Below are positions 1-64,000 of a stretch of 64,000 bases of DNA, one piece after another (the first letter of the stretch is position 1; each line of letters begins with the position of its first letter). The DNA is from Gemmobacter caeni. GTDB lineage: Bacteria; Pseudomonadota; Alphaproteobacteria; Rhodobacterales; Rhodobacteraceae. The stretch is from positions 310,001-374,000 of the forward strand of contig NZ_QBKP01000003.1 of assembly GCF_003054195.1 (NCBI RefSeq), given 5' to 3'. The notes beneath the pieces were generated by a model that was not told where the DNA came from, searched no databases, and saw nothing but the letters and a program-made list of their open reading frames with translations. A program made the position numbers and the translations under genes.

Positions 1-305
1 TCTTCCTCGGCGCGGGCGAGGGCGCGCTCTTCCTCGATCAGCGCCTTCCGGTCTGCGACGGGGATCTGATAGTAATCGGGGTGAATTTCGGCGAAAGCCA
101 GAAATCCGTGGCGGTTGCCGCCGTAATCGACGAAAGCCGCCTGAAGCGAGGGTTCCACCCGCGTGACTTTCGCGAGGTAGATGTTTCCCTGAAGCTGACG
201 CTTGTTTACCGTCTCAAAGTCGAATTCCTCGACCTTGTTTCCGTCCACCACGACAACCCGGGTCTCCTCCGGGTGCGTGGCGTCGATGAGCATTTTCTTG
301 GCCAT
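1..305 (-). CDS. rne: Ribonuclease E, N-terminal fragment (runs off the left edge)
   Basis: Only the first ~101 residues are present. The protein reads MAKKMLIDATHPEETRVVVV and continues through the start of the S1 RNA-binding domain (NIYLAKVTRVEPSLQAAFVD, then YGGNRHGFLAF). This matches the conserved N-terminus of alphaproteobacterial RNase E, the essential endonuclease that starts mRNA decay and processes rRNA, tRNA and probably the tmRNA precursor nearby. I chose the ATG at 305. An in-frame ATG at 323 would add MAQWNT. The catalytic DNase-I-like and C-terminal scaffold domains lie outside the window, so length and completeness cannot be judged. Confidence 0.93.
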   Translation of the reverse strand, partial: MAKKMLIDATHPEETRVVVVDGNKVEEFDFETVNKRQLQGNIYLAKVTRVEPSLQAAFVDYGGNRHGFLAFAEIHPDYYQIPVADRKALIEEERALARAEE

Positions 306-323
306 GGTGTTCCATTGCGCCAT

Positions 324-739
324 GGCCCGTCCACCCCTCCGTCGGGGGTACCGTGGAAGATGCGGGCGGGCAGATGGCGGCTTGTAAGGGCGTGGCTGCG
401 GCATGCGCAGGCCGCAGGCAGGCGCGAAAGCCCCCCGTCGGTCATCAGTGCATCAGGCGCGCGGCTCATCGCGGTTCGTAGTCCCGGGTGACGAAGCACC
501 CAAATGATGCGCCGGGCACCAGGGCGACCGGCGAATTGGCGGCCTTTCGGCCAGTGATTTCTGCGGGGATCAGCGCTGTCGGACCCTTGGCCCCACCCGC
601 GCTTCCGGCAGCGAAACTGGTTTGCGGGGCTTCGCATGTAACGAAATGGCACCCGTCGCGTGACAATAAGGGGAGGTGCCCTCAAAATACAATGGCAAAA
701 TTGCCGGGGATTCGATCCGGGCGACAGCGGGGGTGGACG
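324..739. other. Intergenic region between divergent rne and RTX genes; possible long rne leader
   Basis: About 416 bases with no convincing gene. Open frames cross it, but they lack ribosome-binding sites and recognisable protein content. RNase E transcripts in other bacteria carry long regulatory 5' leaders, and this gap is large enough for one on the minus strand. The sequence is GC-rich with several short G/C runs. A possible minus-strand promoter lies at 636-666. Confidence 0.4.
636..666 (-). promoter_or_regulatory. Possible rne promoter
   Basis: Read on the minus strand, TTGTCA (666-661) is followed after 19 nt by TTACAT (641-636). The -35 box is close to consensus, but the spacer is 2 nt long. 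If used, it would give an rne leader of roughly 320 nt. This is a pattern match only. Confidence 0.25.
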
Positions 740-1711
740 ATGGTGCAACTGTTCGTGGCGGGGGATCAGGTGGTCGCCAACAATGGCCATTTGCAGATCC
801 TGCGCCGTCTGGCGGGGGAATGGGTGGAAATCGAGGTGCAGCCGCAGGGGTTTCTGGCCTGGGGCAACTGGGATTTCCGGCCGGCAGGACAGCCGCACAA
901 CCTGCCGGAAGAGGGCGAGCTTTATGGGCGTTTGCCCTTGCCGTTGCGCCCCGCGCAGGATGGCGCGCATGTCTGGGAACTGCTGGTCAGGCTGCGCGAT
1001 GCGCTGGCTGAAAGTGGCGCGGGGACCGATTTCATCCTGACCGAACAGAACAGCAATTCCTACATTCGGACGCTGCTATACATCATCGGGGACGGGCGCG
1101 ACTGGTCGGCGAAGTTCGGGGACGTGGGGCTGACCGCCTTTCCGGGCTTTGCCCGTAACGTGCTGTTCGGGGTGGAGGTTGACGGCGAGTGGCAGCGTGG
1201 CCTGTCGCTGGATGTGACCGGGACTGTCGGGAATGATGTGATTCGTGCCGGATTGGCGCGGGACCGGCTGTCAGGCGCGGCGGGGAACGATACGCTGGTC
1301 GGCTCGGGCGGGGCCGATACGCTGTCGGGCGGGGCTGGGGCGGATGTGCTGCGTGCCGGGCGCGGAGCGGATGTGGTGACGGGGGGCGCCGGGGCGGATC
1401 TGATCGGCCTTGGCCGCGACGTTGCGCGCGATACCGTGGTGCTGCGTGCGGTGTCGGACAGTGCGACAGGGGCGGCGGACAGTCTGAGCGGCTTCGACCC
1501 TTCCCGCGACGTCATCGACCTGCGCCGGATCGACGCTGACGCCGACCTGCCAGGCAATCAGCCTTTGCATTTCGGGCCCGGCGCCGTCTGGTTCGATACC
1601 GATGGCGCCGATACCCTGCTGCGGGCCGATGTCACTGGCGACGGAGCGGCGGATCTGGAAATCCGCCTGCTTGCCGTCACCGGGCTGAGTGCTGACAATC
1701 TTCTGCTGTAA
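740..1711 (+). CDS. Small RTX (haemolysin-type calcium-binding repeat) protein
   Basis: A 323-residue protein in two parts. Residues 1-160 are a domain I do not recognise, with a central QNSNSYIRTLL motif; similar NSNS motifs occur in some secreted peptidase-like and RTX proteins, but I cannot assign a fold. Residues 160-235 carry about five glycine/aspartate nonapeptide repeats (GNDTLVGSG, GADTLSGGA, GADVLRAGR and similar). These bind calcium and usually mark proteins exported by a type I secretion system. The acidic C-terminal tail is typical of such proteins and there is no N-terminal signal peptide. I chose ATG 740, just after a G-rich stretch; a GTG at 488 in frame would add an unconvincing 84 residues. 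No type I exporter genes are adjacent. Confidence 0.75.
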   Translation: MVQLFVAGDQVVANNGHLQILRRLAGEWVEIEVQPQGFLAWGNWDFRPAGQPHNLPEEGELYGRLPLPLRPAQDGAHVWELLVRLRDALAESGAGTDFILTEQNSNSYIRTLLYIIGDGRDWSAKFGDVGLTAFPGFARNVLFGVEVDGEWQRGLSLDVTGTVGNDVIRAGLARDRLSGAAGNDTLVGSGGADTLSGGAGADVLRAGRGADVVTGGAGADLIGLGRDVARDTVVLRAVSDSATGAADSLSGFDPSRDVIDLRRIDADADLPGNQPLHFGPGAVWFDTDGADTLLRADVTGDGAADLEIRLLAVTGLSADNLLL

Positions 1712-1714
1712 CGC

Positions 1715-3040
1715 TCAGGTATAATCCGAGCGCTGAAGCCCGTATTTCGCCATTTTCTCGTTCAGGGTGCGGCGCGGCAGGCAGAGTTCCTCCATCACCG
1801 CGACAATGCTGCCCTTGTGGCGACGCATGGTGTTGTCGATCAGCATCCGCTCGAAAGCATCCACATATTCCTTCAGCGGCTTGCCCTCTGTGGTCATCGC
1901 CGGGCCTGCCGCCTCGTTATCCGCCATCAGAAGCGAGGCGATGGAGCCGGAGCCGCGCCGGTTTTGCAGCACCGCCCGTTCTGCGATGTTCACCAGTTGG
2001 CGCACATTGCCTGGCCAGGGGGCCTGCAACAGTTGCGCGGCCTCCTGCGCGGTCACCGGCGGGGCGTCACAGCCATATTCCTCGGCGAATTGTTCCGACA
2101 TGCGGGTGAACAGCGTCAGAATGTCCTCGCCCCGCGCGCGCAAGGGCGGCAGCACGATGGTCATGGCGCCCAGCCGGTAGAACAGATCGCTGCGCAGAAG
2201 CTGCTCCAGCGTCTTGTCGGGGGCGTGTTCGTTGCAGATGGCGATGACGCGGGTTTCCGGCGGCGTGCCCTGATCGTTGATCATGGTCAGCAGGCGCGAT
2301 TGCAGCGCGTGGCTGAGGCTTTCGATATCTTCCAGACACAGCGTCCCTCCGCGCGCCTCTTCCACCAGCGGCACGCCATCTTCGGTCGGGCCGAACAGCT
2401 TGGCGGCAAGCTGATCCTCGGACCAGGCCGCGCAGGAGACGGTGACGAATTTCTTCGACGCCCGCGGCCCCACGGCATGCAGCGCATGGGCGACCAGCGT
2501 CTTGCCGGTGCCGGTCTCGCCGTCGATCAGCACATGGCTGTCGGCCTGACCTAGATCGAGAATATCCTCGCGCAGCCGTTCGATCGCGGGGGAGGCACCG
2601 ATCAGCTTCTTCATGATGGTGGAGCCGTCGGACAGTTCCTTGCGCAGTGCCCGGTTGTCCAGCGTCATGCGCCGCGCGTGAGTGGCGCGCTTTGCCAGTT
2701 CGGTCATCCGGTCGGGATTGAACGGCTTTTCCAGAAAGTCGAAGGCGCCCAGACGCATCGCCTCTACCGCCATGGGCACGTCGCCATGGCCGGTGATCAT
2801 GATGACCGGAAGCGCGCTGTCCATCCCCATAAGGCGTTTGAGGAAGGCCATGCCATCCATGCCGGGCATGCGGATGTCTGAGACGATCACGCCCGGAAAA
2901 TCGCCGGTAATGGCGGCGAGGGCATCCTCGGCGCTGCCATAGGTTTCGGTGTCGAACCCCGAAAGGGCAAGCCACTGGCTGATCGACTGGCGCATGTCCG
3001 CCTCGTCATCCACGATGGCGATCTTCATTGCACGGGCCAT
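1715..3040 (-). CDS. dctD: DctD-like response regulator of the NtrC family, lacking GAFTGA
   Basis: A 441-residue cytoplasmic regulator. The receiver domain (about 5-125) has phosphoacceptor D55 in SDIRMPGMDG. The AAA+ domain (about 145-370) has Walker A GETGTGKT at 174-181, and the C-terminus has a Fis-type helix-turn-helix. The sigma-54 contact loop is missing: after LFG (215-217) the protein goes directly through PTEDGVPLVEEARGGTL, with no GAFTGA. Walker B reads LCLEDI rather than the usual LFLDEI. It may therefore not activate sigma-54 RNA polymerase, as is known for Rhodobacter capsulatus NtrC. The gene starts 7 bp after dctB; the start at 3040 is backed by GAGGA, and the kinase stop lies in the same stretch. 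Target genes, probably C4-dicarboxylate uptake, are not nearby. Confidence 0.85.
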   Translation of the reverse strand: MARAMKIAIVDDEADMRQSISQWLALSGFDTETYGSAEDALAAITGDFPGVIVSDIRMPGMDGMAFLKRLMGMDSALPVIMITGHGDVPMAVEAMRLGAFDFLEKPFNPDRMTELAKRATHARRMTLDNRALRKELSDGSTIMKKLIGASPAIERLREDILDLGQADSHVLIDGETGTGKTLVAHALHAVGPRASKKFVTVSCAAWSEDQLAAKLFGPTEDGVPLVEEARGGTLCLEDIESLSHALQSRLLTMINDQGTPPETRVIAICNEHAPDKTLEQLLRSDLFYRLGAMTIVLPPLRARGEDILTLFTRMSEQFAEEYGCDAPPVTAQEAAQLLQAPWPGNVRQLVNIAERAVLQNRRGSGSIASLLMADNEAAGPAMTTEGKPLKEYVDAFERMLIDNTMRRHKGSIVAVMEELCLPRRTLNEKMAKYGLQRSDYT

Positions 3041-3047
3041 TTGGTCC

Positions 3048-4811
3048 TCATTCTGCTGCCCTGGCTTCGCCGGTCAATATGGGAAGCTGCATTTCGAATA
3101 CAGCCCCCCCGCCGTCCGCATTCCGCGCGGTCAGCCGGCCGCCAAGGTCGGTGACGATCCCCGAGGAGATGGCAAGGCCCAGCCCCACCCCCTCGCCGGG
3201 TTTCTTGGTTGTGTAGAAAGGCTCGAACACGTTTTCGAGTTCCTTGATCCCGTGCCCGTTGTCGCGCACGTTCAGGATTGCAGTTTCCCCCGCCGACAGC
3301 AGCAGGTCGATCTGCGGCTGCCGGGTTTCCTTCGTGGCGTCCAGCGCATTGCGCAGAAGGTTGATGATGACCTGTTCCAGACGGATCCGGTCGGCCATCA
3401 CCATGACGGGCGTGCGGGGCAGGGTGCGGGTGATGCGCACGGTGCGCGCCTTCAGTTGCGGTTCCATCATCGCCAGTGCGTTGGAGACAGAGTTGCGCAG
3501 GTCCACCGGCTCGAACGCCTCGCCGCCCTTGCGGGCATAGGATTTCAGTTGCCGGGTGATCGCGCCCATGCGGTCGATCAGATCGTCGATGCGCTGGAAG
3601 GAAGACAGTGCCTCCTCCGGCCGTTTGCGTTGCAAGAGCAGCCGCGCGCCCGCCAGATAGGTTTTCATCGCCGCAAGCGGCTGGTTGAGCTCGTGGCTGA
3701 CGGCCGCCGACATCTCGCCCAAGGCGGCGAGTTTCGACGATTGCGCCAGCGTCAGTTCCGCCACGGCAAGGTTCTTCTGCACCTTCTCGCGCTCCGCGAT
3801 CTCGCGTTGCAGCCGGGCGTTCAGCAGCCGCAGTTCCGCGCTTTCGCGCTGATAGGTGACGCTGCGCGACCAGGCGCGGCGTGAGAGCATGTAGAAGGTC
3901 ACGGCCAGCAGGATGGCAAAACCCATGATTTCCAGCGCGATGACGCCATTCACCCGCTCGCGCACCGAATCGTAGGCGGTATAGGTGATGATGCGCCAGC
4001 CGCGGAAGGCGACGCGGGTTTCGGTCTTCATCACCGCCTCGCCGCTGAGATAGGCGTCCGGCGGTTCCTGCGCCCAGTCGGCGGCGCCCTGGAGCGCGCG
4101 GCGGATGGCAGAGGGCGCATCCCGCGCCTCCAGCGCGCGGGCCAGCGGCAGGCCACGCCAGCGGGGTTCGGTGGCCAGAAGCACCGTGCCCTCGCTGTCG
4201 GTCACCAGAACCGCATCCTGCAACCCGGCCCAGGCGCGTTCATATTTCATCAGATCGACCGCGACGACGATGACGCCCAGAACCTGATTGTCAGACCGGA
4301 CGGCGCGGGAATAGGTGAAATCGAAGCCCGGCGTTTCGCGCGGGGCCACGGTGAAGATCGTGTCTTTGGCCCGCTGCGCCTCGATATACTGGGGCGCGCT
4401 GCGCAGGTTGGCGCCAAGCTGGTTGCGGTTGGTCGCGCCGACGATCCGTCCCTCGGCATCCAGAAGGATGATCGAGGCGGCGCCGATCTCGCTTTGAAAC
4501 GAGATGAGGCGGGCGGAGGTGGCGGAATATTCCTTCCGCGTCAGCGCGCCGATCAGTTCGGGGTCGCGCGCCAGCAAGAGCGGCACCACCGAGGTGCGCT
4601 GCAACTCCGAAATCATGTTGCCGGAGTAAAGTGCCAGCCGCAGTTCGGCCCGGTTGCGGGTGACTTCGGTAAAGCGTTCCGACAGCCAGCGGTTGGTGAC
4701 CAGAACCACAACGGCGCCGAAGATGACCAGCAGCAGCACGACAAGCTTCAGGCGCCAGGAAATCCCGGCGTTTTCGGCTTTCATCTCGGGCTCGGGTGCG
4801 GCGTCCTGCAT
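3048..4811 (-). CDS. dctB: DctB-like C4-dicarboxylate sensor histidine kinase
   Basis: A 587-residue inner-membrane kinase. TM1 (about 22-42) is followed by a periplasmic double-PAS/Cache-type sensor (about 45-290) and TM2 (about 292-312). A coiled-coil linker leads to the HisKA domain with H-box SHELNQPLAAMKTY. The ATPase domain has N-box INLLRNALDA and G-boxes DNGHGI and GVGLGLAISSGIV. The H-box wording and the layout match DctB, which senses succinate, fumarate or malate and phosphorylates DctD. It forms an operon with dctD immediately downstream. No dctA or TRAP transporter lies in the window, so the ligand is inferred from the family. Confidence 0.88.
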   Translation of the reverse strand: MQDAAPEPEMKAENAGISWRLKLVVLLLVIFGAVVVLVTNRWLSERFTEVTRNRAELRLALYSGNMISELQRTSVVPLLLARDPELIGALTRKEYSATSARLISFQSEIGAASIILLDAEGRIVGATNRNQLGANLRSAPQYIEAQRAKDTIFTVAPRETPGFDFTYSRAVRSDNQVLGVIVVAVDLMKYERAWAGLQDAVLVTDSEGTVLLATEPRWRGLPLARALEARDAPSAIRRALQGAADWAQEPPDAYLSGEAVMKTETRVAFRGWRIITYTAYDSVRERVNGVIALEIMGFAILLAVTFYMLSRRAWSRSVTYQRESAELRLLNARLQREIAEREKVQKNLAVAELTLAQSSKLAALGEMSAAVSHELNQPLAAMKTYLAGARLLLQRKRPEEALSSFQRIDDLIDRMGAITRQLKSYARKGGEAFEPVDLRNSVSNALAMMEPQLKARTVRITRTLPRTPVMVMADRIRLEQVIINLLRNALDATKETRQPQIDLLLSAGETAILNVRDNGHGIKELENVFEPFYTTKKPGEGVGLGLAISSGIVTDLGGRLTARNADGGGAVFEMQLPILTGEARAAE

Positions 4812-4861
4812 GATCGGCGCAGTCTAGGCGCGGCGCCGGGGGGCCTCAAGGCCGCAGCGCG

Positions 4862-5530
4862 TCAGGCCAGCGCCATCTTGCCGACCAGCGCCGCAAACAG
4901 CGCCGCGCCATCGGCCCCGCCCTGCGCGGCCTCGACCGCGCGTTCGGGGTGGGGCATCATGCCCAGCACGCGGCGGTTGGCCGAAAGGATACCTGCGATA
5001 TCCTCCATCGAGCCGTTGGGATTGGCGGTGTAGCGGAAGGCCACGCGATCCTCGCCCTTCAGGCGCGCCAGCGTTTCGACATCGGCGGTATAGTTGCCAT
5101 CGTGATGCGCGACCGGGAAGCTGACCTTCTGGCCGGCGCTGTAGCCTGCGGTAAAGGCGCTGTCGGTGGTGGCCACGGTCATCTCTACCGGCTTGCAGAT
5201 GAATTTCAGCCCCGCATTGCGCATCAGCGCGCCCGGCAGCAGGTGCATTTCGGTCAGCACCTGAAAGCCGTTGCAGATGCCGATAACATAGCCGCCCCGG
5301 TCGGCATGGGCCTTGACCGCGGGGGCGATGGGCGATTGCGCGGCAATCGCGCCGCAGCGCAGATAGTCACCAAAGGAAAAGCCACCCGGCACGCCCACGA
5401 CATCGACGCCCGCAGGCAGTTCGCTGTCCTTGTGCCAGATGCGCACGACCTCGGCCCCTGCCTTTTCGAAGGCGACGGCAAGGTCGCGGTCGCAGTTGGA
5501 ACCGGGGAAGGTGACGACGGCGGCTTTCAT
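4862..5530 (-). CDS. purQ: Phosphoribosylformylglycinamidine synthase subunit I
   Basis: A 222-residue class I glutamine amidotransferase. It supplies ammonia to PurL, converting FGAR to FGAM in purine synthesis as part of the PurSQL complex. Visible features are the N-terminal FPGSNCDRD, the oxyanion region VPGGFSFGDYLRCGA, the nucleophile C86 in GICNGFQVL, and the C-terminal MMPHPERA holding the His/Glu of the triad. Length is normal for the small subunit. The partner purS, usually immediately upstream, is absent: upstream lies the tmRNA gene. The gene may share read-through from tmRNA or have its own promoter in the short gap. Confidence 0.96.
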   Translation of the reverse strand: MKAAVVTFPGSNCDRDLAVAFEKAGAEVVRIWHKDSELPAGVDVVGVPGGFSFGDYLRCGAIAAQSPIAPAVKAHADRGGYVIGICNGFQVLTEMHLLPGALMRNAGLKFICKPVEMTVATTDSAFTAGYSAGQKVSFPVAHHDGNYTADVETLARLKGEDRVAFRYTANPNGSMEDIAGILSANRRVLGMMPHPERAVEAAQGGADGAALFAALVGKMALA

Positions 5531-5654
5531 CGGGCGATCCTTTCAGGGGCAGGCCGCAGGGCAGCAAAAGCGCGGCGGCCGAGGATGCGCAGCCCATAAC
5601 GCAAAGCCCCTGCCGCTTCCAGCCCCTTCGCGGGCGGATGCTGCGGAAATGAGA

Positions 5655-5976
5655 AGGGAAAGGTGCCGGATTCTGTTGCCAGGCTCCGGCGGGCCCCGCC
5701 TTAGGCGGCTAAGCGTAAGGACTTAAGTTTCGGTTACCCGAGCTGCTTACGCAGCCAGAGCGACCGGAGCACGGTTGTCGTTGGCAACTGTACTTTTGGA
5801 CCGATAACGGTGGTACCTCACCGAGCGAAAGCTGGCCTCTTTAGACGTCCGTCGATCCTGTTTCGGCCCCCGCCACGCCCAACGAGCGGTGAATGGTGGA
5901 GCCGCCGGGTACCGCCCCCGGGTCCGATCCGTTTATTACAGGTGCGTTTATCGCCATAGTCCGGGCGAACCCGAAC
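5655..5976 (-). ncRNA. ssrA: tmRNA, circularly permuted two-piece form
   Basis: The RNA rescues stalled ribosomes and adds a degradation tag. On the minus strand the acceptor piece comes first and ends in GGCGGCTCCACCA (CCA end at 5894); its T-arm has stem CCGGG/CCCGG. A short intervening segment (about 5893-5871) follows, to be cut out. The coding piece starts near 5870 with GGGGCCGAAACAGGATCGAC; its GGGGCC pairs with GGCTCC of the acceptor strand, rebuilding the tRNA-like stem. The tag frame is at 5785-5747 and encodes ANDNRAPVALAA then TAA. A hairpin GCCGGA...TCCGGC (5690-5665) lies at the 3' end. Permutation is the known alphaproteobacterial arrangement. Ends are estimates to within about 10 nt. 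Confidence 0.95.
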
Positions 5977-5982
5977 GCGCCA

Positions 5983-6011
5983 GATATAGGCGGGGCGGGG
6001 CGGGGGCGCAA
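5983..6011 (-). promoter_or_regulatory. ssrA promoter
   Basis: On the minus strand, TTGCGC (6011-6006), a 17-nt C-rich spacer, and TATATC (5988-5983) form a housekeeping-type promoter. It lies 7-8 nt upstream of the expected 5' end of the tmRNA precursor. Spacing is ideal and the -10 box is the only AT-rich hexamer in the area. Confidence 0.65.
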
Positions 6012-6021
6012 GCGGCGCAAT

Positions 6022-6053
6022 GAAAAAGGCCCGGCGCATGCACCGGGCCTTTC
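6022..6053 (-). terminator. Rho-independent terminator of the binding-protein gene
   Basis: On the minus strand, AGGCCCGG, an 8-nt loop, and CCGGGCCT are followed by a run of T residues. It lies 17 bp beyond the stop codon at 6070 and just upstream of the ssrA promoter, insulating the two units. Confidence 0.85.
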
Positions 6054-6069
6054 GTTAGGATGGCGTGGA

Positions 6070-7116
6070 TCAGAAGCCCGCCTTGATCGCCTCGAATTCC
6101 TCGATCATCTTGGCGCGCATCTCTGCCGGAACCGGGGTCTGAGCCAGAATCGGCCCCTCGACCGGATCGACGTAAGCCGCCTTGAGCTCCTCGGCCGGGA
6201 TTTCCTTCATCGCAGCGTCGTTCGACAGTGCATAGCCCAGCTCTTCCAGCAGTGCCGGAGCCGACGAGGGCGCCAGCAGGCTGTTGATGAAGTCATAGGC
6301 CTTGTCTTCCTTCCCGGGCGCGTCCTTCATGTTGACATAGCCGCAGAACCAGGTCGTCGCGCCCTCAGTGGGGGTGCGCTGGAAGCCGACCGGGAAATCC
6401 TCGGCCTTCAGCGTCGCCACGCCGTCGTTCCACGACCAGGCCACCAGAACCTCGCCCGTGGCCATCAGTTGTGCCATTTCGGCCGGGTCGGACCAGTAGG
6501 CGCGGACATTCGGATGCACTTCGCGCAGCCAGTCGGCAGCGGCCTTGAACTGCTCGTCCGTCACATTGTCCCACTGGGTCAGGCCGGTGGCGAGGAAGGC
6601 CAGAGACCACACATCGTCGGTGCTGTCCGGCAGCGAGATGCGGCCCGCGTATTTCGGGTCCTTGAACACCTGAAGCGAGGCCACATCGGCCTCAGGCACT
6701 TCCTTGGTGTTGTAGGCGATGGCGGTGTAAGCGTAATCGGTCGGGATGAACCAGACGCCCGCGTCGTCCTTGAAGATAGGCGAGTTCAGCAGGCGCGGCG
6801 CGATATTGCCGAATTCCGGGATCTTGGCCGGGTCCCACGGCTCGATCAGCCCGGCGTCGCGATAGCGCCCGACATGGGCGGCGCAGGGGTGGACCACATC
6901 GGTCTTGAACCCGGACGAGGCTTTCTGGAACGCTTCGTCATCATCGGCGAAGAAGCTGTAGGTGGGTTTGTCGCCATTCTTGGCGACATAGCTGGTCAGA
7001 ACGCCGTCGATTTCCCAGCCGGCCCAGTCGAGCACGGTGAACTCCGGGTCGGCGGCAAGGGCGGGCGCGGCCAGCAGGACGGCGGCACTGGACAGGATAA
7101 GGCTGCGAAAGGTCAT
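6070..7116 (-). CDS. Periplasmic polyamine-type ABC substrate-binding protein (solitary)
   Basis: 348 residues with signal peptide MTFRSLILSSAAVLLAAPALA. The mature protein has the PotD/PotF-type bilobal layout (FTVLDWAGWEIDG, an FFADDDEAF stretch, VWFIPTDYAYTAIAYNT, and the late segment YDFINSLL). It probably binds a polyamine or related cation for an ABC importer. No permease or ATPase gene is adjacent, so it must work with a distant transporter or act as a sensor. I chose ATG 7116, preceded by GAGGAA, because it begins exactly at the signal peptide; a longer in-frame start at 7155 would place 13 residues before it. It is divergent from a class V aminotransferase. Ligand is uncertain. Confidence 0.82.
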   Translation of the reverse strand: MTFRSLILSSAAVLLAAPALAADPEFTVLDWAGWEIDGVLTSYVAKNGDKPTYSFFADDDEAFQKASSGFKTDVVHPCAAHVGRYRDAGLIEPWDPAKIPEFGNIAPRLLNSPIFKDDAGVWFIPTDYAYTAIAYNTKEVPEADVASLQVFKDPKYAGRISLPDSTDDVWSLAFLATGLTQWDNVTDEQFKAAADWLREVHPNVRAYWSDPAEMAQLMATGEVLVAWSWNDGVATLKAEDFPVGFQRTPTEGATTWFCGYVNMKDAPGKEDKAYDFINSLLAPSSAPALLEELGYALSNDAAMKEIPAEELKAAYVDPVEGPILAQTPVPAEMRAKMIEEFEAIKAGF

Positions 7117-7200
7117 GGGTGTTCCTCGGCTGTTGGTCACGGCCCACTCCCCCAAGCGGCCATGTCGGGGACGAAGCTAAGCGAGGGGATTCGGTGTCTC

Positions 7201-7259
7201 AAGCGGAAATTCCGCTTCCGGGGTCTGGGGTTGCGAAAAAATGCGCATTTTGATCAAAA
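7201..7259. promoter_or_regulatory. Palindrome cluster between divergent genes
   Basis: The 237-bp gap between the binding protein and the aminotransferase holds three palindromes. AAGCGGAA-A-TTCCGCTT is at 7201-7217. AAAATGCGCATTTT is at 7238-7251. TTTTGATCAAAA is at 7248-7259 and overlaps the second. The AT-rich pair stands out from the GC-rich surroundings and is a good candidate operator for one or both genes. No regulator gene is adjacent. Confidence 0.45.
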
Positions 7260-7353
7260 AATCGGCGCAGGCGGTGCCGGGTGAAGGCTGTGGCGCTTGC
7301 GGTGTCTGCGGCTCTGGGTCAGGATCGCGCCGGAACATCAGCAAGAGGGTGAT

Positions 7354-8589
7354 ATGCCGCTGGATATTGATTTCGTGCGCCGCCAGTTTCCGGCGTTTCA
7401 AAGCGCGGCGCTTCAGGGGCAGGCGTTTTTCGAGAATGCGGGCGGTTCCTACACCTGCAAGCCGGTGATCGACCGGCTGTTCCGCTTTTACCATGACCGG
7501 AAGGTGCAGCCCTATGCGCCCTACGAAGCCAGTCAACTGGGCGGGGCCGAGATGGATGAAGCCCGTGCGCGGCTTGCCGCGATGATGGGGGTAGAACGGG
7601 ACGAACTGTCCTTCGGCCCCTCGACCAGCGCCAATACCTTCGTGCTGGCCAATGCAGTACGGCAATGGCTGCGCGGCAAGAAGGCCGCTATCGTCGTGAC
7701 GAACCAGGATCACGAGGCCAACAGCGGGGTCTGGCGCCGTCTGGCGGACGAGGGCATCGAGGTGCGGGAATGGCGTATCGACCCGCAGACCGGCCATCTG
7801 GACCCGGCCGCGCTGGCGCCGCTGCTGGAGGACGGCCGCGTCAAGCTGGTCTGCTTCCCACATTGTTCCAACGTGGTGGCCGAGATCAATCCGGTGGCCG
7901 AAATCTGCGCCATGGCGCATGCGGCGGGGGCTTTCACCTGTGTCGATGGCGTCAGCTACGCGCCGCACGGCTTTCCTGACATGGCGGCGCTGGGGGCGGA
8001 TGTCTACCTGTTTTCCGCCTACAAGACCTATGGCCCGCATCAGGGCATCATGGTGATCCGCCGCAAGTTCGGGGAAACCCTGCCCAATCAGGCCCATTTC
8101 TTCAATGGCGGCACGCTTTACAAGCGCTTCACCCCGGCCGGGCCGGATCATGCGCAGGTCGCGGCCTGTGCGGGGATGGCCGATTATATCGACGCACTTT
8201 ACACCCACCATCATGGCGAGGCGGCGCATGCCACGCCGCTGGCGCGCAACAATGCGGTCCACGCGCTCATGCGCGCACATGAGGAAGAGGTTCTGCAACC
8301 GCTGCTGGATCATCTGGCCGCGCGCAACGATCTGCGGCTGATCGGCCCGCGTCAGGCGGCTGGCCGCGCACCTACAGTCGCCGTTGCGCTGGACCGCCCG
8401 GCCGAGCCGGTGGCGGCAGCGCTGGCCGCGCATGGCATCATGGCCGGTGGCGGCGATTTCTATGCCGTCCGGCCGCTGGAGGCCCTGGGCGTCGATCTGT
8501 CCCGCGGCGTGCTCCGGCTCAGCTTCGTGCACTACACCACCGCCGCAGAGGTGCAGAAACTGATGGGCGCACTGGACCGCGTGCTCTGA
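7354..8589 (+). CDS. Class V PLP-dependent aminotransferase (cysteine-desulfurase-like fold)
   Basis: 411 residues. The fold is that of class V aminotransferases: substrate-side FENAGGSYT near residue 26, FGPSTSANTF at 87-96, the PLP ring aspartate D198 in VDGVSYAPHG, and Schiff-base K224 in SAYKTYGPH. The C-terminal GGGDFYAVRPLEALG and VLRLSFVHYTT are typical of the isopenicillin-N-epimerase/Csd-like subgroup. The catalytic cysteine loop of true desulfurases is not obvious, so a transaminase, lyase or epimerase role is as likely. I chose ATG 7354 after AGAGGGTGAT. Substrate is unknown. Confidence 0.82.
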   Translation: MPLDIDFVRRQFPAFQSAALQGQAFFENAGGSYTCKPVIDRLFRFYHDRKVQPYAPYEASQLGGAEMDEARARLAAMMGVERDELSFGPSTSANTFVLANAVRQWLRGKKAAIVVTNQDHEANSGVWRRLADEGIEVREWRIDPQTGHLDPAALAPLLEDGRVKLVCFPHCSNVVAEINPVAEICAMAHAAGAFTCVDGVSYAPHGFPDMAALGADVYLFSAYKTYGPHQGIMVIRRKFGETLPNQAHFFNGGTLYKRFTPAGPDHAQVAACAGMADYIDALYTHHHGEAAHATPLARNNAVHALMRAHEEEVLQPLLDHLAARNDLRLIGPRQAAGRAPTVAVALDRPAEPVAAALAAHGIMAGGGDFYAVRPLEALGVDLSRGVLRLSFVHYTTAAEVQKLMGALDRVL

Positions 8590-8598
8590 CCCTTGCGT

Positions 8599-8624
8599 GG
8601 AAAGGGGCGGGTAAGCCCCTTTCC
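8599..8624 (+). terminator. Stem-loop downstream of the class V aminotransferase
   Basis: GGAAAGGGGC, a 6-nt loop, and GCCCCTTTCC form a perfect 10-bp stem 10 bp after the stop codon. There is no T-run, so termination may be weak or Rho-assisted. Confidence 0.5.
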
Positions 8625-8672
8625 AACCGCGCGACCCGGCCCTATGGTGGGGGCAAGACGAGAGGGGACCGA

Positions 8673-9134
8673 ATGGCGCGCACGATCGACTATGGCAACC
8701 TGATGCACCGCGCGATGCGGGGTCTGATCCAGACCGTGCTGGAGGATGTGGCCGAACATGGTCTGCCCGGTGCGCACCATTTCTTTATTACCTTCGACAC
8801 CAATCATCCGGGCGTCGAGATCGCCGACTGGCTGCGTGCGCGTTACCCCGATGAAATGACCGTTGTTCTCCAGCACTGGTTTGAAAACCTTGTGGTCACG
8901 CCCGAAGGGTTTTCCGTCACGCTGAACTTCGGCAACAGCCCCGAACCGCTGATTATCCCCTTCGACGCCGTGCGCACTTTCGTCGATCCTTCGGTCGAAT
9001 TCGGCCTGCGTTTTGAAACGCATGAGGACGAAGACGACGAAGAGGATGAGGAAGACGGCGAGGAAGAAGCCGCCGCGCCGGAAGAACGCCCGCGCGAGGC
9101 CGAGGTTGTCAGCCTCGACAAGTTCCGCAAGTAA
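8673..9134 (+). CDS. sspB: Alpha-type SspB, ClpXP adaptor for ssrA-tagged proteins
   Basis: 153 residues. The folded domain (about 1-115) includes MHRAMRGLIQTVLEDV, the HFFITFDTNHPGVEI strand and a late FDAVRTFVDPSVEFGLRF. A very acidic linker (about 117-140) leads to the C-terminal peptide VVSLDKFRK, which docks on the ClpX zinc domain. This is the alphaproteobacterial SspB layout. It tethers tmRNA-tagged proteins to ClpXP; the tmRNA gene itself lies 2.7 kb upstream. ATG 8673 follows GAGGGGA. It is monocistronic by position, with a stem-loop GGCCGGAA-T-TTCCGGCC at 9161-9177 after it. Confidence 0.93.
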   Translation: MARTIDYGNLMHRAMRGLIQTVLEDVAEHGLPGAHHFFITFDTNHPGVEIADWLRARYPDEMTVVLQHWFENLVVTPEGFSVTLNFGNSPEPLIIPFDAVRTFVDPSVEFGLRFETHEDEDDEEDEEDGEEEAAAPEERPREAEVVSLDKFRK

Positions 9135-9184
9135 TCCGGCATTTTGTCGGGTCTTCTTCGGGCCGGAATTTCCGGCCTGTTAGC

Positions 9185-9233
9185 GGTATACATCCGTATA
9201 CCAATTGATTTCGCGCGCGGTGCCGCCTAGAAG
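9185..9233 (+). promoter_or_regulatory. fumC promoter with palindromic operator
   Basis: GGTATAC-ATCC-GTATACC (9185-9202) is a perfect 7-bp inverted repeat. It is followed directly by TTGATT (9205-9210), a 17-nt spacer and TAGAAG (9228-9233). The operator abuts the -35 box, a position used by activators and by some repressors. The GTATAC half-sites resemble GntR-family sites, which is an inference. Confidence 0.5.
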
Positions 9234-9260
9234 AAGCCAACCTTTCAAGGAGGCTTGCCC

Positions 9261-10655
9261 ATGACCGCCACCCGCACCGAAACCGACAGCTTTGGCCCGC
9301 TGGAAGTTCCTGCCGATAAATACTGGGGCGCACAGACGCAGCGTTCCATCATCAACTTCCCGATCGGCTGGGAACGTCAGCCGGTGCCGATCATCCGGGC
9401 GCTGGGCGTTATCAAGAAGGCCTGTGCTCTGGTGAACAAGGCGCAGGGCGACATGCCTGCCGAGCTGGCCGACGCCATTGCCGCCGCCGCGACCGAAGTG
9501 ATCGAGGGCAAGTTTGACGACAACTTCCCGCTGGTGGTCTGGCAGACCGGCTCGGGTACCCAGTCGAACATGAACGCGAACGAGGTGATCTCGAACCGCG
9601 CGATCGAGATGCTGGGCGGCGTGATGGGGTCGAAGAAACCCGTTCACCCGAACGACCATTGCAACATGGGCCAGTCCTCGAACGACACCTTCCCGACCGC
9701 GATGCATGTCGCCATCGGGATGCTGGCGCGTGACGTGCTGCTGCCGGGGCTGGAAAAGCTGCATGCTGCGCTGGCTGCCAAGGCCGAGGAATTCAAGGAC
9801 ATCATCAAGATCGGCCGCACCCATACGCAGGATGCGACGCCGCTGACGCTGGGTCAGGAGTTTTCGGGCTATGCCAAGCAGGTGGAGCGCGGGATCGAGC
9901 GGGTGAAGATGTGCCTGCCGCATATCTACGAACTGGCGCAGGGCGGCACCGCCGTCGGCACCGGGCTGAACACCCGTGTGGGCTGGGATACCCGTGTGGC
10001 CGCGCAGATCGCCGAAATCACCGGGCTGCCCTTTGTCACCGCTCCGAACAAGTTCGAGGCGCTGGCCGCGCATGACGCCATGGTCATGTTCTCCGGCGCG
10101 CTGAAGACGGTGGCGGCGAGCCTGTTCAAGATCGCCAACGACCTGCGCCTCCTGGGCTCCGGCCCGCGCTCGGGTCTGGGCGAGCTGATCCTGCCAGAGA
10201 ACGAGCCGGGCTCCTCGATCATGCCTGGCAAGGTGAACCCGACACAGGCCGAGGCGCTGACCATGGTCTGCGCGCATGTCATGGGCAATGACGCTGCCGT
10301 TGGTTTCGCAGGTTCGCAAGGGCATTTCGAGCTGAACGTCTACAACCCGATGATGTCCTACAACGTGCTGCAATCCATGCAGCTTCTGGGCGATTCGGCT
10401 TCGGCCTTCACCGACAATATGGTGGTGGGCACGCAGGCGAATGTGGCGCGCATCGACAAGCTGATGAAGGAAAGCCTGATGCTGGTGACGGCGCTGGCGC
10501 CGACCATCGGCTATGACAATGCCACCAAGGTCGCCAAGACCGCGCACAAGAACGGCACGACGCTGAAGGAAGAGGCGATCGCGCTGGGCTTCGTGGACGA
10601 AGAAACCTTCGACCGCGTGGTGCGCCCCGAAGACATGATCTCGCCGAAGGGGTGA
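9261..10655 (+). CDS. fumC: Class II fumarate hydratase
   Basis: 464 residues, the usual length for the iron-independent, heat-stable fumarase that interconverts fumarate and malate in the TCA cycle. Landmarks are the N-terminal [34 protein letters not shown], the histidine loop [19 protein letters not shown], and the family signature [11 protein letters not shown] with the catalytic serine. ATG 9261 has the strong ribosome-binding site AAGGAGG seven bases upstream; a TTG six bases earlier is less likely. The upstream palindrome suggests regulation. DUF4169 and two other small genes follow on the same strand. Confidence 0.97.
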
Positions 10656-10823
10656 GATGAGGTCGGGCGCGTAAGGCGCCCCCGATGAAACGCTCCTGTG
10701 GAGCGTTTCAAGCATCGAATCAAGCATCGAACGCCCGCGCACGCTTGCGCGGGCCGGAAGAGGATCGTCTCGGTATTTGCAGGCCAAGCGCTTGCATTCC
10801 ACGAGAACCGCGAGAAAATGGAG

Positions 10824-10840
10824 CCGGGGCCATGCCCCGG
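10824..10840. repeat. GC-rich palindrome, GGGGC...GCCCC family
   Basis: CCGGGGC-CAT-GCCCCGG lies 20 bp before the DUF4169 start. Read on the other strand, its loop is ATG inside GGGGC/GCCCC. Similar cores recur at 14252, 59841 and 61441. It may act as a hairpin or attenuator between fumC and the small genes. Confidence 0.45.
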
Positions 10841-10859
10841 TCCCGTCAGGAGGAAAGCC

Positions 10860-11045
10860 ATGGCCGAAGTCGTGAACCTCAATCGTTTCCGCAAGGCAAA
10901 GGCGCGGGCAGAGGCGCGCGATGAAGCGGATGCCAATGCCGCGAAGTTCGGTCGCAGCAAGGCGCAGAAGGCGCGCGAGGCGGCGGACGCCGAACGGGCG
11001 CGGGCCGAACTGGATGGCAAGAAGCGCGAGACGGATCAGGATTAA
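10860..11045 (+). CDS. DUF4169 family small protein
   Basis: 61 residues, very rich in lysine, arginine, alanine and glutamate (MAEVVNLNRFRKAKARAEAR, then a helical charged tail). The opening VNLNRFRK is the recognisable family feature and the rest is probably one long helix. The function is unknown. ATG 10860 follows AGGAGGAAAG, an excellent ribosome-binding site. It is conserved next to fumC in many Rhodobacteraceae as far as I recall. VNLNRFRK loosely resembles the SspB tail VVSLDKFRK encoded 1.7 kb upstream; whether this means a shared docking partner is speculation. Confidence 0.8.
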   Translation: MAEVVNLNRFRKAKARAEARDEADANAAKFGRSKAQKAREAADAERARAELDGKKRETDQD

Positions 11046-11091
11046 CCTCGCATTAAGTCAGGTCCGAGAGGATCGGTGGCGGAGGTGCCCG

Positions 11092-11322
11092 ATGATCCCG
11101 ACCCGTATTGCCCCCGACGCCGACCGATGGATCGTGCAGCTGTTTTCGGCCCGTGCGGTGGCGGAAGGCGGCATCATCCGCCGCAGTGCCGCCGATGTGG
11201 ACCGGCTGATCGGTCGTGACCGCCTGCTGCACGAGGTGCGACGACGCGGTTACCGGCTGGTGGAAAACGCCGGGCAATTCGTGATCTTCTGCAACCGCGA
11301 CCCGATCCGGCTCTTGCACTGA
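11092..11322 (+). CDS. Small conserved hypothetical protein
   Basis: 76 residues, MIPTRIAPDADRWIVQLFSA at the start and FVIFCNRDPIRLLH at the end. It looks like a small alpha/beta domain with no signal peptide or membrane segment. I do not recognise a catalytic motif. Homologues in this family have, as I recall, sometimes been labelled phosphoribosylanthranilate isomerase, but at this length that cannot be right. ATG 11092 follows GGAGGTGCCCG. It sits between DUF4169 and a ribbon-helix-helix gene, all on the same strand. Confidence 0.65.
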   Translation: MIPTRIAPDADRWIVQLFSARAVAEGGIIRRSAADVDRLIGRDRLLHEVRRRGYRLVENAGQFVIFCNRDPIRLLH

Positions 11323-11336
11323 CCGCGCCACCGGGC

Positions 11337-11385
11337 GCAAATTTCTTGCTAAGAAATTTGCAAATCTTTTGGCGCAAAAGATTTG
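11337..11385. repeat. AT-rich twin palindrome, copy 1
   Basis: Two hairpins share a central TTTGCAAA. The first is GCAAATTTCTT-GCT-AAGAAATTTGC (11337-11361, perfect 11-bp arms). The second is CAAATCTTTT-GGCGC-AAAAGATTTG (11361-11385, perfect 10-bp arms). The AT content contrasts sharply with flanking DNA. A second copy in the opposite orientation lies at 25502-25551. It is probably a dispersed intergenic element, perhaps used as a terminator. Confidence 0.75.
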
Positions 11386-11408
11386 TCCCAAGCCCCGAGG
11401 TACCCGCG

Positions 11409-11630
11409 ATGTCCGCCCGTCCTGCCAAGCATTCCCTGACGCTGCGGGGCCATCGCACCAGTGTCTCGCTGGAGGCCGAGTTCTGGCACGGGTTCCGCGA
11501 ACTTGCCGCCGCGCGGGAGATGGGCCTGAACGAGTTGGCGGCGGAAATCGACGAAAGCCGTGAGGGCGATATCGGCCTTGCTTCAGCGATCCGCCTTGCG
11601 GTGTTGCGGCATTACCAGCAGCGCGGCTGA
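11409..11630 (+). CDS. Ribbon-helix-helix domain protein
   Basis: 73 residues. KHSLTLRGHRTSVSLEAEFW gives the basic beta-strand, followed by two helices (FRELAAAREMGLNELAAEID and GDIGLASAIRLAVLRHYQ). This matches the small RHH_4-type proteins of alphaproteobacteria, which are putative DNA-binding regulators forming dimers. The target is unknown. The start at 11409 is preceded by weak GAGG-like sequence within the end of the twin palindrome region. pepN follows 51 bp downstream. Confidence 0.75.
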   Translation: MSARPAKHSLTLRGHRTSVSLEAEFWHGFRELAAAREMGLNELAAEIDESREGDIGLASAIRLAVLRHYQQRG

Positions 11631-11681
11631 CGGTTGCGCCTGCCGCGCCATCGGGTAGCCTTCACGACGAAGGAGACCGCC

Positions 11682-14237
11682 ATGACGCAGCAGACCACCG
11701 TTTACCTGGCCGACTACCGCCCCTACAGCCATCCACTCGACCGGGTGGAGTTGACCTTCCGGCTGGCGCCGCAGGCGACGCGGGTTGTCGCGCGACTGCA
11801 TTTCCGCCCTGATCCGGCGCGCAGTCCCGGCGCGGATTTGCGGCTGGATGGCGAAGGTCTGCGGCTGATCCGCCTTGCGCTGGACGGCACCCCGCTGGAT
11901 TGCCAGCCCGACGACACCGGCCTGACGCTGCCCGCCGCGCTTTTGCCTGCCGATCCTTTCGTTCTGGAAACCGAGGTCGAGATTGCCCCCGTGGGCAATA
12001 CCGCGCTGGAGGGGCTTTACATGTCGAACGGCATGTATTGCACGCAATGCGAAGCCGAAGGTTTCCGCAAGATCACCTACTACCCCGACCGCCCGGATGT
12101 CATGGCGCGGTTTCATGTGCGGATCGAAAGCGATCTGCCGGTGCTGCTGTCAAACGGCAATCCGGCGGGGCAGGGGCCGGGATGGGCCGAATGGGATGAC
12201 CCCTGGCCGAAGCCAGCCTATCTGTTTGCGCTGGTCGCGGGGGAACTGGTAGCGCTGCCTGATCATTTCCTCACGGCCTCGGGCCGCGAGGTCGCGCTGA
12301 ATATCTGGGTGCGCGCGGGCGACGAATCGCGTTGTGCCTATGCGATGGATGCGCTGAAACGCTCAATGCGCTGGGATGAGCAGGTCTACGGTCGCGAATA
12401 CGATCTGGATGTGTTCAACATCGTCGCTGTGGACGATTTCAACATGGGCGCGATGGAGAACAAGGGGCTGAACATCTTCAACTCCAAGCTGGTTCTGGCC
12501 TCGCCCGAGACTGCGACCGACACCGATTATGAACGGATCGAGGCGGTGATCGCGCATGAATATTTCCACAACTGGACTGGAAATCGCATCACCTGCCGCG
12601 ACTGGTTCCAGCTGTGCCTGAAAGAAGGGCTCACCGTATTCCGCGATCAGCAGTTCTCGGGCGACATGCGGTCGCATGCGGTGAAGCGGATCGAGGATGT
12701 GCAGGCGCTGCGCGCGCGGCAGTTCCGCGAGGATCAGGGGCCGCTGGCCCATCCGGTGCGGCCTGACAGCTTTGTCGAGATTAACAATTTCTACACCGCC
12801 ACCGTTTACGAAAAAGGGGCCGAGGTCATCGGCATGCTGAAGCGTCTGGTGGGCGATGCGGAATATGCCCGTGCGCTGAATCTCTACTTCGCGCGCCACG
12901 ATGGCGAGGCGGCGACGATAGAGGACTGGCTGAAGGTGTTCGAAGATGCGACCGGCCGCGACCTCGGGCAGTTCAAGCGCTGGTATACCGAGGCAGGCAC
13001 CCCGCGTCTGACGGTGGAGGAGGAGTGGAAGGACGGTATTTATTCACTGACGCTGGAACAGCATCTGCCGCCGACACCGGGGCAGCCGGTGAAAGCGCCG
13101 AAGGTGATTCCGGTGGCGGTGGGCCTGCTGAACCCGAACGGTGACGAGGTGCAGCCGACCACCGTTCTGGAGCTGACCGAAACACGGCAGAGCTTCCGCT
13201 TCGAGGGGCTTGCCAGTCGTCCCGTTGCCTCGATCCTGCGCGGCTTCTCGGCGCCGGTGGTACTGGACCGCGCCGTCAGTGCGGCGGAGCGCGCCTTCCT
13301 GCTGGCGCATGACACCGACCCGTTCAACAGGTGGGAGGCGGGGCGCGCGCTGGCGAAAGAGGTGCTGGCCGATCTGGCAGCAGGCGCCCCGACCGTGGGT
13401 CCTGACTGGCTGGAGGCGATGGTGCGGCTGGTGCAGGACGACAGCCTTGATCCCGCATTCCGCGCCCTGGCGCTGCGCCTGCCGGGGGAGGATGACATGG
13501 CCGCGACCCTGGCGGCCGCAGGCAAACAGCCCGACCCGGCAGCACTTCATACGGCCCGGCGGCGCATGGCGGCGGCGTTGGCCGGGGCGCTGGCCCCGGC
13601 CTTGCCCGGGCTGATGGAGGCGACGCAGATCACTGGCGCCTTCTCGCCCGATGCGGTTCAGGCGGGCAAGCGGGCGCTGCATAATGCCTGTCTTGGGCTG
13701 CTCAGCCTGCGCGACGGAGGCGCGGCCGCCGAGGCGGCCTTTGCCGCCGCGACCAACATGACCGACAGCCTTGCCGCGCTTGCGGCGTTGCTGGAGATCG
13801 GGCGCGGCCAGCCGCAGCTTGACGCCTTCGAGGCGCGCTGGCGCGGGGACCGTCTGGTCATGGACAAATGGTTCATGGTTCAGGTGCTGCATGCCGCCCC
13901 CGACCAGACCGCGCGAACGGTCGAACTCCTGACCGCGCGGGCCGATTTCGACTGGAAGAACCCCAACCGCTTCCGGTCGGTCATCGGCGCGCTCAGCGCC
14001 AATCACGCAGGGTTCCATTATCAGGATGGTGCCAGCTACCGGCTGTTGGCCGACTGGCTGCTTCGGCTGGACCCGAAGAACCCGCAGACGGCGGCGCGTA
14101 TGTCCACCGCTTTCGAAACTTGGCGGCGCTACGATTCGGGGCGTCAGGGGCTGATCCGGGCTGAACTGGCCCGCATCCTCGCCACCTCCGGTCTCAGCCG
14201 CGATCTGGGCGAGATGGCGACGCGCATGGCGGGCTGA
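11682..14237 (+). CDS. pepN: Aminopeptidase N (M1 family)
   Basis: 851 residues. This zinc metallopeptidase removes N-terminal residues from peptides in the cytoplasm. The substrate-binding motif GAMEN is at 256-260. The zinc site is H292-E-Y-F-H296 with the third ligand E315 in LKEGLTV. The C-terminal alpha-helical domain fills about 540-851. Length and motif spacing match proteobacterial PepN. ATG 11682 has AAGGAG upstream. An upstream in-frame start at 11634 lacks a ribosome-binding site. Confidence 0.96.
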   Translation: MTQQTTVYLADYRPYSHPLDRVELTFRLAPQATRVVARLHFRPDPARSPGADLRLDGEGLRLIRLALDGTPLDCQPDDTGLTLPAALLPADPFVLETEVEIAPVGNTALEGLYMSNGMYCTQCEAEGFRKITYYPDRPDVMARFHVRIESDLPVLLSNGNPAGQGPGWAEWDDPWPKPAYLFALVAGELVALPDHFLTASGREVALNIWVRAGDESRCAYAMDALKRSMRWDEQVYGREYDLDVFNIVAVDDFNMGAMENKGLNIFNSKLVLASPETATDTDYERIEAVIAHEYFHNWTGNRITCRDWFQLCLKEGLTVFRDQQFSGDMRSHAVKRIEDVQALRARQFREDQGPLAHPVRPDSFVEINNFYTATVYEKGAEVIGMLKRLVGDAEYARALNLYFARHDGEAATIEDWLKVFEDATGRDLGQFKRWYTEAGTPRLTVEEEWKDGIYSLTLEQHLPPTPGQPVKAPKVIPVAVGLLNPNGDEVQPTTVLELTETRQSFRFEGLASRPVASILRGFSAPVVLDRAVSAAERAFLLAHDTDPFNRWEAGRALAKEVLADLAAGAPTVGPDWLEAMVRLVQDDSLDPAFRALALRLPGEDDMAATLAAAGKQPDPAALHTARRRMAAALAGALAPALPGLMEATQITGAFSPDAVQAGKRALHNACLGLLSLRDGGAAAEAAFAAATNMTDSLAALAALLEIGRGQPQLDAFEARWRGDRLVMDKWFMVQVLHAAPDQTARTVELLTARADFDWKNPNRFRSVIGALSANHAGFHYQDGASYRLLADWLLRLDPKNPQTAARMSTAFETWRRYDSGRQGLIRAELARILATSGLSRDLGEMATRMAG

Positions 14238-14251
14238 GCTAAAGGTCCATC

Positions 14252-14271
14252 CGGGGGGCTGATGCCCCCCG
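14252..14271. terminator. Convergent GC-rich stem-loop
   Basis: CGGGGGGC-TGAT-GCCCCCCG forms a perfect 8-bp stem between pepN and the convergent lipoprotein gene. It is probably a shared transcription end. No strong T-run is present on either strand. It belongs to the GGGGC...GCCCC palindrome group. Confidence 0.55.
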
Positions 14272-14280
14272 ACCGGGTCA

Positions 14281-14892
14281 TCAGCCTTTCTGGCAGTAAA
14301 TCTGCTGGCTGATCCAGTTGCGCATTTCCGCGCGCGTATTCGACTTGCGGAAGGGCATCCAGTCGCGTCCGATTCCGCGATTGCCGCCGCCGACGGCCAT
14401 ACCGTCCCGCTGCACATGGTAGGCCATCATCTCGACCGCGCAGTCCAGATTGGCAGTCCCGTTCTTCAGCGCCGAGGCCGACGTGGCCTCGCAGCCGTAG
14501 TTGCGGGCAGAACGCGGCGAAATCTGCATGATTCCAATATACTTGCCGCCACCGCCGACTGCTGCCGGGTTGTGGCTGCTTTCATATTTCCCGACCGCTG
14601 AAATCAGCCCGGCCCAGAAGGCGCGGCGCTGCGGCAGGGGCGCGTCGCTGTAGGCCGGACACCAGCTGTCGATATCTGCGGGAACGCGATCGGCCAGAAC
14701 CTCATCTTCCTGTGCCACGGCCATCAGGGTATTGGCTGTCCATTCGGCGGCTTCCGGGCGGTGGTCCCAACGCATCGGGGGCGGTTCCGCCGCGCGCGAG
14801 ACCAATTGTGCGGCCTCGGTCGTGCAGCCTGCCAGAGCCAGTGCGACGAACGCGCCCTGCATACCCCGGATGATCGCAGTTTTCCCCAGCAT
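14281..14892 (-). CDS. Lytic-transglycosylase-like (SLT domain) lipoprotein
   Basis: 203 residues, or 193 if the second ATG at 14862 is used. The lipobox LALAGC places the lipidated cysteine at about residue 23, so the protein is anchored to a membrane facing the periplasm. Residues about 90-190 resemble a soluble lytic transglycosylase domain: WAGLISAVGKYESSHNP with a candidate catalytic glutamate, then GKYIGIMQISPRSARNYGC and a late AYHVQRDG. Such enzymes cleave peptidoglycan glycan strands. It is transcribed alone, convergent with pepN. Confidence 0.78.
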   Translation of the reverse strand: MLGKTAIIRGMQGAFVALALAGCTTEAAQLVSRAAEPPPMRWDHRPEAAEWTANTLMAVAQEDEVLADRVPADIDSWCPAYSDAPLPQRRAFWAGLISAVGKYESSHNPAAVGGGGKYIGIMQISPRSARNYGCEATSASALKNGTANLDCAVEMMAYHVQRDGMAVGGGNRGIGRDWMPFRKSNTRAEMRNWISQQIYCQKG

Positions 14893-15059
14893 CCCTTGCC
14901 CAAGGTGGCATCGCCCCCAGCGGCGACAGGCGTTATTTGCCTGCGCAACCGCCCTCCGGGCTAGCGTGCTGTACGGACATGCGCGAAAATCCGCCCGCAG
15001 CGCCTTGCCGCGCTGCGTGGCGCTGCCTATGAAGGGGGCAAGTTTGCAAGGGGAAACCG

Positions 15060-16571
15060 ATGCTCGACCTGACCTATGAAGCGCCGAAACCGAAGGTGAT
15101 CGCCGGGGCGAAACACGACTGGGAACTGGTGATCGGGATGGAGATTCACGCCCAGGTTTCCTCGAACGCCAAGCTGTTTTCCGGCGCCTCCACCGCCGTG
15201 GGGGCCGAGCCGAACAGCAATGTCAGCTTCGTTGATTGCGCCATGCCGGGCATGCTGCCGGTGATCAATGAATATTGCGTCGAACAGGCGGTGCGTTCGG
15301 GGCTGGGGCTGAAGGCCGCGATCAACCTGCGCTCGGCCTTCGACCGCAAGAATTACTTCTACCCGGACCTGCCGCAGGGCTATCAGATCAGCCAGCTTTA
15401 CCACCCGATCGTGGGCGAGGGCGAGGTGCTGGTGGAGATGGGGCCTGGCGTGGCGCGACTGGTGCGGATCGAACGCATCCATCTGGAACAGGACGCCGGA
15501 AAGTCGATTCACGACATGGACCCGAACATGTCCTTCGTCGATTTCAACCGCACCGGCGTCGCCCTGATGGAGATCGTCAGCCGCCCCGACATTCGCGGCC
15601 CCGAGGAAGCGGCAGCCTATGTCTCCAAGCTGCGGCAGATCCTGCGCTATCTGGGCACCTGCGACGGCAACATGCAGAACGGCAACCTGCGTGCGGATGT
15701 GAACGTGTCGGTCTGCCGCCCCGGCCAATACGAGAAGTATCAGGAAACGCAGGATTTCTCGCATCTGGGTACGCGCTGTGAGATCAAGAACATGAACTCG
15801 CTGCGCTTCATTCAGGCGGCGATTGACTACGAGGCGCGGCGCCAGATTGCCATTCTGGAAGATGGCGGTTCGATCACGCAGGAAACCCGGCTTTACGATC
15901 CTGACAAGGGCGAAACCCGGTCGATGCGGTCGAAGGAAGAGGCGCATGACTATCGCTATTTCCCCTGCCCGGATCTGCTGCCGCTGGAAATCGAGCAGGC
16001 ATGGGTCGATGACATCGCCGCGCGGATGCCCGAGCTGCCCGATGCCAAGAAAGCGCGCTTCATGGGCGATTTCGGCCTGACTGACTACGATGCCAGCGTC
16101 CTCACCGCCGAGCTGGATTCGGCTGCCTTCTTTGAGGCCGTGGCTCAGGGGCGCGATGGCAAGCTGGCGGCGAACTGGGTCATCAACGAACTGTTCGGCC
16201 GGCTGAACAAGGAAGGTCACGCCATCGGCGACAGCCCGGTCACGGCTGCGCAACTGGGTGGCATGCTTGATCTGCTGTCGAAGGGCGAGATCACCTCGAA
16301 AATGGCCAAGGATCTGTTTGAAATCCTGTGGACCGAAGGTGGTGACCCCGCCGAGGTGGCGGCGGCGCGCGGCATGAAGGCGGTCACTGATACCGGCGCC
16401 ATCGAGAAGGCGCTGGACGATCTGATTGCCGCCAATCCGGCGCAGGTGGAAAAGGCCAAGGTCAATGCCAAGCTCGCCGGGTGGTTCACGGGTCAGGTGC
16501 TCAAGGCGACCGGGGGCAAGGCTAATCCGGCGGTGGTAAACGAGATGGTGGCCAAAAAGCTCGGGCTCTGA
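15060..16571 (+). CDS. gatB: Aspartyl/glutamyl-tRNA amidotransferase subunit B
   Basis: 503 residues. With GatA and GatC it converts misacylated Glu-tRNA(Gln) (and Asp-tRNA(Asn)) to Gln-tRNA and Asn-tRNA. Landmarks are [20 protein letters not shown], the kinase-like domain with [18 protein letters not shown], and [13 protein letters not shown]. The C-terminal YqeY-like tail domain (about 355-503) ends in [18 protein letters not shown] 15060 follows AAGGGGAAA. gatA and gatC are not adjacent. Confidence 0.97.
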
Positions 16572-16593
16572 CGCAAGGGCTGGTAGACAGGAA

Positions 16594-16622
16594 GGGGGCG
16601 GACACCAGATCCGCCCTTTTTC
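16594..16622 (+). terminator. gatB terminator
   Basis: GGGCGGA, a 7-nt loop and TCCGCCC are followed by TTTTTC, 23 bp after the gatB stop. This is a classic Rho-independent signal. Confidence 0.88.
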
Positions 16623-16726
16623 TATTTCATCCCTGCCCATCGGCCGCTTTGTGCCGGATTATCTTTCAATCGCTTGGACTTGCGCGCGGAATCTGACATT
16701 CTGCGCGAAGTTTGCGGGAGGCACGC

Positions 16727-17116
16727 ATGCAGCAGTATGAATTCAAGGTCATTCCGGCGCCGCGCAAGGCCGAAAAGGTCCGGGGTCTGAAATCGGTCGA
16801 AGACCGTTTCGCCCATGCGCTGATGCAGCTGATGAACCGGCTGGGCGCCGAGGGCTGGGATTATGTCCGGGCTGATGTCCTGCCCTGTGATGAACGGGTG
16901 GGTCTGACGGGTAAGGCCACCAATTTCCACAACATGCTGGTGTTCCGCCGTCCGGTTCGGGCCGAAGCGGTCGCGGCGCTGCCCGAGGTGGCCGAAGTTG
17001 CTGCGGCGATGCCCGCGCGTCTGACCACGCATACGGAGGAAGGCCGGGCGCCTGCCGTTGGCCCGGCACGTCCGCAGGAAAAGCCTTCCGACAACCCTGA
17101 AATCGCCGCCGAGTGA
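16727..17116 (+). CDS. DUF4177 domain protein
   Basis: 129 residues. Residues 1-80 (MQQYEFKVIPAPRKAEKVRG, then LMNRLGAEGWDYVRADVLPC and FHNMLVFRRP) match the small DUF4177 domain, which has no known function. The remaining ~50 residues are alanine/proline-rich and probably disordered. ATG 16727 follows GGGAGG. Its stop codon abuts, with no gap, the stop codon of the convergent HisC-like gene at 17117. Confidence 0.8.
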   Translation: MQQYEFKVIPAPRKAEKVRGLKSVEDRFAHALMQLMNRLGAEGWDYVRADVLPCDERVGLTGKATNFHNMLVFRRPVRAEAVAALPEVAEVAAAMPARLTTHTEEGRAPAVGPARPQEKPSDNPEIAAE

Positions 17117-18226
17117 TCAGCCACGCGCGGCGGCCAATGCCTTGGGCAGGGCAGCCGCGAACTTGTCCATCAGTGCGGCGGGGCCGCAGCTGACGCGGAT
17201 GCAGCGGTCATGTGGCGCAACGAAGGGCATGCGGATGAAGATGCCGCGCGCCGCCAGTTCACGCACGACCGCGCGCGCGAAATCGCCATTGGCACCGCAG
17301 TCGATGGTCACGAAATTCGTGGCCGAGGGCAGGGGTGTCAGGCCGTTGTCGTGCGCGATCACGGTGAGACGGTCGCGGGATGTCGCGACTTCGTTCCGCA
17401 CATGGGCCAGCCAGTCCTGATCGGCCAGCGCGGCGAGTGCCCCGGCCTGCGCGATGCGCCCCATGCCGAAATGATTGCGCACCTTGTTGAAGGCCGAGAC
17501 CAGCCCCGGCGCCGCGATGGCATAGCCGACACGCAGCCCCGCCATCCCATATCCCTTTGAAAAGGTGCGGAAGCGGATCACGCGCGGGTCGTCTGCGTCG
17601 ATCCGGGCCTCGGTCCCCGGCGGCGCGAGGTCGATATAGGCCTCGTCCAGCACCATCAGAACGCCCTCGGGCAGCCGGGCCGCCATATCGGCGATCACGG
17701 TGCCGGGATGATGCGAGCCCATCGGGTTGTCCGGGTTGGCGACGTACAGCAGTTTCGGCTGAACCTCCGCCGCGCGGGCCAGCAGCGCCTCTGGGTCTTC
17801 ATGGTTGCCGATATACGGCTCCTTGTGCAGCAGCCCGCCAAAGCCCGCGACGTGAAAGTTGAAGGTCGGATAGGCACCATCCGAGGTGACCACGGCATCG
17901 CCCGGTTCCACGACCAGTCGCACCAGATAGCCCAGCAGCCCGTCGATCCCTTCGCCTACCACGATATGATCCGGCGTCACGCCGTGATGCGCCGCCAGCG
18001 CGCCCCGCAGATCGTGGTTTTCCGGGTCGCCATACATCCAGACATCCTGCGCTGCTGCCGCCATTGCGGCGATGGCGCGGGGCGAGGGGCCGAAGGTGTT
18101 CTCATTCGCGCCAAGCCGCGCGGTGAAATGGTGGCCCGAGGCGCGTTCTGCGGTTTCCGGTCCGACGAAGGGCACGGTGGCGGGCAGCGACTGAACGAGC
18201 GGGGTGTAACGCGGGGACTGGGTCAT
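17117..18226 (-). CDS. HisC-like class I/II aminotransferase
   Basis: 369 residues with the fold-type I PLP layout: LGANENTFGPSPRA near the N-terminus, YVANPDNPMGS, the PLP aspartate in VLDEAYIDL, and the Schiff-base lysine in TFSKGYGMAGLRVGY. It resembles histidinol-phosphate aminotransferases, which also act on aromatic amino acids. No his genes are near, so it may be a paralogue for phenylalanine, tyrosine or another substrate. It is followed on the same strand by nothing close; the DUF1992 gene lies 37 bp upstream on the same strand and could be co-transcribed. Confidence 0.85.
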   Translation of the reverse strand: MTQSPRYTPLVQSLPATVPFVGPETAERASGHHFTARLGANENTFGPSPRAIAAMAAAAQDVWMYGDPENHDLRGALAAHHGVTPDHIVVGEGIDGLLGYLVRLVVEPGDAVVTSDGAYPTFNFHVAGFGGLLHKEPYIGNHEDPEALLARAAEVQPKLLYVANPDNPMGSHHPGTVIADMAARLPEGVLMVLDEAYIDLAPPGTEARIDADDPRVIRFRTFSKGYGMAGLRVGYAIAAPGLVSAFNKVRNHFGMGRIAQAGALAALADQDWLAHVRNEVATSRDRLTVIAHDNGLTPLPSATNFVTIDCGANGDFARAVVRELAARGIFIRMPFVAPHDRCIRVSCGPAALMDKFAAALPKALAAARG

Positions 18227-18263
18227 GGCCGCATATCAGCCGGAAACCGGCCGGCCTGCAAGA

Positions 18264-18596
18264 TCAGCCTTTCATGAAGGCGCGCCGCGCCTCTTCGGCC
18301 ATGGCCTGCCGCATTTGCAGATCGGCCAGAACCCGCATTGCCGCCTTGCGTTCGGCCTCGTCCACCAGCGTGGCAAGATGCGCCTGCTGGGCGAGGACCT
18401 GCTTTTTCAGGGTGATTTCCTCGGGCAGCGCACCGGCTTCGGCCATGATGCGAAACCCCACAGCCTCGCCCGCCGAAACGAAGGCATCGCCGGGCCGATC
18501 AGGCAAAGGCTGCCCCTCACCCTTCAGGCCCGAAAGCTTCCCCTCGGCGCGGGCTTTCATCATCATCCGTTCGGCAATGCGGTTCAGCCATGTCAT
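18264..18596 (-). CDS. DUF1992 (DnaJ-homologue C28-like) protein
   Basis: 110 residues. MTWLNRIAERMMMKARAEGK, the GKLSGLKGEGQPLPDRPG motif and a central GFRIMAEAGALPEEITLKKQ are the family signature. A helical tail follows. Function is unknown in bacteria; it has no J-domain here. I start at ATG 18596, which begins the conserved domain; in-frame extensions upstream would run into the promoter region of the divergent MFS gene. Confidence 0.82.
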   Translation of the reverse strand: MTWLNRIAERMMMKARAEGKLSGLKGEGQPLPDRPGDAFVSAGEAVGFRIMAEAGALPEEITLKKQVLAQQAHLATLVDEAERKAAMRVLADLQMRQAMAEEARRAFMKG

Positions 18597-18715
18597 GCGC
18601 TGATTCTGGGCCTGCCCGGACGTAAAGACAAGACCTGCGACAAAGGGTTGCACCCGGCGGCGAAACGGCGCGATATGGCGGCATCCCCGGAAAACGTGTC
18701 GCCCGAGGCCTGACA

Positions 18716-20344
18716 GTGATCGAACGCAGACCGACTTTCGCCCCTTTCGCCAACCCCGACTTCCGCCTGCTCTGGACTGCAACGGTGATTTCGCAGCTTG
18801 GCGGACTGATCCAGACGGTCGGGGCGGGGTGGCTGATGACCTCGCTGACCGACTCGCATCAGCTGATCGCGCTGGTACAGGCCTCGAACACGCTGCCGAT
18901 CATGGTGCTGTCGCTGATCGCAGGCGCGCTGGCCGACAATTTCCCGCGCCGCATCATCCTGATCTGGGCGCAGGTCTTTCTGTTTACCGCCTCGGTGGCG
19001 CTGTCGGTCGTGGCCTTCTGGGGCACGATGACGCCCTGGCTTCTGCTGTCTTTCACCTTCCTGATCGGCTGCGGCACGGCGCTTTACAATCCGTCCTGGC
19101 AGGCCAGCATGGGCGATATCGTGGAACGCGAGGATCTGCCGCAGGCCGTCAGCCTGAACTCCATGGGGTTCAATATGATGCGCTCGGTCGGACCGGCGAT
19201 CGGGGGGGCGGTGGTGGCGGCGTTCGGTGCGGCTGCGGCCTTTGCCATCAATGCGGCGAGCTATCTGCCGCTGCTGGGCGCGCTGATGCGCTGGCGCCCG
19301 GCCTATCCCGAACGGCGGCTGCCGCGCGAATCCCTGCGGGCGGCGCTGTCGTCGGGGCTGCGCTATGTGGCGATGTCTCCGAACCTGATGCGGGCCATGG
19401 CGCGGGCGGGGCTGTTCGGCTTTGGGGCCTGCGCGGTGCTGGCGCTGCTGCCGATGGTGGCGCGCGATCTGCTGCACGGCACCGCGCTGACCTACGGCAT
19501 CACGCTGGGCGCCTTCGGCTTTGGCGCCATCGGCGGGGTGATGCTGAACGGACCGCTGCGGGCACGGCTGAAGAATGAAAGCATCGTGCGCGGCGGCTGT
19601 CTGGTCTTTGCCGTGGGGCTGGTCGCGCTGGGGTTGAGCCGCAGCCTGTGGATGACCGCGCCTGCGCTGCTGATCTGCGGCGGCGCTTGGGTCATGTCGC
19701 TGTCGCTGTTCAACGTGACGGTGCAATTATCCTCGCCGCGCTGGGTGGTCGGGCGGGCGCTGTCGTTCTATCAGACGGCGGCCTTTGGCGGCATGACAGT
19801 GGGCGCCTGGGTCTGGGGCGCGGTGGCGGATGCGGGCGGCGTCAGCCTTGCGCTTTACTTCGCCGCAGGCGCGCTGGTGCTGGCCGCGCTGTCGGGGCTG
19901 TGGCTGGCGGTGGGCGAGTTCGGCGGCCTCAGCCTTGATCCGGTGGGGCCGTTCAATGCGCCGCCGCTGCGGCTGGATCTGCGGGGGCGGTCGGGGCCGA
20001 TCATGGTGATGATCGACTATCGCATCGCCGAGGAAGATGTGCCTGCGTTTCTGGAGGTGATGCAGGAACGTCGCCGCATCCGTCGCCGTGATGGCGCGCG
20101 GGCCTGGGCGCTGCTGCGCGATCTGGAAGACCCCGATATCTGGGTCGAAAGCTACCACGTCGCGACCTGGGTCGAATATATCCGGCATGTCGAACGGCGG
20201 ACGAAGGCCGATCTTGCCAATCTGGAGCGGCTGCAAGCCCTGCACCGAGGGCCGGGCAAGCCCGTGGTGCACCGCATGATCGAGCGGCACAGCATCCCGC
20301 ATCCCGGCGAGATGGTGTTGAAACCTGGGCCTGATCTGCCGTGA
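18716..20344 (+). CDS. MFS transporter with C-terminal monooxygenase-like domain
   Basis: 542 residues. Residues 1-405 form an MFS permease of the EntS-like exporter group (opening FAPFANPDFRLLWTATVIS, and about 10-12 hydrophobic segments). Residues about 420-520 are soluble: MVMIDYRIAEEDVPAFLEVM, a short basic stretch, WALLRDLEDPDIWVESYHV and WVEYIRHVERRT. This looks like a dimeric alpha/beta-barrel domain of the antibiotic-biosynthesis-monooxygenase type. Fusion of an exporter to such a domain is known in this DUF894-type family, but its purpose is not. The start is GTG 18716 after GAGG. It is divergent from DUF1992. Substrate is unknown. Confidence 0.82.
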   Translation: MIERRPTFAPFANPDFRLLWTATVISQLGGLIQTVGAGWLMTSLTDSHQLIALVQASNTLPIMVLSLIAGALADNFPRRIILIWAQVFLFTASVALSVVAFWGTMTPWLLLSFTFLIGCGTALYNPSWQASMGDIVEREDLPQAVSLNSMGFNMMRSVGPAIGGAVVAAFGAAAAFAINAASYLPLLGALMRWRPAYPERRLPRESLRAALSSGLRYVAMSPNLMRAMARAGLFGFGACAVLALLPMVARDLLHGTALTYGITLGAFGFGAIGGVMLNGPLRARLKNESIVRGGCLVFAVGLVALGLSRSLWMTAPALLICGGAWVMSLSLFNVTVQLSSPRWVVGRALSFYQTAAFGGMTVGAWVWGAVADAGGVSLALYFAAGALVLAALSGLWLAVGEFGGLSLDPVGPFNAPPLRLDLRGRSGPIMVMIDYRIAEEDVPAFLEVMQERRRIRRRDGARAWALLRDLEDPDIWVESYHVATWVEYIRHVERRTKADLANLERLQALHRGPGKPVVHRMIERHSIPHPGEMVLKPGPDLP

Positions 20345-20363
20345 CGGCGAGGTGAAAAAGGAA

Positions 20364-20433
20364 GGGGGGCTGTCTGCCCCCCCTTGCGCCTTACGGCACA
20401 TTCATCCGCTGATGATATTTTCTGACAGAAAAT
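20364..20433. terminator. Convergent terminator region between MFS gene and valS
   Basis: Two hairpins occupy the 92-bp gap. GGGGGGC-TGTCT-GCCCCCC (20364-20382) is 20 bp after the MFS stop. ATTTTCT-GAC-AGAAAAT (20417-20433) is 4 bp after the valS stop. Each probably ends transcription of the nearer gene. Confidence 0.6.
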
Positions 20434-20436
20434 GCC

Positions 20437-23400
20437 TCAGCCGATTTCTGCCAGACGGGCGACGGCGGCAGCGACTTTGGCTGCCTCCTCCTCCCGCGCT
20501 TCCAGATTGGCGCGGGCTTCGTCCACCACCTCTTCCTTGGCGGAGGCGATGAATTTCGGGTTATCGAGCCGCCCTTTCAGCCCCGCAATTTCCTTCCCGA
20601 GCTTTTCAAGCGCCTTCACCAGCCGCGCCTTTTCGGCGCCGATGTCGATGATGCCTTCCAGCGGAATGGCAAAGCTGGCCCCTTCCGCCGCGATGGACAG
20701 TGCGCCTTTCGGGGCTGTCGCCGCATCCGTCAGGCTTTCGATGCGGGCGAGGCGCTTGATCAGCACTTCGTTGCGATCCCAGGCCGCGCGGGCGGCGGTA
20801 TCCATGGTCAGCGCCAGCATGTCGAGCTTCAGCCCGACCGGCACATGCATCTGCGTGCGGGCCGAGCGGATATCGTCGATCAGCCCGGTGACCCAGGTCA
20901 TCTCGCGGTCTGCTTCTGTGTCGATCAGTTCGGCACCGAAGGACGGCCAGTCGGCATGGACCAGCATCCCGTCGCGTTTGCCGGTGGTGGACCAGAGTTC
21001 CTCGGTGATGAAGGGCATGAACGGATGGAGCAGGATCATGGACTGATCCAGCACCCAGCCCATTGTCGCGCGCGTCTCGGCCGCCTGATCCCCGTCGAAC
21101 AGCGGTTTGGCGAATTCGACATACCAGTCGCAGACCTTGCCCCAGACGAATTTGTAAAGCGCGTCCGCCGCCTGATCGAAGCGGAAATCATTCAGCGCAG
21201 CGTTGACCTCGGTCAGCGCCTTGGCGGTTTCACCGATGATCCACTTGTTCGCAGTGGCACTGGCCTGCGGGGCGGTGGCCTGGGTCGTGTGACCCTCCCA
21301 CACGCCGTTCATCTCGGCGAAGCGGCAGGCGTTCCAGAGCTTCGTGCCAAAGTTGCGGTAACCGGCGATGCGCTGGGTATCAAGCTTCAGAACGCCACCA
21401 AGCGAGGCCATGGCGGCATTGGCAAAGCGCAGCGCATCGGCGCCGTATTCGTCGATGATTTCCAGCGGGTCAATGACGTTGCCCAGGGATTTGGACATCT
21501 TCTTGCCCTTGGCGTCGCGCACGAGGCCATGCAGATAGACGGTGTGGAAAGGGATATCCTCCACCACCGCCAATTGCATCATCATCATGCGGGCGACCCA
21601 GAAGAACAGGATGTCCTGCCCGGTGACCAGAACGCTGGTCGGGAAATACCGCGCCAGTTCCGGGGTCTGTTCGGGCCAGCCCAGCGTGCCGATGGGCCAA
21701 AGGCCCGAGGAGAACCAGGTGTCGAGCACATCGGCGTCGCGCCACACCGGATACACCAGATGCGTCGGGTCTTGCGTCAGGTTGTAATCGGCCAAAGCCT
21801 TCGCCAGTGCCTCGACCGCCGCATCACGGTTTTCCACCTCGACCACGCGGGCATGGTTCAGCGGCGCGGGCAGGGGCGCGAGGTCATCCATGAAGCGTTG
21901 GGCCACAGCCTGAAGGTCATGGGCACAGTGGTAGACCGGATCGGCATGGTTAAAGGCGCCATCGGCGAGCAGGCGGAACAGCTCCACCTCGTCCAGCGCA
22001 TTGTCGCCCTCGTCATCGCGGAAGCCGGTCGGCCAGACATCCAGCCCATACCACACCGGGATCTGGTGACCCCACCAGAGCTGACGCGAGATGCACCAGG
22101 GCTCGATATTCTCAAGCCAGTGGTAATAGGTCTTTTCGCCCGATTCCGGGATGATCCTGACCTTGCCCGAGCGCACCGCCTCCAGCGCGGGTTCCACGAT
22201 CTTCGCGGTATCCACGAACCACTGGTCGGTCAGCATCGGCTCGATCACGACTTTCGAGCGATCCCCGAAAGGCTGCATGATCGGTTTGTTCTCGACCACC
22301 GGCTCCAGCCGCAGATGCTCCGATCCCGTCTCCGGGTCGGTTTCCCTGATCATCACGGTGACAGCAAGGCCGATGGCATTAATGTCGGCGATCACCGCCT
22401 TGCGGGCCTCGAACCGGTCCATGCCGCGATATTTCTCGGGGACGAGGTTCAGGCTGTCCACTTCGGATTCATTGGTGGGCGAACCGGTGGCGATTTCGCG
22501 GGCGCGGATCACCGCCTCGGCATAGGGTGCCCCGTCTGCGCGCATCCGGCCACGGGTATCCATCAGCCGGTAGCAGGGCAGGCCCGCACGCTTTGCGACC
22601 TGATAATCGTTGAAATCATGCGCGCCGGTAATCTTCACCGCACCCGAGCCGAAGTTCGGATCGGGGTATTCATCGGTGATGATCGGGATCAGACGGTCGC
22701 ACAGCGGCAGTTTCACCATCTTGCCGACGATGGGGGCATAGCGCGTATCCGAAGGATGCACCGCCACCGCGCCATCACCCAGCATGGTTTCGGGGCGGGT
22801 TGTCGCGATGGAAATGTAGTTCCGCTTCTCGCGGAAGGTCACATTGCCGTCTTCGTCCTTCTCGACATACTCATAGGTTTCGCCGCCCGCGAGTTCGTAT
22901 TTGAAATGCCACATATGGCCCGCGACCTCGATATTCTCGACCTCAAGGTCGGAAATCGCGGTTTCAAAATGCGGGTCCCAGTTCACGAGGCGTTTGCCGC
23001 GATAGATCAGGGCCTTGCGATACATATCGACAAAGACCTTGATCACGGCATCATGGAAATTGCCGGTCTCGCCTTCCGGCGCACCGGGGGCGCCGGACAT
23101 CGTAAAGGCTTCGCGGTCCCAGTCGCACGAGGCGCCAAGCCGCTGCAACTGGCCGATGATCGTGCCGCGCGATTTGACCTTTTGCTGCCAGACCCGTTCG
23201 AGGAACCTCTCGCGCCCCATTTCGGCGCGCGAAGGCTCCTGGTTCTTCGCCATCTCGCGTTCCGTCACCATCTGGGTGGCGATACCAGCGTGATCGGTGC
23301 CGGGTTGCCAGAGCGTGTCATCGCCGCGCATGCGGTGCCAGCGGGTCAGGATGTCCTGCAACGTATTGTTGAAGGCATGGCCCATATGCAGGCTGCCGGT

Positions 23401-23544
23401 CACGTTGGGCGGCGGGATCATGATGGAGAAGGCAGGCGCGCCCGGCTTGGCATTGGCACCGGCCCGCCCGGCCTTGCCGTCGATCCATTGCTTCGAAATG
23501 CGCGCTTCGGCCTCGGTGGCGTTGAAGGTCTTTTCCATCGGCAT
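20437..23544 (-). CDS. valS: Valyl-tRNA synthetase
   Basis: 1035 residues, a class I synthetase that charges tRNA(Val). Landmarks are the HIGH-type motif in [15 protein letters not shown] near residue 40, the editing (CP1) domain in the middle, and the KMSKS motif in [12 protein letters not shown]. The C-terminal coiled-coil arm ([20 protein letters not shown]) is specific to ValRS. I chose ATG 23544 with AAGGGGA upstream; a TTG 24 bases earlier and an ATG at 23538 are alternatives. The VOC and DUF1428 genes lie upstream on the same strand. Confidence 0.97.
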
Positions 23545-23648
23545 GATCGTTCCCCTTTTCGTTGCCAAGGGATGTAGCCAATGCGCCGCCCGAGGGGAAG
23601 GGGCGCGACGGCCGGTTCCGGCCGCCGCGCGTGTTTTCCGGCTGTGGC

Positions 23649-24401
23649 TCAGGCGCCGCCGACCAGCGCGAAATGCGCGCCGCGGCTGTCCTGCGCCATG
23701 CAGATGAAAGCGCCGCCGGGCACTTCTTGCGGGCCATGCAACACCTGGCCGCCCAGTTCGGCAATCTGTGCCATCGCGGCCTTGATCGAGGGCGCACCGA
23801 AATAGGGCAGCCAGTGCGAAGGCACCCCCTCGCTTTGCAACCGCATCATGCCGCCAATGTCGCGACCTTCGCGGGCGAAAAGCTGGTAATTGCCCATCTC
23901 GCCCATCGGCATGGCCGTTGAAGGGGTCCAGCCCAGCAGCGCGGTATAGAAGGCAAGGCCTGCCTCGGGGTCCGTGCTGTGCAATTCGTGCCAGTTGCCG
24001 TGGCCCTGTTTCATCTGGTCAAAGGCCGCGCCCTGCTGCCCCTCCAGCGGTTGAAGCAGGCCGAAGGCGGCGCCCTGCGGATCGACAACAATGGCAAAAA
24101 TGCCGGTGCCGGGGATCGGCTCGGGCGCGCGGAACACCTTGCCGCCAAGCGCAGTCACCTTGTCGCAGGCAGCGGCGCAATCCCCGACCGCGAAATAGAC
24201 CATCCAGAACTCTGGCATCGGCGTGTCGGGTTCCATCATGCCCGCCACCATGGCGCCGTCGCGCAGGGCCAGGATGTAGGAAAACCCTTCCATCCCGGCA
24301 TCCTGAAAATCCCATCCCAGAAGCGGGCCATAAAACGCCTGCGACCGGGCAACAGCGCCGGTGGTCAGCTCATACCAGCAGGGGGCGCCATGTGCGTTCA
24401 T
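23649..24401 (-). CDS. Two-domain VOC (glyoxalase-fold) protein
   Basis: 250 residues containing two vicinal-oxygen-chelate domains (about 3-120 and 130-250). Each opens with the same kind of phrase: [29 protein letters not shown] in the first, [20 protein letters not shown] in the second. The second domain ends with [19 protein letters not shown]. This matches the CFP30B/27-kDa-antigen-like group of unknown substrate, possibly acting in detoxification. It overlaps the upstream DUF1428 gene by 4 bp (ATGA), so they are translated together. The pair is divergent from an HxlR regulator that probably controls them. Confidence 0.82.
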
Positions 24402-24766
24402 TTCGCGGCTCCTTCCATCAACAGCGGGGTAAAGCCGCCGAAGATCATGCGCTTGCCATCAAAGGGCATATTGGTGAATTCGGCCGGATCTTCCTCGGCA
24501 AGCTTCATCATCTTCTCGTAGGCGCGGCCGCGGGTTTCCTTGTCGGGCCAGATCATCCAGCACAGCACCACGGTTTCATCCTCTTTGGCCTCGACCGCGC
24601 GCAGGAAATCGGTGTGCTTGCCGGGTGGGACGTCGTCCCCCCAGCCAACGACCAGCGACAGCGCGCCTTCATCGCGGAAGTAAGGCCACCATTTCGCTTC
24701 GTGGTCGCGGTAGATCTCGCGGTCTTCGGTTTTGACCGGAATGACGAAACCGTCAATGTAAGCCAT
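24398..24766 (-). CDS. DUF1428 family protein
   Basis: 122 residues, MAYIDGFVIPVKTEDREIYR, then DDVPPGKHTDFLRAVEAKED, VVLCWMIWPDKETRGRAYEK and a late MPFDGKRMIFGGFTPL. This is the DUF1428 (YbaA-like) family, with a dimeric alpha/beta-barrel fold and no known activity. It overlaps the VOC gene by 4 bp and is divergent from HxlR across a 91-bp region containing repeated AGTTA/TAACT elements. Confidence 0.87.
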   Translation of the reverse strand: MAYIDGFVIPVKTEDREIYRDHEAKWWPYFRDEGALSLVVGWGDDVPPGKHTDFLRAVEAKEDETVVLCWMIWPDKETRGRAYEKMMKLAEEDPAEFTNMPFDGKRMIFGGFTPLLMEGAAK

Positions 24767-24809
24767 GCGTGCACCCTCCAGACACTTGCAGGGCCAAGGG
24801 TGGCGGGTG

Positions 24810-24843
24810 TAGTTATGAAAAGCAACTAAAAGTTATATAAACT
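24810..24843. promoter_or_regulatory. Operator/promoter region between DUF1428 and hxlR
   Basis: TAGTT-N9-AACTA (24810-24828) and AGTT-N5-AACT (24831-24843) form two adjacent inverted repeats in the only AT-rich stretch of the divergent promoter. They are probably HxlR binding sites controlling both directions. Confidence 0.5.
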
Positions 24844-24857
24844 AACCAAGGGGCGCG

Positions 24858-25493
24858 ATGTCATCGGGGCGAAGCTATGAGGAAGGCTGTATCGCGGCCC
24901 ATGCGCTGGATCTGATCGGGGATCGCTGGGCCTTGCTTGTGGTGCGCGAGATGATGCTGGGCCCGCGCCGTTTCGGCGCTTTGCGCGAGGGGCTGCCGGG
25001 GATCAGCGCCAATGTCCTGACGCAGCGGCTTGAAGGGCTGGAGGCGGCTGGCGTGGTCGCGCGCGAACATATGCCGGAACCCGCCAAGGTGCAGCTTTAC
25101 CGGCTGACAGAAGCGGGGCTGGCCCTCTGGCCGGTGCTGCGGGCGCTGTGCATCTGGGGCGCGCGCCAGCCGGGGCACGACCCGCGACGGTTTATCAGCC
25201 CGACCGCGCTGATGCTGTCGATGCGCGCCACCTGCGCAAGGGCGCGGGCAGGCGAGCACCGGGTGGCGATGCGTCTGGGGGAGGAGGGCTTCACCATCCG
25301 CACCGGGCCGGGCCGCTTCAAGGTGGAGCGCGGCAATGGCCCCGCCACCTTGCAGTTCAGCGGCGGCACCAATGCGATGGCGGCGGCGATCTATGGCCCG
25401 CAGCCACTGACTGCCACGGCGCAGGGTATGATCGGGTTCGAAGGTGACCCGGAGGAAGGGCAGGCCTTCGTCGACCTGTTCACACTCCGCTGA
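24858..25493 (+). CDS. HxlR family regulator with C-terminal SCP2-like domain
   Basis: 211 residues. Residues about 8-105 are an HxlR winged helix: C11 in EEGCIAAHAL, then IGDRWALLVVREMMLGPRRF, LREGLPGISANVLTQRLEGL and EAAGVVAREH. C11 is at the position where HxlR/DUF24 proteins carry a redox- or electrophile-sensing cysteine. Residues about 120-211 form an extra domain resembling an SCP2 sterol-carrier fold, which could hold a ligand. ATG 24858 follows AAGGGG. It is divergent from DUF1428-VOC. A twin palindrome follows the gene. Confidence 0.85.
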   Translation: MSSGRSYEEGCIAAHALDLIGDRWALLVVREMMLGPRRFGALREGLPGISANVLTQRLEGLEAAGVVAREHMPEPAKVQLYRLTEAGLALWPVLRALCIWGARQPGHDPRRFISPTALMLSMRATCARARAGEHRVAMRLGEEGFTIRTGPGRFKVERGNGPATLQFSGGTNAMAAAIYGPQPLTATAQGMIGFEGDPEEGQAFVDLFTLR

Positions 25494-25501
25494 AGCCGCG
25501 C

Positions 25502-25551
25502 GCAAAAGTTTTCAGGAAAACTTTTGCAAATTTCTTTGGAAAGAAATTTGC
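25502..25551. repeat. AT-rich twin palindrome, copy 2 (inverted relative to copy 1)
   Basis: GCAAAAGTTTTC-AG-GAAAACTTTTGC (25502-25527) and GCAAATTTCTTT-GG-AAAGAAATTTGC (25526-25551) have perfect 12-bp arms and overlap in a shared GC. Read on the minus strand it aligns with copy 1 at 11337: GCGCAAATTTCTT, short loop, AAGAAATTTGCAAA. It lies between the convergent hxlR and Lrp genes and could terminate both. Confidence 0.75.
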
Positions 25552-25568
25552 GCCAGGCGCAGCCGGGG

Positions 25569-26000
25569 TCACACCGCCCGGTCGAATTTCGTCGACAGAT
25601 GGATCAGGCTTTCGGAACTGACCACGCCGGTCAGCGCCCCGATCTGGTCCAGCACCTGATCAAGCACTTGCGTCGAAGGCGCGGCCACCTGTAAAAGCAG
25701 GTCATAGCGGCCCGAGGTGGTAAAGACCCGCTCGATCTCGGCAATCGACTTCAGCCGCGTCAGAATCGCCGCTTGGGCGCGGGGTTCTATGGTCAGCAGC
25801 ACGCTGGCCCGCAACCGGCCCTGCCGCGCCGCCTCGCCCAGTTTCAGCGTGTATCCGGCGATGACGCCGGTGGTCTCCAGCCGCTCCAGCCGCGCTTGCA
25901 CGGTGGAGCGGGCGACCTTCATGCGTCGGGCCAGTGTGGCCACTGACATGCGGGCATCCGCCCCCAGCAGCCCGATTATGTTGCGATCCAGTTCGTCCAT
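25569..26000 (-). CDS. Lrp/AsnC family regulator
   Basis: 143 residues. The N-terminal helix-turn-helix (MDELDRNIIGLLGADARMSV, ATLARRMKVARSTVQARLER) is followed by the RAM/AsnC ligand domain (about 65-143) with ERVFTTSGRYDLLLQV. Such regulators form octamers and respond to amino acids. It is divergent from the ornithine/lysine decarboxylase gene and is likely to regulate it. There is no other target nearby. Confidence 0.9.
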   Translation of the reverse strand: MDELDRNIIGLLGADARMSVATLARRMKVARSTVQARLERLETTGVIAGYTLKLGEAARQGRLRASVLLTIEPRAQAAILTRLKSIAEIERVFTTSGRYDLLLQVAAPSTQVLDQVLDQIGALTGVVSSESLIHLSTKFDRAV

Positions 26001-26158
26001 GCAATTCGCCCGGCTATTTCGTCATTCTGTCACCGATACACTAAGTTTTTGTGGTTTTCATCGGTGAAGTTGTGTCCCATATGCGCATTCCACGTTTTCA
26101 GGAAAAGGGCGGCTCATACGCACCTGGCCTGGTTGTAATGACCGCGCAGGTGCTGGCT

Positions 26159-26214
26159 CCCGGTGGGAACCGGGCAATGGCCGCTTGCGTTCTGTTGGCA
26201 GAAGGGACACGCCG
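26159..26214 (+). promoter_or_regulatory. Structured leader of the decarboxylase gene (speF-leader-like candidate)
   Basis: Three consecutive stem-loops precede the start codon. They are CCCGGT-GGGA-ACCGGG (26159-26174), GCAA-N7-TTGC (26175-26189) and TTCTG-TTGG-CAGAA (26190-26203). The right arm of the last holds part of the ribosome-binding site AGAAGGGA, so folding would hide it. Alphaproteobacterial speF genes are known to carry a conserved leader RNA (the speF motif). I cannot confirm identity from memory of the consensus. The full leader may begin near 26050. Confidence 0.5.
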
Positions 26215-27360
26215 ATGGGACTTTCCAAAACGATCTGGTCCAACCCGACCGAATATATCCGTACCGTGCAGCCGGAGAATCCGGTGCTGTTCTTCTCGCC
26301 TGCCGTGTTGCAGGCGGCAGCGCGCCGCTTCATCGACGGCTTTCCGGGCATGGTGACCTATGCGGTCAAGACCAACCCCGCTGATGTGGTAATCGAGAAT
26401 CTCTCGGCCGCCGGGGTGCGTGGCTTTGACGTGGCCAGCCCGAATGAGATGCGGCTGGTGCGGCGTATCGCGCCGGATGCGGCGATGCATTACAACAACC
26501 CCGTGCGCGCCCGCGCCGAAATCGCGGTGGCGGTCGAGATGGGGGTGAAAAGCTATTCCGTCGATTCGGCCTCGGAGCTGGAAAAGCTGATCGAGATGGT
26601 TCCGGCTGAGGGCTGTGAAATCTCGGTGCGTTTCAAACTGCCGGTGGCGGGCGCGGCCTATAACTTCGGCGCGAAGTTCGGTGCGACGGTGGAACTGGCG
26701 GCGGAACTGCTGAAACGCGCGGCCGAGGCGGGGTTCATTCCCTCGCTGACTTTCCATCCCGGCACGCAATGCACCGACCCGCATGCCTGGGAGGCTTACA
26801 TCCGCGCGGCCGCTGACATCGCGCAGGAGGCGGGCGTGACCGTGGCGCGGCTGAACGTCGGCGGCGGTTTTCCGAACCACCGCCTGCAAGCCGTGGTGCC
26901 GCAGATCGAGGAAACCTTTGACCTGATCGACCGCGTGGCGACCGAAGCCTTTGGTGACCAGCGTCCGATGCTGGTGTGCGAGCCGGGCCGGGGCCTTTGC
27001 GGCGATGCCTTCACACATATCGCCAAGGTCAAGGCGGTGCGCGACGGGCAGCATGTGTTCCTCAACGATGGCGTCTATGGCGCGCTGGCCGAGTTGCCGC
27101 TGGTGGGCGTGATAGACCGGATCGAGGTGGTGGATGCCGTCGGCAAGCGCCGTGACAGTGAACTGGCCTCGCGCATCGTCTTTGGCCCGACCTGCGATTC
27201 GGTAGACCGGATTCCCGGCGAGCTGATGCTGGCCGAGGACATTGCCGAGGGCGATTATCTGGTAATTCACGGCATGGGTGCCTATTCGCTGGCCACCAAC
27301 ACCCGCTTCAACGGCTTTGGCGAACTGACCATCGCGACGGTGCTGTCGCTGAAGGTCTGA
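26215..27360 (+). CDS. Ornithine/lysine decarboxylase, fold-type III (alanine-racemase-like)
   Basis: 381 residues. PLP Schiff-base K52 lies in MVTYAVKTNP. Other landmarks are FHPGTQCTDPHAW, the phosphate-binding NVGGGFP, the CEPGRGLCGDA loop and the active-site cysteine in FGPTCDSVDR from the partner subunit. These match eukaryotic-like ornithine decarboxylases, common in alphaproteobacteria (speF/LODC type), which make putrescine or cadaverine. ATG 26215 follows AGAAGGGA. An N-carbamoylputrescine amidase gene 4 kb downstream gives a second putrescine route. Regulation is probably by the divergent Lrp protein and the structured leader. Confidence 0.92.
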   Translation: MGLSKTIWSNPTEYIRTVQPENPVLFFSPAVLQAAARRFIDGFPGMVTYAVKTNPADVVIENLSAAGVRGFDVASPNEMRLVRRIAPDAAMHYNNPVRARAEIAVAVEMGVKSYSVDSASELEKLIEMVPAEGCEISVRFKLPVAGAAYNFGAKFGATVELAAELLKRAAEAGFIPSLTFHPGTQCTDPHAWEAYIRAAADIAQEAGVTVARLNVGGGFPNHRLQAVVPQIEETFDLIDRVATEAFGDQRPMLVCEPGRGLCGDAFTHIAKVKAVRDGQHVFLNDGVYGALAELPLVGVIDRIEVVDAVGKRRDSELASRIVFGPTCDSVDRIPGELMLAEDIAEGDYLVIHGMGAYSLATNTRFNGFGELTIATVLSLKV

Positions 27361-27458
27361 GTGCGGCCTCTGTCTTTCAGGACAGTCTTTCAAAACATCG
27401 CGCGCCCGGCTGGACTTGTCCCGCCGGGCGTTTACCATTCCGTTGACAGGACAAGGGG

Positions 27459-29726
27459 ATGGCGATGTTTGGCAAAGCGCAGGGGCGGCTGGAGGATCAA
27501 CGGTTTCTGACTGGCAAGGGGCGCTATGTGGAGGACATCGTGCCGGAAGGCGCTTTGTGGGTGGCCTTCCTGCGCAGCCCGGTGGTGCATGCCGAAATCC
27601 GGTCGCTGGATGTAACGGCGGCAGAGGCGGCACCGGGCGTTCAGCTGGTCCTGACGGCAGAGCGTCTGGCCGGGGCGGGGGTCGTTCTGGGCATGCGCGG
27701 CTATCGCGTGACGCAGCCTGACGGCAGCAAGGGCGCCGGACCGGAGCGGCCCGTTCTGGCGCTGGGACGGGTGCGGCATGTCGGCGAGGCGCTGGCCATG
27801 GTGGTTGCGGAAACCCCCGATCAGGCGCGCGACGCAGTGGAGATGATCGAGGCCGACCTGCGCGATCTGCCGGTTGCGCTTTTCCCCGAGGGCGGGCCGA
27901 CCATCCACCCCGAGGCACCGGGCAATCATGCCTTCACCCATGAGCAGGGCGATGGCGGGGCGGTGGAGGCGGCGCTGGCTGCCGCCGCGCATCGCATCCG
28001 GTTTACCACCCGCCACAACCGCATTGCCCCGGCGTCGATGGAGCCGCGCGGTGCCTGGGCGGAATGGGATGGCACCCGGTTGCATCTGGCGGTGAACGGG
28101 CAGGGTGTCTGGGGCCAGAAGGCGGAACTTGCCCGCCAGCTTGGCCTGCCGGCGGATGCGGTGCGGGTGACCAACCCCGATGTCGGCGGCGGCTTCGGCA
28201 TGAAGGCCATGCCCTACCCGGAATATATCTGCCTTGGTGCCGCCGCGCGGATGCTGGGCCGTCCTCTGCGCTGGATGGCGGATCGTGGCGAATCCATGTT
28301 TTCCGACAATGCGGGCCGCGATCTGGAGGCGACCTCGGAACTGGGGTTCGACGCCGATTTCCGGCTGGTGGCCTGCCGCGTCAATCTTGTGTCAAACCTT
28401 GGCGCCTATAACTCGCAATTCGGGCAGGGCGTTCAATCGGAGATGTTTGCCAAGGTGCTGAGCGGGGTCTACGACGTGCAGGCGGTGCATTTGCGGGCGG
28501 AGGGGGTCTATACCAACACCACCCCGGTTGATGCCTATCGCGGCGCGGGGCGGCCCGAGGCGATCCTGACGCTGGAACGCGCCATGGATGCCGCCGCGCG
28601 GGAGCTTGGCCTGCCGCCCGAGGACCTGCGCGCACGCAATGTGATCAGGCAGTTCCCTTACAGCTTCTGGAATGGCGAGGTGATCGACAGCGGCGATTTC
28701 CCGCGTCTGCTGGCGCGGCTGGCGGCGGAATCGGATGCGGCAGGGTTTGCCGCCCGGCGGGCGGATTCGGCGGCGCGCGGCTTGCTGCGTGGGCGGGGCA
28801 TGGCGCTTTATGTCGAGGCGATCATGGGCGCGCCCGAGGAAACCGCCACGGTGGAATTTACCGAAACCGGGGTGATCCTTTACGTTGGCACACAGTCGAA
28901 CGGGCAGGGGCATGAGACGGTCTATACCCGCATGCTGGCCGACCTGACCGGCCTGCCGGAAAGTGCCATTACCGTGGTGCAGGGTGACAGCGACCGCATC
29001 GCACGCGGGGGCGGCACTGGCGGCTCCCGCTCGGTCACCGTGCAGGGCACGACGATGCGGGCTACGGTCACCACCATGACCGATGCCTTTGCATCCTGGC
29101 TGGCGGAACGCGAAGGCGTGCCTTTCCGCTATGCTGATGGTGTGCTGAAGGCCGAGGGGCGTAATCTTGCCTTCACTCTGATCGAAGTTGCCGATCAGGC
29201 GCGCGCCGCAGGTCGGGCCGACCTGCTGCGCCATTCCGCGACGACCAGGCTGGAGGGGCGCAGCTTCCCCAATGGCGCCCATGCCGCCGAGGTGGAGATC
29301 GACCCCGAAACCGGCGCGTTGCGGCTGGATCGTTATACGGCGGTTGATGATTTCGGCACGCTGATCGCGCCGGAACTGGTGCAGGGGCAGGTGCAGGGCG
29401 GGGTGGCGCAGGGCTTCGGTCAGGCGGTGATGGAAGAGACGGTTTTCGACGCACAGGGGCAGTTGCTGACCGGCAGTTTCATGGATTACGCGCTGCCGCG
29501 CGCTTCGGACCTGCCGTTCATCCGCTTCGCCTCGGAACCTTCGCCAACCGCCACCAACCCCCTGGGCATGAAAGGCTGTGGCGAGGCGGGAACGGTGGGT
29601 GCCCTGCCGGTGATCGCCAATGCGGTGGCCGATGCGCTGGCGCCGCTGGGCGCGCGGGTGGAAATGCCCTTCACCCCGGCGCGGATCTGGGCCGCGCTGG
29701 CGGAGGCGCGCGATGCGTCTGATTGA
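27459..29726 (+). CDS. CoxL-like molybdopterin-binding subunit, form II, xanthine dehydrogenase family
   Basis: 755 residues. GRLEDQRFLTGKGRYVEDI opens the small N-terminal domain. Molybdenum-cofactor loops follow: NPDVGGGFGMKAMPYPE, AYRGAGR at 359-365, VGTQSNGQGHETVY, RGGGTGGSRSV and the catalytic E709 in MKGCGEAGTVG. AYRGAGR is the form II signature; true CO dehydrogenase has AYxCSFR, so CO oxidation is unlikely. These enzymes normally need an FAD subunit and a 2Fe-2S subunit, and neither is adjacent. The moeA and moaC cofactor genes lie 9-10 kb away. It overlaps the downstream DUF2235 gene by 14 bp. Substrate is unknown. Confidence 0.88.
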   Translation: MAMFGKAQGRLEDQRFLTGKGRYVEDIVPEGALWVAFLRSPVVHAEIRSLDVTAAEAAPGVQLVLTAERLAGAGVVLGMRGYRVTQPDGSKGAGPERPVLALGRVRHVGEALAMVVAETPDQARDAVEMIEADLRDLPVALFPEGGPTIHPEAPGNHAFTHEQGDGGAVEAALAAAAHRIRFTTRHNRIAPASMEPRGAWAEWDGTRLHLAVNGQGVWGQKAELARQLGLPADAVRVTNPDVGGGFGMKAMPYPEYICLGAAARMLGRPLRWMADRGESMFSDNAGRDLEATSELGFDADFRLVACRVNLVSNLGAYNSQFGQGVQSEMFAKVLSGVYDVQAVHLRAEGVYTNTTPVDAYRGAGRPEAILTLERAMDAAARELGLPPEDLRARNVIRQFPYSFWNGEVIDSGDFPRLLARLAAESDAAGFAARRADSAARGLLRGRGMALYVEAIMGAPEETATVEFTETGVILYVGTQSNGQGHETVYTRMLADLTGLPESAITVVQGDSDRIARGGGTGGSRSVTVQGTTMRATVTTMTDAFASWLAEREGVPFRYADGVLKAEGRNLAFTLIEVADQARAAGRADLLRHSATTRLEGRSFPNGAHAAEVEIDPETGALRLDRYTAVDDFGTLIAPELVQGQVQGGVAQGFGQAVMEETVFDAQGQLLTGSFMDYALPRASDLPFIRFASEPSPTATNPLGMKGCGEAGTVGALPVIANAVADALAPLGARVEMPFTPARIWAALAEARDASD

Positions 29727-30792
29727 CCGTCTGCGCCACTGGCTGCGCCGTCATCCGGTGGTGCAGACTGATCCGCCCGACCCGCCGCCGCCCGGTGCGC
29801 GACGCGGCGTGGTGGATCATGTGATCATCCTTGACGGTACGCTTGCCTCGCTGGAGCCGGACAGCCACACCAACGCGGGCTTTGCCTACCTGTTGCTGCG
29901 CGAACCGGCGCCGGGCAATCGCCGATCAGTCTATTATGAACCCGGCCTGCAATGGCAGAACTGGCGGCAGACGCTGGATGTGATGCAGGGGCGCGGCATC
30001 AACCGGCAGATCCGCCGCGCCTATGGCTATCTGGCGAGCCACTATCGCCCCGGCGACCGCATCTTCCTGATGGGCTATTCCCGTGGCGCCTATGCGGTGC
30101 GCAGCCTTGCCGGGGTGATCGACCGGGTGGGCCTGCTGACCCATGACAACGCGACCGAGCGCAATGTGACGCTGGCCTATCGCCACTATGAACGCGGACC
30201 GGACAGCGCGGCGTCACGCGCCTTTGTGACCCGCTTCTGCCATCCGGCGGCTCCGATCCAGATGGTCGGGGTCTGGGATACGGTGAAGGCGCTGGGCCTG
30301 CGGCTGCCGGGCCTCTGGATGCTGACCGAACGCCGCCACGCCTTCCACAACCATCAGCTCGGGGCCTCTGTCCGCCATGGCTTTCACGCACTGGCGCTGC
30401 ATGAAACGCGCGAGGTGTTTGAGCCGGTGCTCTGGACCTGTCCGCCGGGATGGGAGGGCAATGTCGAACAGGTCTGGTTTCGCGGCAGCCATGGCGATAT
30501 CGGCGGCCAGATCGGCGATTTCGAGGCCGCGCGCCCACTGGCCAATATCCCGCTGGTCTGGATGCTGGAAAGGGCGGAGGCCTGCGGGCTGAGCCTGCCG
30601 CCCGGCTGGCGCGCGCGGTTTCCCTGTGATCCGGCAGCACCGATGGTGGGCACATGGCGTGGCTTCGGCGGGGCCTTCCTGTTGCGCCGCCCCCGGATCA
30701 TCGGGCGCGACAGATCGGAAAGGGTTCACCCGACGGCGCTGTCATCGGTGCCAAAGCGCGCGGGCTTCTGGCGCCGCGCCTTCACGCCATGA
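29713..30792 (+). CDS. DUF2235 alpha/beta hydrolase
   Basis: 359 residues. The fold is that of DUF2235 hydrolases (related to Tle1-type phospholipases): VVDHVIILDGTLASLE, a nucleophile elbow with S123 in FLMGYSRGAYAVRSLAG, and an acidic residue in VGVWDTVKALGL. The late HGDIGG is the usual catalytic histidine-containing segment FRGSHGDIGGQIGDF. The first strand has LDGTLASL where many members have DGTxN. There is no signal peptide. ATG 29713 lies inside the end of the CoxL-like gene, so the two are probably coupled. Type VI secretion genes are absent here. Confidence 0.83.
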   Translation: MRLIDRLRHWLRRHPVVQTDPPDPPPPGARRGVVDHVIILDGTLASLEPDSHTNAGFAYLLLREPAPGNRRSVYYEPGLQWQNWRQTLDVMQGRGINRQIRRAYGYLASHYRPGDRIFLMGYSRGAYAVRSLAGVIDRVGLLTHDNATERNVTLAYRHYERGPDSAASRAFVTRFCHPAAPIQMVGVWDTVKALGLRLPGLWMLTERRHAFHNHQLGASVRHGFHALALHETREVFEPVLWTCPPGWEGNVEQVWFRGSHGDIGGQIGDFEAARPLANIPLVWMLERAEACGLSLPPGWRARFPCDPAAPMVGTWRGFGGAFLLRRPRIIGRDRSERVHPTALSSVPKRAGFWRRAFTP

Positions 30793-31267
30793 TGATGCAG
30801 GTGGTCGAGCCGGTGGCATAAACCTTCCCGTCCTCCAGACCCCGGATGGTGCCATGCGCCACGGCGGTGGACCGGCCTGCGTGATCTAGCAGCGCCTCAG
30901 CCTCGACCTCCATCCCGACGGGCAGGGCACGGGTGATATTCACCTTGTATTCCAGCGTTGTATACCAGCGCCCCTGCGGCACGCCGGTCATCACCGCGCA
31001 GCCCAGAACGGTATCCAGCACCGTGCCATACCAGCCGCCATGTACGGCACCGAACGGATTGGTGTGCTGAAAACCCGGCGTGCCACGCACCAGCACGCGG
31101 CCCGGCTCCACCTCGGTGATCCGGCAGCCCATCACCCCCGCGATGGCGGGATGTGGCAGATCGCCTGCCAGCACCTTCTGCATGAACTCCAGCCCCGACA
31201 TCGACAGCAACGTGTCGCGGCTGGGCAGATCGGCGGGGGTGCGGGCGATGGGGGGCATGTCGGTCAT
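30782..31267 (-). CDS. PaaI-type hotdog-fold thioesterase
   Basis: 161 residues with the hotdog core: GRVLVRGTPGFQHTNPFGAV, then HGGWYGTVLDTVLGCAV, LEYKVNITRALPVG and VEAEALLDHAGRSTAVAHGT. The NPFGAVHGG segment is the catalytic helix start of PaaI-like acyl-CoA thioesterases. Substrate is unknown. Its 3' end overlaps the convergent DUF2235 gene by 11 bp, and it is divergent from the amidase gene at 31367. Confidence 0.87.
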   Translation of the reverse strand: MTDMPPIARTPADLPSRDTLLSMSGLEFMQKVLAGDLPHPAIAGVMGCRITEVEPGRVLVRGTPGFQHTNPFGAVHGGWYGTVLDTVLGCAVMTGVPQGRWYTTLEYKVNITRALPVGMEVEAEALLDHAGRSTAVAHGTIRGLEDGKVYATGSTTCIIMA

Positions 31268-31366
31268 AGCCGGTTTCTTGCAAGCCGCACGCCGCCTGTC
31301 GAGAGGGCTTGCGTGCTGCGAGACGCTGCGTCACTTTGATATGGCAATTTGATCGAAGAGGCTGTC

Positions 31367-32239
31367 ATGTCCGCGCTGACCCTAGCCGCCACGCAATTCG
31401 CCTGTTCCTGGGATCTGCCTGCCAATGCCGACCGGGCCGAGGCGCTGGTGCGGCAGGCCGCCGGGCAGGGCGCCGGCGTCGTGCTGATTCAGGAGCTGTT
31501 CGCCGTCCCATATTTCTGCATCACGGAGCGGCCGGAATATTTTGCCCTCGCCGCCGAGGCTGAGGGGCATCCGCTGATCGCGCGGTTTTCGGACCTTGCG
31601 CGCGAGCTGGGCGTGGTGCTGCCGGTGTCGTTTTTTGAACGCGCAGGGCAGGCCTTCTTCAATTCGCTGGCGCTGATCGACGCCGATGGCAGGGTGCTGG
31701 GCATCTATCGCAAAAGCCATATTCCGCAGGGTCCGGGCTATGAGGAGAAGTTCTATTTCTCTCCCGGCGATACCGGCTTCCGGGTGTGGGAGACGGCGGC
31801 GGGGCGGCTGGGCGTCGGCATCTGCTGGGACCAGTGGTTCCCTGAATGTGCCCGCGCCATGGCACTGATGGGGGCCGAGGTGCTGCTTTACCCGACCGCC
31901 ATCGGCTCTGAGCCGCCGGCGCCGGGCTATGACAGCCAGCCGCATTGGGAAATGGTCATGCGCGGCCATGCGGCGGCCAATATCCTGCCGCTGGTCGCCT
32001 CTAACCGCATCGGCACGGAAACGGCGCCGGAAGGCGTGGATGTGACCTTCTATGGATCGAGCTTCATTTCCGATCATCGTGGGCAATTGCTGGCGAAGGC
32101 CAGCCGTGACACCGAGGAAATCCTGACGGCCACGGTAGATCTGGCGGAAATCGCCGCACTGCGGGCGAGCTGGGGGCTGTTCCGGGATCGCAGGCCCGGG
32201 CTTTACGCGCCGCTGATGTCGCTGGACGGACGCAGCTAG
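31367..32239 (+). CDS. aguB: N-carbamoylputrescine amidase
   Basis: 290 residues of the nitrilase superfamily. The catalytic triad is E43 (LIQELF), K116 (YRKSHIP) and C153 (GICWDQWFPE). The segments ELFAVPYFC, YRKSHIPQGPGYEEKFYFSP and PTAIGSEP are typical of AguB. It hydrolyses N-carbamoylputrescine to putrescine, CO2 and ammonia, the last step of the agmatine route. Agmatine deiminase (aguA) and arginine decarboxylase are not in the window. ATG 31367 follows GAAGAGG. The 3' end overlaps the next convergent gene by 4 bp. Confidence 0.92.
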   Translation: MSALTLAATQFACSWDLPANADRAEALVRQAAGQGAGVVLIQELFAVPYFCITERPEYFALAAEAEGHPLIARFSDLARELGVVLPVSFFERAGQAFFNSLALIDADGRVLGIYRKSHIPQGPGYEEKFYFSPGDTGFRVWETAAGRLGVGICWDQWFPECARAMALMGAEVLLYPTAIGSEPPAPGYDSQPHWEMVMRGHAAANILPLVASNRIGTETAPEGVDVTFYGSSFISDHRGQLLAKASRDTEEILTATVDLAEIAALRASWGLFRDRRPGLYAPLMSLDGRS

Positions 32240-32955
32240 CGCAGGATCTGCGCCGCCAGCCAGACAAGGCTGATCAGCACCGGCTGATGGATCAGGTAGA
32301 CCGCCAGACTGTGCCGCCCCGGCCAGGCAAGCCAGCCCAACCCTTCGGGTGAAATCTGTGCCAGCCGGGGCAGGACGGGGGCGATCAGCCGGGCAATACC
32401 CATTCCGGCCAGGAACGGGCCGAACCACGGCACCAGCGGCTCGAAATCCATCGTATAGGTCGGCAATGTCGTCAGGCCCAGAAACCGAAGGGCGGGCGCC
32501 TGCCATTCCAGCAGCGGCGGCAAGGGCCATGCGGCCCAGACCACGGCGAGGCCAAGCGCAAGGTTGACCAGCCCCGGCAGGCGCAGGAACACGAGGCCCA
32601 GCAGGCTGGCCACCGCGATGCTGTGCAGAATGCCGAAGAAGATCCAGAAATCAGGCATGGCGATACGGGTGGCCAGCGATACCAGCGCCGCTGCCGCCGC
32701 GATCTTGCCCCAGCGGCGCCAGAAGGCGGGCCATCGGATGCCCTGCCCATGCGCCAGCCACAGTCCCATTCCGGCGAGGAACAGGAATGACCCCGCCACG
32801 ATCCGTGCGTGATAGTAGAAAAAGCCGCTGACCGCCGTGCCGGGCGGCACGAAGCCAAACATTTGCAGGTCGAACACCAGATGGAAGGCCGCCATCCCCA
32901 GCAGGGCGAGCGTGCGGGCGCTGTCGATCAGCCAGAGGCGGGGTGTCTGCGTCAT
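32236..32955 (-). CDS. DUF1624/HGSNAT-like integral membrane protein
   Basis: 239 residues with about seven hydrophobic segments. The opening RLWLIDSARTLALLGMAAFH and LVFDLQMFGF, and the late GRHSLAVYLIHQPVLI, mark the heparan-alpha-glucosaminide acetyltransferase-like family. These move acetyl or acyl groups across the membrane in some members. The target is unknown. It ends convergently with aguB and is followed by nothing else on its strand. Confidence 0.83.
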   Translation of the reverse strand: MTQTPRLWLIDSARTLALLGMAAFHLVFDLQMFGFVPPGTAVSGFFYYHARIVAGSFLFLAGMGLWLAHGQGIRWPAFWRRWGKIAAAAALVSLATRIAMPDFWIFFGILHSIAVASLLGLVFLRLPGLVNLALGLAVVWAAWPLPPLLEWQAPALRFLGLTTLPTYTMDFEPLVPWFGPFLAGMGIARLIAPVLPRLAQISPEGLGWLAWPGRHSLAVYLIHQPVLISLVWLAAQILR

Positions 32956-32992
32956 GCCCTCTTTTCACCTGCTGTGTCGCCGCCTGCAAGCG

Positions 32993-33016
32993 AAAGGGCG
33001 GCCCGAAGGCCGCCCC
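32993..33016 (-). terminator. gltA terminator
   Basis: On the minus strand GGGCGGCC-TTCG-GGCCGCCC is followed by TTTCGC. The 8-bp perfect stem with a stable TTCG tetraloop lies 20 bp after the gltA stop. Confidence 0.8.
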
Positions 33017-33036
33017 TGTTTCGCGTTTCGCCGGTC

Positions 33037-34332
33037 TCAGCGGTGATGCACATCCACATAGTCGCGGAAGGTCGGCCCGGTATAGAGCTGACGCGGGCGG
33101 CCGATCTTCTGCGTCGGGTCGCCGATCATCTCTTTCCACTGGCTGATCCAGCCGACGGTGCGGCTCAGCGCGAAGATCGGGGTGAACATCGAGGTCGGGA
33201 AACCCATCGCATCGAGGATGATGCCCGAATAGAAGTCGACGTTCGGGTAAAGCTTCTTCTCGATGAAGTAGGGGTCTTCCAGCGCGATGCGCTCCAGTTC
33301 CTTGGCGACTTGCAGGGTCGGGTTGTTCTCGATCCCCAGCAGGCCCAGCACCTCGTCGGCGGATTCCTTCATCACTTTGGCGCGCGGGTCAAAGTTCTTG
33401 TAAACCCGGTGGCCGAAGCCCATCAGACGGAACGGATCGTTCTTGTCCTTGGCGCGGGCCACATATTCCGGGATGCGATCCACGGTGCCGATCTCGCGCA
33501 GCATTTCCAGGCACGCCTGGTTGGCGCCGCCATGGGCCGGTCCCCACAGACAGGCGATGCCGGCTGCGATGCAGGCAAAGGGGTTGGCGCCCGACGACCC
33601 GGCCAGACGCACCGTCGAGGTCGAGGCGTTCTGTTCGTGATCGGCATGCAGCATCATGATCCGGTCCATCGCCTTCGACAGCACCGGGTTCACCACATAA
33701 TCCTCGCAGGGCACAGCGAAGCACATGTGCAGGAAGTTCGCGGCGTAATCGAGGCTGTTCTTCGGATAGACGAAGGGCTGACCCACCGAGTATTTGTAGG
33801 CCATTGCGGCGATGGTCGGCAGTTTGGCGATAAGCCGCATCGCGGCCACTTCGCGCTGCCACGGGTCATTGATGTCGGTCGAGTCGTGGTAGAAGGCCGA
33901 CATCGCGCCGACCACACCCACCATGGTCGCCATCGGGTGACTGTCGCGGCGGAAACCCCGGAAGAAATAGTGCATCTGCTCGTGCACCATGGTGTGCCGG
34001 GTGATGCGGGTCTCGAAGTCCTTCATCTGTGCGGCATTCGGCAGTTCGCCGTTCAGCAGCAGATAGCAGACTTCAAGGTAATGCGATTTCTCGGCCAGCT
34101 GGTCGATCGGATAGCCGCGATGCAGCAGCTCGCCCTTGTCGCCGTCGATATAGGTGATGGCGCTGTCACAGGCGGCGGTCGAGGTGAAGCCCGGATCGTA
34201 GGTGAACACGTCACCTTCACCGTACAGCTTGCGGATGTCGATGACATCGGGGCCAATCGTGCCCGAATGGATCGGCAGGTCGATGACCTTGTCGTCGAAT
34301 GTCAGCGTCGCGGTCCTGTTGGTCTCTGCCAT
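33037..34332 (-). CDS. gltA: Citrate synthase
   Basis: 431 residues, the usual length of the hexameric bacterial (type II) enzyme that condenses oxaloacetate with acetyl-CoA. Landmarks are the N-terminal beta-domain ([20 protein letters not shown]), the histidine segments in [20 protein letters not shown] and [14 protein letters not shown], and the C-terminal [17 protein letters not shown] chose ATG 34332, which begins [10 protein letters not shown]; a longer frame upstream is not supported. gltX lies 77 bp upstream on the same strand. Confidence 0.97.
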
Positions 34333-34409
34333 CTCTACATCCCTCTGCGTTGCTGCCCGGCGCCGTGAGGGCGCCGTGGCCAAATCTTCGGGCAGGGAGG
34401 GTGCGGCAA

Positions 34410-35810
34410 TCAGGCCGCGGCATCCTCCAGCCGCGCAATCGTTTCGTCCTGACCGATGACAAGCATCATGTCATAGACGCTGGGGCTGACCGTGCGTCCG
34501 GCAAGGGCGGCACGCAGCGGAGCAGCCAGCTTGCCGAAGCCCAGCCCGTGTTCGGCTGCGGTCCCGGTCAGAATGGCTTCAAGATCTTCCTTCGTCCAGC
34601 TAGCATTTCGCAGGCGCGGCGTCAATGAAGCCAGTATACCACGGGATACCGGATCAAGCGCCTTCTCGGCGGCCTCGTCGCGCGCCACAGGGCGGGTGGT
34701 CAGAATATACCGCGCCTTTTCAAGAAGTTCCGGGAAGGTCTTGGCACGTTCTTTCAGGCTGGACATACCCGCCAGCATCAGGCCGCGTTGGTGTTCGGAC
34801 AGCGCCGGAAGGTTTGCGACGGCCAGATAGGCCTCCAGTTCATGCAGCAATGCAGCATCGTCGCTGGCCGCGATATGCTGGCCGCACAGATTCTCCAGCT
34901 TCTTGAAATCCAGCCGGGCGGGCGCGCGGCCGATTCCCTTCAGGTCAAACCATTCCATCGCCTGTTCGCTGGTAAAGAACTCGGCATCGCCATGTGCCCA
35001 ACCCAGTCGGGTCAGGTAATTGCGCATGCCCGCGGCGGGGTAACCCATGACCTGATATTCCTCGACGCCAAGTGCGCCGTGACGTTTTGACAGTTTCTTG
35101 CCATCTGGTCCGTGGATCAGCGGAATATGCGCCCAGACCGGAACGGACCAGTCCATCGCGTCATAGATCATCTGCTGGCGGGCCGCGTTCACAAGGTGGT
35201 CATCGCCCCGGATCACATGGGTCACACCCATGTCGTGATCGTCGACCACCACCGCCAGCATATAGGTCGGCGTCCCGTCCGAGCGCAGGACGATCATGTC
35301 ATCCAGCGTCTCGTTCTTGATGACGACGCGGCCCTGCACCTGATCATCAATCACCGTCTCGCCTTCGCGCGGTGCTTTCATGCGGATGGCGAAGGGCCGG
35401 TCTGGATACGTCGCCGGATCGGCGTCACGCCAGGGGCTTTGAAACACCGCATAGCTGCCCTTGGCTTCGGCTTCGGCGCGGAAGGCCTCAATTTCTTCCC
35501 TCGTGCTGAAGCATTTGTAGGCTGTGCCGCGCGCAAGCATGGCATGCGCCACCTCGGCATGGCGGTCGCGCCGCTCGAACTGGCTGATGACGTCGCCGTC
35601 CCAGTCGAGGCCAAGCCATTCCAGCCCGCGCAGGATCGCCGCCGTCGCCTCGGGGGTCGAGCGTTCGCGGTCAGTATCCTCGATCCGCAGCAGGAACTTG
35701 CCTCCCCGGCCACGGGCAAACAGCCAGTTGAACAGCGCCGTCCTGCCGCCGCCGATGTGCAGATAACCCGTGGGCGAGGGGGCAAAGCGGGTGACGACGT
35801 GTCCGGTCAT
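34410..35810 (-). CDS. gltX: Glutamyl-tRNA synthetase
   Basis: 466 residues. It charges tRNA(Glu), and in organisms with GatCAB (gatB is present here) often also tRNA(Gln). Visible motifs are [20 protein letters not shown] with the HIGH-type HIGG, the catalytic-domain [12 protein letters not shown], and the KMSKS-type [13 protein letters not shown]. The C-terminal anticodon domain fills about 320-466. ATG 35810 begins the conserved [13 protein letters not shown]. Many Rhodobacteraceae have two GltX copies; I cannot tell which this is. Confidence 0.96.
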
Positions 35811-35885
35811 GCGACTTAACCTTTCGGAAACCATTGGCGCGCTAGCGTTGGGCATCTGATAGGCGAGCGGAGGCCCGGAAACAAG

Positions 35886-37994
35886 GTGGCGGTGCGCGGG
35901 GGCATCCTGGGGCGGCTGGCGGGGGCGGTGGCCGATGCGCGGGGTATCCTGTTTCCCTGGGTGCCGGTCTTTCTTGGCGCCGGGATCGGCTTCTGGTTCG
36001 CGCTGCCGGTGGAGCCGGGGCTTGCAACTTATCTCGTGGCAGGCGGTCTGGTTCTGCTCATGGCCGGTCTGTGGCGCTTCGGGCCGGAGGCGGCGCAACC
36101 GCTCTGGGTGGCCGTGGCCTGCCTGACACTTGGCGGCATCGTGGCTGGCGTGCGCGCGCATCTCGTTGCCGCGCCGGTGCTGGAGTTCCGGTATTATGGT
36201 CCGATCGAGGGGCGTATCGTCGCGCTGGACCGCTCGCAATCCGATGCGCTGCGGCTGACGCTGGACAATGTGCAGCTTTCAGAGGTGGCGCCGCGCCGCA
36301 TACCGGCGCGCGTACGCATCGCCTTGCAGGTGGCGCCCCGGTTTGCCCCCGCACCCGGGCAATGGGTGCAGATCACCGCTCATCTTGCCCCGCCGGGCGA
36401 TCCGGTCGAACCCGGCGGCTTCGATTTCCGCCGCGTGGCGTGGTTTCAGCGGCTTGGCGCAATTGGCTATTCTCGTCATCCGCTGCTGATGCTGGCCCCG
36501 CCGGGCCGAGGCGAGCAGGGGCTGAACCGGCTGCGCGCGGCGCTGTCAGCAGGCATTCAGGCGCGAATCCGGGGCGATCCGGGGGCTTTTGCCGCCGGGG
36601 TGATGACAGGTGATCGCTCCGGCTTCAGCCGCGCGGCGATCGAGGATCTGCGCGCCTCCAGCCTTGCGCATCTTCTGGCGATCTCGGGCATGCATATGGC
36701 CTTTCTGATCGGATTTGTCTTTGCGCTGATCCGGGGCGGGCTTGCGCTGGTGCCGCACATTGCCCTGCGGCTGAACACAAAGAAGGTTGCCGCAGCCCTG
36801 TCGCTGCCGGTGGCGATCTTCTACCTGCTTTTGTCGGGCGCCAATGTGGCAACCGAGCGGGCCTGCATCATGATCTGCGTCATGCTGGGCGCCGTGCTGC
36901 TGGATCGGCAGGCCCTGTCGCTCCGCTCGGTGGCGATCTCGGCAACGATCCTGCTGTGCCTTCGCCCGGAAACCCTGCTGACGCCGGGGTTCCAGATGTC
37001 CTTCGCCGCGACCACCGCACTGGTGGCGGGGTTTGGCGCCCTGCACAGCGCGCTGACAGGTGGTCTGGTCCCGCGATGGGCGCTGCCAGTCCTTACACTG
37101 GTCCTGTCTTCGGCGCTGGCTGGGATCGCAACGGCCCCCTTTGCCGCCGCTCACTTTAACAGAATCGCAGATTATGGGCTGCTGGCCAATGTGTTGACCG
37201 TGCCGGTCATGGGCATGGTGGTGATGCCCGCCGGTGCGATTGCGGCCCTGCTTGCCCCCTTCGGTCTGGCAGATCTGCCGCTGATGGTCATGGGGTGGGG
37301 GGCGCGCTGGATTTTATATGTATCCCATATGGTTGCCGGCCTGGATGGGGCCGTGACGCCAGTTCCGGCACCGGGGCCGCTGGCCCTGCCGCTCATCGCT
37401 CTGGGCGGCATCGGGATGGCGGTGGGGCGGCGCTGGTTCCGGCTGCCCGGCGTTCTTGCCATCGCGCTCGGCCTGGGCGTCTGGACGCAGGCAGAGCGTC
37501 CGGCGCTGTTGATTTCACCGGATGGATTGCTTGTTGGCCTCTATGGGCCGCAGGGCAGGGCCCTTTCCGCTGCGCGCGGGGCGGGCTTCGCCGCGCAGAA
37601 CTGGCTGGAGAATGATGGCGATCTTGTCTCGCAGCCAATCGCGGCGAAACGGGAGGGTTTTACCGGCCCTGCGTCAGAGCGGCGATTTTATCTGGGCGAA
37701 TGGAGCGGGGTTCATCTGCGCGGCAAGGGCGCGGAAGAAAAGCTGCCCGCTGCCTGCGCAGCCAATAATCTGGTTATCACTGCCGCGCAGATCGCCACAC
37801 CGCCAGAGGGATGCATCGTGATCGACCTCGGGCAGCTGCGCCGCAGCGGAGGCATTGCGCTTTCGCCTGATGGCGACCGGCTGCGCCTGCAACCGGCCCG
37901 CGATACCACCCGCATCTGGCACGGGAAACACGCGCAGACGATGGCGGCGCGCTGGTTGGACCGGCCGGTGCGCCTGCTGGCGAAGGGTCAGTAG
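35886..37994 (+). CDS. comEC: ComEC/Rec2-type DNA uptake channel protein
   Basis: 702 residues, an inner-membrane protein that moves single-stranded DNA into the cytoplasm during transformation. An N-terminal membrane pair is followed by an OB-like DUF4131 domain (about 55-210) and the competence domain (about 230-510). The latter has [20 protein letters not shown] and [22 protein letters not shown]-terminal domain follows with few beta-lactamase-like residues: the usual HxHxDH metal motif is not visible, so the nuclease-like domain may be degenerate or replaced. The start is GTG 35886. It diverges from gltX; its 3' end overlaps lexA by 7 bp. Confidence 0.88.
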
Positions 37995-38677
37995 CTGCGG
38001 ATCAGCCCGACAAGGCGGCCCTGCACCTTGACCATGTGATCGGGAAACACACGCGTTTCATAAAGCGGGTTTGCCGCTTCTAGCGCGATCATGTTTCCCT
38101 TGCGGCGGAAGCGTTTCAGCGTCGCCTCGCTGTCTTCAACCAGCGCCACCACGATATCGCCATTCTCGGCCGTGCCCTGTTCGCGGATGACAACGATATC
38201 ACCATCGTTGATCCCGGCCTCAATCATCGAATCGCCCTTGACCTCAAGCGCGTAATGCTGGGCGCTGCCGGAGAGCATCCCTCCGGGCACAGCAACGTGA
38301 TGCGAGATTTCAGAGATCGCCTCGATCGGAACGCCCGCCGCGATGCGGCCCATCACGGGCAGCTCCACGGCGTGCACCTGCACCGGAATGGCCGTGGCGG
38401 GTTGCGGGGCAGCAGGCCGGTCACCCGCAATCACGCGGGGGGTGAAACCCGGCTTCTCCATCGCCTCGGGCAGTTTGACAATTTCGATGGCGCGGGCGCG
38501 ATGGGCAAGGCGGCGGATGAAGCCCCGTTCCTCCAGCGCGGTGATCAGGCGGTGAATGCCGGACTTGGACCGCAGGTCCAGCGCCTCCTTCATTTCATCG
38601 AAGGAGGGCGGAACGCCATCCCGATCCATGCGGACGCGAATGAAATCCAGCAATTCCAGTTGCTTGCGCGTGAGCAT
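37988..38677 (-). CDS. lexA: LexA repressor
   Basis: 229 residues, the SOS master repressor. The N-terminal winged helix begins [20 protein letters not shown]. The self-cleavage site is A114-G115 (RIAAGVPIE). The catalytic pair is S150 ([10 protein letters not shown]) and K188 ([10 protein letters not shown]). A long linker (about 68-100) is typical of alphaproteobacteria. It lies at the end of the trp-moa-moe cluster but has its own LexA box upstream, so it is autoregulated. Confidence 0.97.
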
Positions 38678-38718
38678 CGGGCAAATCCTTCCACCAGGGT
38701 CAAGGGTGTTTGCCTTAT

Positions 38719-38733
38719 GTTCTGCCCGCGTTC
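38719..38733. promoter_or_regulatory. LexA box (SOS operator) upstream of lexA
   Basis: GTTC-TGCCCGC-GTTC is the direct-repeat GTTC-N7-GTTC operator known for alphaproteobacterial LexA. It lies 42-56 bp before the lexA start, between moeA and lexA. Confidence 0.88.
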
Positions 38734-38756
38734 CCGATTTGTGTCAAGGCCTTCCG

Positions 38757-39920
38757 TCAGATTGGCAGGTAATCGGCAGCCTCTCCCGCCTTGCGGGCGC
38801 CGTCTCCCAGGGGCCTGATCAGCAGCGCATTCGCTTCGGCCAGTACGCTCAGCAAAGCGGAATCCTGACGGTCGAAGGCGGTGACGACCCCATCTTCGAT
38901 GCGGGCACGCATGTAATGGGTGCGCGGCCCGGTCGGGGCGACATCCGCGCCCAGCACGGCGCGGCGCGGCGCGGGGGCCGGTGCCGGCTCGCCCTGCATG
39001 GCCCGCAACAAGGGCAGCAGGAAGAGATGCGCGCAGACGATGGCAGAGACCGGATTGCCGGGCAGCCCGAGCATCGGCATGCCGTTCAGCCGCCCGGCCA
39101 TCAGCGGTTTTCCGGGGCGCATGCTGATCTTGTAGAAGGCGCGTTTCATGCCAAGATCGGTGGCAACCTTCGCCACAAGGTCATGGTCCCCGACCGAGGC
39201 ACCGCCGATGGTCACCACCAGATCTGCGCCTTCCGCCAGCGCGAAAACCGCCCGCAGGCTGGCCTCGGTATCGCGGGCGATGGGCAGAAGCCGTGCCTCG
39301 GCGCCAACACCTTCGGCCAAGGCTTTGATCGCAAAGGAGTTCGAGGCAATGATCTGATCAGGGCCGGGGGTGTCACCGGGCATGACCAACTCGTCCCCGG
39401 TGGCGATAATCGCCACCACTGGCCGTCGGTGGGCAGGCACTTCGGCCAAGTTCATTGCGGCCAGAAGCGCCACGTCAGAGGCAGAAATCCGGCGCGGTTG
39501 CAGCCGGAAACCCGCCGCGAAATCATCGCCTGTCTGCCGGATATTCCCATTGGCGGAGGCTGTGGCGATTACAATGTCATTGCCGTCGCGGGTGACATCC
39601 TCTTGCAGCACCACCTGCGTGGCTCCTTCCGGCACCGGGGCGCCGGTGAAGATGCGCGCCGCCTCACCCGGCCCCACCGATCCCGCAAACCCGTGACCAG
39701 CGGCGGATTCGCCGATCACACGGAAACGCGCGCCTGTTGCGGCCGGACCCTGCACTGCATAGCCATCCATGGCTGAGGACGCGAAAGGCGGCTGGGTGCG
39801 TCGGGCCTCGGCAGCTTTGGCCATCCAGCGACCTGCCGCTGCTGCCAGCGGCACGGTTTCCACCGGCATCGGGGTGGCAAGGGCCAGAACGCGGGCCAGC
39901 GCTTCCTCGACCGAAATCAT
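38757..39920 (-). CDS. moeA: Molybdopterin molybdotransferase
   Basis: 387 residues. It inserts molybdate into adenylated molybdopterin to complete the molybdenum cofactor. Landmarks are the N-terminal [14 protein letters not shown] and the MoaB/Mog-like domain with IIATGDELV and [13 protein letters not shown]. The C-terminal [16 protein letters not shown] and LIRPLGDG are also typical. It overlaps moaC by 4 bp. The CoxL-like protein in this window is one possible cofactor user. Confidence 0.95.
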
Positions 39921-40396
39921 GGCGTGGCCTCGAAGCGGCCGGATTTTCCGCCTTCCTTGAGGATCAGGCGTATGCCTTCAATCTGCATGGACTTTTCGAC
40001 TGCCTTCACCATGTCATAGACGGTCAGGCAGGCGACAGAAACGGCGGTCAGCGCCTCCATCTCCACCCCGGTCTGGCCGGTGGTCTTGACCGTCGCCTCG
40101 ACCTGAATGCCGGGCAGCGCGGGGTCGGGGGTCAGGTCGACCGCGACCTTGGTGACGGGCAGAGGATGGCACAGCGGGATCAGATCGGCAGTTTTCTTCG
40201 CCCCCATGATGCCCGCCAGCCGCGCCACGGCCAGAACATCGCCCTTGGCGGCGCGGCCCTCGGTGATCAGTGTCAGTGTTTCGGCCGTCATCCGCACCGC
40301 GCCGCGGGCCACCGCAAGGCGCGAGGTCACCGCCTTGTCGGAGACGTCGACCATATGCGCATCGCCCTTGGCGTCGAAATGCGTCAGGCCGGACAT
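39917..40396 (-). CDS. moaC: Cyclic pyranopterin monophosphate synthase
   Basis: 159 residues. It makes cyclic pyranopterin monophosphate from the product of MoaA. Motifs are [20 protein letters not shown], the active-site loop [20 protein letters not shown], and [20 protein letters not shown]. It starts one base after the trpC stop and overlaps moeA by 4 bp, so tryptophan and molybdenum cofactor genes share a transcript here. Confidence 0.96.
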
Positions 40397-40397
40397 G

Positions 40398-41210
40398 TCA
40401 CATCCCCCCTTCGGATTTCAGCGGATTGGCAAGGATCGCGCGTGTCGCGGCGGTTACGTCTTGCTGTCGCATCAGCGCCTCGCCGATCAGGAAGCAACGC
40501 GCGCCATAGCGGGCCATGTCGGCCAGATCCTCGGCGGTATAAAGCCCGCTTTCCGACACGATCAGCCGGTCGGCCGGAACGCGCCGCGCCAGATCGCGCG
40601 TGGTGTCCAGCGTGGTTTCGAACGTGTGCAGGTTGCGGTTGTTGATACCCAGCAGCGGCGATTTCAGCCGCGTGGCACGTTCAAGCTCCGTCCGGTCATG
40701 CACCTCGATCAGCACATCCATGCCAAGGTCGAAAGCGGTCTGTTCCAGATCCGCCGCTTCGGCATCCTCCAGCGAGGCCATGATGATCAGAATGCAATCG
40801 GCCCCCAGCGCGCGGGATTCGACGACGCTGTAGGGGTCATAAAGGAAATCCTTGCGCAGACAGGGCAGCTTTACTGCCTCGCGCGCGGCGGCGAGATAGC
40901 TGTCGTCGCCCTGGAAGGACGGGCCGTCGGTCAGCACCGAAAGGCAGGTGGCGCCACCCTCTTCATAGGCGCGGGCAAGGGCGGGCGGGTCGAAATCGGC
41001 GCGGATCAGACCCTTGGAAGGGCTGGCCTTCTTGATTTCGGCGATCAGGCCATAGCCCGAAGTCGCGGCATCGCGCAGGGCGCGGGCAAAGCCGCGCGGG
41101 GCCGGGGCGGCCTTGGCGGCGGCTTCCACCTCGGCCAGAGGCTGCGCGATCTTGCGGGCGGCAACATCTTCCAGCTTGTAGGCTTTGATGCGGTCGAGAA
41201 TGGTGGTCAT
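40398..41210 (-). CDS. trpC: Indole-3-glycerol phosphate synthase
   Basis: 270 residues, a TIM barrel that closes the indole ring in tryptophan synthesis. Motifs are the catalytic lysine region [50 protein letters not shown] and the phosphate-binding [10 protein letters not shown], plus [10 protein letters not shown]. It is monofunctional (no TrpF). It is separated from ung by 53 bp, the only sizeable gap inside the cluster. Confidence 0.96.
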
Positions 41211-41263
41211 GGCGATCTCCTTCCCAGTGACTTAGCGCGCCGTGGCGGCGTTGAAAACCCGGC

Positions 41264-41905
41264 TCAGGCCGACCAGTCGACCGGCGTGCCGCCGGTGGAC
41301 GCCAGCCAGCGGTTTACCTGACTGAACGGTTTCGAGCCGAAAAAGCCGCGATAGGCCGACAGGGGCGAGGGGTGCGCGCTTTCAAGAAACAGGTGCCCGT
41401 CTCGCGGCAGCTTTGCACAAAGTTTTTGCGCAGGCCCACCCCAAAGGACAAAGGCGCGCGGCCCGTCGGCAGTGGTGGTGGCCAGCACCTGCTGCACCAG
41501 CGCTTCCCAGCCCCAGCCTTTGTGGCCATTCGCCTGCCCCTGCGGCACGGTCAGCACGGCGTTCAGCAGAAGCACGCCCTGCTCTGCCCAGCCGGTCAGA
41601 TCGCCGTCGCATTTTGCGACGCCCAGATCGTCGTGCAACTCGGTCAGGATGTTCTTCAGCGAATGTTGCGGGGCCGCGCCGGGCGGAAAGCTGAAAGCAA
41701 GGCCGGTGGCGCGGCCCGGTGTGGGGTAGGGGTCTTGCCCGAGGATCACCACACGCACCCTGTCACGCGGCGTCAGATCCAGGGCGCGGAACGGTGATTG
41801 CGGCTGCCAACCGGGCGTGACGCTGAGCCGTGCGGCCAAGGCGGGCCAGTCGTCCCGAAAGAACGGAAGATCCGCCCAGCTTGCAGGGATGTCGAGGCCG
41901 CTCAC
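41264..41905 (-). CDS. ung: Uracil-DNA glycosylase, family 1
   Basis: 213 residues. It removes uracil from DNA. The water-activating motif is GQDPYPTPG with D58; most family 1 enzymes have GQDPYHGPG, so H is replaced by P here, a variant seen in alphaproteobacteria. LLLNAVLTV and the DNA-intercalation motif [13 protein letters not shown] are intact. It overlaps trpD by 4 bp and interrupts the trpG-trpD-trpC order; this insertion is discussed as a finding. Confidence 0.94.
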
Positions 41906-42915
41906 CCGTTGGTCAGCGCCACCAGCGCCTCGACCTTTTGCAGTGCGCGGCCGCTGTCGATGGCTTCGCGCGCCATTTCCACGCCTGCGGGCAGGCCGGT
42001 CGCGCGCCCAGCCACCACCAGCGCAGCGGCAGAGTTCAGCAGAACAGCATCACGATACGCACCTTCCTCGCCCTCCAGCAGGCGGCGGAAGGCCGCGCCG
42101 TTTTCCTGCGGCGTGCCCCCGAGGATCGCCTCGAACGGATGGACCGGCAGGCCCGCATCCTCGGGGCTGACCTCGAATTCGCGGATTGCGCCGTTTTCCA
42201 GCGCGGCCACAGAGGTCGGCCCGGCAATGGAGATTTCATCGGTCCCGTCGGAACCGTGGACCAGCCAGGCCGCCTCTGACCCCAGTGTCAGCAGGGTTTC
42301 CGCCATCGGGCGCAAGAGCGTGGCGCTGAACGTGCCCGTCAACTGCCGCTTCACCCCGGCGGGGTTGGTCAGCGGCCCGAGGATGTTGAAGATGGTGCGC
42401 GTGCCAAGTTCGGCGCGCACCGGCCCGACATGGCGCATCGCCGGATGATGCATCGGCGCCATCATGAAGCCGATCCCGGCCTCGTGCAGGCAGCGTTCCA
42501 CCACATCGGGGCCGATCATCACGTTGAGGCCCATTTCCGAAAGTGCATCCGCCGCGCCGGATTTGGAGGAAAGGTTGCGGTTGCCGTGCTTGGCCACGAC
42601 GACCCCCGCCGCCGCCGCGACAAAGGCCGTCGCGGTGGAGATGTTCAGCGTGCCCTTGCCATCGCCGCCGGTGCCCACGATATCCATGGCGCCCGTGGGC
42701 GCGCTCACCTTGTGGCATTTGGCACGCATCACGCTGGCGGCGGCGGCATATTCATCCACCGTCTCGCCCCGCGTGCGCAGCGCCATCAGGAAGCCGCCCA
42801 TCTGTGCGGGCGTCGCCTCGCCCTCGAACAGCGCGGCGAAGGCGGTTTCGGCCTCGGCGCGGGTCAGGGCGCGGGTGGCGGCGGTGCCGATCAGCGGCTT
42901 CAGCCGGTCGCTCAT
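41902..42915 (-). CDS. trpD: Anthranilate phosphoribosyltransferase
   Basis: 337 residues. It transfers phosphoribose from PRPP to anthranilate. Motifs are [19 protein letters not shown] (PRPP site), [20 protein letters not shown] and the [18 protein letters not shown] loop, with [12 protein letters not shown] near the C-terminal side. It overlaps trpG upstream and ung downstream by 4 bp each. Confidence 0.96.
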
Positions 42916-43493
42916 GCCGACACCTGCGCGCGGTCAAGGAAGTTCTTCAGCAACTGGTGCCCGTGCTCGCTGGCGATGCTTTCGGGGTGGAACTGCACGC
43001 CTTCGATAGGCAGTGTCTTGTGACGCAGGCCCATGATGGTGCCATCCTCCAGCCAGGCCGTGACCTCCAGACAATCCGGCAGGCTCTCGCGTTCCACCAC
43101 CAGCGAGTGATAGCGGGTGGCAAGGAAGGGGGAGGGCAGGCCGCTGAACACGCCTTGCCCGCTGTGATGCATGGTGCCCATCTTGCCATGCACGATCTCG
43201 TGGCAGCGCACGACCTTGCCGCCGAACGCCTCGCCAATGGTCTGGTGTCCAAGGCAGACACCCAGCAGCGGGATCTTCGCCTCGGCGGCGGCGGCGGTCA
43301 GCGCAAGGCAGATGCCCGCCTGTGCCGGGTCGCAGGGACCGGGGCTCAGCACAATCAGATCAGGGCGCAGCGCCATGGCGGCCTGCACATCCAGCGCATC
43401 GTTGCGCCTGACCACCACATCGGCACCAAGCTCGCCCAGATAATGCACGAGATTGTAGGTAAAGCTGTCGTAGTTGTCGATCAGAAGCAGCAT
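42912..43493 (-). CDS. trpG: Anthranilate synthase component II
   Basis: 193 residues, a glutamine amidotransferase that feeds ammonia to Trp[21 protein letters not shown] opens it, the nucleophile cysteine is in [16 protein letters not shown], and His/Glu are in [11 protein letters not shown] chose ATG 43493, which begins the conserved domain. The ATG at 43508 (MGYGR extension) is possible, with GAAGGA 14-20 bases upstream. trpE is not adjacent. A gap of about 490 bp to argD follows upstream. Confidence 0.95.
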
Positions 43494-43791
43494 CCGGCCG
43501 TAACCCATGTATCGCGTTGGGTTCCTTCCATGGTCGTCTGCCGCGATACCCGCAAAATATCTGCCTGCCTGGCCCATACCCTGCCGTCCCGACTTCGGCC
43601 CCGAGGAACGTCAGGGAAGCTTATCGTTCATCAGAAGGCGCGGGGCAACCGTGTTCGCGCCCGTCGCGGGCTGGCAGAAAGTCTGCACGGTGACAGCAGC
43701 GCAGGGGCCTGTGCGCCTGGCCACCCGGGATTGCGGTGGTGGTGGCTGCAAGACGCTTGCCAGCCGTCCGGCCTTGCGCTATCGCAACGGC

Positions 43792-43848
43792 ATGAATGCA
43801 CGGATTCGCCCTTTCCAGCTTCCCCGACGCCGACGCAACCGCGTCTGA
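43792..43848 (+). CDS. Possible arginine-rich leader peptide upstream of argD
   Basis: An 18-codon frame, MNARIRPFQLPRRRRNRV, with seven arginines, four of them consecutive (CGA CGC CGA CGC). It ends 136 bp before argD, the first of two arginine-biosynthesis genes. This is the pattern of a ribosome-mediated attenuation leader. Against it, no clear ribosome-binding site precedes the ATG, arginine codons are common by chance in GC-rich DNA, and the following hairpin lacks a T-run. Confidence 0.25.
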   Translation: MNARIRPFQLPRRRRNRV

Positions 43849-43869
43849 CGTCGCTTTCGCGCGTTCTGC

Positions 43870-43888
43870 TTCCGGGTGTGACCCGGAA
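43870..43888 (+). promoter_or_regulatory. Perfect palindrome in the argD leader
   Basis: TTCCGGGT-GTG-ACCCGGAA has 8-bp perfect arms. It lies 22 bp after the Arg-rich short frame and 96 bp before argD. It could be an RNA hairpin or a protein-binding site. No T-run follows, so it is not a standard terminator. Confidence 0.4.
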
Positions 43889-43983
43889 AATCCGGCCCCC
43901 CTCTCCCTACATGACACCCTTGCGTTGACATGGGCATGCGCCTTTGGCACCCCTATGGCCTCGCATCCGCCTGAGGATTATCC

Positions 43984-45165
43984 ATGATTACCTCCGTCCT
44001 GCCGACCTACAACCGCGCGCCGCTTGCCTTCGTGAAGGGCGAGGGAAGCTGGCTTTTCACCGAGGACGGGGGGCGTTACCTCGATCTGGGCTCGGGGATT
44101 GCCGTCAATGCGCTGGGCCATGCCCATCCCGAGCTGGTAAAAACCATCAGCGAACAGGCGGCAAAGCTCTGGCATGTGTCGAACGTCTATCGCATCCCGG
44201 AACAGGAGGCGCTGGCCGACCAACTGGTCGAGCACACCTTTGCCGACACCGTTTTCTTCACCAATTCCGGCACCGAGGCGGCGGAACTGGCGATCAAGAT
44301 GGTCCGCAAATACTGGTACGAGAAGGGGCAGCCCGATCGGATCGAGATCCTGAGCTTTGATGGCGCCTTCCACGGCCGGTCGACGGGCGCCATTGCGGCG
44401 GCGGGGTCGGAAAAGATGGTCAAGGGCTTTGGCCCGCTGATGCCGGGCTTCCGGCAATTGCCCTTCGGCGATCACGAGGCGCTGCGGGCGGCGATTTCAG
44501 ACCGCACGGCAGCGGTGATGATCGAGCCGGTTCAGGGCGAGGGCGGCATCCGCACGCTGCCTGACAGCTGCCTGAAAGGACTGCGTGACCTCTGCGACGA
44601 GACCGGCGCGCTTCTGGTCTTTGATGAGGTGCAATGTGGCATGGGCCGCACCGGCAAGCTGTTCGCGCATGAATGGGCAGGCGTCACCCCCGATATCATG
44701 ATGGTCGCCAAGGGTATCGGCGGCGGCTTCCCGCTGGGCGCGGTACTGGCGACCGAAAACGCCGCTTCCGGCATGGTCGCGGGCACCCATGGGTCCACCT
44801 ATGGCGGCAACCCGCTGGCCTGCGCGGTGGGCGGGGCTGTCATGCGCATCGTCTCGGCCCCGGCGTTCCTGGCCGAGGTCAACCGCAAGGCGGGCCTGTT
44901 CCGTCAGGGGCTTGAGGCGCTGGTGGCGGAACATCCCGACGTGTTCGAAAGCGTGCGCGGGCAGGGGCTGATGCTTGGCCTGAAATGCAGGGCGCCGGTC
45001 GCGGATCTGGTGAAGGCGGGCATGGCGGAACATCTGCTGACCGTCGCCGCATCTGACAATGTGGTGCGGCTGCTGCCTGCGCTGAACATCCCCGACGCCG
45101 ATATTGCCGAGGCGCTGAAGCGGCTGGATGCGGCCGCGGCCGCGCTGTCCGGTCATGCAAGCTGA
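43984..45165 (+). CDS. argD: Acetylornithine aminotransferase
   Basis: 393 residues, a class III PLP enzyme that makes N-acetylornithine in arginine synthesis (and can serve in lysine synthesis). Motifs are FFTNSGTEAAELAIK, AFHGRSTGAIAA, the PLP aspartate in LLVFDEVQCGMGRTGKLFAH, the Schiff-base lysine in MMVAKGIGGGFPLGA and GTHGSTYGGNPLACAV. ATG 43984 follows GAGGAT. The next gene, a GNAT, starts 11 bp before the argD stop, and argF follows, so the three form one unit. Confidence 0.95.
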   Translation: MITSVLPTYNRAPLAFVKGEGSWLFTEDGGRYLDLGSGIAVNALGHAHPELVKTISEQAAKLWHVSNVYRIPEQEALADQLVEHTFADTVFFTNSGTEAAELAIKMVRKYWYEKGQPDRIEILSFDGAFHGRSTGAIAAAGSEKMVKGFGPLMPGFRQLPFGDHEALRAAISDRTAAVMIEPVQGEGGIRTLPDSCLKGLRDLCDETGALLVFDEVQCGMGRTGKLFAHEWAGVTPDIMMVAKGIGGGFPLGAVLATENAASGMVAGTHGSTYGGNPLACAVGGAVMRIVSAPAFLAEVNRKAGLFRQGLEALVAEHPDVFESVRGQGLMLGLKCRAPVADLVKAGMAEHLLTVAASDNVVRLLPALNIPDADIAEALKRLDAAAAALSGHAS

Positions 45166-45667
45166 GGCGGATTACAGCTTTCCGCCGCTGACGCGGTCGG
45201 ATTACGCGCGGATGCGCGGCTGGCTGGACCAGCCGCATGTCCGCGCCTGGTGGGGCGACCCCGACACTGAAATCGCGCTGATCGACGCCGAAATCGACGG
45301 CGACACCGCCGATCTGCTGCTGGTGGCCTATCAGGGCAGGCCCTTCGCCTATGTGCAGGATTACCCCGCCCATCACGACCCGATGCCGCAATATGCGGAA
45401 TTCCCGCCGGGCACCCGTGCGATGGATACCTTTCTGGGGGAGCCCGACATGCTGGGGCAGGGCCATGCGGCGCGCTATCTGAACCTGCGCGCGGCTGACC
45501 TGCGGCGTCGCTATCCGGCGGTGGTGATCGACCCCGACCCGTCGAACGAACGCGCCGTGCGGGCGTATCGACGAGCGGGCTTCCGAGCCATCCGCACCAC
45601 GACGGGCGAGACGGGCAAGCCCGTGCTTGTCATGGCATTCGATCCGACATTCCCTTCCCTTTGGTAA
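45155..45667 (+). CDS. GNAT acetyltransferase (AAC(6')-like) inside the argD-argF operon
   Basis: 170 residues. It has [20 protein letters not shown]-like opening (here [20 protein letters not shown]), then [16 protein letters not shown], and [20 protein letters not shown] with the acetyl-CoA loop GQGHAA. The end [17 protein letters not shown] is typical of GNATs. The pattern resembles aminoglycoside 6'-N-acetyltransferases and siderophore acetyltransferases, but the substrate is unknown. It overlaps argD by 11 bp and lies 40 bp before argF, hinting at an amine substrate related to arginine metabolism, which is inference. Confidence 0.83.
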
Positions 45668-45707
45668 GATACGCAAGCGGGCGGAAGCCCGTCAGAAAGA
45701 CCGACAG

Positions 45708-46634
45708 ATGAACCACTTCCTTGATATTCACACCACCTCCGCCACCGATCTGCGCGCGATGATCGACAATGCGCGTGCCATGAAGATCGCCCGCGCCGGG
45801 CGTCCCAAGGGTACGCCGGACGATGACCAGCCGCTGAAGGGCCGCATGGTCGCGCTGATCTTCGAAAAGCCCTCGACCCGCACCCGCGTCAGCTTTGACG
45901 TCGGTGTGCGCCAGATGGGTGGCGAGACGATGGTGCTGTCGGGCAAGGAAATGCAGCTTGGCCATGGCGAGACCATCGCCGATACCGCGCGGGTGCTGTC
46001 ACGCTATGTCGATCTCATCATGATCCGCACCTTTGAAGAGGCGACGCTGCAGGAGATGGCGGAACATGCCACGGTTCCGGTCATCAACGGGCTGACCAAC
46101 CGCACCCACCCCTGTCAGATCATGGCCGATGTGATGACCTATGAGGAACATCGCGGCCCGATCGCCGGCAAGAAGGTCGTGTGGTGCGGCGACGGCAACA
46201 ATGTCTTTGCCAGCTTTGCCCATGCCGCCGGGCAGTTCGGCTTCGATCTGGCCTTCACCGGGCCTGAAACACTCGACCCCGAGCGGGTCTGGCTGGATTT
46301 CGCCGCCTCGAAAGGTCATCCGGTCACGGTGGAGCGTGACCCCTACAAGGCGGTCTCGGGCGCCGATCTGGTGGTCACCGATACCTGGGTCAGCATGCAT
46401 GACCCCGAAAGCGCGAAAGAGCGCCGCCACAACCAGTTGCGCCCCTATCAGGTGAATGAGGATCTGATGGCGAAGGCCAAACCGGATGCACTGTTCATGC
46501 ATTGCCTGCCCGCGCACCGCAATGACGAGGCGACCAGCGCCGTAATGGACGGCCCGCATTCGGTGATTTTCGACGAGGCGGAAAACCGGCTGCATGCGCA
46601 GAAGGCGGTCATGCGCTGGTGCCTGGGCGTCTGA
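45708..46634 (+). CDS. argF: Ornithine carbamoyltransferase
   Basis: 308 residues. It converts ornithine and carbamoyl phosphate to citrulline. Motifs are the carbamoyl-phosphate site [16 protein letters not shown], the HPCQ motif in [11 protein letters not shown], the ornithine-side DTWVSM, and the C-terminal [21 protein letters not shown] 45708 opens [11 protein letters not shown]. It is the last gene of argD-GNAT-argF and is followed by a strong terminator. Confidence 0.97.
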
Positions 46635-46646
46635 CCGGCGCCATTG

Positions 46647-46682
46647 TCCCCCCGTTTGCGCCAGTGACCGGGGGGATTGTTT
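46647..46682 (+). terminator. argF terminator
   Basis: TCCCCCCG, a 14-nt loop, and CGGGGGGA followed by TTGTTT, 13 bp after the argF stop. Confidence 0.8.
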
Positions 46683-46793
46683 CCGGGTCGCAACAATTCC
46701 TGCCATTGGCTGCGGATTATGATGGCTTGGCGCAAAATTGCCCCGAATGCGCCGCATCCGATCCGTGAGGCCGCCCGATTTCGGCTGTCCTGT

Positions 46794-46812
46794 CGTTTCT
46801 GAGGCAGAAACG
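46794..46812 (+). promoter_or_regulatory. Hairpin just upstream of the Hint gene ribosome-binding site
   Basis: CGTTTCTG-AGG-CAGAAACG has perfect 8-bp arms and ends 3 bp before GGAGG. It may influence mRNA stability or translation of the Hint protein. Confidence 0.4.
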
Positions 46813-46826
46813 GACGGAGGCCGAAA

Positions 46827-48107
46827 ATGGCCACGATCAATACAGGTTTGGGCGGGCCGCAGGGCGTGGGTGAAGGCAGTTTTCGCGGCAGCGCCCTGAC
46901 GGCGGGAAATTATGATGACGGCTCGATCCAGGTGAACATCACCTCGGTTTTCGGTGCGTCGGGCATCAACTATTTCGGGACCAATTATACGTCCCTTTAT
47001 ATCAACACCAACGGTCTGATCACCTTTCAGGCGCCGGTCACTGCCTATACGCCTTCGGCGCTGTCCGCGCTGCCCTATCCGGCCATCGCGCCGTTCTGGA
47101 GTGATGTGAACATCACCAGCGGCACGGCCAACGGCACCAACAACATCTATTGGGACCTGGACCCGTCCAGCGGCCGCGTCACGATCACATGGCTGGATGT
47201 GCGGGCCTACAGCGGTTCCACCTCGGCGCGGAACACCTTTCAGGTGGTGCTGCAACATACTCACGACGGCAATTTCGAGATCGACATGATCTACCAGAAG
47301 GTCCAGTGGACCAACGGGTATACCGGCGTGGCGCAGGTGGGCATGACGGATGGCGGGTCGCGCGATTACATCGTTCCCGGCTCGGGCAATTCCTCGGCTT
47401 TGACGAACTATCCGAATGCCGGGCTGGACCCGGGCGAACCGAACGGTGTCTGGTCGACACGTTTCCTGAACGGCAATCCGGTGTGTTTCGAAGCGGGCAC
47501 CCGCATCCACACGCCCGATGGGCTGCGGCGGATCGAGAATCTGCGCGCCGGGGATCGCGTGATGACGCTGGATGACGGGCCGCAGATCTTGCGCTGGACC
47601 GGCGGCGGCATGGTCTGTGCCGAGGGCGAGGCGCTGCCGGTGCGCATCGAGGCCGGGGCGCTGGACAATGAGGGTGACCTGAGCGTTTCGGGGCAGCATC
47701 TGCTGTTGCTGCACGGGGCCGATTGCGAATTACTGTTCGGCGAATATGAGGTGCTGGCAGCGGCGCGCGATCTGGTGGGCCTGCCCGGTGTCAGCCGCGA
47801 AACCCTGCCACGCCGCTTGCGCTATTGTCATCTGCTGCTGGACCGTCATCAGGTGCTGCTGGCGGAAGGCACCGGGGCGGAAAGCCTGCATCCGGGTCCG
47901 CAGGCCATGGCCGCATTGCCAGAACGGGCGCGGGCGGCCCTGCATGAAACTTTCCTTCCGTGGGAGCTGGAGCGTCTGGCACGCCAGCCCGCCGCGCGGC
48001 GGGTGCTGCGCCGGCACGAGGCCCGGCTGCTGGTGATGCAGCGGGCAGGGTTGCGCGGGCCGGGCCTCAGGCCGGTGCCGGTTCCTGCGCCCTGGCTGGC
48101 GGCCTGA
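46827..48107 (+). CDS. NIDO-like plus Hint domain protein
   Basis: 426 residues in two parts. Residues about 30-215 resemble the extracellular nidogen (NIDO) domain: YTSLYINTNGLITFQAPVTA, AIAPFWSDVNI, NIYWDLD, VTITWLDVRAY, NTFQVVLQH, DGNFEIDMIYQ. Residues about 218-380 are a Hint (intein/hedgehog-type) domain with C220 in VCFEAGTRIHTPDG, a GDRVMTLD turn and H291 in SVSGQHLLLL. Hint domains cleave or transfer the polypeptide at the cysteine; many Rhodobacteraceae Hint_2 proteins are secreted by RTX-type exporters. No signal peptide is seen. The C-terminal ~50 residues are Arg/Ala/Pro-rich. ATG 46827 follows GGAGG. Function is unknown. Confidence 0.82.
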   Translation: MATINTGLGGPQGVGEGSFRGSALTAGNYDDGSIQVNITSVFGASGINYFGTNYTSLYINTNGLITFQAPVTAYTPSALSALPYPAIAPFWSDVNITSGTANGTNNIYWDLDPSSGRVTITWLDVRAYSGSTSARNTFQVVLQHTHDGNFEIDMIYQKVQWTNGYTGVAQVGMTDGGSRDYIVPGSGNSSALTNYPNAGLDPGEPNGVWSTRFLNGNPVCFEAGTRIHTPDGLRRIENLRAGDRVMTLDDGPQILRWTGGGMVCAEGEALPVRIEAGALDNEGDLSVSGQHLLLLHGADCELLFGEYEVLAAARDLVGLPGVSRETLPRRLRYCHLLLDRHQVLLAEGTGAESLHPGPQAMAALPERARAALHETFLPWELERLARQPAARRVLRRHEARLLVMQRAGLRGPGLRPVPVPAPWLAA

Positions 48108-48111
48108 CGGC

Positions 48112-50574
48112 TCAGGTGCCGCGCGGTTTTGCCCGTGTTGTCGGATCGGCCTCGCGCGGGTTTTCGGGCCAGGGGTGGCGCGGGTAACGGCCGCGCATGT
48201 CGCGCCGCACATCGGCATAGGAATTGGTCCAGAACCCCGGCAGATCCGCCGTCACCTGCACCGGCTTGCCACCGGGCGACAGCAATGTGATCTTCAGCGG
48301 CAGCCGTTTTGGCCCCACCGTCGGATGCACCGTCACCCCGAACAATTCCTGCAAGCGCACCTCGATCCCGGGTGCCTCGCCGTCATAGTCGATGGGCACC
48401 CGCCGCCCCAGCGGCGTCTCGAAATGCGGCGGGGCGAGGCGGTCGAGCATCTGCACCCCCTCCCATCCCAGCGCGCTGCGGATCGGCTCCACCAGATCGA
48501 GGCCGCGCAGATCGGCCTCTGTGCGCTTGCCGGTCAGATAGGGCAACAGCGCCTCCTCCGCCAGCAGTGCAGGTTCCGAGGCATCGGGCAGGTCTGCCCC
48601 GTCGCGGCGACAGAGCGCCGCCCGCACCATCAGCCGCCGTGCGGCGGGAGAGGGCGTGAGGCCGATCAGCCGCAAACCGTCGAGCGCCGCACGCGCCAGC
48701 GCCTCCGGCGGCGCGTCGGTCCAGTGCCGGTCGTCCAGCACGCAGGCGCCGAAACACTCCTGCCGCCGCGCCACCACGCGGCCCTCGCGTCTGGACCATT
48801 CGCAGATGTCGCGCCACACGATCTGATCGCCATGCACCGCGCGCAACTCCGCCTCGGTCAACGCGACCGCCTGCCGGATCGTCGCCTCGCGCAGGTCGCC
48901 GTCCAGATCGGTGGCGACCAGAAGCCGTGCGCCCGACAGCGGCTGACCGGCAGCCATGGCCGCCCCCTTGCCGCCTGACAGCACCCAGCGCGGCGCCTCG
49001 CCCTTGCGGCGCAGGCCCACCCGGTCGGGATAGGCCAGTGATGCCATCTGGCCAAGGCTCAGGCCCTTCGGTGCCTCGGGGACGGCACGGGCCAGCCGCT
49101 TCGCCTCGGTGCGGATGCGCTCCACCGTGCCGCGATGCACGGTGCGGCCCTCACGCTCCATCCGGGCCGGGTCTTTCACCGCAGCCATGCGCAACGCCAG
49201 ATCGGCGGGGGCATCGCGCAGCGGGTCGCGTTCGGCCAGCAGGGCGGCCAGTGTTGCGACCTCAATCCCGCCGCCCGCGCGGATCAGCATGTGGGCCAGA
49301 CGCGGGTGCAAGGGCAGTGCGGCGATCTGGCGGCCGTGGTCGGTGATGCGCCCGTCCTTCAGTGCCTCCAGCCCGGTCAGAAGCGCCTGGGCCTCTCCCA
49401 GCACGCCCGGATGCGGCGGGGTGAGGAAGGGCAGGTCGGTCGATCCCCAGACCGCAAGCTCCAGCGCGAGGCCGGTCAGGTCGCCCGCCGCGATTTCGGG
49501 CGGGGGGAAGGGCAGCAGCCCGCCTTCCTCGCCCTTCGACCACAGCCGGTAGCAGACCCCCTCCGCCACCCGGCCAGCGCGGCCCCGGCGCTGTTCGGCC
49601 TCAGCCCGCGTCAACCGTTCGGTGACCAGCCGCGCCATGCCCGAAGGCGCATCGAACCGCGCCCGCCGCGCCCGCCCGCCATCGACCACCACGCGGATGT
49701 CGGGGATGGTCAGCGAGGTTTCCGCGATCGAGGTCGCCAGTACCACCTTGCGCAGACCCGCCGCCGCCGGAGCCAGTGCCGCGCGCTGGGCCGCGAACTC
49801 CATCGCGCCGAACAGCGGGCGGATGTCGCAGCCCTTCAGGCCCGTCAGGCCCTTCAGCAGGGCCTCGACCCGCCGGATTTCGCCCTCGCCGGGCAGAAAG
49901 ACCAGCACGCCGCCCTCGGGGCATTCCTCCACCGCCTGCACGACCAGTGCGGCCAGCGCCTGATCGGAGCGCGCGCGCGCGTCCAGCGGCCGGGGCAGCC
50001 AGCGGGTTTCCACCGGAAAAGCGCGGCCTTCGCTGGTGATCATCGGCGCATCGCCCATCAGCGCGGCGACAGGAGCGGCATCCAGCGTCGCCGACATGAC
50101 CACCAGATGCAGGTCGTCGCGCAGCGCGCCCCGCACCTCCAGCACCAGCGCAAGGCCCAGATCGGCATTCAGGCTGCGTTCGTGAAACTCGTCGAAGATC
50201 ACCGCACCGATACCATCAAGCCCCGGATCGGTTTGCAGCATCCGGGTCAGGATACCTTCGGTCACCACCTCGATCCGGGTGGTTTTCGAAACCTTCGCCT
50301 CGCCCCGGATACGGTAGCCGACGGTCTGGCCCACCGGCTCGCCCAGCGTTTCGGCCATGCGCTCTGCCGCGGCGCGTGCGGCAAGGCGGCGGGGTTCCAG
50401 CATGACGATGCGACCGGGGCAAAGGCCGGAGGCCAGCATAGCCAGCGGAACCCGCGTGGTCTTGCCCGCACCGGGCGGTGCCTGCACCACCGCCATGCCG
50501 CGCGCGGTCAGCGCCGCGACCAGATCGGGCAGAACGGCATCAATCGGCAGGGCGGGGGGCAGCAGGATGGGCAT
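48112..50574 (-). CDS. hrpB: ATP-dependent helicase HrpB
   Basis: 820 residues, the family's usual length. The DEAH-type helicase has Walker A QAPPGAGKTTRVP, the DEFHERS box, VMSATLD, and motif VI QRRGRAGRVAEG. HA2/OB domains follow, with the HrpB C-terminal domain holding FETPLGRRVPIDYDGEAPGI and PGGKPVQVTADLPGFW. It is an RNA helicase of mostly unknown role. I chose ATG 50574 (MPILLPPALPID); upstream in-frame sequence is low complexity. It converges with the Hint gene, 4 bp apart. Confidence 0.94.
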   Translation of the reverse strand: MPILLPPALPIDAVLPDLVAALTARGMAVVQAPPGAGKTTRVPLAMLASGLCPGRIVMLEPRRLAARAAAERMAETLGEPVGQTVGYRIRGEAKVSKTTRIEVVTEGILTRMLQTDPGLDGIGAVIFDEFHERSLNADLGLALVLEVRGALRDDLHLVVMSATLDAAPVAALMGDAPMITSEGRAFPVETRWLPRPLDARARSDQALAALVVQAVEECPEGGVLVFLPGEGEIRRVEALLKGLTGLKGCDIRPLFGAMEFAAQRAALAPAAAGLRKVVLATSIAETSLTIPDIRVVVDGGRARRARFDAPSGMARLVTERLTRAEAEQRRGRAGRVAEGVCYRLWSKGEEGGLLPFPPPEIAAGDLTGLALELAVWGSTDLPFLTPPHPGVLGEAQALLTGLEALKDGRITDHGRQIAALPLHPRLAHMLIRAGGGIEVATLAALLAERDPLRDAPADLALRMAAVKDPARMEREGRTVHRGTVERIRTEAKRLARAVPEAPKGLSLGQMASLAYPDRVGLRRKGEAPRWVLSGGKGAAMAAGQPLSGARLLVATDLDGDLREATIRQAVALTEAELRAVHGDQIVWRDICEWSRREGRVVARRQECFGACVLDDRHWTDAPPEALARAALDGLRLIGLTPSPAARRLMVRAALCRRDGADLPDASEPALLAEEALLPYLTGKRTEADLRGLDLVEPIRSALGWEGVQMLDRLAPPHFETPLGRRVPIDYDGEAPGIEVRLQELFGVTVHPTVGPKRLPLKITLLSPGGKPVQVTADLPGFWTNSYADVRRDMRGRYPRHPWPENPREADPTTRAKPRGT

Positions 50575-50719
50575 GGCCCCAAGGACCAGATCACCGCGCG
50601 CGATGCAAGGGGCGTCAGGGCCGGGGGCATCAGGGCTGGAGGCTTCAGCACTGGGCAAGGATGATCCGCTACCCTAGGTCATACCGTATGACAAGGGAAA
50701 CGGAGTAGCCTGACCTGCC

Positions 50720-52132
50720 ATGACCGATACCCCCCTGATCCTGTGGTTCCGCCGCGACCTGCGGCTGGCCGATCACCCGATGCTGACCGCAGCGCTGGCC
50801 AACGGGCGACCGCTGATCCCGGTCTTCCTGCTGGACCCCGAGACCGAGGCCATTGGTGCTGCGGCGAAATGGCGGCTGGGCCTGTCGCTCGCCGATTTTG
50901 CGACGCGACTGGAGGGCGTGGGCAGCCGGCTGATCCTGCGGCGCGGGGCGGCGCCCGAGGCGCTGGCGCGGCTGATCGCGGACACCGGCGCCACGGGAGT
51001 GATGTGGAGCCGCGCCTATGATCCGGCCTCCATAGCCCGCGATACGGCGGTGAAAACCGCGCTGAGGGCGGCGGGGTACGGTGCCGAAAGCCATCCGGGT
51101 TTCCTGCTGGCCGAGCCCTGGCAGGTGGAGACCGGGCAGGGCGGCCCCTACCGCGTTTATACCCCATTCTGGAAGGCGCTGCGCCAGCGCGACATCGCAC
51201 CCCTGCTGCCCGCGCCGAAGCAACTGCCGCCGCCCGAAAGCTGGCCCACTTCGGACCGGCTGGAGGATTGGCAGATGGGGGCCGCCATGCGGCGCGGCGC
51301 GGCAGTCTGCCTGCCGCATCAGGCCGTGGGGGAGGCGGCAGCTCTGACCCGGTTGGACGACTTTCTGGACCAGCGCCTTGCCCGCTATGCCGAGGCGCGG
51401 GATTTTCCGGCTACGCCCGCCACCTCGCGCCTGTCGGAAAACCTGACCTATGGCGAAATCGCCCCCGCCCGCATCTGGCATGCCGCCATGCACCGGCTGG
51501 ATGCGGGAGACAGTGGCGCAGGCAAGTTCCTGTCGGAACTGGGCTGGCGCGATTTTGCCTGGCATCTGATCTATCACTTCCCGGCGCTTGCGACCGAGAA
51601 CTGGCGCGAGGAGTGGGATGGCTTCCCCTGGCGCGGCGACAGTGCCGATGCCGAACGCTGGCGCCGGGGCCTGACCGGCGAGCCCTTCGTCGATGCCGCG
51701 ATGCGCGAGATGTATGTGACCGGCACCATGCACAACCGAGCCCGGATGATTGCGGCCTCTTACCTGACCAAACATCTGATGACCGACTGGCGGGTGGGGC
51801 TGGCGTGGTTTGCCGATTGCCTGACCGACTGGGACCCGGCCTCCAACGCGATGGGCTGGCAATGGGTGGCGGGGTCAGGGCCGGATGCCGCGCCGTATTT
51901 CCGCATCTTCAACCCGGCGACGCAGGCGGAAAAGTTTGACCCGAATGCCGTCTATCGGCGCCGGTTTATCGCCGAACTCAGCCGCACACCCCCGGCTGAC
52001 GCGCTGTCCTATTTCGATGCGGTGCCGCGAGCATGGGCGCTTTCACCCGATTCTGCCTATCCGAAGCCCTTGATTGCGCTGGATAAAGGCCGTCAGCGCG
52101 CGCTGGATGCCTATGCCGCACGAAAGGCTTGA
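50720..52132 (+). CDS. phrB: Deoxyribodipyrimidine photolyase
   Basis: 470 residues, a cryptochrome/photolyase-family flavoprotein that repairs UV-induced pyrimidine dimers with light. LILWFRRDLRLADHPML opens the antenna domain. The FAD-binding half has LSENLTYGEIAPARIWHA, SELGWRDFAWHL, MREMYVTGTMHNRARMIAAS and DWDPASNAMGWQWVAGSGPD, the class I CPD signature. ATG 50720. It is divergent from hrpB and followed 55 bp later by a methyltransferase gene. Confidence 0.95.
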   Translation: MTDTPLILWFRRDLRLADHPMLTAALANGRPLIPVFLLDPETEAIGAAAKWRLGLSLADFATRLEGVGSRLILRRGAAPEALARLIADTGATGVMWSRAYDPASIARDTAVKTALRAAGYGAESHPGFLLAEPWQVETGQGGPYRVYTPFWKALRQRDIAPLLPAPKQLPPPESWPTSDRLEDWQMGAAMRRGAAVCLPHQAVGEAAALTRLDDFLDQRLARYAEARDFPATPATSRLSENLTYGEIAPARIWHAAMHRLDAGDSGAGKFLSELGWRDFAWHLIYHFPALATENWREEWDGFPWRGDSADAERWRRGLTGEPFVDAAMREMYVTGTMHNRARMIAASYLTKHLMTDWRVGLAWFADCLTDWDPASNAMGWQWVAGSGPDAAPYFRIFNPATQAEKFDPNAVYRRRFIAELSRTPPADALSYFDAVPRAWALSPDSAYPKPLIALDKGRQRALDAYAARKA

Positions 52133-52187
52133 GTGACAGCCGCGCTTGGGGAATCATCGGCACTGTATGATCCGGGGAGATGTAAGG

Positions 52188-53399
52188 ATGACCACCTTGC
52201 TGACGACCGAAGGCCAGCCCGACCTGCCGCGCTATTTCGGTCAGGTAATGAAGGTGCTGGAAAAGCTGCGCGTGGGGCGGATGGAGTTTGTCCTGCCCGA
52301 TGGCCGCCGCTTTCGGGCAGAAGGCGCCGCGCCCGGCCCGGTGGCCGAGGTGCAGGTGAAGAACCCGGATGTTTTCGCCCGGCTGATCCGCGAGGGGGAT
52401 CTGGGCTTTTGCGACGCCTATCTGGACGGCGACTGGGATACGCCCGATCTGCAAGCCTTCATGGATCTGGTGCAGGCGCCACCGAACAACGGGGTGAATG
52501 ACGGTTTTCCAGGCATGGGCCTCGTGCGGTCCTATGAGCGGATGCGGCACTGGCTGCGCGGAAATTCGAAACGGCAGGCCAAACGTAACATCGCCTATCA
52601 CTACGATCTGGGGAATGATTTCTACCGGCTATGGCTCGACGATACGATGACCTATTCCAGCGCCCTGTTCCGCAGCGGGCAGGAAAGCCTTGAGGCGGCG
52701 CAGGAGGCCAAATACGCCTCGATGTTGCAGCAGATGGGCGCAAGGCGCGGCGATCACCTGCTGGAAATCGGCTGCGGCTGGGGCGGATTTGCCGAACATG
52801 CGGCGCGGGCGGGCATGCGGCTGACCTGCCTGACCATTTCAAAGGAACAGCACGATTTCGCGCAGGCCCGGATTGCCCGCGCGGGCCTCTCTGACCGGGT
52901 GGAGATCCGGCTTCAGGATTACCGCGATGAACGCGGCCAATATGACGGTATCGCCTCGATCGAGATGTTCGAGGCGGTGGGCGAGAAATACTGGCCTGTC
53001 TATTTTGGTGCGGTGCGCGACCGGCTGAAACCGGGGCGCAATGCCACGCTGCAAATCATCACCGTGCCCGATGCCCGCTTTGCGGCCTATCGCAAGACCG
53101 TGGATTTCATCCAGAAATACATCTTCCCCGGCGGCATGCTGCCTTCGCCCGCCGCGCTGGCGCAAGAGGTCGCGGCGGCGGGGCTGGTGCTGAAGGGCCA
53201 TATCGAATTCGGCGAAAGCTACAGCCAGACGCTGCGGCGCTGGCATGACACGTTCAATGCCCACTGGCCCGAGGTGCGGGCGCTGGGCTTCGATGACCGC
53301 TTTCGCCGCATGTGGAACTTCTACCTGACCTCTTGCGCTGGCGCCTTTCACGGCGGAAACTGCGACGTGACGCAGATCACGGTGACGCGGCCCGGCTAG
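52188..53399 (+). CDS. cfa: Cyclopropane-fatty-acyl-phospholipid synthase-like methyltransferase
   Basis: 403 residues. The N-terminal ~120 residues (FGQVMKVLEKLRVGRMEFVL) are the lipid-binding part. The catalytic domain has YDLGNDFYRLWLDDTMTYSS, the SAM motif LLEIGCGWGGFAEHA, LTISKEQ, and late YIFPGGMLPS. These are CFA synthase hallmarks; it probably adds a methylene to unsaturated phospholipid chains. Related alphaproteobacterial enzymes make methylated variants, so the product is not certain. ATG 52188 follows TAAGG. It is followed 21 bp later by trgA. Confidence 0.9.
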   Translation: MTTLLTTEGQPDLPRYFGQVMKVLEKLRVGRMEFVLPDGRRFRAEGAAPGPVAEVQVKNPDVFARLIREGDLGFCDAYLDGDWDTPDLQAFMDLVQAPPNNGVNDGFPGMGLVRSYERMRHWLRGNSKRQAKRNIAYHYDLGNDFYRLWLDDTMTYSSALFRSGQESLEAAQEAKYASMLQQMGARRGDHLLEIGCGWGGFAEHAARAGMRLTCLTISKEQHDFAQARIARAGLSDRVEIRLQDYRDERGQYDGIASIEMFEAVGEKYWPVYFGAVRDRLKPGRNATLQIITVPDARFAAYRKTVDFIQKYIFPGGMLPSPAALAQEVAAAGLVLKGHIEFGESYSQTLRRWHDTFNAHWPEVRALGFDDRFRRMWNFYLTSCAGAFHGGNCDVTQITVTRPG

Positions 53400-53420
53400 A
53401 GGCCGCGCGGAAAGGGACAG

Positions 53421-53864
53421 ATGCCGACGGCAGGCAAGCTTCTGGGCGCGATATTCTTTGCGGCGCTGGCCTATCTGACGGCCGAACTGTTCAAACCCTC
53501 GGTGCCAGAAGGCACCTCTTTCGGTAATTTCAGCCTGTATGTCGCGGCAATCGGGCTTGGCAGTGGCTGGTTTGTTATGGGGCCGCGCGCGCCGGAGGGG
53601 GGCATGGCACAGGCGATCAGCGCGGGTTTGCAGGCGGCGCTGACGACGGCTTTCTTTGCGCTGCTGGGCTTCGGCATCTACCTCATGCTCGGCAAGGCGC
53701 TGCGCAAGATGTACAAGGGCCCCTTCGAGGCGATTACCGGCGTGTTCGAACTGATGGTGGAAAACCTGTTTCTGGTGCTGACGTCGCCGCAGGTCATGGC
53801 GGCCCTGCTGGTGGGTGGCCCGCTGTGCGGCATTGCAGTGCATAAGCTGGTACGGCGGCGCTGA
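53421..53864 (+). CDS. trgA: TrgA family membrane protein
   Basis: 147 residues with about three or four membrane segments (near 5-20, 35-52, 70-92, 115-135). MPTAGKLLGAIFFAALAYLT, LYVAAIGLGSGWFVMGPRAP and FEAITGVFELMVENLF match TrgA of Rhodobacter sphaeroides, one of two proteins linked to tellurite resistance. The mechanism is unknown. The last base overlaps the start of trgB, so they are coupled. Confidence 0.88.
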   Translation: MPTAGKLLGAIFFAALAYLTAELFKPSVPEGTSFGNFSLYVAAIGLGSGWFVMGPRAPEGGMAQAISAGLQAALTTAFFALLGFGIYLMLGKALRKMYKGPFEAITGVFELMVENLFLVLTSPQVMAALLVGGPLCGIAVHKLVRRR

Positions 53865-54967
53865 TGGATTTGTTCTTTTACGGCACGCTGTGCCACCCGC
53901 CACTGCTGGAGGCGGTTCTGGGCCGCGCTGTGGTTACTGAACCTGCCACCCTGCCGGGGTATGAGGTGCTCTGGTCCGCCGAGGGGGCGTGGCCGGTGAT
54001 CCGGCGCGGCGCAGGCGCGGCGCAGGGGCGGCTGATGCGCAATGCCACGGCCGAAGATGTGGCGCGGCTGGATTTCTACGAAGGCGGCTTCGGCTATCGC
54101 ACCGCTGCGCTGCCGGTCGCGGCGGCGGGGGCCTCGACCGCGCTGGTCTATCTGCCACCCGATGCGGCGCCCGTGGCGGGGCCGTGGTCGCTGGCGGACT
54201 GGGTGCGCGACTGGGGCGCGGTGGCGGTGGTGACCGCGCGTGACGTGATGGCGCTGATGGGCCAGCGCGAGGCGGCCGAGGTGGTGCGGCGTTACCGGCT
54301 GATGCTGGTGCGGGGCGCCAGCCGGTTGCGGGCCGTCGAGGCGCCGCCGGTCACGCGGCGGCATCGGGCGACGGCGGGCGATGTGGTGGTCGACCGCTTT
54401 CGCCAGCCCTATGCCAATTTCTTCGCCATCGAAGAATACGATCTGCGTTATCGCCGCTTTGACGGTCGCATGAGTGAACAGATCAACCGCGCGGTCTTTG
54501 TCTCGGGCGATGCGGTGACGGTGCTGCCCTATGATCCCGTGCGCGACCGGGTGCTGCTGATCGAACAGTTCCGCGCCGGTCCCTACGGGCGGGGCGATCC
54601 GCAGCCCTGGCTGCTGGAGGCCATCGCAGGACGCATCGACCCGGACGAGACGCCGGAACAGGCCGCCCGGCGTGAGGCGGTGGAAGAAGCGGGCCTGCAT
54701 CTGGGCGCGCTGGAGAAAGTGGGCGCCTATTACCCTTCGCCGGGGGCAAAAAGCGAATACCTCTATTCCTATGTTGCGCTTTGCGATCTGCCCGACGGGG
54801 TGGAGGGCGTGTTTGGCGTCGAGGGCGAGGCGGAAGATATCCGCGGGCATCTGGTCAGCTTCAAGGAATTCATGGCGTTGATCACCTCGGGTGAGGTGGA
54901 CAACGGGCCGCTGCTGGTGACGGCGCTTTGGTTGCAGCGCGAAAGGGCGCGGCTGCGCGGGGCTTAG
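53864..54967 (+). CDS. trgB: TrgB: gamma-glutamylcyclotransferase-like plus Nudix fusion
   Basis: 367 residues in two domains. Residues 1-150 have the GGCT/AIG2-type fold opening MDLFFYGTLCHPPLLEAVLG with YGTL and a late LDFYEGGFGYR. Residues about 165-367 are a Nudix hydrolase like ADP-sugar pyrophosphatase: AVFVSGDAVTVLPYDP, the Nudix box from about 264 (GRIDPDETPEQAARREAVEE, then AGL), and SPGAKSEYLYSYVA. This is the R. sphaeroides TrgB layout. The pair trgA-trgB confers tellurite resistance there. The joint substrate of the two domains is unknown. Confidence 0.9.
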   Translation: MDLFFYGTLCHPPLLEAVLGRAVVTEPATLPGYEVLWSAEGAWPVIRRGAGAAQGRLMRNATAEDVARLDFYEGGFGYRTAALPVAAAGASTALVYLPPDAAPVAGPWSLADWVRDWGAVAVVTARDVMALMGQREAAEVVRRYRLMLVRGASRLRAVEAPPVTRRHRATAGDVVVDRFRQPYANFFAIEEYDLRYRRFDGRMSEQINRAVFVSGDAVTVLPYDPVRDRVLLIEQFRAGPYGRGDPQPWLLEAIAGRIDPDETPEQAARREAVEEAGLHLGALEKVGAYYPSPGAKSEYLYSYVALCDLPDGVEGVFGVEGEAEDIRGHLVSFKEFMALITSGEVDNGPLLVTALWLQRERARLRGA

Positions 54968-54979
54968 CCCGGTGGCGGA

Positions 54980-55936
54980 TCAGGGGCCGTAGATGCGCTG
55001 CTCGGGTGGGGTTTCCGCCAGAAGTGTATCGAGGATGGCCAGAAACGCCGCCTCGGCCCGGTTCCGTCGTGCGCGCGGGTTGCGGGCCAGATAGACGTCG
55101 ATGGCGGGCGGATCGTCCTGCGGCGGCAGGCGCCACAGGCGCCCGGCGCGCAGATCCTCCTCCACCACATGCAACGGCAAAGGCCCGATCCCGAGGCCCG
55201 CAAGGATCATCCGCCGCACCTCCTCCAGATGGGTGGACTGGCCGACCGGGCCGGAAAGCCCGGCCCGCTGGCGCAGTTCAGTCACGGCGGCCAGCGCATC
55301 GCCCATGCGATCGGTCTGGAAACTGACGGCGGTGTGTCCCGCGAGGTCCTCCAGTGTCAGGCCGGACCGGGCATAAAGCGGGTGCGGCGGCCCGCAGAAC
55401 AGACCGAAGAACTCGCGATAGAACACTTCGGTTTGCAGATCGCTGCGCGGATCGGTCATCAGACAGATGGCAAGGCTGGCCTGGCCCTCGGCCAGTCGTG
55501 TCAGCGCCTCGCGTGAGGGCAGGATGTCGATGGACAGCGTGGCCTTGGGGTGAGCCGCGTGAAACCGGCGCAAAGCCGCGTCCAGCAGGGGCGAGACAAC
55601 ATGCGAGGCCAGTGCCAGCGTGACCTCGCCCGCCACTGCGCCCGAGGCTTCTGCCATCGCCTCGGCCCCGCGCAGGATGGCGGCCCGCACCGCCTGCGCC
55701 TCTGCCAGCAGGGCCATGCCCTCGGGTGTCAGGGTGAAACTGCCCGCGCTGCGGTCGATCAGCCGGTGGCCGGTGCGTTCCTCCAGCCGTTTCAGCGCCT
55801 GGCTGACCGAGGGTTGCTTCAGCCCCAGCCTTTCGCCCGCCCGCGTTACCGACCCGGCCTCTGCCAGCGCGAGAAAGACCCGCAGCAGGTTCCAATCGAG
55901 GTCACGGGCGAGCTTTTCGGCGGGGCTGAGACGCAT
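54980..55936 (-). CDS. LysR family regulator of the aminotransferase operon
   Basis: 318 residues. The N-terminal helix-turn-helix is DLDWNLLRVFLALAEAGSVT and AGERLGLKQPSVSQALKRLE. The periplasmic-binding-like effector domain fills about 90-300, with SLAICLMTDPRSDLQ and GIGPLPLHVVEEDL. It is divergent from the class III aminotransferase gene across about 100 bp, the usual arrangement when a LysR protein activates the neighbouring operon. I chose ATG 55936. The inducer is presumably a substrate or intermediate of that operon. Confidence 0.92.
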   Translation of the reverse strand: MRLSPAEKLARDLDWNLLRVFLALAEAGSVTRAGERLGLKQPSVSQALKRLEERTGHRLIDRSAGSFTLTPEGMALLAEAQAVRAAILRGAEAMAEASGAVAGEVTLALASHVVSPLLDAALRRFHAAHPKATLSIDILPSREALTRLAEGQASLAICLMTDPRSDLQTEVFYREFFGLFCGPPHPLYARSGLTLEDLAGHTAVSFQTDRMGDALAAVTELRQRAGLSGPVGQSTHLEEVRRMILAGLGIGPLPLHVVEEDLRAGRLWRLPPQDDPPAIDVYLARNPRARRNRAEAAFLAILDTLLAETPPEQRIYGP

Positions 55937-55948
55937 GTCATTCACTGT

Positions 55949-55957
55949 ATCAATGAT
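55949..55957. promoter_or_regulatory. Candidate LysR operator
   Basis: ATCA-A-TGAT is a small palindrome in the AT-rich part of the divergent promoter, followed by GCAGATTAAAACAATCC. LysR sites are usually longer imperfect T-N11-A dyads, so this may be one half. Confidence 0.3.
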
Positions 55958-56033
55958 GCAGATTAAAACAATCCATTTGGAGAATGCGGCGCCATGCGCC
56001 ATCCTCAGGGTGAACCTCGCCCGGAGACTGATG

Positions 56034-57365
56034 ATGAGCCACCTGTTCTACCTTTCCACTGCTGCGCGGCCCGTGCTGGACCGTGCCGAAGGGATCTACA
56101 TGTGGGATACTTCGGGGCGGCGGTTCATCGACGGATCGTCGGGCGCGATGGTCAGCAATATCGGCCATTCCAACCCTGCCGTTCTGGCTGCGATGCGGGC
56201 GCAGATGGATAGATCCACCTTCGGCTACCGGCTGCATTTCGAAACCGAACCGGGTGAGCAACTGGCCGCAAAGGTTGCCGCGCTCAGCCCGGAGGGGATG
56301 GAGAAGGTATTCTTCGTCTCCGGCGGGTCGGAGGCTGTGGAAAGCGCGATGAAGCTCGCCCGGCAATATGCGGTGGTCACCGGGCAGGCAAGCCGGTGGA
56401 AAGTGATCTCGCGTTTCCCGTCCTATCACGGATCGACGCTGGGGGCGCTGTCGGTGACGGGTTACGATCCGCTGACCGATCCTTTCCGCCCGATGATGGT
56501 GGAGATGCCGAAGATCCCCGCGCCGCGCGCCTATCTTGACGGTCTGGACATGGATAACCCCGCCACCGGCGCGCATTACGCGGCGATGCTGGAGGACCGC
56601 ATTCTGTCCGAGGGGCCAGAGACAGTGCTGGCCTTCATCCACGAACCCGTCGGCGGCGCCTCGACCGGCGCGCTGGTGCCGCCCGCGGGCTATATGCAGG
56701 CGGTGCGCGCGATCTGCGACAAATACGGTGTGCTGCTGATCCATGACGAGGTGATGAGCGGCGGCGGCCGCGTCGGCACCTTCCTTGGCGGCGACCTTTG
56801 GGGCGTGGCCCCGGATATCATTGCGATTTCAAAGGGTTTCGGTGCGGGCTATGCGCCGCTTGGTGCCATGATCGCGCAGGATCGCATCGTGCAGGCGGTG
56901 CAGGATGCGGGCGGTTTCCTGCACGGCCATACCTATGCCGGCAATCCGCTGGCCTGCACGGCGGGCCTTGCCGTGCTGACCGAGATTGAGCGGCAGGATA
57001 TGATGGGCAACGCGCGCAAGGTGGGGGCTGTTCTGAAACAACGCCTGAAGAACCTGATGCAACGCTATGGCTTCATTGGTGATGTGCGGGGTGAGGGCCT
57101 GTTGCTGGCCTTCGAGTTTGTTGCCGGTCGCGAAACAATGGCGCCACTGCCGCGCGAAATGAAGGCCTTCGATGATCTGGTCGAACGTGCCTATGCCGAG
57201 GGGCTGATCATCTATTCCCGCCGCACGCGCGGTGGTTATGAGGGTGACCATTTCCTCGTCTGCCCGCCGATGATCACGACCGAGGCACAGGTGGACGAGA
57301 TCATGGAGAAACTGACCCGTGCGCTGGATGGGTTCGCGGATGCTCATGCGGGAGCATTGGCATGA
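56034..57365 (+). CDS. Class III aminotransferase (omega/beta-amino acid type)
   Basis: 443 residues. Motifs are IGHSNPAVLAAM, VSGGSEAVESAMKLAR, SYHGSTLGALS, the PLP aspartate D238 in LLIHDEVMSGGGR, Schiff-base K267 in IAISKGFGAGYAPLGAM, and GHTYAGNPLACTAGL. This subgroup transaminates terminal or beta-amino groups to ketones. I chose ATG 56034 because GGAG lies 7 bp upstream; ATG 56031 is also possible. It is the first gene of a four-gene operon with 4-bp overlaps. In context it may transaminate N6-acetyl-beta-lysine to 3-oxo-6-acetamidohexanoate, a proposal. Confidence 0.9.
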   Translation: MSHLFYLSTAARPVLDRAEGIYMWDTSGRRFIDGSSGAMVSNIGHSNPAVLAAMRAQMDRSTFGYRLHFETEPGEQLAAKVAALSPEGMEKVFFVSGGSEAVESAMKLARQYAVVTGQASRWKVISRFPSYHGSTLGALSVTGYDPLTDPFRPMMVEMPKIPAPRAYLDGLDMDNPATGAHYAAMLEDRILSEGPETVLAFIHEPVGGASTGALVPPAGYMQAVRAICDKYGVLLIHDEVMSGGGRVGTFLGGDLWGVAPDIIAISKGFGAGYAPLGAMIAQDRIVQAVQDAGGFLHGHTYAGNPLACTAGLAVLTEIERQDMMGNARKVGAVLKQRLKNLMQRYGFIGDVRGEGLLLAFEFVAGRETMAPLPREMKAFDDLVERAYAEGLIIYSRRTRGGYEGDHFLVCPPMITTEAQVDEIMEKLTRALDGFADAHAGALA

Positions 57366-58279
57366 AGATCATCATCTCCTGCGCTATCACTGGCTCGATC
57401 CACACACCCAGCATGTCGCCCTATCTGCCGTTCCGGGCCGAGGATATTGCGGCGGAGGCAATCGGCGCGGCCAAGGCGGGTGCTGCGATCCTGCACCTGC
57501 ACGCCCGCGACCCCGAGACGGGCCGCCCCTCTGCCTCCCCGGCGCATTGGAAGGGATTTCTGCCTGCGATTTCAAGTTCCTGCGATGCGGTCCTCAACAT
57601 GACCACCGGCGGATCGGCGGTGATGACGCTGGATCAGCGGCTGGAGGCGCCGCTGACTTTTGCACCGGAGATGTGCAGCCTTAACATGGGGTCGATGAAT
57701 TTCGCGCTCTATCCCATGGCTGCGAAACCCCGCGACTGGCGGTTCGACTGGGAAGAGCCGTTCCTGCGCGACTCCGACGATCTGGTGTTCAAGAATACCC
57801 CGCGCGACATCGCAGGCGTCTTGCAGCGCATGGGCACCGAACGCGGTGCGCGGTTCGAGTTCGAATGCTATGACGTGAGCCACCTTCACATGCTGCGCCA
57901 CTTCGTTGACCGCGGGCTGGTTGACGGGCCGATCTTCCTGCAGTTCGTCATGGGCGTGCTGGGCGGTATCGCGGCAGAACCGGAGCATCTGATCCATCTG
58001 CACCAGACAGCGCAGAAACTGTTTCCGAAGTTCGAATGGTCGGTGCTGGCGGCGGGACGGCGGCAGATGGAATTCGCCGCTATCGCGGCGGCGATGGGCG
58101 GGCATGTCCGCGTCGGGTTGGAGGACAACCTTTACCTCTCGAAAGGCGTACTGGCGAAATCCAACGCCGAACAGGTTGAAAAGGTGCGCGGCATTGTCGA
58201 GGCGCTGGGCGGCAGTCCCGCCACGCCCGACGAGGCGCGCGCACTGCTGGGCCTGAAGGGACGGCAGGTCTACGCATGA
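57362..58279 (+). CDS. Beta-keto acid cleavage enzyme (BKACE, DUF849)
   Basis: 305 residues. The zinc-binding motif is H45-L-H47 in AAILHLHARDPETGRPS, with E254 in VRVGLEDNLYLS. The barrel and the NMTTGGS segment are typical. BKACE enzymes take a beta-keto acid and acetyl-CoA and give acetoacetate and a shortened acyl-CoA; the founder is 3-keto-5-aminohexanoate cleavage enzyme of lysine fermentation. It overlaps the aminotransferase and the GNAT genes by 4 bp each. The aminotransferase would supply the beta-keto acid, supporting a beta-amino acid substrate. Confidence 0.93.
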   Translation: MKIIISCAITGSIHTPSMSPYLPFRAEDIAAEAIGAAKAGAAILHLHARDPETGRPSASPAHWKGFLPAISSSCDAVLNMTTGGSAVMTLDQRLEAPLTFAPEMCSLNMGSMNFALYPMAAKPRDWRFDWEEPFLRDSDDLVFKNTPRDIAGVLQRMGTERGARFEFECYDVSHLHMLRHFVDRGLVDGPIFLQFVMGVLGGIAAEPEHLIHLHQTAQKLFPKFEWSVLAAGRRQMEFAAIAAAMGGHVRVGLEDNLYLSKGVLAKSNAEQVEKVRGIVEALGGSPATPDEARALLGLKGRQVYA

Positions 58280-58713
58280 TCCGCGCCGCGACGGTTGAAG
58301 ATGCCGCAAGGGTCATGGCGGGTCTGCAAGCTCTGGCCGCCGACATGGGTGATCCGTTCCGCACGACCGGGGCGCAGGTGGCTACCGCCCTTGCCAGCGG
58401 TGCGATCCGTGCCGAGCTGGCCGATCACGGCCTAGCGCTCTGGTCGCCGTTCCTTTCCACCACGCGGGGGCGGATCGGGGCCTATGTCTCAGACCTCTGG
58501 GTCGGGGCAGAGGCGCGCGGGCAGGGGCTGGGCCGCCAGTTGCTTGCCGCCGTTCGTAACCGGGCCGAGGCAGAATTCGGGGCCAGCTTCCTGCGCCTTG
58601 CCGTCTATGACGATAATCCGCGTGCGCGGGTCTTCTATGACCGGCTGGGGTTCACCCCGAAAGCCGATGAAATCTGGCTGACGCTGGAAGGCGCGGCCCT
58701 GGAGGCAGTATGA
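58276..58713 (+). CDS. GNAT N-acetyltransferase of the BKACE operon
   Basis: 145 residues. DLWVGAEARGQGLGRQLLAA holds the acetyl-CoA loop (RGQGLG), followed by LAVYDDNPRARVFYDRLGFT, the usual GNAT end. It probably acetylates an amine, and its place between the BKACE and the deacetylase genes suggests a small-molecule pathway step or protection of an amino group. It is shorter than methanogen AblB (about 270 residues), so homology to AblB cannot be claimed. It overlaps both neighbours by 4 bp. Confidence 0.85.
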   Translation: MIRAATVEDAARVMAGLQALAADMGDPFRTTGAQVATALASGAIRAELADHGLALWSPFLSTTRGRIGAYVSDLWVGAEARGQGLGRQLLAAVRNRAEAEFGASFLRLAVYDDNPRARVFYDRLGFTPKADEIWLTLEGAALEAV

Positions 58714-59723
58714 AAGCGTTTCTCGATGACCGGCAGGCCGGGCATGACCCGCAGATGTTCATGGCAAACGGCACGCGCCTGCCGAACCCGGAAAAGCCCG
58801 AACGCATCGCAGTGCTGAAAGCCGGGGCCGAAGCGGCAGGCGCCCGCTTCGCGCCACCGCGCGATTTCGGCATGGGGCCGCTGGCGGCGGTGCATACGGC
58901 CGAATACCTCGCCTTCCTGCAAACCATCCACCCGCGCTGGAAACGGATCGAGGGTGCGGCGGACGAGGTCATTCCGAATATCCACCCTGACCGCCGCAGC
59001 GCCAATTATCCGAAATCCGCCGTGGGGCAAGCTGGATGGCATCAGGCCGATACCGCCTGTCCCATCGCCGCTGGCACATGGGAGGCGGCCTATTGGTCGG
59101 CCCAGACCGCGCTGAGCGGTGCTGAATCCGTGCTCGCAGGTGAAACCACCTATGCGCTCTGCCGCCCGCCGGGGCATCACGCCTTTGCCGATCTGGCGGG
59201 GGGCTTTTGTTTCCTCAACAATTCCGGCATTGCCGCTGAATGGCTGCTGCGCAAGGGCCTGCGCCCGGCGATCCTTGATGTTGACGTGCACCACGGCAAT
59301 GGCACCCAGGGCATGTTCTATCACCGCCGCGACGTGCTGACCGTCAGCCTGCACGCCGACCCTGACCGCTTCTATCCGTTCTTCTGGGGCGCCGCGCAGG
59401 AACGCGGCGAAGGCGAGGGGCTGGGCTACAATCTCAACCTTCCGCTTCCGCGCGGCACGGGCGACGCCGATTACCGCGCGGCTCTTGCCACGGCGCTGGC
59501 CCGCATCCACGCTTTCGGCGCGGATGTCATCGTTATTGCCCTGGGCCTCGACGGCCATGAGGATGACCCTTTTCAGGGCCTGAAGATCACCACCGAAGGC
59601 TTCACCCGCATCGCGGCCGACATCGCCGCCACCGGCCTGCGCCTCCTCGTGGTGCAGGAAGGCGGCTACCTGCAACCGAAGCTGGGCGCCAATCTGACCG
59701 CCTTCCTCAAGGGCCTTGCCTGA
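58710..59723 (+). CDS. Acetylpolyamine amidohydrolase/HDAC-family deacetylase
   Basis: 337 residues. It is a zinc arginase/deacetylase-fold enzyme. The general-base pair is H156-H157 in CRPPGHHAF, zinc ligands are D192 and H194 in DVDVHHGNGTQG, and the third ligand is in GLDGHEDDP. LQEGGY near the C-terminus is a family signature. The group hydrolyses N-acetylated polyamines and similar acetamides. It is last in the operon with the aminotransferase, BKACE and GNAT, and could remove the acetyl group from a 4-acetamidobutyryl product. Confidence 0.9.
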   Translation: MKAFLDDRQAGHDPQMFMANGTRLPNPEKPERIAVLKAGAEAAGARFAPPRDFGMGPLAAVHTAEYLAFLQTIHPRWKRIEGAADEVIPNIHPDRRSANYPKSAVGQAGWHQADTACPIAAGTWEAAYWSAQTALSGAESVLAGETTYALCRPPGHHAFADLAGGFCFLNNSGIAAEWLLRKGLRPAILDVDVHHGNGTQGMFYHRRDVLTVSLHADPDRFYPFFWGAAQERGEGEGLGYNLNLPLPRGTGDADYRAALATALARIHAFGADVIVIALGLDGHEDDPFQGLKITTEGFTRIAADIAATGLRLLVVQEGGYLQPKLGANLTAFLKGLA

Positions 59724-60023
59724 GCTTTCATCCTGGCGAAAATGTCTCGGGTGTGAGCCTCGCAGGCGGGAGGGGACGGGCAGTCCCCCTGGGCATATTG
59801 ACACGGTCGTCGGTGCCAGATCCGCGGCAGCCGGCACGAGGGGGCTCGATGCCCCCGAGGGCCGGGCCCCTTGCCGGCAGCGGTCAAATATTGCCGAAAA
59901 CTTGGGCGATGCGACAGATTTGAATTTCCTGACAGGAAGAATATTTGACACATAGGGCAGAATCTCTTTAGCTATCAGGCAACGAGGGCCAGAGCGGCCC
60001 CGCGCACCAGCAAGGAGAGCCAT
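59724..60023 (+). promoter_or_regulatory. Intergenic region and promoter upstream of tmm
   Basis: 300 bases. GGGGGC-TCGAT-GCCCCC (59841-59857) is a stem-loop, probably the operon terminator, and one of the GC palindrome group. GTCAAATATT (59883-59892) and AATATTTGAC (59940-59949) are a perfect 10-bp inverted repeat 47 bp apart. Between them lies TTCCTGACAGGAA. The right arm overlaps the promoter -35 TTGACA (59945-59950); the -10 is weak. A repressor or activator could loop across this site. Confidence 0.45.
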
Positions 60024-61367
60024 ATGTCCAAACGTGTCGCCGTGATCGGAGCCGGGCCTTCGGGTCTTGCCATGCTCCGCGCCTTCCAGTCCGCCAAGGC
60101 CAAAGGAGCGGATATCCCCGAAGTCGTCTGTTTCGAGAAGCAGGGCAACTGGGGCGGGCTGTGGAACTACACCTGGCGCACGGGACTTGATGAGCATGGC
60201 GAGCCGGTGCATTGCTCGATGTATCGCTACCTCTGGTCGAACGGCCCGAAAGAGGGTCTCGAATTCGCCGACTATTCCTTTGAGGAACATTTCGGCAAGC
60301 AGATCGCCAGCTATCCGCCGCGCGCCGTGCTGTTCGACTATATCGAGGGCCGGGTGAAGAAGGCTGGCGTGCGCGACTGGATCCGCTTCAACACCACGAT
60401 CCGCATGGTGCGCTATGACGAGGCGAAGGGCACCTTCACCGTCACCGCGCATGATCTGGAAAACGACCGGATGTATGACGAGGAATTCGACAATGTGGTC
60501 GTGGCCTCAGGCCATTTCTCGGTGCCGAATGTGCCGGAATATCCGGGGTTCGACAAGTTCAACGGCCGCGTTCTGCATGCCCATGACTTCCGCGACGCGC
60601 GCGAATTCGCGGGCAAGGATCTTCTGCTGCTGGGGTCGAGCTATTCGGCCGAGGATATCGGTTCGCAATGCTGGAAATATGGTGCGAAGTCGATCACGGT
60701 CGCCTATCGCAACGCGCCGATGGGCTTCAAATGGCCCGAAAACTGGAAGGAAGTGCCGAAGCTGGAGCGGGTGGATGAAACCACCGCCTATTTCGCCGAT
60801 GGCACATCCAGGAAAGTCGATGCGATCATCCTCTGCACCGGCTACAAGCACCACTTCCCGTTCCTGCCGGATGACCTGCGCCTGAAAACCGCGAACCGGC
60901 TGGCGGCGGCTGACCTCTACAAGGGCGTGGTCTGGGTGAACAATCCGAAGATGTTCTACGTCGGCATGCAGGACCAGTGGTTCACCTTCAATATGTTCGA
61001 CGCCCAGGCCTGGTGGGTGCGCGATGCCATCATGGGCCGCATCGCCGTGCCGACCGACAAGGCCACGATGCTGAAGGATGTCGAGGCGCGCGTGGCCGGC
61101 GAGGATGCCGGTCAGGATGCGCATGACGCGATCCATTATCAGGGCGATTACGTCAAGGAACTGATCGCCGAGACCGATTACCCGTCCTTTGATGTGGACG
61201 GCGCCTGCGAGGCCTTCTTCGAGTGGAAGGACCACAAGAAGGAAGATATCATGGGCTTCCGCAATCACGCCTATCGCTCGGTCATCACCGGCTCCATGGC
61301 GCCTGTCCACCATACGCCCTGGAAGGATGCGCTGGAGGACAGCATGGAAAGTTATCTGCGGAACTGA
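60024..61367 (+). CDS. tmm: Trimethylamine monooxygenase (flavin-containing)
   Basis: 447 residues, FMO type. It oxidises trimethylamine to the N-oxide with FAD and [25 protein letters not shown] is the FAD site, [14 protein letters not shown] the NADPH site and [16 protein letters not shown] the linking motif. [19 protein letters not shown] and [15 protein letters not shown] are nearly identical to marine Tmm enzymes as I recall them. It lies next to gmaS on the opposite strand, supporting a methylamine pathway. The later enzymes (TMAO demethylase, dimethylamine monooxygenase) are not in the window. A strong terminator follows. Confidence 0.93.
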
Positions 61368-61392
61368 ACCCCCTTTCACCCGCAGAACTGGA

Positions 61393-61421
61393 CCCCGGAG
61401 GCAGCTCCGGGGTTTTCTTTT
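61393..61421 (+). terminator. tmm terminator
   Basis: CCCCGGAG-GCAG-CTCCGGGG is followed by TTTTCTTTT, 25 bp after the tmm stop. It is a textbook Rho-independent terminator. Confidence 0.92.
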
Positions 61422-61440
61422 GCGCTGTCCTGAAACCGGG

Positions 61441-61477
61441 TGCCGGCCCACGGGGCATCGAGCCCCGTGGGCCGGCA
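61441..61477. repeat. Long GC-rich palindrome with GGGGC-ATCGA-GCCCC core
   Basis: Perfect 16-bp arms (TGCCGGCCCACGGGGC and GCCCCGTGGGCCGGCA) around a 5-nt loop ATCGA. It lies between tmm and the convergent gmaS, 20 bp after the tmm terminator. The core matches the one at 59841 on the opposite strand. Confidence 0.7.
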
Positions 61478-61616
61478 TTGCCATGGCCTGCGGATCCGGC
61501 GGTGCGGTAATCCGGCCGGTGCGGTGGTGGGGAGGGAGGCGTTTTGAGTATTTGGGCAAGAAGTAAGGGGCGGGGGCGTCTGGCGGGGCGTTTGGCTGGG
61601 CTGTGGAAATGACTGC

Positions 61617-61639
61617 GGCCCCGGCAGGGCGCCGGGGCC
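61617..61639 (-). terminator. Stem-loop downstream of gmaS
   Basis: GGCCCCGGC-AGGGC-GCCGGGGCC, a perfect 9-bp stem 22 bp after the gmaS stop. There is no T-run. Confidence 0.5.
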
Positions 61640-61660
61640 GGAGACAGGTTTTGCGCGGGA

Positions 61661-62971
61661 TCAGACGTCCAGCGTGTTCTCGTGTTCCCAGCGCGAGAAA
61701 TGGGAGACGAAGCTGTTCCATTCCTGCTGCTTCAGCTTCAGATAGGCGGAAGAAAACTCCTCGCCCATCATCGATTTCAGCGTCTTGTCCTTGTCGTATT
61801 CGCGCAGCGCATCGAGCAGGTTCAGTGGCAGTTTCGGCGCGCCTTTCACGGTATGGCCCTGCTGATACATGTCGATGTCGTAGCGACGCCCCGGATCGGC
61901 ATTGGTGCGCACACCGTCCAGACCGGCGGCAAGGATGATCGCCTGCATCAGATAGGGGTTGGCGGCGCCATCGGGCAGGCGCAACTCGAACCGGCCGGGG
62001 CCGGGGACACGCACCATATGGGTGCGGTTGTTGCCGGTCCAGGTGACGGTGTTCGGCGCCCAGGTCGCGCCCGAGGAGGTGCGCGGCGCGTTGATGCGTT
62101 TGTAGCTGTTCACCGTCGGGTTGCAGATCGCGGCCAGCGCCGAGGCGTGCTTCATGATGCCGCCGAGGAAGTGGCGGCCCTGATCGCTGAGGCCCAGTTC
62201 CTTGCTGTTATCAGCGAAGGCGTTCTTCTTGCCGTCGAGGCTCCAGACCGAGATATGGGCATGGCAGCCCGAGCCGGTCAGGCCCTTGAAGGGTTTCGGC
62301 ATGAAGGTGGCGCGCAGACCGTGCTTTTCGGCCACCGACTTCAGCATGAACTTGAAGAAGCTGTGCTTGTCGGCGGTGGCGAGCACGTCATCGTATTTCC
62401 AGTTCATCTCGAACTGGCCGATCGCATCCTCGTGGTCGTTCTGGTACGCTTCCCAGCCGAGTTCCAGCATGTAGTCGCAGACTTCGGCGATCACATCGTA
62501 GCGGCGCATGACAGCCTGCTGGTCGTAGCAGGGCTTTTCCGCGGTATCCCACGGGTCCGAGATCTGGTCGCCTTCCGGGGTTAGCAGGAAGAACTCCGGC
62601 TCGACCCCGGTCTTGACGCGCAGGCCTTCCTTGGCGGCCTCGTCGACCAGACGGCGCAGCACGTTGCGCGGGGCCTGGGCAAGCGGCTTGCCTTCCATCA
62701 CGCAATTGGCGGGAACCCAGGCGACTTCGCGCCGCCAGGGCAACTGGATGACCGCCTCGGGGTCGGGGACCGCCATCATGTCGGGATGGGCGGGGGTCAG
62801 GTCCAGCCAAGTGGCGAAGCCGGCAAAGCCGGCTCCGTCTTCAGCCATGTCATTGATCGCCTGCGCCGGAACGAGCTTGGCCCGTTGCCCTCCGAAGAGG
62901 TCGGTGTAGGAGATCATGAAATACTTGACGCCCTTGTCCTTTGCCCATTTGGCAAGGTCTTTCACCATCAT
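61661..62971 (-). CDS. gmaS: Gamma-glutamylmethylamide synthetase
   Basis: 436 residues of the glutamine synthetase superfamily. It joins methylamine to glutamate with ATP. GVKYFMISYTDLFGGQRAKL opens it. The metal and substrate loops are GVEPEFFLLTPEG, QFEMNWKYDDVL and the ATP/metal-side KPFKGLTGSGCHAHISVW. It lacks the adenylylation loop of ordinary GlnA. Its upstream neighbour is an N-methylglutamate synthase subunit, so the type is GmaS rather than a nitrogen-assimilation enzyme. The start at 62971 follows GGGAG; the next codon is also ATG. Confidence 0.92.
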   Translation of the reverse strand: MMVKDLAKWAKDKGVKYFMISYTDLFGGQRAKLVPAQAINDMAEDGAGFAGFATWLDLTPAHPDMMAVPDPEAVIQLPWRREVAWVPANCVMEGKPLAQAPRNVLRRLVDEAAKEGLRVKTGVEPEFFLLTPEGDQISDPWDTAEKPCYDQQAVMRRYDVIAEVCDYMLELGWEAYQNDHEDAIGQFEMNWKYDDVLATADKHSFFKFMLKSVAEKHGLRATFMPKPFKGLTGSGCHAHISVWSLDGKKNAFADNSKELGLSDQGRHFLGGIMKHASALAAICNPTVNSYKRINAPRTSSGATWAPNTVTWTGNNRTHMVRVPGPGRFELRLPDGAANPYLMQAIILAAGLDGVRTNADPGRRYDIDMYQQGHTVKGAPKLPLNLLDALREYDKDKTLKSMMGEEFSSAYLKLKQQEWNSFVSHFSRWEHENTLDV

Positions 62972-62998
62972 TTAACTCCCTGTTCTATCTTTTTATTC

Positions 62999-64000
62999 TC
63001 AGAAGCCGCCGTTGCGGCCGGGGATCCAGCTGGTCCCGGCCAGCGGCACGCCTGCCATGGCGGCGGATTCGATCGTCAGTGCACAGAGATCCTCGGGTTC
63101 GAGGTTGTGCAGATGGTTCTTGCCGCAGGCGCGGGCGATGGTCTGGGCTTCCAGCGTCATCACCTTGAGATAGTTCTTCAGTCGGCGCCCCCCGAGGATC
63201 GGGTCGAACCGCTTGAAGAGGTCCGGGTCCTGGGTGGTGATCCCGGCGGGGTCCTTGCCCTCGTGCCAGTCGTCATAGGCACCGGCGGTGGTGCCGAGCT
63301 TCTGGTACTCGGCCTCCAGCGCCGGGTCGTTGTCGCCCAGGGCCACAAGGGCCGCGGTGCCGATGGCGACGGCATCAGCGCCCAGCGCCATGGCCTTGGC
63401 CACATCGGCGCCGGTGCGGATGCCGCCGGAGACGATGAGCTGCACCTTGCGGTGCATACCGAGGTCTTGCAGGGCCTTCACCGCCTGCGGGATGCAGGCG
63501 AGGATCGGCATGCCGACGTTTTCGATGAACACGTCCTGCGTGGCGGCGGTGCCGCCCTGCATGCCGTCCAGCACCACGACATCGGCCCCGGCCTTCACGG
63601 CCAGCGCGGTGTCATAATAGGGGCGGGCGCCGCCGACCTTCACATAGATCGGTTTCTCCCATTCGGTGATCTCGCGGATTTCAAGGATCTTGATCTCCAG
63701 ATCATCCGGCCCGGTCCAGTCGGGGTGGCGGCAGGCCGAGCGCTGGTCGATGCCCTTGGGCAGGTTGCGCATCATGGCCACGCGGTCGGAGATTTTCTGG
63801 CCCAGCAGCATGCCGCCGCCGCCGGGCTTCGCGCCCTGACCCACCACGACCTCGATCGCATCGGCGCGGCGCAGGTCGTCGGGGTTCATGCCATAGCGCG
63901 AGGGCAGGTATTGATAAACCAGCGTTTTCGAATGCCCGCGCTCTTCCTCCGTCATGCCACCGTCGCCGGTGGTGGTCGAGGTGCCGGCCTCGCTGGCGCC
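62999..64000 (-). CDS. mgsC: N-methylglutamate synthase FMN-binding subunit, partial (runs off the right edge)
   Basis: At least 333 residues are present; the start lies beyond 64000. The fold is the FMN domain of glutamate synthase large subunit: GTSTTTGDGG at the window edge, SRYGMNPDDLRRADAIEVVV, GQGAKPGGGGMLLGQ, KVGGARPYYDTALAVKAGAD, DGMQGGTAAT, SGGIRTGADVAKAMALGADA and AIGTAAL. In this context it is the large subunit of N-methylglutamate synthase (MgsC), which makes N-methylglutamate from gamma-glutamylmethylamide. gmaS follows 27 bp downstream. The remaining mgs and mgd genes would lie to the right. Confidence 0.88.
   Translation of the reverse strand, partial: GASEAGTSTTTGDGGMTEEERGHSKTLVYQYLPSRYGMNPDDLRRADAIEVVVGQGAKPGGGGMLLGQKISDRVAMMRNLPKGIDQRSACRHPDWTGPDDLEIKILEIREITEWEKPIYVKVGGARPYYDTALAVKAGADVVVLDGMQGGTAATQDVFIENVGMPILACIPQAVKALQDLGMHRKVQLIVSGGIRTGADVAKAMALGADAVAIGTAALVALGDNDPALEAEYQKLGTTAGAYDDWHEGKDPAGITTQDPDLFKRFDPILGGRRLKNYLKVMTLEAQTIARACGKNHLHNLEPEDLCALTIESAAMAGVPLAGTSWIPGRNGGF

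Follow-up and report, generated by a model that had tools for sequence, protein, structure and literature searches.

According to work attributed to the Barker group, an aerobic Pseudomonas acetylates beta-lysine, transaminates it, cleaves the product with acetyl-CoA and deacetylates what remains to 4-aminobutyrate. To our knowledge, this route is biochemistry without genes, and the chain of enzymes in acetyl-route beta-lysine degradation lacks assigned genes. In Bacillus, the kamA-yodPQRST operon runs in the order aminotransferase, CoA-transferase A, CoA-transferase B, M20 'peptidase', ablB and ablA. A beta-keto acid cleavage enzyme (BKACE) of the Kce type also acts downstream of beta-lysine (PMC3149608, excerpt), and BKACE15 of Paracoccus denitrificans (8RIO/8RIP/9HNF) performs an acetyl-CoA-dependent cleavage that yields acetoacetate (PMC11961710, excerpt).

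The window, that is, the whole stretch of 64,000 nucleotides of Gemmobacter caeni DNA analysed here, contains an operon with the following features:

54980-55936, - strand: LysR-family regulator, divergent from the operon (LysR_substrate 118 bits, HTH_1 76 bits)
55937-56033, no strand: intergenic region, putative LysR site and operon promoter, by position alone
56034-57365, + strand: class III aminotransferase (Pfam Aminotran_3, 325 bits)
57362-58279, + strand: BKACE (Pfam BKACE, 355 bits, cut-off 24.8)
58276-58713, + strand: GNAT acetyltransferase (Pfam Acetyltransf_1, 47 bits)
58710-59723, + strand: HDAC-fold deacetylase of the acetylpolyamine amidohydrolase type (Pfam Hist_deacetyl, 241 bits)

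Three exact 4-bp ATGA overlaps join the aminotransferase, BKACE, GNAT and deacetylase genes, and the Pfam scores of all operon and LysR domains exceed their cut-offs; coordinates, overlaps and domain matches thus agree with the four-gene operon and divergent LysR gene described in the earlier note. The LysR reading frame spans 54980-56002 on the - strand, with the ATG at 55936 as its likely start. A sigma-70 scan of 55937-56033 found no site. The divergent LysR protein probably activates the operon.

The four reactions of the Pseudomonas route match the four window genes one to one, although the former is known from biochemistry and the latter from genes alone. Like the Bacillus operon, the locus brings together an acetyltransferase, a deacylase, an acyl-activating step on a beta-keto acid and a class III aminotransferase, the aminotransferases of the two operons belonging to a single clade. 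However, Bacillus has lysine 2,3-aminomutase and AblB, neither of which is among the four genes, and it has a CoA-transferase where the window has a BKACE and an M20 deacylase where the window has an HDAC fold. The Kce route also differs: acetylation plays no part in it, and its free-amine substrate is produced by a 5,6-aminomutase and a dehydrogenase.

The reading we favour, at about even chances, is that the operon serves to degrade, aerobically, a diamino beta-amino acid taken from outside, with beta-lysine (3,6-diaminohexanoate) or N6-acetyl-beta-lysine as the likeliest candidates. The GNAT would acetylate the distal (C6) amine of beta-lysine, and a later ketone would therefore be unable to cyclise onto that amine. 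The aminotransferase would then move the C3 amino group onto an acceptor, giving 6-acetamido-3-oxohexanoate, which the BKACE would convert with acetyl-CoA to acetoacetate and 4-acetamidobutyryl-CoA. Finally, the HDAC-fold deacetylase would strip the acetyl group, and perhaps CoA too, leaving 4-aminobutyrate to be carried to succinate by GabT and succinate-semialdehyde dehydrogenase (SSADH) encoded elsewhere in the genome, with LysR presumably sensing a pathway compound. The observations are gene order, protein families, conserved linkage, the importer type of relatives, catalytic residues and the GABA genes; which compound is degraded, in what order the steps run and what each enzyme does are inferred from them. 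A broader version can be put forward only tentatively: a beta-lysine/N6-acetyl-beta-lysine catabolic set widespread in alphaproteobacteria, in which the CoA-transferase step of Bacillus is taken over by a BKACE, the HDAC-fold enzyme is the 4-acetamidobutyryl-CoA deacetylase-thioesterase of the old biochemistry, and an osmolyte of methanogens and Bacillus is salvaged from the environment. If true, genes would be assigned to an enzyme chain known from old biochemistry, a clade of BKACEs and a clade of 'acetylpolyamine' deacetylases, both now labelled otherwise, would gain physiological substrates, and beta-lysine or N6-acetyl-beta-lysine would have a sink in alphaproteobacteria seemingly unable to make it.

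The four-gene set is not a chance neighbourhood. A search with only the BKACE as query gave the 80 relatives retained for comparison (L047 and L048 being a single sequence under two names). In 69 of them the aminotransferase adjoins the BKACE, in 71 the deacetylase does, and in 66 both do; these counts overstate the coupling because the loci were drawn by BKACE similarity. A counter-sample of 30 loci was drawn by the deacetylase within the same family, with flanks of about 1.5 kb; the BKACE was adjacent in 19 and not adjacent in 11, and 8 of the 11 genomes with a BKACE-less deacetylase locus have no BKACE anywhere at E 1e-60. One BKACE-less locus reads aminotransferase-GNAT-deacetylase-DAO. 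Together with a FAD oxidoreductase added in 32 of the 80 relatives (the one tested is DauA-like, a D-arginine dehydrogenase type, at 298 bits) and a RidA in 23, this arrangement would suit a pathway for an alpha-diamino acid, for instance D- or L-lysine, that runs via N6-acetylated intermediates (2-oxo-6-acetamidohexanoate, 5-acetamidovalerate), with the BKACE on a side branch. We consider this quite improbable, since the BKACE is translation-coupled between aminotransferase and GNAT in the window and lies beside aminotransferase and deacetylase in most relatives, the four genes include no alpha-keto acid decarboxylase or dehydrogenase, and we know of no alpha-keto acids that serve as BKACE substrates.

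The GNAT is the least conserved gene of the operon, with 29 orthologues 33-61% identical to the window protein. It occurs in 60 of the 80 relatives (58 through tblastn and 2 more through ORF clustering, which identified the GNAT of relative L095 as a diverged copy), and of the 66 loci with aminotransferase and deacetylase beside the BKACE it is present in 55 and absent from 11. Seven of 12 GNAT-less genomes examined have a strong GNAT homologue elsewhere (E < 1e-34), the other five none. A profile built from 30 of 43 available orthologues has as its closest matches thialysine acetyltransferase (E 1e-24), the probable acetyltransferase 2fe7 (1e-24) and diamine acetyltransferase 2 (7e-23), followed by the ornithine acetyltransferase NATA1 (7e-17); at the family level it is of the diamine/lysine-analogue type. 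Acetylation of the distal amine of beta-lysine is its proposed role, judged from sequence. The uneven presence of the GNAT would also fit the same chemistry on one or more other diamino beta-amino acids (for example, beta-ornithine degraded to beta-alanine), possibly imported pre-acetylated and with the GNAT as an accessory; chain length is not fixed by the four activities, and importer types vary among the relatives. We regard this as unlikely, if the least so of the alternatives: no gene for synthesis or use of beta-ornithine was recognised among the annotated neighbours, which are part of all neighbours, and the only parallel found that involves an aminomutase, in Bacillus, concerns lysine.

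For beta-lysine, the aminotransferase is proposed to act on the N6-acetyl form. Its nearest NCBIfam models are NF005685 (458 bits, cut-off 485) and NF005375 (408 bits, cut-off 535), the latter being the family of YodT; it is 36-38% identical to three YodT proteins, and its best PDB match is 3i4j. Its own genome gives 15 class III aminotransferase matches, some of them pieces of one gene, and the two BKACE-adjacent ones are the best NF005375 scorers (418 and 408 bits vs at most 294 for the rest). In a tree with seven other class III aminotransferases as contrast, and with the long rows L179_Phaeo_a and L162_Com_b left out, the operon enzymes, two sister aminotransferases, YodT and other BKACE-linked aminotransferases fall into a single clade that takes up 22 of the 29 rows (support 100/99). 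The placement of YodT as direct sister of the operon enzymes is weak (80/60), and we rejected YodT as a demonstrated orthologue. Clade membership also fails to fix the substrate, because a BKACE-linked aminotransferase pair with no acetyltransferase or deacetylase recognised alongside falls inside.

The window BKACE is 53-55% identical to 8RIO, 3E49 and 3E02, with 53% to BKACE15, which is of the same subfamily. His45, His47 and Glu254, which we take to be the zinc ligands, are invariant across 86 aligned BKACE sequences, gaps ignored. In the tree, BKACE15 is placed apart from the operon set, and its residue 195 is Thr (8RIO) where 75 of 76 operon-set BKACEs have Phe. Among characterised BKACEs, the closest one uses beta-keto acids that are linear, neutral and C5-C6 in length (PMC11961710, excerpt), a preference that suits an acetyl-masked, neutral chain. 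The proposed reaction, 6-acetamido-3-oxohexanoate plus acetyl-CoA to 4-acetamidobutyryl-CoA plus acetoacetate, would be of this kind. The Kce family NF052387 gives 244.6 bits against a cut-off of 382. The window BKACE matches the NCBIfam model NF053538 (3,5-dioxohexanoate:acetyl-CoA acetone transferase, a name that refers to a different substrate used in vitro) at 462 bits, above the equivalog cut-off of 430. Taken at face value, this label would place the enzyme in an aromatic or polyketide pathway, its neighbours being unrelated. We find this hardly credible: six BKACEs outside aminotransferase-BKACE-deacetylase operons exceed that score, at 505-542 bits, two operon members reach 489 and 522, a tree that joins the Gemmobacter BKACEs to the characterised enzyme of P. 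denitrificans is disfavoured (p-AU 0.0275) and a single clade of operon-set BKACEs is not rejected (p 0.816). Orthology to a subfamily with another proven substrate, named in the earlier note as counting against its proposal, is thus formally touched by the label; the label is non-discriminating because paralogues from unrelated operons match the model too, and score higher, and we rejected it as proof of another substrate.

The deacetylase has 3men as its best PDB match (307 bits), and its best PDB relatives carry the name acetylpolyamine amidohydrolase. With the Mycoplana ramosa enzyme of that name it shares the HDAC fold, zinc ligands, HH pair and Tyr, and the residues of the catalytic set (HH, D, H, D, Y) are conserved in between 68 and 71 of the 71 sequences, depending on position. 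Unlike that enzyme, it has PFQ for PIS and Ala for Glu117 (Mycoplana numbering), presumably a polyamine-binding position, lost in 71 of 71. Glu106, a polyamine-binding position occupied by His in another polyamine deacetylase (PMC11532494, excerpt), is lost in 70 of 71 and is Val in the window. The enzyme is proposed, on these residues and its neighbours, to act on 4-acetamidobutyryl-CoA or 4-acetamidobutyrate.

A polyamine-type (Pot-type) importer is found in 50 of the 80 loci and a polar/basic-amino-acid-type one in 10, never both together. They occupy one slot, between LysR and aminotransferase, as expected for a cationic amino acid substrate given that the two types are unrelated; the window operon and its two nearest relatives have no importer. 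Of the 80 relatives, 59 have a LysR cluster; its strand is almost always -, and in loci with an importer it lies upstream of that importer. The frequent Pot-type importer, the names of the deacetylase's relatives and the match of the GNAT profile to diamine acetyltransferases would fit polyamine catabolism, in which GNAT and deacetylase act on polyamines, the aminotransferase yields an aminoaldehyde and the BKACE takes malonate semialdehyde or another beta-keto acid derived from polyamines. The excerpt of PMC11961710 reports in vitro acceptance of malonate semialdehyde by a BKACE of the same subfamily but calls it non-native. With the polyamine-binding acids gone from the deacetylase and an amino-acid-type importer replacing Pot in 10 loci, we judge this very improbable.

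Literature searches gave no publication for 'acetamidobutyryl-CoA'; among the matches listed, there was none for '3-keto-5-aminohexanoate cleavage' together with 'acetylpolyamine', a clinical trial alone for 'acetamido-3-oxohexanoate', and nothing on this operon. The acetylate, transaminate, cleave and deacetylate logic of the earlier note fits every gene and survived the tests run, with its substrate unproven: the GNAT profile, the deacetylase without polyamine-binding acids, the aminotransferase clade with YodT and the GABA genes lend support, and no result fixes beta-lysine. The search for lysine 2,3-aminomutase that the note had suggested came out negative, with 0 of 47 genomes over the cut-off and 37 having no match at all at E 1e-3, and beta-lysine would thus have to be imported. 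The AblA homologue of the window's own genome reaches 287.7 bits against a cut-off of 525.4 and falls in the AblA_like_2 family, a kind accompanied by EF-P lysine aminoacylase under two plasmid matches. AblB is over the cut-off in 0 of 398 genomes of the phylum, and the window GNAT is distinct from it, TIGR03827 having no match in its genome. The 4-aminobutyrate genes, also suggested for checking, are there: GABA-aminotransferase (TIGR00700) has two matches over the cut-off and SSADH (TIGR01780) three.

KamA matches 117 plasmid records; of the 60 listed, the three examined, all from Bacillaceae, have the yod operon. A YodQ-like M20 deacylase is added in three Thalassospira operons, in support of an acetyl-protected route; the one tested falls within NF005306, and YodQ, too, just exceeds the cut-off of that family.

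Four genes make up the operon, each overlapping the next by ATGA (three overlaps), and a LysR gene is transcribed divergently from it:

54980-55936, minus strand, LysR gene, divergent from the operon
56034-57365, plus strand, class III aminotransferase (AT)
57362-58279, plus strand, BKACE
58276-58713, plus strand, GNAT
58710-59723, plus strand, histone-deacetylase-fold (HDAC-fold) protein

These coordinates, the overlaps and the family assignments bear out the four-gene arrangement with divergent LysR described in the earlier note. The gene set is best read, and in our judgement probably correctly, as a degradation route for an acetyl-protected beta-amino acid, taken as general chemistry. The more specific proposal, an acetylated beta-lysine route, stands less firmly: beta-lysine or N6-acetyl-beta-lysine is the favoured substrate, with about an even chance of being correct. 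A recount of GNAT genes and a rebuilt AT tree left both estimates unchanged. Since the acetyl route for beta-lysine itself is known from earlier biochemistry, what is new is the gene assignment and the combination of a BKACE with an HDAC-fold enzyme, not the pathway.

Conservation of the operon was examined in the best 80 of 586 loci retrieved from a genome collection with the BKACE as sole query, reaching down to ~58% identity and counting two loci of identical sequence (L047 and L048) separately. The nearest named relatives among them are Gemmobacter caeruleus (90%) and G. serpentinus (84%). By tblastn, an AT lies beside the BKACE in 69 of the 80 loci, a deacetylase in 71 and both in 66; where full flanks were available (66 loci), both are present in 54. 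The GNAT is found in 58/80 by tblastn and in 60/80 after adding ORF clusters, and is absent by both approaches from 11 of the 66 loci with AT plus deacetylase. A search of 12 genomes (those of 10 of these 11 loci, plus L102 and L108) found a GNAT homologue elsewhere at E < 1e-34 in seven and none in five. At the GNAT-less loci, the step is either carried out by the product of another gene or bypassed by import of an already acetylated substrate. In relatives the complete unit has LysR on one side and, divergent from it, a four-gene ABC importer followed by AT, BKACE, GNAT and deacetylase, often with an FAD oxidoreductase (32/80) and RidA (23/80). Roseibium aggregatum IAM 12614 is one cultured strain in which the operon is complete. 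Judged from one representative per gene cluster, the importer is of the polyamine (Pot) type in 50/80 loci, of the polar/basic amino acid type in 10/80, and never both together (0/80). The top structure match of one Pot-type binding protein (L059) is a putrescine-binding protein (E 2e-16). The importer is missing from the operon in the window and in its two nearest relatives, L036 and L037. The one FAD oxidoreductase tested (L107, 10970-12076) is close to D-arginine dehydrogenase DauA (298 bits); because at L106 such an oxidoreductase follows a BKACE that has no AT, it may replace the aminotransferase toward one enantiomer. Five of the 80 loci, as well as a Pararhizobium plasmid, encode an N,N-dimethylformamidase beta-subunit-type protein in or near the operon (L108 7335-8978; L158 4515-6152; also L102, L104, L044 and L050), and two operons with the amino-acid-type importer contain a creatininase-family amidohydrolase (L075 4688-5497 and L085 4662-5510, same cluster).

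The top structure matches of the window deacetylase are acetylpolyamine amidohydrolases. Aligned to the Mycoplana sequence, zinc and catalytic residues are retained in 68 to 71 of 71 deacetylases, depending on position. At Ser292 of the PIS motif, 68 sequences have another residue, one keeps the serine and two have a gap. Glu117, a polyamine-binding position, is replaced in all 71. Glu106 is replaced in 70/71, the sole keeper being the second deacetylase of L105, a gammaproteobacterial MAG operon with a tandem pair of deacetylase genes (3234-5294). An excerpt of PMC11532494 ties Glu106 to polyamine selectivity, yet the residue is also replaced in another polyamine deacetylase, so these replacements would make a polyamine substrate less likely rather than exclude it.

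The window GNAT alone gave weak structure matches only. A profile of 30 orthologues matches thialysine acetyltransferase (1e-24), the probable N-acetyltransferase 2fe7 (1e-24) and diamine acetyltransferase 2 (7e-23), and further diamine acetyltransferase 1 and ornithine NATA1, and these matches support, at family level, a GNAT that would acetylate the distal amine of a molecule resembling lysine.

A parallel is found in three Bacillaceae plasmid records with the order AT, CoA-transferase A, CoA-transferase B, 'peptidase', ablB and then ablA, the last known in the third record from a KamA match only and not from the feature table. An excerpt of PMC6522883 gives KamA as BSU19690, YodT as BSU19740 and 3I4J as the structure nearest to YodT; 3i4j is also the top structure match of the window AT. 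Scores to NF005375 are 786 bits for YodT and 408 for the window AT; to NF005685 they are 459 and 458. The window AT is 36-38% identical to YodT proteins. In the Gemmobacter caeni genome (5.1 Mb, 80 contigs), the two BKACE-linked ATs reach 418 and 408 bits to NF005375 and the other ATs at most 294. In the rebuilt tree (29 rows), one clade (100/99) unites the operon ATs, a Phaeobacter and a Sinorhizobium AT, YodT and two further BKACE-linked ATs; six ATs of the own genome and a single one from a Comamonadaceae lie outside it. Within the clade YodT joins the operon side weakly (80/60), and the supported sisters of the operon ATs (100/98) are the Phaeobacter and Sinorhizobium ATs, both from other contexts. 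The Thalassospira operons L110, L112 and L113 add an M20 deacylase, which in L110 belongs to NF005306 (526 bits, cut-off 376). In two records YodQ scores 379 and 382 bits, barely over that cut-off; identity between YodQ and the Thalassospira proteins is 30-34%. An NF005306 deacylase adjoins the deacetylase in Qingshengfaniella and lies several genes away in Azospirillum.

The earlier note also pointed to lysine 2,3-aminomutase (ablA) and 4-aminobutyrate genes. GABA-aminotransferase and SSADH are both encoded in the own genome. Lysine 2,3-aminomutase (TIGR03820) is over cut-off in none of the 47 genomes behind the loci, five of which (L043, L106, L109, L111 and L115) have no AT and deacetylase beside the BKACE. 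A weaker relative occurs in 10/47; that of the own genome is AblA_like_2 (421.6 bits, cut-off 396.25), a type for which two plasmid matches overlap features annotated as EF-P lysine aminoacylase. The cell would have to take up beta-lysine, if this is the substrate, from its surroundings, in keeping with the importers found in relatives.

With the deacetylase as anchor, 141 of 149 same-family genomes gave some match at E 1e-3, and among the best 30 loci fetched the BKACE lies beside the deacetylase in 19 and not in 11. A BKACE at E 1e-60 is absent genome-wide from eight of those 11 genomes, and the remaining three have one each, 53-54% identical. One of the 11 loci, L019, keeps AT-GNAT-deacetylase-DAO with the BKACE absent. 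The deacetylase thus does not belong to this pathway alone. A Rhizobium plasmid operon (L163) has a 133-residue ORF (7100-7501) between AT and GNAT, at the expected BKACE position, which looks like a decayed BKACE remnant.

Orthology of the BKACE to a subfamily with another substrate was also considered. At 462 bits, the window BKACE does pass the cut-off (430) of the NCBIfam model for 3,5-dioxohexanoate:acetyl-CoA acetone transferase. The scoring was extended to ten more proteins: BKACEs without adjoining AT or deacetylase (L106, L109, L111 and L115) reach 516-542 bits, that of L102 (deacetylase beside it, no AT) 505, operon BKACEs of L041 and L110 489 and 522, and the second and third own-genome BKACEs 537 and 219; a short fourth was assigned no family in this scoring. 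Given the higher scores in other contexts, the model spans several contexts and the window BKACE lies near its edge. The second BKACE (L154, 8031-13833) is beside a 3-hydroxyacyl-CoA dehydrogenase and caprolactamase-like subunits, neighbours all below family cut-offs. The third (L155, 7896-10612) is beside carnitine 3-dehydrogenase and is by context a dehydrocarnitine cleavage enzyme.

Bastard et al. 2014 is reportedly the study that defined the BKACE family. In the BKACE tree, where many forks are open, the characterised Paracoccus denitrificans enzyme (BKACE15, 8RIO) sits on a long branch and groups with 3E49 and an Azospirillum protein, apart from the operon set. A single clade of the 76 operon-set rows, which include L043 and L103 without the operon neighbours, was not rejected (p-AU 0.816; 85 rows, the constrained tree being an improvement on the quick unconstrained one), and a grouping of the three Gemmobacter rows with 8RIO was disfavoured (p 0.0275; 85 rows). 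Phe195 marks the operon set (75/76); the position is T, C or S in 8/9 references and F in 3LOT. BKACE groups follow substrate charge, as quoted from Bastard et al. 2014 in an excerpt of PMC4922564.

To the right of the operon, 60024-63955 carries trimethylamine monooxygenase (NF058570, 841 bits), type III glutamine synthetase-like and glutamate-synthase-like genes, which probably form a methylated-amine (N-methylglutamate) cluster; at L036 and L037 no such monooxygenase was found. A single ORF at 53864-54967 encodes a gamma-glutamylcyclotransferase-like (GGACT) and a NUDIX domain, and among the loci of the comparison set adjoins the operon in L036 and L037 only. Elsewhere in the genome, a second AT-BKACE pair (L156, 8530-10622) lies next to what inspection of the ORFs by eye suggests is a betaine-type ABC importer; no acetyltransferase or deacetylase was recognised beside it, and the pair possibly acts on another beta-amino acid. 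A similar AT-BKACE pair is present on an Alloyangia plasmid (L178).
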